From: a virus
Strand: one strand, 5' to 3'
Virus record (IMG/VR): IMGVR_UViG_3300009159_000226
Span: 1-29,151 of that record
DNA length: 29,151 bases
This document shows, one piece after another, positions 1 to 29,151 of this stretch. The notes below the pieces were generated by a model that had not been told where the DNA came from, searched no databases, and was given only the letters and a program-made list of their open reading frames with translations. The stretch's first letter is position 1; the number at the start of each line of letters is the position of its first letter. The position numbers were made by a program, and so were the translations under genes.

Positions 1-1
1 A

Positions 2-241
2 ATTACTAAATTCGTAAGAGATTATCCTGACCAAATGTTTTTTTATTATCGTGGGTTAGATAATCTATTCGGTCACCAAAGAGAACGTCTTTTGAAAATC
101 GGACACTTTCCAGATAACTGGGTGTATAGTTATAACTATGGATATGTTTGGCCGATTGATGTAAGAGAACATGTTCTCAGACCTGAACCGCTCGTTTGTT
201 TATACGATTCAATGGAAAGACCACAAGATGTTAAATTATAA
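2..241 (+). CDS. 3' end of a gene entering from the left; possible glycosyltransferase tail
   Basis: The reading frame is open from base 2 and ends at a TAA at 239-241, so this is the last 79 codons of a gene that starts outside the window. The visible part is rich in aromatic residues (FFYYRG, WVYSYNYGYVWP) and ends PLVCLYDSMERPQDVKL. That ending resembles the C-terminus of phage and bacterial glycosyltransferases, where a strand of the type 'VVFHGKPKP' closes the domain. This is a judgement of pattern only; no catalytic motif lies in the visible part. The next gene starts inside its last 14 bases, which suggests translational coupling. An internal Met at 35 is not needed as a start because the frame is open upstream. 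Product assignment is weak; that this is real coding sequence is fairly sure. Confidence 0.5.
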   Translation: MTKFVRDYPDQMFFYYRGLDNLFGHQRERLLKIGHFPDNWVYSYNYGYVWPIDVREHVLRPEPLVCLYDSMERPQDVKL

Positions 242-884
242 TTACTTGAACAACTATCGCTATTGGGGCGAGGGACTTGATAAGATTGCCAACGAGATGC
301 CATGGAAACACGAGGACTTCCGCAAGTCCATGAATCCGAATACTATGGATGCTGCCATTTGGTTAGTCGAAAAACTATTGGAGATGAAAGATGTTCCAGA
401 AGAATTAGACATTACAATTCTAAATTCTTGGTTAGGATTTCCACTTGTTCCATTACTGTGTGAAAATTTAAATGTCAAGAAAATTAACTTGATCGATATT
501 GATAAAGACGCATTGGAATTATCAATGGTGTTCAATCGGTATTATTCTGAGAAGGGTATTGAATTAAATCATATCAACTGGGATGTTCCATTCGCATATC
601 ATGACATCAATGCACTAGAAACTGATGTGGTAGTTTCTATTGGTTGCGAGGCAATGTATCCGCTAAATAAAATGACGACCGCAAACAAGGATTGTATCTT
701 TGCCTGTCAGTCGTCAAATGTTTTTAGAGAGATGTGGGGTATTAATTGTGTTCCATCGATCGAAGAGCATGTTGAGAATGTTGGAGTTACTGATGTTTTC
801 TACGAGGGACAGATCGAACAGTCTTACTGGTCTTGGGATGGCAAAGTAAACTTTGATCGCTTCATGGTAATTGGAAAAAAGTAA
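228..884 (+). CDS. Class I SAM-dependent methyltransferase-like protein
   Basis: 218 residues from the ATG at 228, which sits 8 bases after a GGAAAG ribosome-binding site and overlaps the previous gene by 14 bp. An in-frame ATG at 171 is possible but would overlap by 71 bp. A Rossmann-type pattern is visible: a first strand ITILNSWLGFPLVPLL where the SAM-binding glycine motif would be, a second strand with an acidic residue (INLIDIDKDALELS), and a third strand followed by a putative active-site loop (DVVVSIGCEAMYPL). The glycine motif I is degenerate (no GxGxG), so activity and substrate are uncertain. The stop codon directly abuts the next ATG, so it is co-transcribed and probably coupled with the second methyltransferase. 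It could act on a sugar, a small molecule or a protein; nothing in the sequence decides this. Confidence 0.55.
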   Translation: MLNYNYLNNYRYWGEGLDKIANEMPWKHEDFRKSMNPNTMDAAIWLVEKLLEMKDVPEELDITILNSWLGFPLVPLLCENLNVKKINLIDIDKDALELSMVFNRYYSEKGIELNHINWDVPFAYHDINALETDVVVSIGCEAMYPLNKMTTANKDCIFACQSSNVFREMWGINCVPSIEEHVENVGVTDVFYEGQIEQSYWSWDGKVNFDRFMVIGKK

Positions 885-1484
885 ATGATGCTTGGGACAA
901 ACACGGATATTAAAAAAATAACTGAGAATTGGATTCCAGAAAATTCTGTAGGTGCAGAAATTGGTATCTGGAGAGGTGATGCGTCAAAACAACTTTTGAC
1001 AAAATGTAGTTATCTACATATGATAGATCCATATAATATCAGCGTATATGAAAATACTACTGATTGGTTGAATATGGGGTACGAAAAAATATTAGAGAGA
1101 TATTCTTCATTAGTAGGTTCGACAGACCCAGCAGATTTTCAAAAATTTTATGACGATCTCTATCTTGACGTTTGTGAACAATTTAAAGATTTACCTGCAA
1201 CTATCCATCGAATGACTTCTCGGGATTGGTTTTCTTCGTATACTGGAGAAAAATTGGACTGGATTTATATCGATGGTGATCATAGTTATGAGGGTGTGAT
1301 GGAAGATTTGGTATCTAGTCTTGATGTGGTAAAACAAAATGGATTAATTTTTGTTGATGATTATTCAATACATAATAGTTTACATCCTGGAGTTAGAGCA
1401 GCAGTCAGAGATTTCTGCTATGAGAGAAAATTAAAATTCTCCAGATTATATCTCAATACGTGCATGATAGAATTGGGGACATAA
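885..1484 (+). CDS. Class I SAM-dependent methyltransferase (Methyltransf_24-like)
   Basis: 199 residues. The SAM-binding motif I is clear at about residues 22-31 (VGAEIGIWRG), followed by the acidic strand LHMIDPY (44-50). WIYIDGDHSYEG (126-137) is the hallmark of the Methyltransf_24 family, whose members often sit in glycan or small-molecule modification clusters, and GLIFVDDY (153-160) is the next strand. Two ATGs are adjacent at 885 and 888; either could start the protein, and 885 touches the previous stop codon. A purine-rich stretch GGAAAAAAG lies just upstream. Tight packing with the previous methyltransferase-like gene and the downstream coiled-coil gene indicates one rightward transcript. 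The methyl acceptor cannot be read from the sequence; O-methylation of a sugar is a reasonable guess because glycosyltransferase-type genes lie nearby. Confidence 0.78.
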   Translation: MMLGTNTDIKKITENWIPENSVGAEIGIWRGDASKQLLTKCSYLHMIDPYNISVYENTTDWLNMGYEKILERYSSLVGSTDPADFQKFYDDLYLDVCEQFKDLPATIHRMTSRDWFSSYTGEKLDWIYIDGDHSYEGVMEDLVSSLDVVKQNGLIFVDDYSIHNSLHPGVRAAVRDFCYERKLKFSRLYLNTCMIELGT

Positions 1485-1485
1485 T

Positions 1486-2223
1486 ATGGCAAGAGCAAGA
1501 GTCGTCGCACCACCACCGCAAGATTATATTCCGGAACCTTTAGTATCAGCACCACCTCCACCCGAGGAAGTGGTCGTGGAAGAGTGGGTCGATGGAAACT
1601 TTCAAGAAGAAATTATCGAAGTTGAGATTAATGAACCTTCTCAAGAAGAACTTGATAGAGAAAGAATCGCACAAGAAAAACATGAAGAATTGCAGAGACA
1701 AAAACTTGCAATAGAAGAAGAATCGAAAGTAGCAGCAGAAACAATTGCTAAAGCAAAAGAGATTTTAGAAAATCCGCCTGTTGTAATAGAGAAGGTAATC
1801 GAAACAGTTATAGAAACTGTTCATGTTACAGATCCGAAACTAGTTGAAGAATTACAAATCCTCAAAGAGGAAAATGAAAAACTTGCTAGAGAAAATGCTG
1901 CAGCGGCAAAAATAAAAGAAGAACAAATTTTAAAAGCACGACAACAGGCAACTGAACAGCGCAGTAATCAACAAATGGTTCAACTAAACATGACACCAAA
2001 ACAACCATCGTTGATTAGTAAAATTAAAACATTATTTCGAAACCGTCGAATTAAGTCTGCTACTAATGTTGGAATTAAAAACTATGAAACTGCAATCCTC
2101 GAGCGAGCAAGAATTGCAGTTCCTAAGTTACTAGATGATATTGAAAAAATGCATGAGCAGTTGACTATTCTAGAAGATCTGCTCACAAAATATAGTGAGG
2201 TTAAGAGCACTCAGGAAAAGTGA
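1486..2223 (+). CDS. Proline-rich, coiled-coil protein of unknown function
   Basis: 245 residues, ATG at 1486 preceded by a strong GGGGA site six bases upstream. I do not recognise a family. The N-terminal ~30 residues are proline-rich (PPPQDY, PPPPEEVVVEE). Residues ~30-70 are very acidic, ~55-170 are a long charged helix with E/K/Q heptad character typical of a coiled coil, and ~175-195 are basic (ISKIKTLFRNRRIK). The last 45 residues form another amphipathic helix (LERARIAVPKLLDDIEKM). There is no signal peptide or membrane segment. It is the last gene of the rightward block and overlaps the last codons of the convergent oxygenase gene by 13 bp. A structural or scaffold-like role is possible but there is no direct evidence. 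Confidence 0.7.
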   Translation: MARARVVAPPPQDYIPEPLVSAPPPPEEVVVEEWVDGNFQEEIIEVEINEPSQEELDRERIAQEKHEELQRQKLAIEEESKVAAETIAKAKEILENPPVVIEKVIETVIETVHVTDPKLVEELQILKEENEKLARENAAAAKIKEEQILKARQQATEQRSNQQMVQLNMTPKQPSLISKIKTLFRNRRIKSATNVGIKNYETAILERARIAVPKLLDDIEKMHEQLTILEDLLTKYSEVKSTQEK

Positions 2224-2241
2224 GAAGCGTCTTCACCTGAG
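2210..2241. terminator. Weak hairpin at the convergent gene junction
   Basis: CTCAGG (2210-2215) can pair with CCTGAG (2236-2241), and inside it AAG (2225-2227) can pair with CTT (2231-2233). The hairpin covers the overlapping stop codons of two convergent genes, where a bidirectional terminator would be expected. There is no T-run on either side, so intrinsic termination is doubtful. Confidence 0.25.
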
Positions 2242-2888
2242 ATATCTTCAATCATTGACCGCCAGATTTCTAGATGCGGTACAACATATCCTAGTGTCAA
2301 TCTCTTCGCAGTATTACCACAGCAATGATAGACAATTTTATTCGGATCGCTACGATCGCCGAAATGACCAACCTTGCATGACCAACCAATAGGATCAACC
2401 ATAGTTACGATTTCCTTCGTAACTGGATCCAGGTAGCGGAAGTATCCACCATTTTCTTCTGTATTGTAAGTAATCAGAATATTATATCCTGATGCATTCC
2501 AATTGGTATGCCAACCCATGAAACCATTTTCGGGATAATATGTAAACACCGCATTGTTTCTTGCACCAAGATAACTCATTATCTCAGAATTCGTTGCTTG
2601 CTGTCTTCTACCATATTCGGTTGGAAACCATGTTTGTCCATGTGCCTGAGACATATCGGTACACCATGCAACATCAGGAAATCCAACATGCTTATCACCC
2701 TTACCGACAATATGATTTAAATATTGTTCGTCGGTGGCAGTGTCCACATTCAATCCACCTTTACGCTTTTCTTGGTGCTCTTGTGGACCCAGCACGAGAT
2801 GTTGATCATTTTGAGCAAAGAACCATTCTGTGAATGGATCTAGAATGTCACTTAGTTCTTTAGAAACTGAATTTGTAAATTGTAGCAT
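2211..2888 (-). CDS. 2OG-Fe(II) oxygenase-like protein
   Basis: 225 residues. The ATG at 2888 follows an AGGA site six bases upstream. The C-terminal half has the layout of the 2-oxoglutarate/Fe(II) oxygenases common in T4-like aquatic phages: FMGWHTNW (first metal His at 127), a strand NILITYN, GGYFRYLDP (148-155), IGWSCKVGHFG, then VYHCC (second metal His at 188) and KRLTLGYVV, where Arg196 would bind 2-oxoglutarate. The usual HxD triad member is Asn129 (H-T-N) rather than Asp; I recall the same substitution in some phage homologues, but it could alter metal binding. The substrate is unknown; virion protein or nucleotide hydroxylation are both possible. It is the last gene of the leftward block, 10 bases downstream of the glycosyltransferase gene. 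Confidence 0.75.
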   Translation of the reverse strand: MLQFTNSVSKELSDILDPFTEWFFAQNDQHLVLGPQEHQEKRKGGLNVDTATDEQYLNHIVGKGDKHVGFPDVAWCTDMSQAHGQTWFPTEYGRRQQATNSEIMSYLGARNNAVFTYYPENGFMGWHTNWNASGYNILITYNTEENGGYFRYLDPVTKEIVTMVDPIGWSCKVGHFGDRSDPNKIVYHCCGNTAKRLTLGYVVPHLEIWRSMIEDISGEDASHFS

Positions 2889-2898
2889 GTTTGTCCTG

Positions 2899-3594
2899 TT
2901 AAGTTAATAAAGAATGTGGAATTGTGTAATGATAAATCACTACTGGTTGCCCCTGTAATTCTTCTTTTTTATATCCGGAAACAAAGTTCCACCTAGCATC
3001 TGGATCAGGGAATCTGGCAGTCTTAACACCAAAATCGAAATGATTCAGAAGTCTCCACATTGTGAATGTGTCCCACTGCAGCGCAGATTCGGGATAATGT
3101 TTACGATTCCATCCTGGTTTATTCTGCTCCCAATACTCATCATACCAAGCACGCATGAGTTTTAATGTTTGTTCATTGTTTCGATAGACGAACAACCCAC
3201 AGTGTTCAGTCATTTCTTCTGTATCAGACAACTTAGTCAGTGCTGCGTTATATGGACGATTAGCAGTAAAGATGACATCGATATCATCCGGAATCTGATC
3301 GAAAATCTTTTGGATATCTTCATGCTCGACTTCAGTGTCGCAATCCATGTATACTGTCAGATCGTATGGAGTTTGATCAAGCGCCCACAGTTTTGCTCGC
3401 TTGTCGCGTGGGACATTCTCAGTAATAACTGTGTCGAAGATTTCATAATCATCTGGTTGCACCCATTCCTCGTGTGTAAAGAATGTGATATGTGCATCAG
3501 GATAGAAGTCACGTAGAGATATAGCAGAATTTCTCGCCGCTCTATAATAACCTTTTCTTACTGTTGCAACGTAGAGAAAACCATTATTCTGCAT
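2899..3594 (-). CDS. GT-A fold glycosyltransferase-like protein
   Basis: 231 residues from the ATG at 3594; a TTG three bases upstream could also serve, but ATG is preferred. The start lies 11 bp inside the preceding gene, so the two are probably translationally coupled. The protein opens with a strand of the type used by nucleotide-diphospho-sugar transferases (GFLYVATVRKGYYRAARNS), continues with FYPDAHITFFTHEEW, and has DLTVYMDCDTEVE, in which DCD (84-86) is the metal-binding DxD motif. Further conserved-looking parts are DVIFTANRP, HCGLFVYRNN and the region around QWDTFTMWRLL. These are typical of GT8-like or related small phage glycosyltransferases. Donor and acceptor are unknown. Its place directly after the fibre genes would allow a role in glycosylating virion proteins, but that is inference. 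Confidence 0.65.
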   Translation of the reverse strand: MQNNGFLYVATVRKGYYRAARNSAISLRDFYPDAHITFFTHEEWVQPDDYEIFDTVITENVPRDKRAKLWALDQTPYDLTVYMDCDTEVEHEDIQKIFDQIPDDIDVIFTANRPYNAALTKLSDTEEMTEHCGLFVYRNNEQTLKLMRAWYDEYWEQNKPGWNRKHYPESALQWDTFTMWRLLNHFDFGVKTARFPDPDARWNFVSGYKKEELQGQPVVIYHYTIPHSLLT

Positions 3595-4039
3595 CAACTG
3601 CTTCTCTTGCGATTGCAGTATTTGCTTCTTCCTGCTGAAGAAGAATTACCGTGTACGCAGTAACTTCCATGATGTTTTTTGCTTTACGAATTTTCGACTT
3701 CAATTCACGATTCTTCGAGGTCTTAATTAGATCGATCTCAAATGCATCCAATTTAGCAGAGAACAACTGCTCTTGCTGCATACGAGTCTTGTCAACCTTC
3801 TGGCGTTCAATGTTATGCTTGATATGTTGATTGCGATCATCAAACCGTTTCTTGGTATTCGCATCAATCTGCTCGACGCTATACTTCTTCATCAATTCAT
3901 CATAATCTCGATTAGTACCATCGTTCATAATTGATGCAGTTGCTCGTTTACCCGTATCGGAATAAACGAACTCCGCAATCACATGTTGTTTTTCTTTGTT
4001 CGCCCAGTAAGGATTTTCAATTGTGCGGGTACTAGTCAT
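3584..4039 (-). CDS. Hypothetical protein with helical C-terminal half
   Basis: 151 residues, ATG at 4039, five bases after a strong GGAGA site (4045-4049). No recognised family. The N-terminal ~50 residues look like a small beta unit (NPYWANKEKQHVIAEFVYSD, then ATASIMNDG). From residue ~50 on it is highly charged and helical (KKRFDDRNQHIKHNIERQK, KNRELKSKIRKAKN), with probable coiled-coil character. It is the first gene after the promoter in the only sizeable gap of the leftward block, and it overlaps the glycosyltransferase start by 11 bp. It has no signal peptide or membrane helix. Its place after the fibre genes fits an assembly or attachment accessory, but this is only position. Confidence 0.65.
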   Translation of the reverse strand: MTSTRTIENPYWANKEKQHVIAEFVYSDTGKRATASIMNDGTNRDYDELMKKYSVEQIDANTKKRFDDRNQHIKHNIERQKVDKTRMQQEQLFSAKLDAFEIDLIKTSKNRELKSKIRKAKNIMEVTAYTVILLQQEEANTAIAREAVDAE

Positions 4040-4044
4040 TCAAA

Positions 4045-4049
4045 TCTCC
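4045..4049 (-). promoter_or_regulatory. Ribosome-binding site GGAGA
   Basis: GGAGA on the minus strand, five bases before the ATG at 4039. It confirms the start of the 151-aa gene and lies in the leader that would follow the promoter at 4075-4103. Confidence 0.75.
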
Positions 4050-4074
4050 ATTAAAAAATAATTTCTCAATATTA

Positions 4075-4103
4075 TATATACGCTATTTTACCCGAAAAGT
4101 CAA
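4075..4103 (-). promoter_or_regulatory. Sigma70-like promoter
   Basis: On the minus strand, TTGACT (4098-4103), a 17-base spacer, then TATATA (4075-4080) directly followed by a further TATA-rich run. This is close to the bacterial sigma70 consensus with optimal spacing. It lies in the 69-base gap between the second fibre gene and the 151-aa gene, the only gap of this size in the leftward block. It would drive the 151-aa, glycosyltransferase and oxygenase genes apart from the late structural genes upstream. Confidence 0.55.
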
Positions 4104-4108
4104 GGGTT

Positions 4109-5848
4109 TTATACGGTGCGAACCCAAAGTTTTATCGTCGATACAGTTTCTTTGGTCGCAATTACTGTTGCGCCAGAGAAGTTGCTTGAATACGTTCCAC
4201 TAAAGTTGCTGGCATAATTACCTGTATAGTTTCTAGAACCTGAATAGAATCCAGTGTAGTTTCCTGTGAAGTTTCCAGTGTATGTGCCCGTATAGGTAGC
4301 AGTTCCTGCATAGAATCCAGTATAAAACCCTGTGAAGGAACCAGTATAATTGCCAGTATATGTTGCAGTTCCTAGATAGTTACCCGAGAAGAATCCAGTA
4401 TAATTACCCGAATATGTTCCAGTATATGTTGAAGTTCCGAGATAGTTTCCTGTGAAGAATCCTGTGTATGTTCCGAGATATGTTCCCGCATAATTTCCTG
4501 CATAGTTTCTAGAACCAGCATAGGTGCCGAGATAGTTGCCGGAGAAGTTACCTAGATAGTTACCCGAGAAGTTGCCCGTATAAGTTCCAAGATAGTTACC
4601 CTGGAAATTTCCATTAAGGAATCCGCCAAAGAATCGTGCATATGTTCCGAGATAGTTACCAGAGAAACCTTGCGAGTAAGTTCCTGTGAAGTTTCGCGAA
4701 TATGTTCCGAGATAGTTTCCAGCATAGTTACCTGCATAGTTTCTAGAACCAGCATAGTTACCGACATAGTTTCCACTGAACCCCTGTGAGTAAGATCCAG
4801 TATAGTTTTTTGGTCCTACATAGTTACCGACATAGTTTCCACTGAACCCCTGTGAGTAAGATCCAGTATAGTTTTTTGGTCCAACATAACCGCCACTAAA
4901 GTTGTTTGCGAATGCTCCAGAATATGCTGCGGAATAGTTTGCTGGACCAACATAACCGCCACTAAAGTTGTTTGCGAATGCTCCAGTATATGTACCAGCA
5001 TATGCTGCAGAATAATTTCTTGAACCTGAGAAGGTGCCGAGATAGTTGCCGACGAAGTTACCTTGATAGTTCTGTGGTGTTACTTGCTCTCTGGTGTCAG
5101 CAAACTCATCACCGAGTTGAACCCATGTTCCACCAGAAACTGGAGCAGTTGATTGGACCTTATATGTGCCGATTCCTGTCTCAATAATTCTGTTTCTAAA
5201 ATTCGGAAGCATCTGTAGGATTTCCGAAGACGACATTTCTTTGACATCTTTGGTATCAATAAGTTTTAATGGTTTAAGATTGGAGTCTGAAAGAGTAGTT
5301 GCAGCAGTTTTCTGCCACAGATATGTAGTAGTATTACCGCCATTAGCAACATCTGTTAGAGTATAACGTGAAACCCAAGTACCACCCGACGGAGCAGTTG
5401 GTTGTAATTTATATTGCCCAGCAGTATAAGTTGTTTCAGAGACCATCGCATTAATAGCATAATCTAGGATTTCACTATCAATTTGAGCATCTGTCAGTTC
5501 TTTAATACCAGCATCATATTTCAAAGGACGATTGGTAATACTTTCCGCCGCAGCAGCAGTAACCTGTTTTGCAGTGTATGTGACAGTGTCAACCGCACCA
5601 GTTGCTGGGTGAGTTCCTGTTGCTTCTTGGCGATCTGTGTCAGCAAATGTTCCGATTGAAGTACCAGAACCACTGTTGTTTGTTGTGATGTTGATTTCAG
5701 CAGTGCCAGTACCATCTGAGTTTGCGCCGAAAGAAACTGTCAGAGTTTGTGCAATGTAATTCTTTACTTCATCAACTGACATCTGTTGTAGACCCTGCCA
5801 GTTTACAGCAGAAACAGGGGTCGCCGAAGATTTATTTCTTAAAACCAT
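4109..5848 (-). CDS. Repeat-rich tail-fibre-like protein, paralogue B
   Basis: 579 residues, ATG at 5848, preceded by AAGGA within the end of the previous gene. Residues 1-~265 form a non-repetitive head very similar to that of the neighbouring 671-aa protein. It holds two copies of a GGTWV-type segment (SGGTWVSRYTLTD and SGGTWVQLGDEFADTRE), each preceded by a YKL/YKV strand. From ~265 to ~555 the protein is built almost only from [Y/F]-x-G-[N/T/S/F] tetrapeptides, interrupted by PKN, SRN and AAY turns. The last ~22 residues (ATVIATKETVSTIKLWVRT) are a non-repetitive cap shared with the paralogue. This head-rod-cap layout suggests a trimeric fibre or adhesin. The repeat DNA contains perfect 66-bp-spaced duplications. 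A TATAAATA late promoter word lies 90 bp upstream. I assign it to the fibres by architecture and position; no receptor-binding domain is recognised. Confidence 0.75.
   Translation of the reverse strand: MVLRNKSSATPVSAVNWQGLQQMSVDEVKNYIAQTLTVSFGANSDGTGTAEINITTNNSGSGTSIGTFADTDRQEATGTHPATGAVDTVTYTAKQVTAAAAESITNRPLKYDAGIKELTDAQIDSEILDYAINAMVSETTYTAGQYKLQPTAPSGGTWVSRYTLTDVANGGNTTTYLWQKTAATTLSDSNLKPLKLIDTKDVKEMSSSEILQMLPNFRNRIIETGIGTYKVQSTAPVSGGTWVQLGDEFADTREQVTPQNYQGNFVGNYLGTFSGSRNYSAAYAGTYTGAFANNFSGGYVGPANYSAAYSGAFANNFSGGYVGPKNYTGSYSQGFSGNYVGNYVGPKNYTGSYSQGFSGNYVGNYAGSRNYAGNYAGNYLGTYSRNFTGTYSQGFSGNYLGTYARFFGGFLNGNFQGNYLGTYTGNFSGNYLGNFSGNYLGTYAGSRNYAGNYAGTYLGTYTGFFTGNYLGTSTYTGTYSGNYTGFFSGNYLGTATYTGNYTGSFTGFYTGFYAGTATYTGTYTGNFTGNYTGFYSGSRNYTGNYASNFSGTYSSNFSGATVIATKETVSTIKLWVRTV
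4753..4884 (-). repeat. Tandem 66-bp repeat, two copies, in fibre gene B
   Basis: The segment 4753-4818 is repeated at 4819-4884 with almost no change. Each copy encodes 22 residues of the type GNYVGNYVGPKNYTGSYSQG plus two. The identical DNA points to a recent duplication or ongoing homogenisation. Confidence 0.85.
4881..4986 (-). repeat. 40-bp perfect repeat spaced 66 bp, in fibre gene B
   Basis: Bases 4881-4920 recur identically at 4947-4986. The spacing is again exactly 66 bp, so this is a second, independent 22-residue duplication (encoding SGAFANNFSGGYVG-type sequence) next to the first. Confidence 0.85.
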
Positions 5849-5851
5849 GTT

Positions 5852-7867
5852 TTATGCTGTCCTTATCCATAACTTAACAGATGACACTGTTTCTTTAGTT
5901 GCTTGTATTGTTGCCCCAGAAAATGATCCAGTAAAATTATTTATATAACTTCCTGAGTAATTTCCAGTGTAATTTGTTGTTCCAGTGTAAAAACCAGTAT
6001 ATGCTATTCCTACGCCAGTGAAATACCCTGTATAGGTTCCAGTGTACGCTGTTCCAGTATAGAATCCAGTATATGGAGTTCCGCTGAAAAACCCTGAGTA
6101 TGCTGGTCCTGGACCAGTATAGAATCCAGTATATGAAGTTCCTGGACCGCTGAAAAACCCTGAGTACGCTGGTCCTGGACCAGTATAGAATCCAGTATAT
6201 GAAGTTCCTGGACCTGTAGGTCCAGTATAAGTTCCTGCATACGGCTGACCATATGATGGACCTGCTGGATTCGAGTATGATGGACCTGCTGGATTCGAAT
6301 ATGATGGACCTGCTGGGTTTGATCCTGCAGGTGTAGAATATGATGGTGGTCCCGCATAGAATCCAGTATAATATTGTTTGTCATAACCAGTAACAAAATA
6401 CAGGGAAGGGCCTTGGAAATTTCCTGCATAACCTAAATTTGATGCATAGAATCCAGCATAATTTTGTGGTGCCGAAAACTCTCCTATGTAAACTTCTCCA
6501 GGTTCATTTGGATAGATAGGTATCTCAAAGTATCCAGTATAGTTGAGACCTGGACCTGTATAAAACCCAGTATAGTTTGCACTAAAGGTACCACCAGTAT
6601 AGTATACTGCCTCTTGTCTTTGGGGCCGAGGACCATCGAAATTCCCTCCATAACTGCCAGTATATGGTGTTGAATATGATGGACCTCCTGGATTATTACC
6701 TGCTGGATTCGAGTATGATGGACCTGCTGGATTCGAATATGATGGACCAGCAGGTGTAGAATAAAATGGACCACCTATGTAATTACCAGTATAATTTGCT
6801 CCTGGATTTGCTGGACCTGTATAAGTTAATCCAGTATATGCTAAAGGGGAGGAAAAGGATCTAGTATAATTGCTGGACCCTGTATAGGTTGTTCCAGTAT
6901 ATGCTAAAGGGGAGGAAAAGGATCCAGTATAATTGCCAGTATAATTACCAGTATATGGCGAACTATAAGCAGGTCCAGTAAAATTACTGCTATAATTTCC
7001 CGATGCGGAATAGGGTGCAGAATATGGAAAAGGACCAGTATAATTGCCAGTATAATTACCAGTATAATTACTACTGTAATTACCAGCGTAGTTCTGTGGT
7101 GTTACTTCTTCGCGAGTATCCGTGAATGTGTTACCTGTTTGAACCCAAGTGCCTCCACTAGGCGCATCTGATTGTATTTTATATGTCCCGATACCTGTTT
7201 CAATAATTCTATTTCTAAAGACTGGAAGCATCTGTTCGATTTCTGCTTCAGTCATCTGCTTGCAGTTACTACCAGCAAACAATTTTAGTGGTGTGAGATC
7301 CACTGTTGGCGCCGAAGATGAAACTGTTTTCTGCCACAGATATGTTACAGTGTTTCCACCTTGCGCTGTATCTGTTAATGTATACCGCGAAACCCAAGTT
7401 CCGCCTGATGGCGCAGTTGCTTGGAGTTTATATTGTCCAGCAGTATATGTTGATTCTGCGACCATCGCCGCAACACAGAGATCCATTGTGCTATCAATGT
7501 CACCATCTACCATTTCTTCTAAGCGAGAATCCCATGCTAATGGTCTGTTGGTGATACTTTCCACTGCAGCAGCAGTAACCTGTTTAGCAGTGTATGTTGT
7601 TGTAGAGACTGCACCAGTAGCAGGATGCGTTCCGATAGATTCGGTTCTTGTTGTATCGACGAACGTGCCGATCGAAGTTCCTGCACCTGAGTTATTTGTA
7701 GTAATGTTAATTTCAGCAGTACCAGTACCATCTGTTACTGAAGCAAACTTTTCTGTGATAACATTGGCAATATAATTTTTTACCTCTGCGTCGGTCATGG
7801 TCTGCAAACCGCTGATGTTTGCAGAAGTGATTGGGGAACCTGTTGCCTTGACCTTTAGAGGGTTCAT
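5852..7867 (-). CDS. Repeat-rich tail-fibre-like protein, paralogue A
   Basis: 671 residues, ATG at 7867, two bases after the previous stop codon, with AGG further upstream. Residues 1-~260 match the head of the 579-aa neighbour closely. Shared blocks are DGTGTAEINITTNNSG, GTHPATGAV, TYTAKQVTAAA, TYTAGQYKLQ, APSGGTWVSRYTLTD and FRNRIIETGIGTYK. The repeat region (~260 to ~645) is more varied than in the paralogue: YTGNYTG runs, PAGPSYSN octads, and YTGFYTGPGPAYSGFFSG units of 22 residues. The last ~22 residues (ATIQATKETVSSVKLWIRT) form the same cap. The two genes are a tandem duplication with conserved head and cap and a divergent rod. Many NYT/NYS triplets occur in the rod. Function is inferred from architecture: a fibre or baseplate-anchored adhesin. 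Proline-rich parts may be flexible joints. Confidence 0.75.
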   Translation of the reverse strand: MNPLKVKATGSPITSANISGLQTMTDAEVKNYIANVITEKFASVTDGTGTAEINITTNNSGAGTSIGTFVDTTRTESIGTHPATGAVSTTTYTAKQVTAAAVESITNRPLAWDSRLEEMVDGDIDSTMDLCVAAMVAESTYTAGQYKLQATAPSGGTWVSRYTLTDTAQGGNTVTYLWQKTVSSSAPTVDLTPLKLFAGSNCKQMTEAEIEQMLPVFRNRIIETGIGTYKIQSDAPSGGTWVQTGNTFTDTREEVTPQNYAGNYSSNYTGNYTGNYTGPFPYSAPYSASGNYSSNFTGPAYSSPYTGNYTGNYTGSFSSPLAYTGTTYTGSSNYTRSFSSPLAYTGLTYTGPANPGANYTGNYIGGPFYSTPAGPSYSNPAGPSYSNPAGNNPGGPSYSTPYTGSYGGNFDGPRPQRQEAVYYTGGTFSANYTGFYTGPGLNYTGYFEIPIYPNEPGEVYIGEFSAPQNYAGFYASNLGYAGNFQGPSLYFVTGYDKQYYTGFYAGPPSYSTPAGSNPAGPSYSNPAGPSYSNPAGPSYGQPYAGTYTGPTGPGTSYTGFYTGPGPAYSGFFSGPGTSYTGFYTGPGPAYSGFFSGTPYTGFYTGTAYTGTYTGYFTGVGIAYTGFYTGTTNYTGNYSGSYINNFTGSFSGATIQATKETVSSVKLWIRTA
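5938..5945 (-). promoter_or_regulatory. T4-type late promoter word TATAAATA
   Basis: A perfect TATAAATA on the minus strand, inside the 3' end of fibre gene A and 90 bp upstream of the start of fibre gene B. This is the consensus -10 of T4 late promoters. Confidence 0.45.
6105..6214 (-). repeat. 44-bp perfect repeat spaced 66 bp, in fibre gene A
   Basis: Bases 6105-6148 recur identically at 6171-6214. The unit encodes 22 residues of the YTGFYTGPGPAYSGFFS type. The spacing equals that found in the other fibre gene. Confidence 0.85.
6260..6310 (-). repeat. 51-bp dispersed repeat (copy 1), made of 24-bp units
   Basis: Two near-identical 24-bp units encoding PAGPSYSN octads. The whole 51 bp recurs identically at 6698-6748 in the same gene. 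Confidence 0.85.
6698..6748 (-). repeat. 51-bp dispersed repeat (copy 2)
   Basis: Identical to 6260-6310, 438 bp away in the same reading frame. It encodes PAGPSYSN octads. Confidence 0.85.
6831..6923 (-). repeat. 30-bp perfect repeat spaced 63 bp, in fibre gene A
   Basis: Bases 6831-6860 recur identically at 6894-6923 and encode SFSSPLAYTG. The spacing is 21 codons, one less than the 22-codon unit elsewhere. Confidence 0.85.
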
Positions 7868-7868
7868 T

Positions 7869-8351
7869 TTAGTTTAACCTGTTACCACTCGAGTCATATA
7901 CAATTAAATTAGTTACACGATACCAATCTACAGCATCTTGTGCAACCAATTCAACAGATGAATATGGTGACAAATTGACACCAACATTGACAGTTCCACC
8001 GTCAATAACATCTGAGGTATTTGGATACACAACAATAGTAACTGCTGTGGTGTTGATAACCTTTATTGTCAAACCAGCGGCAGCAGATGGGAGTTTTACG
8101 CCCTGACTTGCTGTTGCTGTTGTGATCATGTTAATGGTTTTTGTTAGCGCAGTTGCAGTACCTTGGGTAGTACCCGCTGCTGTAACTGTGCCTGAAACCG
8201 ATTTGGTTAGGGTTCCTGTAAGTGTTAAATCTGCAAAAGAAGGACTAGCGCCAGATTCATACTTATCTGTATTCAAATTGCTGAAGTTATTATCAACTTC
8301 AGTATTCGTCAGCGGAGTCCCCTTTACAGATCTAAGGGTAATAGTGCTCAT
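7869..8351 (-). CDS. gp10 N-terminal-domain-like structural protein
   Basis: 160 residues, ATG at 8351. The N-terminus TLRSVKGTPLTNTEVDNNFS is the widespread phage fibre/baseplate start motif (a few basic residues, 'LTNxEVDxNFxNLN'). The middle and end (VKLPSAAAGLTIKVINTT, TIVVYPNTSDVIDGG, VELVAQDAVDWYRV) resemble the N-terminal domain of T4 gp10, which has the same order: a strand ending in LPKG, then VTLVAASGDTIKG, then LELVYCAPGRWEYV. T4 gp10 is about 600 residues; here only this small domain is present, followed by a short tail DSSGNRLN. It lies between the large DUF4815-type gene and the fibre genes, so it probably links fibres to the baseplate. A TATAAATA word lies 72 bp upstream. The match is from memory of motif order, not from an alignment program. 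Confidence 0.6.
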   Translation of the reverse strand: MSTITLRSVKGTPLTNTEVDNNFSNLNTDKYESGASPSFADLTLTGTLTKSVSGTVTAAGTTQGTATALTKTINMITTATASQGVKLPSAAAGLTIKVINTTAVTIVVYPNTSDVIDGGTVNVGVNLSPYSSVELVAQDAVDWYRVTNLIVYDSSGNRLN

Positions 8352-8357
8352 GCGTTT

Positions 8358-8573
8358 TTATCCTTGTTTCTGTAGTATTTTTGATAGTAAGTTTTTAATC
8401 TCAATCATTTCATTTCTAAGATTATTTATATCGTCTCCATATGATTCGATTTGCTTCATGTGTTGTTTGCGAGACTTATATGCCTGAAGAGCAGGCAGGT
8501 CATTCGAAAGTATTGCCTTCGAATGACCATCACGTTCATACTTAGTTGTATCAGTTAGTTTAATTCTTGTCAT
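8358..8573 (-). CDS. Small coiled-coil protein, conserved type in aquatic T4-like phages
   Basis: 71 residues from the ATG at 8573. A longer version from 8591 would overlap the upstream gene and is not favoured, since 8573 sits directly at that gene's stop. The first half is basic and polar (TKYERDGHSKAILSNDLPAL, then QAYKSRKQ). The second half is a predicted coiled coil (DDINNLRNEMIEIKNLLSKI). I recall small proteins with this 'SKAI..ND..ALQ.YK..R' plus heptad layout next to structural genes in marine T4-like phages, with no assigned function. It could be a trimerisation or assembly factor for the neighbouring baseplate or fibre proteins. Confidence 0.65.
   Translation of the reverse strand: MTRIKLTDTTKYERDGHSKAILSNDLPALQAYKSRKQHMKQIESYGDDINNLRNEMIEIKNLLSKILQKQG
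8423..8430 (-). promoter_or_regulatory. T4-type late promoter word TATAAATA
   Basis: A perfect TATAAATA on the minus strand, 72 bp upstream of the gp10-N-like gene start (8351), inside the small coiled-coil gene. Confidence 0.45.
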
Positions 8574-8574
8574 A

Positions 8575-11500
8575 TTATACCTGTAATGCAATCGCTCTTA
8601 GTTCTCTCACGCGAGGGATGACAGAACTATTTGTTGATAGAGGAATGACCTTTACTGCGAAACTTTTATATCCGCTGTAAGTAACACTTCCTACTGTATA
8701 CTCAAGAACTCCAGCATTTTTATTTGCTGTCGGTATGGTATACTGATATTCAACATAACCAGATTTTGCCGTGGTGTTAAGAGGTAGATTTACTGCCTCC
8801 AATTCAATCCACGCAAGATCATCAAAGTTTGAGGGATCTGTTGCTTCTTGGAATTTACCATATACTTTAACATCACAACCAACAGGAATCTGATTGCTCA
8901 AATATACCTTTAGATCTTCTGCATCTTGTCCGTCATCAAGAACAACCCGACGAGAGATATACTTAGAAGCAGCGGAACCGTTGTTTCCAGTTTCAGTAGT
9001 AGTAAGATTATTTACATCATTGGCAATTGCGATTATAGAACATTTTCTAGTATCGATTACAGGCGAAACAGTTGATGTTTGTGTCAGCATACCTGCTCTA
9101 ACTGTCAGAGATTTATCCCCGTCCAAATCTGCCTGTTCATTTGAGTAAGAATAGATTTGTGCTTCATATGATAACTCATACTCCTGCCCGAAATTGATTC
9201 CCTCAAACGTAGTTCCGCCTGCACCTGCACCAGTCGCAGTTGGTGCGACTGACCAAGCAATAGTTGCAGGAGTATGATCAATAGCACCAATATTAGTTTC
9301 GAGGACATTAAGTTGCTTGTTCTCAATTTCAGTAATTTCAGCATAAGATGTACCGTTACCAATAATATCAGCAGCAGTGAACGAACCTGAATTTACTAAA
9401 ATCTTACCTACATTGTATAGAGAATCATATTGTTTAACAAATCCTCTATTCAACGTTACTGCTACTGCTGCAGCAGAACCACTACCGCTCGAGATAGTTA
9501 GTGTTGGATTAGTTGCAGTCGTATATGTCAGACCTGTCAACGTACCAGCAGTAGTTACAATTGCTGCATTCCCAGAAGTTCGAAGAGTGAATCCAGTAAC
9601 ATTTGGTGATGTACCAGTTACCGCAGAAACTTTGTAGACAGTTCCTGTTGTGTATCCAGTAATAGTGCCTGTGCCTGCACGAGTACCAGTAATTGTTACA
9701 GTATCACCAACAGATAGTGAAGATGCACCACAAGTAAACTGACCAGCAGTACCAGAAGTAGCAACAGTCGCTGCTAGAGTTCCAGGTGTTGTATTATATC
9801 CCGCTCCTGGATTTGTAACTACAACATTTGTTACTGCTCCACCTGCGATTGTTACAGCAACAGTTGCATTCGTAGTAGCACCGCCACCTGAAAGAGTATG
9901 CGTAATAGTTCCGTTCGTATAACCAGAACCCGCATTCGTAATATTAAAGGAGAATCCGTGAATTATATCACCTGCTTCAAAGTTTCCGTTCGTAAACGAA
10001 TCGAATTTCAGGAAGTCGACATCCATGTTTTTCATCACAAGCGAACCAACTGTATTGATCGCAAAGTTTGCACGACGCAAAGTAAACTTAATATCTTCTG
10101 CTTGGTGTGCTGTCCATGATCTATCATTTGCAGAAGTGAATAGTACACCAACATGAGGTTGCTCAGAAATTCTATTCTCTGTGCCGAGTTCGTTCTCACC
10201 CAATTCAGAAACCCAAATATTATACTCTGGATTATTACCTGCAGGAAGAAGAACAAAACAGTATTCTGTGTTGTTTTGCAAATATACTGGCGATGGGAAT
10301 GTGAAGGTTGTTGCAGTTGCGGCGGTTGCGCTCACAGAAACGTCACCAGGATTTAGTGTTACTTCACCAAACGGAATAACTCTATTACCAGGATATCCAT
10401 TTACCACTTCTCTTAGTTGGAGAGTAATTGGTGCGCTAGATGACTTGGTTTTGAAATATACATCAAGATTGGTAACATAACAACCGAATGGCATTCCTTC
10501 GACGTAGAAGGTCTGTGCAATAGGATCTCGTCCGCGAAAAGCTGGTGCGCAAGGACTTACTGTATTACAAATTTCAGGAAGTGTTATTGTTTCGAAACTT
10601 CCAAAAACGAGACCACCGAAACCACCGAAACCGCCAATTTGAATTTCTTGTGCAGGTGTGCAAGTTGTTACTGGTTCGCAAGGATTTGGAGTTGGAGTCT
10701 CTGGAATTACTACAACTTCCGGAATCGGTGTTACTGGTGGAGTAGTTACAATAGCAGGCGGATTTTGAATAATATTTGTTATGGTAGTATTATTAATTAC
10801 TGTATTATCAACCACAGTATTATCAATATTTGTTATATTGTTAACTGACGTAAATGTATTATTTACTGTTGTTTGGACAACACCTACATTTCTATCTGCT
10901 AATCTATTTTCAGTAGTAGATGTTTCAAATACTGATCTTGAATCAGAAATGGTATTGACAGTTACATTAGCAACTCGAGTTGATACAACTGTATCTTGGA
11001 CAGATTGTGACAATCCATTTGCTGACCATGTTTGCATTGACGCAGTTGTTATAAAAGCATCACGATTAAATTCATCATCACAGAGACGGAAGTTCTTATC
11101 ACCAGTGCGGAATGTCGCTGCTGGAATTCTAAATTGACCTACGCAAATACCTTGAGCATTTGTAATTAATGGATCACCATAAGCACCATCGATATACGAT
11201 GAATATGCTGCAGGATCTGTAGGTGTTATATCCGTATTCGGATCAAAACTCAGCGGTCTACAATGTGTCGCGACACCAATACCATCAAAGAATGGGAATA
11301 CTCGTGTATTTGGTTTCATTCTTTTCGCGATAAACGTTACGACAACTGAACGCATGAACGGGATGATAGAAGTGTCCGTTACGCGAGCACCAATTCTCTG
11401 ACTTTGTGTTTCAGGAGTTACTGAAAGAGAAACACCTTGACGAGTTTGACGCTGTTCGGTGGTAGTAGTTATAACTTGTGTTTGTTCTTGGAATAGTGTA

Positions 11501-14500
11501 TCACCACGTATTTGTGTATTACCAGCGACAGTTTGTGAGGTTTGTCCTGTGGCGGTTCTACCAGTTACTACATCTTGCCAATCACCATACTGAGTTCCCC
11601 ATGCATCTGCCATGTTTTCCCAAGCATCATAATTTCCATCGAAGTTTACGCTTACATCTGGTTGCAGCGAGGTATCCGTCCAGTTATCAACTGGTGGATC
11701 TAGTTCCATATTTCCGATGTAGTTAAAGAGTAACTCCCCGACGCAATTTCTTGGTTTAGAGGCCGATGTATTTTCCGTCATCATGACATTGGCATACGGA
11801 AGAGTGATTAAATCGCCTGTCTTATATACGTTTGTTGAGTTGGTATAATCAAAGGCGAGATCGATATTTTCTAGATAGAAGAAAGGACGCAGTTCTTTCT
11901 TTACTGGATCAATTGAGATATGATATGCACTATCAAAAACATTACCGATGTTATGCCCAGTAAACGCATCAACTAGGATACCATTTTTAAATCGATCAAG
12001 ACCAGAGCCATCTGGTATAGATAAATCGCTTGCCGCTTTTTCTAGTAGCGATAGAGATGTATAATACTCAAGACGATTTATGCGCTGTTCCAGGACACCG
12101 ATATCACGCATTGTGTAACGACGATTATCAATGCTTCGGAATGTTACACCATAATCTGGTCTGTTTACACTCTTCGCAACATTAGGAGCGAGTGATGGAT
12201 ATGGTGGAATTGTTATGATTGCCAGTGACATGCAATTGTCAGGTTCAGCAGGAATTCCAGGAGTCAACGATGGTGTACCATATATCGTACTGAACACACC
12301 TTCAGAGTCAATGATCAGTCGATCTGTTCTTCCGAGATAATACTCTAAATCAGTAATAAACTGTTCAGTTGGAACTGGATTTGTGATACCAACAGAAGGA
12401 GCAGTTAAGGTTGTGCTCTCAGTAGGATTAGTTGTTGCAGATCCCACAGTGGTAGAATTTGCTGCAGAATCTGTATACCGAACACGGAAATCTAAAGTAT
12501 CGCGCAAGTCATATGTTTCACCTGTTAGTGGCGATTTATAAATTGGAATATCCTGCGTCTTAATTGTTCCTGCGGTCGCACCAGTATCATCAATCGGATA
12601 CGAATCAACAACAAAGAAAGTACCATCTGCAGAAGCACCATCATGGGTGAAGAAATCTAATTTGACAACCAATTTCTTATTTACAAGTGACGGTGCGCTG
12701 GGTTTCTTGATGATTCTGGCATTGCGATATTCATTATCACGTTGACCATTATCGAGAGTAAACGAAGAAGCAATATCTACACCAGCAGCAACTACTGCAG
12801 AATCAGAATCAGTGTTGGCGCCAATAAAGATATTTTTAATTCGATAAACATCCGACAGACCAAGCGAATACGTACCACCACTAGTTGATGGGTGAGTATT
12901 CGTATTGATAATTGCGTAACGATCTTCACGAAGAACCTTCAGAACAGGATTTGCATTTGCTGTTTGAACATTAACATACAATTTTACGGTTTTCGGTGCA
13001 GAAGTAACTGCTCCTACAAGATCGATCGTAATGGATTGTGCAGAGTTTCTTGTAAAGGTAGCAGCCGTAAGAGCAATATTAGAACCAATTGGTCTTGAAA
13101 CCGAGTTTATTGTTGCTGCTTCTTTCATGATCATGGTGAAGTTGTTATTGATGATCGTAGAAGTAAATCCACCAGCTGCATATGGGAAGGTCTCATCACC
13201 AGTCAGAGTGATGGTTACTTGCCCAGAAGCATTAAGTTCTCCGTCGAACTCTTTGGTATAGATAAATGAGTTATCGTAAACTGCACTAGGAGCAATCGTT
13301 TTCGTTGCTCGAGCAGGAATTCTATAAAGAGATTTGTTGAAACTTGTTTCTTGTAGAACAGCATTGCCACCCACGAGAACAATGTCAGCATGCCCATCAG
13401 CAGTATCATTGTAGAAGATACCGCGAACATCTTTAAAATCACCACTTGACATTGCAATGTCATAGAGATATAAACGATATTCTGCCGCAGCAGTTCCAAC
13501 TGTACCCGATTCATATACAATCTGTTTTACACGAGCAGTACCAACCTGAGATCCTGCTGCAGCAGTAGCAGAAAATGTTGTTGCAGTAATTGCTCCTGCT
13601 GCTGCGCTGCGAAGACTGACCTTATCGCCAGTGTTTAAATCCCACATCCCGCAGAATTCATCTACGAGAATATAGTTACCATACGCAGTGCTAATCGGAA
13701 TTTCTTGTTGATTTACTGTTGTAAGTCCCTTTGGAACAACAACGTATTCTGTTTGGAATGTTTCATGCTCGTACCCACGAACATATGCTTTACCTGCTTC
13801 AAGACCGATAGCAAGAAGATCTTTACTGCCACCACGTTCTGGATCGACAGTGTTTAGTGCTCGTAAACCATTGTTACTGTCAACATTAAGATGCTCTTTA
13901 ATAAGAACAGGAAATTGTCTTACTGCATAGTTACCCGACTCATCATATGTGCGTCTCGCCATGTTCTTGCCGAGTTCGCCATAAATATTTGCAGTATAAA
14001 TTCTTTGGACTTCTCCACTTATGATTTCAACCAATTGGTTAAACGTGGGAGGAATTGTGTCAGTTGATTCATATGCAACAAGTGTGGTTGTAACTCGGTA
14101 TCTATCTGCGCCTGGAGCAGCATAGTTGAAAGATCCTTGCGCAGGATCCTGTAAAAATGGATCATCTTCAGAAGAAACTGTATCTTCTACGATCTGGAAT
14201 CCAACCTTTACAGATGGTAGGTTGGAATACTTAGAAAGTATGATTGTTTGTGTTTCATGATTGACGAATTTACCATCAATATACACAATACCATTATCAA
14301 CAGTCAAAGCGGAAGCAAGACCCCAATAACTGTTAGTTGGTTCTGCTGAATCATATGTGGTATCAACAACAAATGTATCACCGTTTCTGCCTGCAGTTGT
14401 GGAAGTTACAGTAAGAGTTTCGCCTCCTGTGAAGTGAACCGCAGTTGTAGATCCATCACCACTTGTATAGCGAAGATATAGTGTTTTCAAGTCGGGAGAT

Positions 14501-14865
14501 TCTGCTTGAGTGCCAGTTGCTGTATCTAAAATTACTGCAGTAATTCCTGATGTTGCACCAGTTACAGTATCGCCAACATAATCTGCTAATTCATCATTGA
14601 CCACTCCAGCATCGAGGATCTTAACGAATGCTCTCTGAGAATCTAGTTTGAATTCACAACCTTGGACGACTGAACCATTCTTAAAAATGTGGTCACCGAA
14701 TTTACCGACCTGATCTTGCAGAATAGATTGTAGTGCAGTCAGTTCTCTTGCTTGGACTGCATATCCAGGTCTAAATAGAATTCTATTATAATTGTTTACA
14801 ATCGCACCAATCAATGGTTCATTAGAATCATCATAATACGGTGAGACGTTTAAATTCAGTGCCAT
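8575..14865 (-). CDS. Very large DUF4815-type virion structural protein (probable baseplate, gp10-like position)
   Basis: 2096 residues, ATG at 14865, 13 bases after the gp8 stop. The N-terminus (PYYDDSNEP, NRILFRPGYAVQARELTALQ) is typical of DUF4815 structural proteins in T4-like phages of aquatic bacteria. Residues ~1328-1435 are a low-complexity hinge: Asn/Val/Thr repeats (NTVVDNTVINNTTITN), then Pro-rich (TTPPVTPIPEVVV), then a glycine run (GGFGGFGG). From ~1448 a beta-rich domain follows (AQTFYVEGMPFGCYVTNLDV). Around 1638-1693 there are two GxGY repeats, and ~1695-1783 is an 89-residue module also found in the gp7-like protein. The C-terminus (VVLDDGQDAEDLKVYLSN, VIPRVRELRAIALQV) again matches the family. 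In T4 the gene after gp8 is gp9 then gp10, so a peripheral baseplate role is likely. Family membership is from memory; the exact role is inferred. Confidence 0.75.
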   Translation of the reverse strand: MALNLNVSPYYDDSNEPLIGAIVNNYNRILFRPGYAVQARELTALQSILQDQVGKFGDHIFKNGSVVQGCEFKLDSQRAFVKILDAGVVNDELADYVGDTVTGATSGITAVILDTATGTQAESPDLKTLYLRYTSGDGSTTAVHFTGGETLTVTSTTAGRNGDTFVVDTTYDSAEPTNSYWGLASALTVDNGIVYIDGKFVNHETQTIILSKYSNLPSVKVGFQIVEDTVSSEDDPFLQDPAQGSFNYAAPGADRYRVTTTLVAYESTDTIPPTFNQLVEIISGEVQRIYTANIYGELGKNMARRTYDESGNYAVRQFPVLIKEHLNVDSNNGLRALNTVDPERGGSKDLLAIGLEAGKAYVRGYEHETFQTEYVVVPKGLTTVNQQEIPISTAYGNYILVDEFCGMWDLNTGDKVSLRSAAAGAITATTFSATAAAGSQVGTARVKQIVYESGTVGTAAAEYRLYLYDIAMSSGDFKDVRGIFYNDTADGHADIVLVGGNAVLQETSFNKSLYRIPARATKTIAPSAVYDNSFIYTKEFDGELNASGQVTITLTGDETFPYAAGGFTSTIINNNFTMIMKEAATINSVSRPIGSNIALTAATFTRNSAQSITIDLVGAVTSAPKTVKLYVNVQTANANPVLKVLREDRYAIINTNTHPSTSGGTYSLGLSDVYRIKNIFIGANTDSDSAVVAAGVDIASSFTLDNGQRDNEYRNARIIKKPSAPSLVNKKLVVKLDFFTHDGASADGTFFVVDSYPIDDTGATAGTIKTQDIPIYKSPLTGETYDLRDTLDFRVRYTDSAANSTTVGSATTNPTESTTLTAPSVGITNPVPTEQFITDLEYYLGRTDRLIIDSEGVFSTIYGTPSLTPGIPAEPDNCMSLAIITIPPYPSLAPNVAKSVNRPDYGVTFRSIDNRRYTMRDIGVLEQRINRLEYYTSLSLLEKAASDLSIPDGSGLDRFKNGILVDAFTGHNIGNVFDSAYHISIDPVKKELRPFFYLENIDLAFDYTNSTNVYKTGDLITLPYANVMMTENTSASKPRNCVGELLFNYIGNMELDPPVDNWTDTSLQPDVSVNFDGNYDAWENMADAWGTQYGDWQDVVTGRTATGQTSQTVAGNTQIRGDTLFQEQTQVITTTTEQRQTRQGVSLSVTPETQSQRIGARVTDTSIIPFMRSVVVTFIAKRMKPNTRVFPFFDGIGVATHCRPLSFDPNTDITPTDPAAYSSYIDGAYGDPLITNAQGICVGQFRIPAATFRTGDKNFRLCDDEFNRDAFITTASMQTWSANGLSQSVQDTVVSTRVANVTVNTISDSRSVFETSTTENRLADRNVGVVQTTVNNTFTSVNNITNIDNTVVDNTVINNTTITNIIQNPPAIVTTPPVTPIPEVVVIPETPTPNPCEPVTTCTPAQEIQIGGFGGFGGLVFGSFETITLPEICNTVSPCAPAFRGRDPIAQTFYVEGMPFGCYVTNLDVYFKTKSSSAPITLQLREVVNGYPGNRVIPFGEVTLNPGDVSVSATAATATTFTFPSPVYLQNNTEYCFVLLPAGNNPEYNIWVSELGENELGTENRISEQPHVGVLFTSANDRSWTAHQAEDIKFTLRRANFAINTVGSLVMKNMDVDFLKFDSFTNGNFEAGDIIHGFSFNITNAGSGYTNGTITHTLSGGGATTNATVAVTIAGGAVTNVVVTNPGAGYNTTPGTLAATVATSGTAGQFTCGASSLSVGDTVTITGTRAGTGTITGYTTGTVYKVSAVTGTSPNVTGFTLRTSGNAAIVTTAGTLTGLTYTTATNPTLTISSGSGSAAAVAVTLNRGFVKQYDSLYNVGKILVNSGSFTAADIIGNGTSYAEITEIENKQLNVLETNIGAIDHTPATIAWSVAPTATGAGAGGTTFEGINFGQEYELSYEAQIYSYSNEQADLDGDKSLTVRAGMLTQTSTVSPVIDTRKCSIIAIANDVNNLTTTETGNNGSAASKYISRRVVLDDGQDAEDLKVYLSNQIPVGCDVKVYGKFQEATDPSNFDDLAWIELEAVNLPLNTTAKSGYVEYQYTIPTANKNAGVLEYTVGSVTYSGYKSFAVKVIPLSTNSSVIPRVRELRAIALQV
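9518..9783 (-). repeat. 89-codon shuffled module, copy in the 2096-aa protein
   Basis: 266 bp encoding the module that begins GTLAATVATSGTAGQFTCGA and ends TAGTLTGLTY. It aligns without gaps to 18373-18638 and 19420-19685 in the gp7-like gene. The stretch 9728-9783 differs by one base each from 18583-18638 and 19741-19796. Confidence 0.85.
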
Positions 14866-14878
14866 GTTTTATTTCTCT

Positions 14879-16492
14879 CTAAAACTTTAGAATTGCTCTA
14901 ATTTTCTCTACCTGATCTTCTTGACGAACAATGAATTCTCTGTTATCCAGATATATAATTTCGCCTGTTTTGTTGTCAATTTCAGGTTCTACCACACTAT
15001 TTATAGTCAATCCACTCAAGGATTGGTCAACATTAGCGAGTATACTAGAAGATGTTATTAATGGAATTATAGGAAGAAGGTATATACTTTCTAAGGATCC
15101 ATTGTTATTAGCATCAACTTTTTGGACAACAATAAATTTACCACCGCTGTCAGTTGTAATCACGTCATCCAAGGCATAACTAGCGGGAGATGAAGTGTTA
15201 ATAATGTAACAGCAGGTTCCCGTAGAATCTTGAAAATTATTATTAGTATCAAAAATTAATGGATTTTTCACCAATCCGATTTGTCGGAAATCATTATTTA
15301 GAAACAAATCAGCAGTGTCATTTGTTAAATTGACAGAGAATCCAACATTAGTTGCAAACAGTTCTTTTTGCGCATTCGCACCATGACCTGCTCTTGGTGA
15401 AATAACTGCAATTAAACTGGCGCCAGTACCTTCTGCACCCGCGATGGTAATGTCAGCAAAGGTATACCCAGTACCACGATTTGTTATGGTAATTGAAAGA
15501 ATTGCTCCATCATCTGGATCAATTTCTAGTGTTGCTTCTGCACCAGAACCATCACCAATGATTGAAAGGGTGGCGTCGCCTTCTACGTAATCGATACCGC
15601 CAGAAAGAATTTCTATGCGATCAATTGTTCCTGGAATAGCAGCATTCTCAACGTTTTGTTGTGCTGTACCAGACTCAGTAGCGCCCAATGTAACGGAAGC
15701 CGCAGCGCCAGATCCACCACCACCTGAAAATGTGATATACGCAAAACTATAACCTTCGCCTGAATTTGATATAGTTATAGCAGTAACCAGACCAGCACTA
15801 ACAGTAGCAGTTGCAACTGCACCAGTACCATCACCATTTATGATAACGGTTGGTGCAGTTTCATATGAAGAACCAGCATTAGTAATAGTAATAGTATCAA
15901 TTTGTCCATTAACATCAAATGCAGGATCACCAGAACCTGCAATCTTTCTCACAGGGATATATTCTGGCGTAAGAAACTTTGTCTTATCTGATGCTTCAAC
16001 CTTAAACATAAACTTCCAAATATATCCATCTGCTGTTTCAATTGCAGAAGTGGAAGTTCCTGTGGGTTTGGTGGTGCTTTGTGCATTACTATTATTGAAG
16101 ATACATTTATAGACGTGATCATCATCAGTCAGTACATAAAATTCTGCATCTTTGAGCGATGCAGCACCACTGTTTGCAGTATATACTTCATCATCAGGAT
16201 CTAGTTCGCCGTACTTATCATCATACTGATCATATACAGTTCCAGATGCCCAATTAATTCTAGGAATCATAAGAACTGTGTCGCTTGATTGGATACGTTT
16301 AACGAACAGCATGTTTCTACTTGACGTGCTCGCATAACGCACAGAATCCACTGGATCTTCAGGTGATTCTTCATCACCCCACTCAGTTGTTCTGCCTACA
16401 AAGAAATAGAAGAAGTCGTTCTCGTTGTAAATATCACGATAAAGACTTCTTGCTATTTCTGTGCGACCTGCTGATCGTAGAAGAAGTGTCAT
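14879..16492 (-). CDS. gp8: Baseplate wedge protein gp8, with a repeat insertion
   Basis: 537 residues, ATG at 16492. Landmarks of T4 gp8 appear in order: FYFFVGRTTEW with PEDPVDS (T4 FITFGRSEPW, PTDS), MIPRINWASG (T4 IPRRDWG), DGYIWKFMFKV followed by TPEYIPVRKI (T4 YVWEYLFEIP, NEYIVVPW), FRQIGLVKNPL (T4 FRQISIITNPL), and the end GEIIYLDNRE with EKIRAILKF (T4 GEMIYMENRP, INILFTF). T4 gp8 is about 334 residues; the excess is mainly an insertion at ~195-362 made of four short beta repeats with a GxGY or similar core (NAGSSYETAP, NSGEGYSFAY, SGGIDYVEGD, NRGTGYTFAD). gp8 joins the gp6/gp7/gp10 wedge of the baseplate. Order after the gp7-like gene fits T4, with one small gene between them. Confidence 0.88.
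   Translation of the reverse strand: MTLLLRSAGRTEIARSLYRDIYNENDFFYFFVGRTTEWGDEESPEDPVDSVRYASTSSRNMLFVKRIQSSDTVLMIPRINWASGTVYDQYDDKYGELDPDDEVYTANSGAASLKDAEFYVLTDDDHVYKCIFNNSNAQSTTKPTGTSTSAIETADGYIWKFMFKVEASDKTKFLTPEYIPVRKIAGSGDPAFDVNGQIDTITITNAGSSYETAPTVIINGDGTGAVATATVSAGLVTAITISNSGEGYSFAYITFSGGGGSGAAASVTLGATESGTAQQNVENAAIPGTIDRIEILSGGIDYVEGDATLSIIGDGSGAEATLEIDPDDGAILSITITNRGTGYTFADITIAGAEGTGASLIAVISPRAGHGANAQKELFATNVGFSVNLTNDTADLFLNNDFRQIGLVKNPLIFDTNNNFQDSTGTCCYIINTSSPASYALDDVITTDSGGKFIVVQKVDANNNGSLESIYLLPIIPLITSSSILANVDQSLSGLTINSVVEPEIDNKTGEIIYLDNREFIVRQEDQVEKIRAILKF
14998..15005 (-). promoter_or_regulatory. T4-type late promoter word TATAAATA
   Basis: A perfect TATAAATA on the minus strand, 133 bp upstream of the 2096-aa gene start (14865), inside the 3' end of gp8. 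Confidence 0.4.
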
Positions 16493-16498
16493 GTTATA

Positions 16499-16948
16499 TT
16501 ACGAGATCGTAACCGTCCAAGTGATTGTCATGCTGTCCGACGCACCCTTGTTAATGACAGCAAATTCAGTACGGCAAAGCATTGTTCCGCTGGTCAGAGC
16601 ATTGAAAATACCCGCTTCAGTAACAGCACCAGTACCTGAACCTGCACCAAAAGTTGCAACATAGGCAATAGCATTTGCTGTTACGGTTGTTGAAGTCAGA
16701 GCAACACGTGCACCAAGTGGAGTTTCTAGAGCAGTATCACCTGCTGCTGGGTTGGTAGTTCCTGATCCAACACCCATGTGCGTCATAGCAGCAAGAGTGG
16801 TGTCTTTCATGCGCGAAGCAATATAAGCAAGACCAGTATTAACAACAAGGTTAGGAACAGTCACTTCTTGCTTGACATTCCCTGCTTCGTCGCGAAGAAC
16901 GATGTTTAGTTCGCCCTTAGTACCTTTTACGTTTTCGATTAGTTTCAT
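16499..16948 (-). CDS. Small phage structural (tail-associated) protein
   Basis: 149 residues, ATG at 16948 after a GAAGGT site. The sequence follows a pattern shared by many small phage tail proteins: MTHMGVGSGTTNPAAGDTAL, then ETPLGARVALTS, a beta strand AYVATFGAGSGTGAVTEAGI, FNALTSGTMLCRTEF and a C-terminal strand SDSMTITWTVTIS. Such proteins form a compact beta domain near tail fibres or baseplates. No enzymatic motif is present. It lies between the gp7-like gene and gp8, a position without a counterpart in T4, so it is an inserted gene; a decoration, plug or fibre-attachment role is possible. Two TATAAATA words lie 136 and 288 bp upstream. Function beyond 'structural' cannot be given. 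Confidence 0.7.
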   Translation of the reverse strand: MKLIENVKGTKGELNIVLRDEAGNVKQEVTVPNLVVNTGLAYIASRMKDTTLAAMTHMGVGSGTTNPAAGDTALETPLGARVALTSTTVTANAIAYVATFGAGSGTGAVTEAGIFNALTSGTMLCRTEFAVINKGASDSMTITWTVTIS

Positions 16949-16964
16949 TTGATTTACCTTCTTC

Positions 16965-19900
16965 TTAGTTAAAGTATGTTACTTGACCCACATAGTCCGA
17001 ACCGAAGTCACCATTGACGTAATCTTGTGTATTCACTATACCATCTTCGGTGACTGATACTGTTTCGAATAGTCCTTTGAGTATATTTATAAGCGATTGT
17101 TCAGTAGCAGCAATGGAATCTATCGTTGCAGTATCATTTGCGACGATTAATAATTCAGTAGCACCTGCATCATCGGTTTTAACCAGATATGGAATTATGC
17201 CAATGGTATCAGTTGATGTAACGGAATCAGTCAAATATTTATACAGATGATTGGTTGAAGTTTCCGCTGCTGTCGCTACATCTGTTTCAGGTTTTTCGAT
17301 ACCAGCATTGGCATACTCATTAGATATTACGGATTCTGCAAACGTTCTATAATACTCTACAGTTCTGGTGAATGTATCTGAATTGATTACTGTATCCGTC
17401 AGAGATTTATCTATACCAATCGCTTGCGAGTCTGCAGAGTTTACAGTATCAGCAAGAACCTTCGCGAAATCAAATTCAGTAGTATCTGCTGAAACATAAT
17501 TTTCATCAAAGAAATCTTCGGCGTATGGATCTTGCAGGAAAATTGTTTCTTGTAGAACCTTATCAAAATCAGTAATTGCATTTTCAGCAGTAATTGTTGT
17601 TTCGTTTACTTCTCTGACATATTGGACAACACGATCGAACACATCCAGTGTTTCTGTAGTATCATCTTCGGTTCCATAGATACCAACAGTAAAATCAAGA
17701 GATGCTATATCTGTTGCTGTAGCAACATCAGACAATACCTTAAAGACATGACTACTATTTGCCTCTGCTACTGTTGCAGAGTCAGTAAGAACTTTGATGA
17801 AGTTCACTGCGAAGTAGAATTCGTTATTACGAGTAATGCCACCCGACGCAGAAAGTTCTTCAAGCACGAACTCATAGATATGTAGCGGTTGTATTGGTGT
17901 TGTAATGAATTGATTAAAGTCAACCGTCTGCTCAATGGTAAGTTCACCGAAGATTGCAGTACCTGCTGGGTGAGTAGTATTCTTGACAATATCCAACCAT
18001 TTATTGGATGGAACATTTGAGCGTATTACATATGAGTAGTTCTGGTAATAGAAGTTATCCTGTAGTCTGTTGACGTTCGACAACATACCACGCGAGTCTC
18101 TAAATCTACCTGTCTTGACATTCACAGCGCCTGTGGTAAACGACAGAGTAGCAGTACACCCAAGTGCTGATTCTATATCTACTGTAAACGTTCCACGCTC
18201 GAAATCAAACCCTGTATCGAAAATACTAACTGCAGTAGGACAACCATCAACATCAATCGCATCTATACGAATTGATGCCTTGTTATCTCTACCAACAAGA
18301 GTATATGGGTTCAGCGTAGTGTCAGTTTCGTTATATTTGTTTAAAAAGTATCCCGAACTACTAGGCGTTGACGTCGTATATGTTAGACCTGTTAACGTAC
18401 CAGCAGTAGTTACGATTGCGACGTTAGCTTCAGTTGTTAGCGTAAATCCAGTAACATTCGGTGAGGTACCAGTTACAGCAGAAACTCTATAAACAGTTCC
18501 TGTCGTGTACCCTGTAATGGTACCAGAACCTGCACGAGTCCCAGTAATTGTTATACGATCATTAACTGCAAGTGTTGATGCGCCACAAGTAAACTGACCA
18601 GCGGTACCAGAAGTAGCAACAGTCGCTGCTAGAGTTCCAGTTGTTCCTGAATTAAATTCTACGGTATATGAACCTACTGATCCAGATTCATCGATTGAGT
18701 AAATATCACCAACTGAGAATCCGCATGGTGGTGTTCCACTACAATCAATAACATCAACAGTCGAAAGTTGACGAACAATATATCCATATAGAGTTGTCGT
18801 AGTTCCAGAAACTATCTCAACTTTAGTTCTTATCGCTTCCGTGGAAAATGTGACAGCAGGTGCTGTTGAATACCCAGATCCACCGTTTACGACTATTACG
18901 TGTGATATTTCATTAGTATCTGTAAGGATTGCTCTAGCAGTTGCAGATGTTCCCGTTGCTGAGGTAAATTGTACTGCAGGTGCTGCAAAATATCCATTAC
19001 CACTATCAGTAACAGAGGCATACAATAGTTGACTTCCTGAACCAACAATGGTAAGATCGACGGCTGTGCCAAGTGTAGCATTTCCTGCGCTCGTAGCAAG
19101 TTTGATGGTATTAACATCAACTACTATGACGAAGTATACAGCGTAATTGGTAAGACCAGTTACAATTGTCCCACCATTTTTATCATAGATAACCACATCA
19201 CCTGTAGAATACCCATGAGAAGGAACAGTAATAGTATTACTCGTTAAGTTAATACCTGTTGCAGTCGCATATGTTAACCCTGTTAACTTACCAGCAGTAG
19301 TTACGAGTGGAACACCAGATTGAGTGGTTAGTGTAAATCCAGAAACATTCGGTGAGGTGCCAGTTACAGCAGAAACTCTATATGTGGTTCCTGTGGTATA
19401 TCCAGTAATAGTGCCTGTGGTTGTATATGTTAGACCTGTTAATGTACCAGCAGTAGTTACGAGTGCGGTATTAGATTGAGTAGTTAGCGTAAATCCAGTA
19501 ACGTTCGGCGATGTCCCAGTTACAGCAGAAACCTTATATGTTGTTCCTGTTGTATAACCAGTGATTGTAGCAGTACCGCCTTTAGTACCAGTGATCGTTA
19601 CGAGATCATTGACTGCAAGTGTTGATGCACCACAAGTAAATTGCCCAGCAGTTCCGGAGACAGCAACAGTTGCTGCCAGAGTTGCAACTCCAGGTGTCCC
19701 AGTAATTGTAAGACGATCACCAACAGCTAGAGTTGATGCGCCGCAAGTAAACTGACCAGCAGTACCAGAAGTAGCAACAGTCGCTGCTAGAGTTCCTGCT
19801 GTTGTAATACTACTAAATGTCTTGCTAGTTTCTCCGACTATCGCCTTGACTTGACCGCCAGAAACTAAAGCATTCGCAGAAGCACCAGCACCTGGAACTC

Positions 19901-20777
19901 GAATTGTTGCAGTTTTAGGTAAACTTGTTACCAACTCGTAAACTGCGGGAGATACATATGCGAATTTAGTTACATTACTTATGTTAGTTTCAACAGTTCG
20001 CTCATATGTTACTGATGAGACATTCTCATAGTATGTAATTCTAGCCGTTTTACCATTTAAGTCAAATGGATTTGCTGTGATATCTGAATCGATTGCAAGT
20101 TTTAATGTTATGTCTTCAATCCAGATACCATCAGATGCACGAAGCACCTGTTCAGATGGATAAAAGATTTCTGTACGTTCATTGTATAAGATTCTAAAGA
20201 GAAGTTCTATTGCCTTCTCAGAACCTTTTGCTTCATAGAACTGCTTAATGAATTTGATTAATCTTCTGTCATCAATCTGAGCAGTAAGCGGAAAGTTCTG
20301 CGCATACTGGTCCTTAAACTTGGGGATGAACGTATCAAGTGTTCTGTTAATATCAAAATTCTTCTCGTAGTTGAGAAGGAAATTGTTTACCTGATTTTCT
20401 TCATCCAGAAATTCATAATACTTTTCTAGGAACGTGATGAATACAGGATACTCGGTGCGAACAAAATCTGGAAGTTGATTTGCAATCAGATGACTTAGTG
20501 ATTGTTTGAACCCATTGTATTCATCATCAATGTAAACCATGCTCGCAGTTGCTGCAGCACCAGATCCACTACCGCCCGAAAATGTTATGGATGGTGGAGA
20601 AAGATAATCATTACCAGCAAATGTTACTGTTATCGCAGATACTTTACCGTCAGAAACAGTAGCAGTCGCAGTTGCATTACCACCAACTGTTACGGTTGGT
20701 GCAGATGTATATCCCGATCCACCATCAGTGACTGTTATACTGGCAACTTTTTTATAGTATGATGTGGTTTCAGTCAT
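16965..20777 (-). CDS. gp7: gp7-like baseplate wedge protein with large repeat insertions
   Basis: 1270 residues, ATG at 20777, three bases after the gp6 stop codon. Two blocks match the C-terminal half of T4 gp7: residues ~172-200 (FIKQFYEAKGSEKAIELLFR, then ILYN; T4 STKGIEASYKFLFKVLYNEE) and ~903-945 (LQDNFYYQNYSYVIRSNVPS, then NKW and HPAGTAIFG; T4 YINRSRSYYVMKIKSNLPSS, RW, HPVGFGF). In T4 these blocks are about a hundred residues apart; here about 700 residues lie between them. The extra part holds 89-codon modules (328-505 and ~714-801) and GxGY repeats (GNGYFAAP, GGSGYSTAP). The N-terminus has two GxGY-type repeats in place of the long T4 N-terminal region. Residues ~985-1270 form an acidic tail with repeated 'K-x-L-[ST]-D-[ST]-V' units (KVLADTVNSAD, KSLTDTVINSD, KYLTDSVTSTD). 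It follows gp6 as in T4. Confidence 0.78.
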   Translation of the reverse strand: MTETTSYYKKVASITVTDGGSGYTSAPTVTVGGNATATATVSDGKVSAITVTFAGNDYLSPPSITFSGGSGSGAAATASMVYIDDEYNGFKQSLSHLIANQLPDFVRTEYPVFITFLEKYYEFLDEENQVNNFLLNYEKNFDINRTLDTFIPKFKDQYAQNFPLTAQIDDRRLIKFIKQFYEAKGSEKAIELLFRILYNERTEIFYPSEQVLRASDGIWIEDITLKLAIDSDITANPFDLNGKTARITYYENVSSVTYERTVETNISNVTKFAYVSPAVYELVTSLPKTATIRVPGAGASANALVSGGQVKAIVGETSKTFSSITTAGTLAATVATSGTAGQFTCGASTLAVGDRLTITGTPGVATLAATVAVSGTAGQFTCGASTLAVNDLVTITGTKGGTATITGYTTGTTYKVSAVTGTSPNVTGFTLTTQSNTALVTTAGTLTGLTYTTTGTITGYTTGTTYRVSAVTGTSPNVSGFTLTTQSGVPLVTTAGKLTGLTYATATGINLTSNTITVPSHGYSTGDVVIYDKNGGTIVTGLTNYAVYFVIVVDVNTIKLATSAGNATLGTAVDLTIVGSGSQLLYASVTDSGNGYFAAPAVQFTSATGTSATARAILTDTNEISHVIVVNGGSGYSTAPAVTFSTEAIRTKVEIVSGTTTTLYGYIVRQLSTVDVIDCSGTPPCGFSVGDIYSIDESGSVGSYTVEFNSGTTGTLAATVATSGTAGQFTCGASTLAVNDRITITGTRAGSGTITGYTTGTVYRVSAVTGTSPNVTGFTLTTEANVAIVTTAGTLTGLTYTTSTPSSSGYFLNKYNETDTTLNPYTLVGRDNKASIRIDAIDVDGCPTAVSIFDTGFDFERGTFTVDIESALGCTATLSFTTGAVNVKTGRFRDSRGMLSNVNRLQDNFYYQNYSYVIRSNVPSNKWLDIVKNTTHPAGTAIFGELTIEQTVDFNQFITTPIQPLHIYEFVLEELSASGGITRNNEFYFAVNFIKVLTDSATVAEANSSHVFKVLSDVATATDIASLDFTVGIYGTEDDTTETLDVFDRVVQYVREVNETTITAENAITDFDKVLQETIFLQDPYAEDFFDENYVSADTTEFDFAKVLADTVNSADSQAIGIDKSLTDTVINSDTFTRTVEYYRTFAESVISNEYANAGIEKPETDVATAAETSTNHLYKYLTDSVTSTDTIGIIPYLVKTDDAGATELLIVANDTATIDSIAATEQSLINILKGLFETVSVTEDGIVNTQDYVNGDFGSDYVGQVTYFN
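17084..17091 (-). promoter_or_regulatory. T4-type late promoter word TATAAATA
   Basis: A perfect TATAAATA on the minus strand, 136 bp upstream of the 149-aa gene start (16948), inside the 3' end of the gp7-like gene. Confidence 0.4.
17236..17243 (-). promoter_or_regulatory. T4-type late promoter word TATAAATA (second upstream copy)
   Basis: Another perfect TATAAATA on the minus strand, 288 bp upstream of the 149-aa gene start. It is further away than the other copies and may be fortuitous. Confidence 0.25.
18373..18638 (-). repeat. 89-codon shuffled module, single copy in the gp7-like gene
   Basis: 266 bp, gap-free with the copy at 9518-9783 in a different gene. It encodes GTLAATVATSGTAGQFTCGA through TGLTYTT at residues ~714-801. 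Confidence 0.85.
19264..19796 (-). repeat. Nested pair of the 89-codon module in the gp7-like gene
   Basis: In coding order: the first 37 codons of a module (19796-19686), a complete module (19685-19420), then the remaining 52 codons (19419-19264). The two partial pieces, 111 and 156 bp, add up to exactly one 267-bp module, so a complete copy sits in frame inside another, after the ITGT segment. Confidence 0.8.
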
Positions 20778-20780
20778 CTA

Positions 20781-22673
20781 TTATTCTTGTGAATTAGCAA
20801 TTGCAGTAACAGTAAGTCCTGCTAGAGTATTTGCTGTAGCATTTGCGGAACTGGTATCTAGAGTCAACACGGTATTTCTAGAAGCATAAGGAAATACTGC
20901 AGACGTAGAAGATTCTGTAGTAGAAGTTAAATTTGTTGTTAAGACATTCGCAGCGTCGCCGAATGGTTCGACATAGATTCGTAGTTCTGTTTCTTCGCCC
21001 GATAAAGAATCAACAGTAATATTATTAATCTTAACAACTCCTGTCGTATAATCAACAGTTCCTATGTTAGATCCAATAATTACATCATCAGAAACTCTCT
21101 TCAAAACAAGAGTTCCTATATCACCAACTGTCATGTTATGTTGATCAGTAATATAAACTTCATATTGGCGACCAGTAATAGTGGTGTTAAAGTTTGTTGA
21201 AACTAATGTTTCTGTTTCCAAATTACCATTGAATCTAATTTCATAATCGTCAAAGATTCCAAAAATAATAGGAATTCTTTTGTGCATTTTAACTTGGATA
21301 CTAGCTGAAAAAATAGACTCAGTTGTCCCAATTACTAAACCAAGTAATTTCGAATAGTAAAAGTTTTTCTGTAGTTTATTAACATTATTCGTAAAATAGT
21401 TTTGCACAACAGTTCTAACTTCAGACTCAATTCTCGAAGAAGTAAGAGAAGTTAATGTCTTGTTGTAATTGACAGAAACATCAAGACCAATATACGTTTG
21501 AATTGGATCAACGAATTCAGGTTGTATTGAAACTACGCTTCTAGGGCGAATAATGTCTCTCGCAATAATATCTCTATCTGCTTGTGTGATAATAGATCCA
21601 GGAAGAGGTTGAATTGAAATGAACACCTTGCCATAAATAGGGGGATTGTTATCTTCTCCGCCCCAGACTGCGATAGAATTGATGTTACTAAATCTTGATC
21701 GAATTAACGTTTCGTAGTCTTGCGAGGTAACAACTCGATTTTTAGTTGCATTAAATTTTGGAGCATTATAACGGATGCTATCAATGCTTTCTTTTTCTTG
21801 ACCGCCTGTCGCAACAGATTCCAAATATACAACCTTTGTTTCACCAGACCCAGTGAATGTCTGAGTTGCCGAAAAATTCGGTATAGAATTTGGTGCTGCT
21901 CCGCTACTGACAATATAATCCACAAGAACAATATTACCAACTGATAATTGTTTTCCTATAATATTATCGCCAAATCTAATCTCATAAAGACCCGCTGGAC
22001 CTTCTTCGATAAAGAATGCTCTGGTTGTTTCATCTACTAATGTAATATCATCATAATAACTCCACGCTGTTATGGTAGCATTACCAGATGATTCTTGTAT
22101 GCGAACTCGTATAGTTGTAGTATCAACATTTATATTAGGAATAACAAATGGACCAGATTTATTCGATTGATCAACAACAAAATTATTAGAAACTCTCTTA
22201 CCTTCGATCAGTTCCATAGGGAAACTAAATCCAGTTTGACCTGTTTCCAAAGTTACCAATCCAGAAACGTGATCTTCTTTAGGATAAAACGTATAAGTTT
22301 TATTGGTTGTTTTTGCTGTAAATTGTGTACTTCTAGGAATGGTTAAGCTTGTTCCGGAATATGTAGTAGGCGGATCGACTTGAAATATAATATTTGCTCT
22401 TGCCGATTTCCTTGATGTTGGTGTGTATCCCAACGTTTTAGCAATGGATGCAACTGAATTTCTTTTTACAGCACTATCGATAAACATTTCATTAGATTGT
22501 AGATGCGCAAGAGTTGCATTATAATGTGTATTATACGCAAGAATGTCTAGAAGGATAGAAAGACCAGCACCATCAAAGTTGTAGTCTTGAAATTCTTCTT
22601 GAGACTGCATGAAGATTTTTAGATTTTGTTTAATTGCTGCAAAATCTAATTCTGTTACATTTAATTGCGCCAT
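20781..22673 (-). CDS. gp6: Baseplate wedge protein gp6
   Basis: 630 residues, close to the ~660 of T4 gp6; ATG at 22673, one base after the gp25 stop codon. The N-terminus has the family signature: LDFAAIKQNLKIFMQSQEEF, then DYNFDGAGLSILLDILAYNT and a NEMFIDSA motif that is also typical of J-type baseplate wedge proteins. The middle holds DYIVSSGAAPN and YNAPKFNATKNRVVTSQDYE, the strongly conserved core of gp6/J-like proteins, followed by SINSIAVWGGEDN-type sequence. gp6 forms the continuous ring of the baseplate inner wedge with gp25 and gp53; here it directly follows gp25. A gp53 gene is not visible in this window. No oddities in length or reading frame were seen. Confidence 0.92.
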   Translation of the reverse strand: MAQLNVTELDFAAIKQNLKIFMQSQEEFQDYNFDGAGLSILLDILAYNTHYNATLAHLQSNEMFIDSAVKRNSVASIAKTLGYTPTSRKSARANIIFQVDPPTTYSGTSLTIPRSTQFTAKTTNKTYTFYPKEDHVSGLVTLETGQTGFSFPMELIEGKRVSNNFVVDQSNKSGPFVIPNINVDTTTIRVRIQESSGNATITAWSYYDDITLVDETTRAFFIEEGPAGLYEIRFGDNIIGKQLSVGNIVLVDYIVSSGAAPNSIPNFSATQTFTGSGETKVVYLESVATGGQEKESIDSIRYNAPKFNATKNRVVTSQDYETLIRSRFSNINSIAVWGGEDNNPPIYGKVFISIQPLPGSIITQADRDIIARDIIRPRSVVSIQPEFVDPIQTYIGLDVSVNYNKTLTSLTSSRIESEVRTVVQNYFTNNVNKLQKNFYYSKLLGLVIGTTESIFSASIQVKMHKRIPIIFGIFDDYEIRFNGNLETETLVSTNFNTTITGRQYEVYITDQHNMTVGDIGTLVLKRVSDDVIIGSNIGTVDYTTGVVKINNITVDSLSGEETELRIYVEPFGDAANVLTTNLTSTTESSTSAVFPYASRNTVLTLDTSSANATANTLAGLTVTAIANSQE

Positions 22674-22674
22674 C

Positions 22675-23073
22675 TTATCTACTTCTTTTTAGAATGGTTG
22701 AAAATGTTACGGGATCTGGAACACCAATAACGTAAAAATACATGGTAATTTCAAATGCATTTTCATCATATAATGGAACTACATCTACTTGTTGAGATCT
22801 AACTCTCGGTTCAAATTTGTTAATCAGTAGTTCTATTCGCAATTTCAAAGAATTCGCAGTGATTGTGTCGACCTGATCAAACAGCATACCATATACGGGA
22901 GATCCCAATTTTGGTTGAAAAGGTCTCTCATAATATTGTGTCAAGATCAAAACCTTGAGTGCTTGTTTGACTGAATTGACATCATACTTCTTTACAACGT
23001 CACCCGTGATTGGATGCGCACCAAAGGATAAATCCAGATCAGAGTATATTCTGTTTGTTTCTTTTACTGCCAT
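22675..23073 (-). CDS. gp25: Baseplate wedge protein gp25
   Basis: 132 residues, the same length as T4 gp25. It carries the family's core: RPFQPKLGSPVYGMLFD (T4 RPFDPEFGCDLSDQLFE), then ITANSLKLRIELLINKFEPR with the conserved EPR motif, and VDVVPLYDENAFEITMYF (T4 VNVIPVYDDYTLIVEIRF). Members share the fold of T4 gp25 and of the type VI secretion protein TssE. gp25 starts sheath assembly by contacting the first sheath ring, bound to gp6 and gp53. The ATG at 23073 has no clear Shine-Dalgarno site, and a TATAAATA word ends only six bases before it. The previous gene ends 19 bases upstream. Its stop codon lies one base from the gp6 start, which suggests coupled expression. Confidence 0.93.
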   Translation of the reverse strand: MAVKETNRIYSDLDLSFGAHPITGDVVKKYDVNSVKQALKVLILTQYYERPFQPKLGSPVYGMLFDQVDTITANSLKLRIELLINKFEPRVRSQQVDVVPLYDENAFEITMYFYVIGVPDPVTFSTILKRSR

Positions 23074-23078
23074 ATACT

Positions 23079-23086
23079 TATTTATA
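23079..23086 (-). promoter_or_regulatory. T4-type late promoter word TATAAATA at the gp25 start
   Basis: A perfect TATAAATA on the minus strand, in the 19-base gap before gp25 and five bases from its ATG. The expected transcription start would fall on or next to the ATG, giving a leaderless message if the promoter is real. Confidence 0.4.
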
Positions 23087-23092
23087 TCAATT

Positions 23093-26000
23093 CTAGGCGA
23101 CTTGTTTAAATCCTGCTGTGTATTTCATACCTTTACCAGAAGGAGTGGCTGTCAGACATTGTCCTCTCGATTTTCCGTTTCTACCTACATAACCTATGTG
23201 AATCCAAACTGAACCGCTGCTATTCTTTTCAAGAATAATTTGATCATATGCTGATAGATTAGAAGCAGCCCAGCGACAAACATCAATATATTGTTTTTTG
23301 CTCAATTTAGGGAATGACAAGTCAACTGCTGATCCCCAACCATGCGCATTAGGATCCAGTTTATTTTTCTTCCCATTCGGATAGTATTTTCTAAATCCAC
23401 AGGACCAAGTCACAGATCCATACTTGTCGAACAATGGTTCTATGACGTTAACAGCAAGACAACGAAGATTATTCAATATTTCATACTCGTTCTGTTTGCT
23501 TCCTGGCGATTTATGTCCACGAAGATCGGCAGCGCCACTAGGGCAACCATCTCTACCATTACATAATTGTGCCAGTGTTATTCTTGGAGAAATTTTTAAA
23601 GTGCCATCATATTTTTGTCCCTGTTGAGGAAGAGGTGGAAGTTTTACTCCCTTCAATGTATTACAATCTTTTGGTGGTATTCCACTTTTCCCTGCTGGTG
23701 CTGGATAAGTAGTACCATCACCCGATGTTCCATCGCCCGATTCAGGCGAATTGCCCGATGAAGGATCTCCTCCATTATCAACACAGTCATCTCCAGTTTC
23801 AGATCCAGAAAGTTGTCCTGAAACGTTACCGTTTTCATCAGGTTCTCCACCATCAGTGTTCATACTACTGTTTTCGCCACCATACCCAGTTTTAATGTCG
23901 TCATTAGTTCTTTCAACTGGTTGTGGAGCAGATAGAGAAACAGGTTGTTCTAACTCATATGTTACTGGGAGTTTCGCAGATACTGCACAGACTGCATCTT
24001 CAGCAGAACCAGCAGATGCAGGAACTGTGATAGTAGCAGTAGTGTTCCCCTTAATATTTGTAGTATCATCTGGACTATTATGTGTTCCCTTGAGGTTTGT
24101 AGTTCCTGCATTCAATGTAGTAATATTTGCTGTTGTTACATCAAGAGTTGCGGTATCAATTGGCGAAGATGTAACCAATGGTGCCTTCAAACTGATATTT
24201 CCTGTGCTTTCTGCATTAATAGTTCCAGCAGATTTAATATTGACATTACCCGTCGATTCTTGATTTATCATCGCAGCAGATTTTAAGTTAATGTCGCCAG
24301 TAGATTTAGCAAGAATTTCTGCATCAGTGCACAGGTTCATGTTACCAGTTGAATGATTAAAGAATGAACCACCAGATTTGATATGTGTATTAACCTTCGA
24401 TGTCAGATTCAATCCTGCATCTGTTGTTAGATTGTATTTACCAGTAGTTTTGGTAGTTACTGCTCCTGTTATATCAGCATCAACCTTACCTTCATTTTTG
24501 ACAGAAATATCGCCTTCGTTTCTAAGATAGATACCATCTTGCACCGAAAGACCAAGCGATCCGCCAATGTTGACATTAACATCATTATGGATATCAAGAC
24601 TGACTTTACCATGCATTGTTAATGCAGTGTCATTCATAATAAACACATTACATTGTCCTGCAATGTGAACGTTGGCATTACCTTCAATTAAAACAAAACC
24701 ATCTTTTTCAATGATGGAATACCCATTACCAATAATTTTATTTACTTGAGTTCCATCAGGTCCAGTCTCTGTAAAGGTTCCTGACTTGTGAGCAATATTC
24801 AAACGCTCGAATCCAGGAGTATCATCGATTTCTAATGCGTGTCCAGATTCGCCAGCAAATACTTTATTGTATGGATATTTTGCAGCGTATGGAGTTGCTG
24901 GTTGTTCCCATGTAGATCCCGAACGACCTGCCATTTTAACAGCACGTTTTCTCGATGCGTTTCTTGCGGCGGGAGAAGAACCGAGAGATTGTGATGATTT
25001 ATCACCAGCAGATGTTCTCGGATCTGGATTAATTCCAGGGGAATTGACGCCAAGCGCAAGACTATTAGTATCTGGTTTATTTACATAGTCGGGTTTCGGA
25101 TAGGTTTTCTTCGGATCAGCAAATCCTTTACCATCCGCTTTAGCGATGTTGGTGTTTTCATTTGTGGGGAGATTTTCTGCATCTGGTGCATTGACCGCAG
25201 TATTTACTGCGTCAGCTGCCTGTGCGGGATGAGAAATACCATTATCAATAGTTGATTTTGGTTGTTCCTTTAATGGTGCTTGTACTTTCTCTACGCTCTT
25301 TGCTTGCGTAACAGTTCCATCTGTTTCTGTAGTTGTTGTGACTGTAGTAACAGCACCAGATGCTTGTAGTGTTGATACGGAAGAAGTGGAACTACCATCC
25401 ACTGCAGTTATCGGTGTTTGTGACCCCGATGTGGTGATGCTTTGAATATCTTCTGCAAAATTAGCAAGGATTTCGTTTTTCGCAGTATTACTTGCTTGAA
25501 ATGTAAAATCATTCCCCATTCTTTGCGCATAGGTCGCCACTGAATCTAGTTGTTTGACTAGAGTTTCTACATCAGCTGGATCATCAAACGCAATAACCTT
25601 ATTAGATTCTGCTCGATCAATACTACCACTGCGCTCAAATTCTTTTTGTGCTTGTAGTTGCGTTACAATAGATGTTATATTATTAGTTATGAAACTTATT
25701 GTTTGTTGGATAGCAGCAGACCATTCTCCAACTCCCCTATCATGGCGCTGAGAACCTTCTGAATCTAGTAATTTCCGTAACGCAATAACTGCATCTGTTC
25801 CAGGTAGTTGATCATCCCCCTGAAAAAGAAAGCGACCACCTTTTTCTATCTTATCAATTATTTTAATCTCAAATGCGGTAGGATCAAATCCACCAATAAA
25901 ATATATCGAAAGCGTAATACCATTAGCAGGAGATGTAGTATATGGATTTGAGAGAGCACTGGCAGAAGAAAATGGTGGTGTATCTTTTAATCCTGTTGTA

Positions 26001-27103
26001 ACTCTTACGGAAATTGTTCCCGCTTCAGTCAATTCATATAAAATAGTTGAGAATTTATTTGCTTTAGATATTCTTCTAACGATTTGTTGGGTGGAATCTG
26101 CTGATGTTTTAGCAGTACCAACAACTGTTGAATCTGTAGGAACTGAAGCAATCTCTTCTGCTGTAGGTGGAGGTGTTACTTCCGCATCGAGAACTACGCT
26201 TGTTGTACCTTCAGTTGGTCCTGGAGTTGCAACTTTTTCTGATGGTAGCGCGACAGCATTATAACCAACATCAAACCAATACTTGGCAGATATACCATTT
26301 GCATCTGTCTTAACATTTCCTCGCAAATAGTTTTGCGTTGCGTCGATGTCCCAACAAATTGATAGACCCAAAGCGCCAGCAAGAGTTTTCTTATCTACAT
26401 TGACATTAATTGCCCTTGAAGTCAGTAACAATTGATATGTGAATTTAAGTAAATTTAATGCAGCAAGATCTTGCAAAAATGGATTTTCTATGAATCCTCC
26501 ATGCATATCACCATGCTCTGTCAAAGCACCATCTGCATTCTTCAATGCTAATTGTGGGTGAACAGAAACATTAAATCTGGGATCACCACCATTAATTGGA
26601 TAAATTAGCATGTAGTATAATGCATTATTTCTGGCACTGACAGGCGCTTCAAGTATTCGTGTTTGCTTACCAGAATTATATTTTAAAAACCGACTATACC
26701 AACTTTCATATTCTTCATTGCCTCTTGATGGTACAGGAATATTTGGTAGATTATTACTAACCCATGTATTCAACTCACTTCCGAATATTCCTGCATCAAT
26801 TAACTGCGCGACACCAAGTTTATACACACCATATTCACCGTCTGCGTGCACGACAGTAAATTTCCACTGATCGCCAGTTGGTGTTAATTTACCTCCAGGG
26901 GAAGCAAGCAAACTAAAACCTTGCCTCGGTGGTTCGCCGAAATTATATACTCGATTATAATACTGCATGGTCATGGCATTCTGAATTTGTTTCAGAAGCG
27001 CAACAACATCATCGCGAGTCAGAGAACCAATGGTGTCATCTTCTGCCATGTTGATATTATCAGCAGAAGTGAAGTATGGAGTAAATGCATCGTACTTGTT
27101 CAT
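23093..27103 (-). CDS. Beta-helix spike protein (gp5 C-terminal-like) with C-terminal M15-type peptidase
   Basis: 1336 residues. The ATG at 27103 is preferred because AAAGG lies about seven bases upstream; a TTG at 27109 is in frame but less likely. Residues 1-~340 are an unrecognised domain (containing GEYGVYKLGVAQLIDAGIF), and ~340-730 is mostly polar linker with helical parts. Residues ~733-985 resemble the gp5 C-terminal spike: TPYAAKYPYNKVFAGESGHA, DGTQVNKIIGNGY, then many eight-residue strands (STGNVNIKSAG, ESTGNISLKAP) as in a triple-stranded beta-helix. Residues ~985-1130 are an acidic Gly/Ser linker. The C-terminus (~1150-1320) looks like an M15-type D,D- or L,D-peptidase: SCGFR, AHGWGSAVDLSF (His1254, Asp1261) and WIHIGY (His1302) would be the zinc ligands. 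It probably forms the membrane-piercing spike and cuts peptide cross-links in the host wall. Confidence 0.8.
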   Translation of the reverse strand: MNKYDAFTPYFTSADNINMAEDDTIGSLTRDDVVALLKQIQNAMTMQYYNRVYNFGEPPRQGFSLLASPGGKLTPTGDQWKFTVVHADGEYGVYKLGVAQLIDAGIFGSELNTWVSNNLPNIPVPSRGNEEYESWYSRFLKYNSGKQTRILEAPVSARNNALYYMLIYPINGGDPRFNVSVHPQLALKNADGALTEHGDMHGGFIENPFLQDLAALNLLKFTYQLLLTSRAINVNVDKKTLAGALGLSICWDIDATQNYLRGNVKTDANGISAKYWFDVGYNAVALPSEKVATPGPTEGTTSVVLDAEVTPPPTAEEIASVPTDSTVVGTAKTSADSTQQIVRRISKANKFSTILYELTEAGTISVRVTTGLKDTPPFSSASALSNPYTTSPANGITLSIYFIGGFDPTAFEIKIIDKIEKGGRFLFQGDDQLPGTDAVIALRKLLDSEGSQRHDRGVGEWSAAIQQTISFITNNITSIVTQLQAQKEFERSGSIDRAESNKVIAFDDPADVETLVKQLDSVATYAQRMGNDFTFQASNTAKNEILANFAEDIQSITTSGSQTPITAVDGSSTSSVSTLQASGAVTTVTTTTETDGTVTQAKSVEKVQAPLKEQPKSTIDNGISHPAQAADAVNTAVNAPDAENLPTNENTNIAKADGKGFADPKKTYPKPDYVNKPDTNSLALGVNSPGINPDPRTSAGDKSSQSLGSSPAARNASRKRAVKMAGRSGSTWEQPATPYAAKYPYNKVFAGESGHALEIDDTPGFERLNIAHKSGTFTETGPDGTQVNKIIGNGYSIIEKDGFVLIEGNANVHIAGQCNVFIMNDTALTMHGKVSLDIHNDVNVNIGGSLGLSVQDGIYLRNEGDISVKNEGKVDADITGAVTTKTTGKYNLTTDAGLNLTSKVNTHIKSGGSFFNHSTGNMNLCTDAEILAKSTGDINLKSAAMINQESTGNVNIKSAGTINAESTGNISLKAPLVTSSPIDTATLDVTTANITTLNAGTTNLKGTHNSPDDTTNIKGNTTATITVPASAGSAEDAVCAVSAKLPVTYELEQPVSLSAPQPVERTNDDIKTGYGGENSSMNTDGGEPDENGNVSGQLSGSETGDDCVDNGGDPSSGNSPESGDGTSGDGTTYPAPAGKSGIPPKDCNTLKGVKLPPLPQQGQKYDGTLKISPRITLAQLCNGRDGCPSGAADLRGHKSPGSKQNEYEILNNLRCLAVNVIEPLFDKYGSVTWSCGFRKYYPNGKKNKLDPNAHGWGSAVDLSFPKLSKKQYIDVCRWAASNLSAYDQIILEKNSSGSVWIHIGYVGRNGKSRGQCLTATPSGKGMKYTAGFKQVA

Positions 27104-27113
27104 TATCAAACCT

Positions 27114-28070
27114 TTATGCTAATGCTTGGTTGGTGACAAAAGATGGAACTTGCGCAACACCCTTTTCGCCATTATATGTGCTCTTTTTATTAAAACCAAA
27201 AGCATTTGTTCTGTTGCTACCAGGAATTCTATCGACCGCCTTATTTACAGCACCTTTATATGGATTTCCTCTGAAGTCCGTTCTTGGCCCAACAAATTTT
27301 CTAGACTTATCTTGTAGTTCTTTGTTCTTTAAATTGTTTGCAACAGTTAACAATTGTTTTGCGTTTCCTTTTTTACCCAATGCCTTCACAGCGCTGTTTA
27401 TATCTTTTATGTTTTTCCATTCAGCATTTGGTTTGCTTGTCGTACCTTGTTGTGGATAACTCCAAGTAGGTTCATATTGCCATGTGGCGCAAACGCATTG
27501 AGTTACTGATTTGCCACCATAAACTCCTGCGAGCATTCTGTTGTAGATAGATTGTGCAACATCACATTGATCTTGTGCTTTATCTGCACCCATTCCTGCT
27601 TCCGCTGCACAAACTGCAACCAATGTCCAAAACTCTTGATTTGGCGGACCAGCAGAAATGGGTTGACCGCCATCTTCTTCGGATGGTGCGCCTGTTGCGT
27701 CGTCGCCAGAAGAACCTGACCCTTCTGATGGAGCGCAATCTGCTGATCTCAATCCTCCAGGAATTGCTCCGACTGTACCCCAGAACATAGGATGTTGCCC
27801 GTTCTCACCGTCAGCAAAAAATCCAACGACCCAAGTACCCTCGACAGCACCAGTCGGCGACCAACCAACACCAGAAGTTCCTGCTGAATTTGCGGGCATG
27901 ACTGGCATCGCCCATGGAAGATCGTCGGATGGTAGAACTTCACTATCTTCTGTATGATAACCGATAATTCTCACGCGACATCTACCCAGTCGAAGTGGGT
28001 CTTCTCTGTCTTCCACGACACCAAACCACCAATAAAAATTTGGGTTATTGTTAGATGTAATATTATCCAT
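27114..28070 (-). CDS. gp5: gp5-like OB-fold hub protein with SleB-like cell wall hydrolase domain
   Basis: 318 residues from the ATG at 28070, just after a GAGAG site; a longer frame from 28232 would lie inside the hub gene. Residues ~11-105 are the gp5 N-terminal OB-fold: NFYWWFGVVEDREDPLRLGR, CRVRIIGYH, LPWAMPVMPA, GVGWSPTGAVEGTWVVGFF and HPMFWGTVGAIPGG. An acidic Gly/Ser linker follows (~110-140). Residues ~145-318 look like a SleB/Hydrolase_2 domain: FWTLVAVCAAEAG with the likely catalytic Glu157, then DVAQSIYNRM and CVCATWQYEPTW. Such enzymes cut peptidoglycan glycan strands. T4 gp5 has OB-fold, lysozyme and beta-helix in one chain; here the beta-helix is in the next gene. The start lies 10 bases after the hub stop codon. 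Domain naming is from motifs remembered, not from a search. Confidence 0.8.
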   Translation of the reverse strand: MDNITSNNNPNFYWWFGVVEDREDPLRLGRCRVRIIGYHTEDSEVLPSDDLPWAMPVMPANSAGTSGVGWSPTGAVEGTWVVGFFADGENGQHPMFWGTVGAIPGGLRSADCAPSEGSGSSGDDATGAPSEEDGGQPISAGPPNQEFWTLVAVCAAEAGMGADKAQDQCDVAQSIYNRMLAGVYGGKSVTQCVCATWQYEPTWSYPQQGTTSKPNAEWKNIKDINSAVKALGKKGNAKQLLTVANNLKNKELQDKSRKFVGPRTDFRGNPYKGAVNKAVDRIPGSNRTNAFGFNKKSTYNGEKGVAQVPSFVTNQALA

Positions 28071-28080
28071 TATTATTCTC

Positions 28081-29151
28081 TCACGTTGTTGGTTTTGCCG
28101 CTGGGATTGCGGTTGGAGTTGTTGCTGGTGCTGGAGTTGCTGCTGGAGCAGTCGGAGCAGTTTCTGGTGTCTCAGGTTCTCCATCGTCAACATCATATAG
28201 AGGTTGAGCATAGGAGTCTTTAGCAATTTCAATAAACATTGTATGACGAAATGGAGTTATTTGATGGTGAATCGCAGTTACCATGTAGATACCAGAAATT
28301 AAAATATCCCATATACCTGCTTCTGAATCATCTGTTACATTTTTCTCACCAACAGAAGGATAGTAAAACCGTATCAATCTTCCGACTTCAATGTCTGTTC
28401 TTCCAGGAACAGTTAATTGTAAACGCATAGTAGTTATATCCATCAAAGAACTATTGCGTTGCGCGACAAACTGTTCTGGGTGGAGATCAATCGAATCTTC
28501 CGTTGAGTCTAATACTCCTGGATTTACTGTAGAAACAAATGGTCTATTGTCACCAGAACGTAAAACATTTATTGGAAATATCATGTTATATTTTCTAGTT
28601 TCATCATATTGAAAAGAACCAGCACCCTTCGAGTCTGCCACGAACTTATAAGATTCCATGTGCTTTATCGGGGTTTCTGGTTTTCCATTAAAATTGAAAC
28701 CATGATCATAAGTATAAGGAGTATAATCTTTCTTCACAAGATCAAATGAGTGAACCGTGCTTGCAAAATGTCCCAGATCTTGACTTTGTATAATATCCAA
28801 ATTAGTCAAGAAATTCATTGCTTCTACTGTAGCGAATCCTTTAGATAAAGAAGAAGTTGTGTCAAGACTATCAATATTTGGATGATAAACATAATCTGAG
28901 TAGATTTGATTGTTTTCTAATTGATATGCCACCAATTCTTCAATAGAAGACAAATAAAATGCTTTCGTCGTTTCAAAGAAAAGAAACGTCGGGGTTTTAT
29001 ACTCAGAACCAATGCATCTTTTTGCCAACCAATTAATAGTTTGAATTGGTGACCACATCGGAGGAACAAATGTTATTACAGAACTATGTGGAGTATCTGC
29101 AATGAACAGTTGTGTTTTGTCATCTGTATCGTCTACTGCTTGTTTGTTTGT
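28081..29151 (-). CDS. gp27: gp27-like baseplate hub protein, 5' end outside the window
   Basis: The frame stays open to the right edge, so only the C-terminal 356 residues are seen; a Met at 29058 is internal. Visible blocks include LFIADTPHSSVITFVPPMWS, PIQTINWLAKRC, PTFLFFETTKAFYLSSIEEL and DDSEAGIWDILISGIYMVTA, then IHHQITPFRHTMFIEIAKDS. The final block matches the T4 gp27 C-terminus in layout ([20 protein letters not shown]). gp27 forms the trimeric hub ring that connects the tail tube to the gp5 spike, which fits the next gene being a gp5 OB-fold protein. The last ~30 residues are an unusual Pro/Ala/Thr-rich tail (APTAPAATPAPATTPTAI). The stop codon is 10 bases before the next ATG. Identification rests on these blocks and the context. 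Confidence 0.7.
   Translation of the reverse strand, partial: TNKQAVDDTDDKTQLFIADTPHSSVITFVPPMWSPIQTINWLAKRCIGSEYKTPTFLFFETTKAFYLSSIEELVAYQLENNQIYSDYVYHPNIDSLDTTSSLSKGFATVEAMNFLTNLDIIQSQDLGHFASTVHSFDLVKKDYTPYTYDHGFNFNGKPETPIKHMESYKFVADSKGAGSFQYDETRKYNMIFPINVLRSGDNRPFVSTVNPGVLDSTEDSIDLHPEQFVAQRNSSLMDITTMRLQLTVPGRTDIEVGRLIRFYYPSVGEKNVTDDSEAGIWDILISGIYMVTAIHHQITPFRHTMFIEIAKDSYAQPLYDVDDGEPETPETAPTAPAATPAPATTPTAIPAAKPTT

Follow-up and report, generated by a model that had tools for sequence, protein, structure and literature searches.

The gp5 protein of phage T4 is made from one gene and contains, from its N-terminus, an OB-fold, an FxDP...DTN linker ("GFSDP..DTN"; GFSDPTGQYPRRLGNDTNVL, residues 113-132), a lysozyme domain, a cut between Ser351 and Ala352, and a trimeric beta-helix that starts at about residue 376; it lies beside gp27 and ends as separate chains, gp5* and gp5C (PMC3004832). 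In a 29,151-nt viral fragment (IMG/VR record IMGVR_UViG_3300009159_000226, analyzed at its full length and called the window below), comparable parts are divided between two neighboring genes, and the initial annotation proposed that the division made by proteolysis in T4 is made here by gene structure. The locus thus raises two questions: does the gene boundary correspond to the T4 cut, and which part of the second protein could hold the two products together?

The window is a 29-kb single metagenome contig from an incomplete genome. Baseplate genes follow each other on its minus strand, from a gp27-like hub gene through gene 1, gene 2 and gp25 to gp6 (Table 1). The gp27-like product matches PHROG tail-protein family phrog_350 (E = 7.5e-37) and, in a BLASTP search, phiOC_p065 (E = 5e-7), for which the depositors give the label 'T4-like gp5' and an HHpred match to 1WTH chain D, a chain that we take to be gp27. 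Gene 1 and gene 2 each have a start codon of their own, and TAAAGGTTTGATAATG at their junction contains a Shine-Dalgarno-like AAAGG. A 2096-aa ORF (window positions 8575-14865) and two large ORFs of 579 and 671 aa that have no PHROG match (4109-7867) lie downstream of the baseplate genes; a short ORF at 885-1484 matches part of DNA methyltransferase family phrog_2675 (E = 5e-17).

Table 1. Features of the two-gene gp5 locus and adjoining baseplate genes (window coordinates).
Feature	Coordinates	Strand	Remarks
gp27-like hub gene	28081..29151	-	directly upstream of gene 1; 5' end cut by window edge
Gene 1	27114..28070	-	ATG 28070, stop 27114; 318 aa; OB-fold and SleB-like wall hydrolase
gp5 OB-fold, gene 1 residues 10-103	27762..28043	-	phmmer, profile, PF06714 positions 11-71
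SleB-like (Hydrolase_2) cassette, gene 1 residues 141-318	27117..27650	-	PF07486 in homologues; invariant Glu157 in 'AAEAG'
Gene junction GCATAAAGGTTTGATAATG	27101..27119	-	stop TAA, SD-like AAAGG, ATG 27103
Gene 2	23093..27103	-	ATG 27103, stop 23093; 1336 aa; spike protein
N340 domain, gene 2 residues 20-290	26234..27046	-	probable degenerate lysozyme-slot domain; hhalign, phrog_27932
Middle region, gene 2 residues 291-659	25127..26233	-	beta-rich, then long helical segment (AlphaFold2 secondary structure)
Linker GFADPKKTYPKPDYVNKPDTNSLALG, gene 2 residues 660-685	25049..25126	-	counterpart of T4 gp5 113-132; phrog_430 positions 112-152
gp5C-type beta-helix	24029..24946	-	phrog_430, T4 gp5 matches
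M15-type peptidase, gene 2 residues 1168-1336	23096..23602	-	C-terminal end of spike chain; HGWGSAVD (1254), WIH (1300)
gp25 wedge gene	22675..23073	-	directly downstream of gene 2; PF04965 E = 1.8e-11
gp6	20781-22673	-	next after gp25

The OB-fold and the beta-helix had been placed on gene 1 and gene 2, respectively, and both assignments were confirmed. The N-terminal part of the gene 1 product matches the Pfam Gp5_OB model (E = 3e-13) and residues 6-103 of T4 gp5 (phmmer E = 3.5e-18; E = 1e-23 with a profile); in T4, the OB-fold is the part of gp5 that is seated on the gp27 hub. The gene 2 product matches T4 gp5 residues 372-525 (phmmer E = 1e-17) and positions 312-578 of the PHROG gp5 family phrog_430 (E = 1e-47). 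By these matches, gene 2 carries the C-terminal triple-stranded beta-helix of the T4 gp5 family. Instead of one primary chain with an OB-fold and a helix that is cut later, the window and its relatives have two genes, and instead of an active lysozyme in the middle, the window has, by sequence, a SleB-like enzyme on gene 1.

The enzymes that had been paired with the two domains fared unequally. The SleB-like assignment of the gene 1 enzyme is our weakest domain call: Hydrolase_2 (PF07486) matched six of nine relatives, with a best E-value of 3e-5, and the scores (24.9 bits for the best relative, 17.6 for the window) are below the curated Pfam cut-off of 27. A Foldseek comparison of a weak AlphaFold2 model of the gene 1 product with PDB gave no match of the SleB fold, and an NCBIfam search of gene 1 added nothing. 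The M15-type region of gene 2 matches a PHROG endolysin family (E = 2e-10), and the residues of an H-x6-D...H zinc site with Arg and Glu (R71, H87, D94, E125, W133-x-H135) are invariant in all 17 sequences aligned; Peptidase_M15_3 matched nine of these 17 relatives (best E = 8e-6) and did not match the window itself, and PDB profile matches were mostly to hedgehog and also to the DD-peptidase 1LBU (E = 0.2-0.9).

Judged by sequence, the gene 1 enzyme is an exchangeable cassette, of which seven types were found. The OB-fold of the window is 87-92% identical to those of L007, L020, L022, L034, L063, L038 and L066. At 92% OB identity between the window and L007, the SleB-like part is nevertheless replaced by GH19. 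Within the window's clade, a SleB-like C-terminal part is present in the window, L006, L018, L031, L034-L038 and L062, GH19 in L007 and many others (Pfam E = 1e-5), and Phage_lysozyme2 in L066 (E = 2e-26). More distant split phages carry a Phage_lysozyme of the T4L type (L096, E = 1e-13), a VgrG3-like C-terminal domain (L111, E = 6e-55), a VanY-like enzyme (Melnitz, a weak match, E = 1e-4) or CHAP (phiM9, E = 2e-10). The M15 domain of gene 2 is exchanged as well: among relatives whose helices are 94-100% identical to that of the window, M15 identity is 98% for L006, 46% for L031 and 43% for L007. In L105 (4931-5413), gene 1 codes for only 160 aa, with an OB-fold and no detected enzyme, and adjoins a gene 2 of 948 aa; the split therefore occurs without any enzyme cassette. 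In two contigs (L059:6658-7149 and L060:12928-13419), M15 is encoded by its own gene downstream of gene 2, so that the spike is divided among three genes. PAAR_motif had no match in the window or in the contigs, themselves incomplete, of eight window-type relatives (G001-G006, G009, G010); two relatives from another split clade do match it, and Melnitz encodes a PAAR-like protein. The M15-bearing spike may do without a separate PAAR tip.

The phrog_430 profile matched both genes colinearly, with positions 7-114 in gene 1 and positions 112-152 and 312-578 in gene 2. The Gp5_OB model (PF06714) is itself divided, its positions 11-71 matching gene 1 and 79-129 matching gene 2, and it is likewise divided in nine of ten long relatives. 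The linker, GFADPKKTYPKPDYVNKPDTNSLALG, is found in gene 2, about 45 residues ahead of the conserved TWEQP..YPYN that starts the helix part. As aligned, the gene break lies between the OB barrel and the FxDP..DTN linker. Of 67 split gene-2 proteins, 61 contain the linker, among them the ones that have no N340 domain (the N-terminal domain of gene 2, described below); the count is of related sequences and not of independent events. The six linker-less proteins comprise five of the phiM9 type and one from a locus that is perhaps truncated; docking in the phiM9-type proteins must therefore differ.

Since the linker is in gene 2 and the boundary lies upstream of it, ahead of the lysozyme and the cut in the T4 order, the gene boundary is not a genetic copy of the T4 proteolytic cut. 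The proposal that it replaces the cut at 351/352, with ~340 residues at the N-terminus of the gene 2 product serving as a new hub-docking domain, does agree with the gross division of gp5* and gp5C (OB-fold and enzyme versus beta-helix) and with the good conservation of N340, which is 66-91% identical among close relatives. However, the linker stays with gp5* in T4 and with the helix here, N340 has its counterpart in a lysozyme-type domain inside unsplit gp5 and so is not a new docking module, and no N340 was seen in Melnitz or the L111 clade, both of which have the split. We consider this proposal unlikely. The existence of split proteins that lack N340 also means that this domain is not a general docking device; we propose that the linker is the better candidate, as a putative docking segment.

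The N-terminal extension of gene 2 is longer than the ~340 residues given initially: about 650 aa precede the linker and about 730 the helix. Its first 340 residues, which had been proposed to provide docking, instead match a domain from the lysozyme slot of unsplit gp5, and no copy of them was detected in the split genes of Melnitz and of a second environmental clade. N340 had no match in Pfam. PHROG gp5-type family phrog_27932, which includes the central domain of the phiM9 gene-2 protein (E = 2e-108), gave weak matches to N340 in every one of 12 members (best E = 5.5e-6, window E = 1.4e-5). An hhalign comparison of N340 with the intact form of the domain, taken from single-chain gp5 and phiM9-type gene 2 proteins, gave a probability of 98.1 (E = 1e-13) in an alignment of 164 columns that is colinear throughout. 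The intact form was found in phiM9, Atu_ph04, RL2RES, OLIVR5 and ORM_20 and in the unsplit environmental gp5 proteins L147 and L108, where it lies, with its Glu, between the OB-fold and the linker. Its Glu-Ser is invariant, and after it come a G-x-YQFG-like motif and ALxDLGY; residues 89-105 of the window's N340, GEYGVYKLGVAQLIDAG, correspond to 'GKYQFG..ALIDLGY' of this form. We conclude from these alignments that N340, over the first 300 residues of gene 2, is homologous to the lysozyme-slot domain of unsplit gp5. The assignment of the intact domain to the lysozyme fold rests on its motifs and on a resemblance to transglycosylase-like families, which we presume. PDB sequence searches with N340 and with the phiM9 intact domain gave no credible match and no solved relative; the pyrin and ClpX matches to these queries are due to chance. 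AlphaFold2 models were weak (mean pLDDT 64.7 for gene 2 residues 1-640 and 49.8 for gene 1), and Foldseek searches of PDB with them returned nothing below E = 0.001; the lysozyme fold of N340 and the SleB fold are therefore not confirmed structurally. No family match was found for the middle region of gene 2. Searches of isolate phages by tblastn with N340 (1-340) and with the middle region found nothing, and rhizobial phages were reached only by the N340 of a distant relative.

Among 28 N340 sequences, no acid is conserved at the position of the catalytic Glu, while the later motif GxYGxY....QLxDAG is kept. N340 is thus probably a degenerate, non-catalytic lysozyme-slot domain. It could be argued that N340 has kept muramidase activity by means of another acid, giving a spike with two or three enzymes, since the intact homologues (phiM9-type gene 2, L147 and L108) keep their Glu and a Glu is found nearby in some N340 sequences ('IKEQY', for example). 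However, no acid is conserved in that stretch over the 28 sequences and the loop is rebuilt, and we regard residual activity as quite unlikely.

A look for the same split in related phages had been suggested as a check, and the split was indeed found there. All N340-anchored relatives in which the upstream gene is on the contig have two genes. In a helix-anchored scan, which does not presuppose a split, 80 loci were classified together with a few GenBank loci; 25 were split, 38 were single-chain, and 19 were undecided, mostly because the contig ends. Of 46 distinct junctions, 45 range from a 4-nt overlap to a 24-nt gap (14 are 1-nt overlaps, mostly TAATG, and four are 4-nt overlaps), and L106 is an outlier at 503 nt. 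Such spacing suggests that translation of the two tandem genes is coupled. A separate, intact gp5 was looked for in ten relatives with contigs of 61-172 kb, the window itself being a 29-kb fragment, and none was found: each relative has one OB half and one helix half. We conclude that the window is a member of a family of uncultured T4-like phages with gp5 in two neighboring genes. As to whether the split arose once or several times, the best tree topology needs five changes between the single and split states; a tree constrained to group every split row is not rejected, however (p-AU 0.34), and when Melnitz and phiM9 are left out, the held-together tree is slightly better.

These results also bear on two further readings of the locus. 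The two products might not form one device; gene 1 would then supply the hub plug, and gene 2 an independent accessory spike, or a fiber for another stage. The phiM9-type genes, which are about 35 kb apart, would fit this, and tight co-expression is therefore not essential; however, each of the ten contigs has a single OB half and a single helix half, and nearly all window-type relatives have abutting or overlapping genes, which makes separate devices improbable. The chance that one gene looks like two because of gp5 decay or an error in sequencing or assembly is next to nil: the window is a single metagenome contig, but it has two ORFs with a ribosome-binding site, the isolates Melnitz and phiM9 are also split, and the same layout in 46 distinct junctions rules out a frameshift artefact.

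The explanation that we favor, and consider probable, is a genuine two-gene gp5 whose products form a linker-docked, non-covalent 3+3 complex, with the old lysozyme kept as a structural domain. The assembly steps are reconstructed from the split, its conservation, the break position, the enzyme exchange in gene 1 and the homology of N340, which are themselves read from sequence. Because the genes abut or overlap, both products would come from one message. The gene 1 OB trimer would seat on gp27 as in T4, carrying three wall hydrolases on its C-termini, and gene 2 would form a trimeric needle whose C-terminal end bears the M15 peptidases. The linker, which heads the beta-helix, may dock non-covalently on the OB trimer, in place of the covalent bond that exists in T4 before processing. 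No maturation cut between the chains would be needed, because they are separate from the start, and the needle would be free to leave without prior cleavage; the hub would retain the SleB enzyme as the beta-helix and the M15 peptidase go ahead. The former in-line lysozyme would have stayed at the start of gene 2, lost its catalytic Glu and been retained as a structural domain. T4 lysozyme stays inhibited by the helix until dissociation (PMC3004832). A dead lysozyme on the spike could, as a consequence of gp5 splitting, act as a lid and clamp that keeps the gene 1 enzymes inactive, or joins the two chains, until shedding of the spike; such a role, which we rate as rather unlikely, would replace the inhibition exerted by the T4 beta-helix.

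A split gp5 is already known in other phages, having been published for Agrobacterium phage Atu_ph04, Sinorhizobium phage phiM9 and Rhizobium phage P10VF (PMC6630229), and the phiM9 record also annotates it. As in the window, these members of the Pootjesviridae have one gene for the OB-fold and an enzyme (in phiM9, CHAP) and another for a lysozyme-type domain and the beta-helix, and the ten relatives described above share with the phiM9/Atu_ph04 type the separation of OB-fold and helix and the lack of an intact gp5. Unlike in the window, the phiM9 genes are far apart, the lysozyme-type domain of the phiM9 type retains its Glu (the window has it on the helix gene in a degenerate form; hhalign 98.1%, E = 1e-13), and no FxDP..DTN linker or M15 domain could be detected in phiM9 gene 2. 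An HNH homing endonuclease gene lies between the gp27-like and OB genes of phiM9 (L084:1913-2608); it is a possible agent of gene separation.

Methylophilales phage Melnitz has an adjacent split (QZI94880, OB-domain protein; QZI94881, baseplate hub/tail lysozyme), with the linker and the helix together in gene 2 and M15 at its C-terminus, as in the window, but its gene 1 has a VanY-type peptidase (a weak match), its gene 2 lacks N340, and an adjacent gene codes for a PAAR-like protein. Searching the Melnitz paper by term turned up nothing on a split gp5. The order OB-fold, enzyme, linker, helix, M15 is shared with IMG/VR L147 and L108 (lysozyme-type domain) and with Synechococcus phage BUCT-ZZ01 (GH19), in which, however, it is encoded by a single gene, with the catalytic-type Glu intact in L147 and L108. 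T4 gp5 differs from the window in its single gene and its cut, in having the linker on the N-terminal fragment, in its active lysozyme of the T4L type and in the lack of an M15 domain. In open-licence PMC papers, we found no description of the position of the boundary relative to the linker, of the likely pseudo-lysozyme, or of the cassette slot, and it is these points that appear to be new here.

With its halves as separate genes, the locus is a natural experiment on the reason for the T4 gp5 cut: if no processing is needed for the two-gene form to work, the T4 cut would serve to let the enzyme and the needle part and would activate neither. The cassette slot behind homologous OB-folds, with at least seven kinds of wall hydrolase, makes adaptation to the host wall traceable, and the structural role of a likely inactive lysozyme domain that is kept in many phages can be tested by deletion. 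In L022 (7416-12413), as well as in L023 and L024, N340 contains two inserted segments of about 125 and 93 aa at different loops; both have a PVKRISTDPADF...IQDQIVEID...LTL core, with 70% identity over 90 residues, and represent a duplicated insert in a single spike protein.
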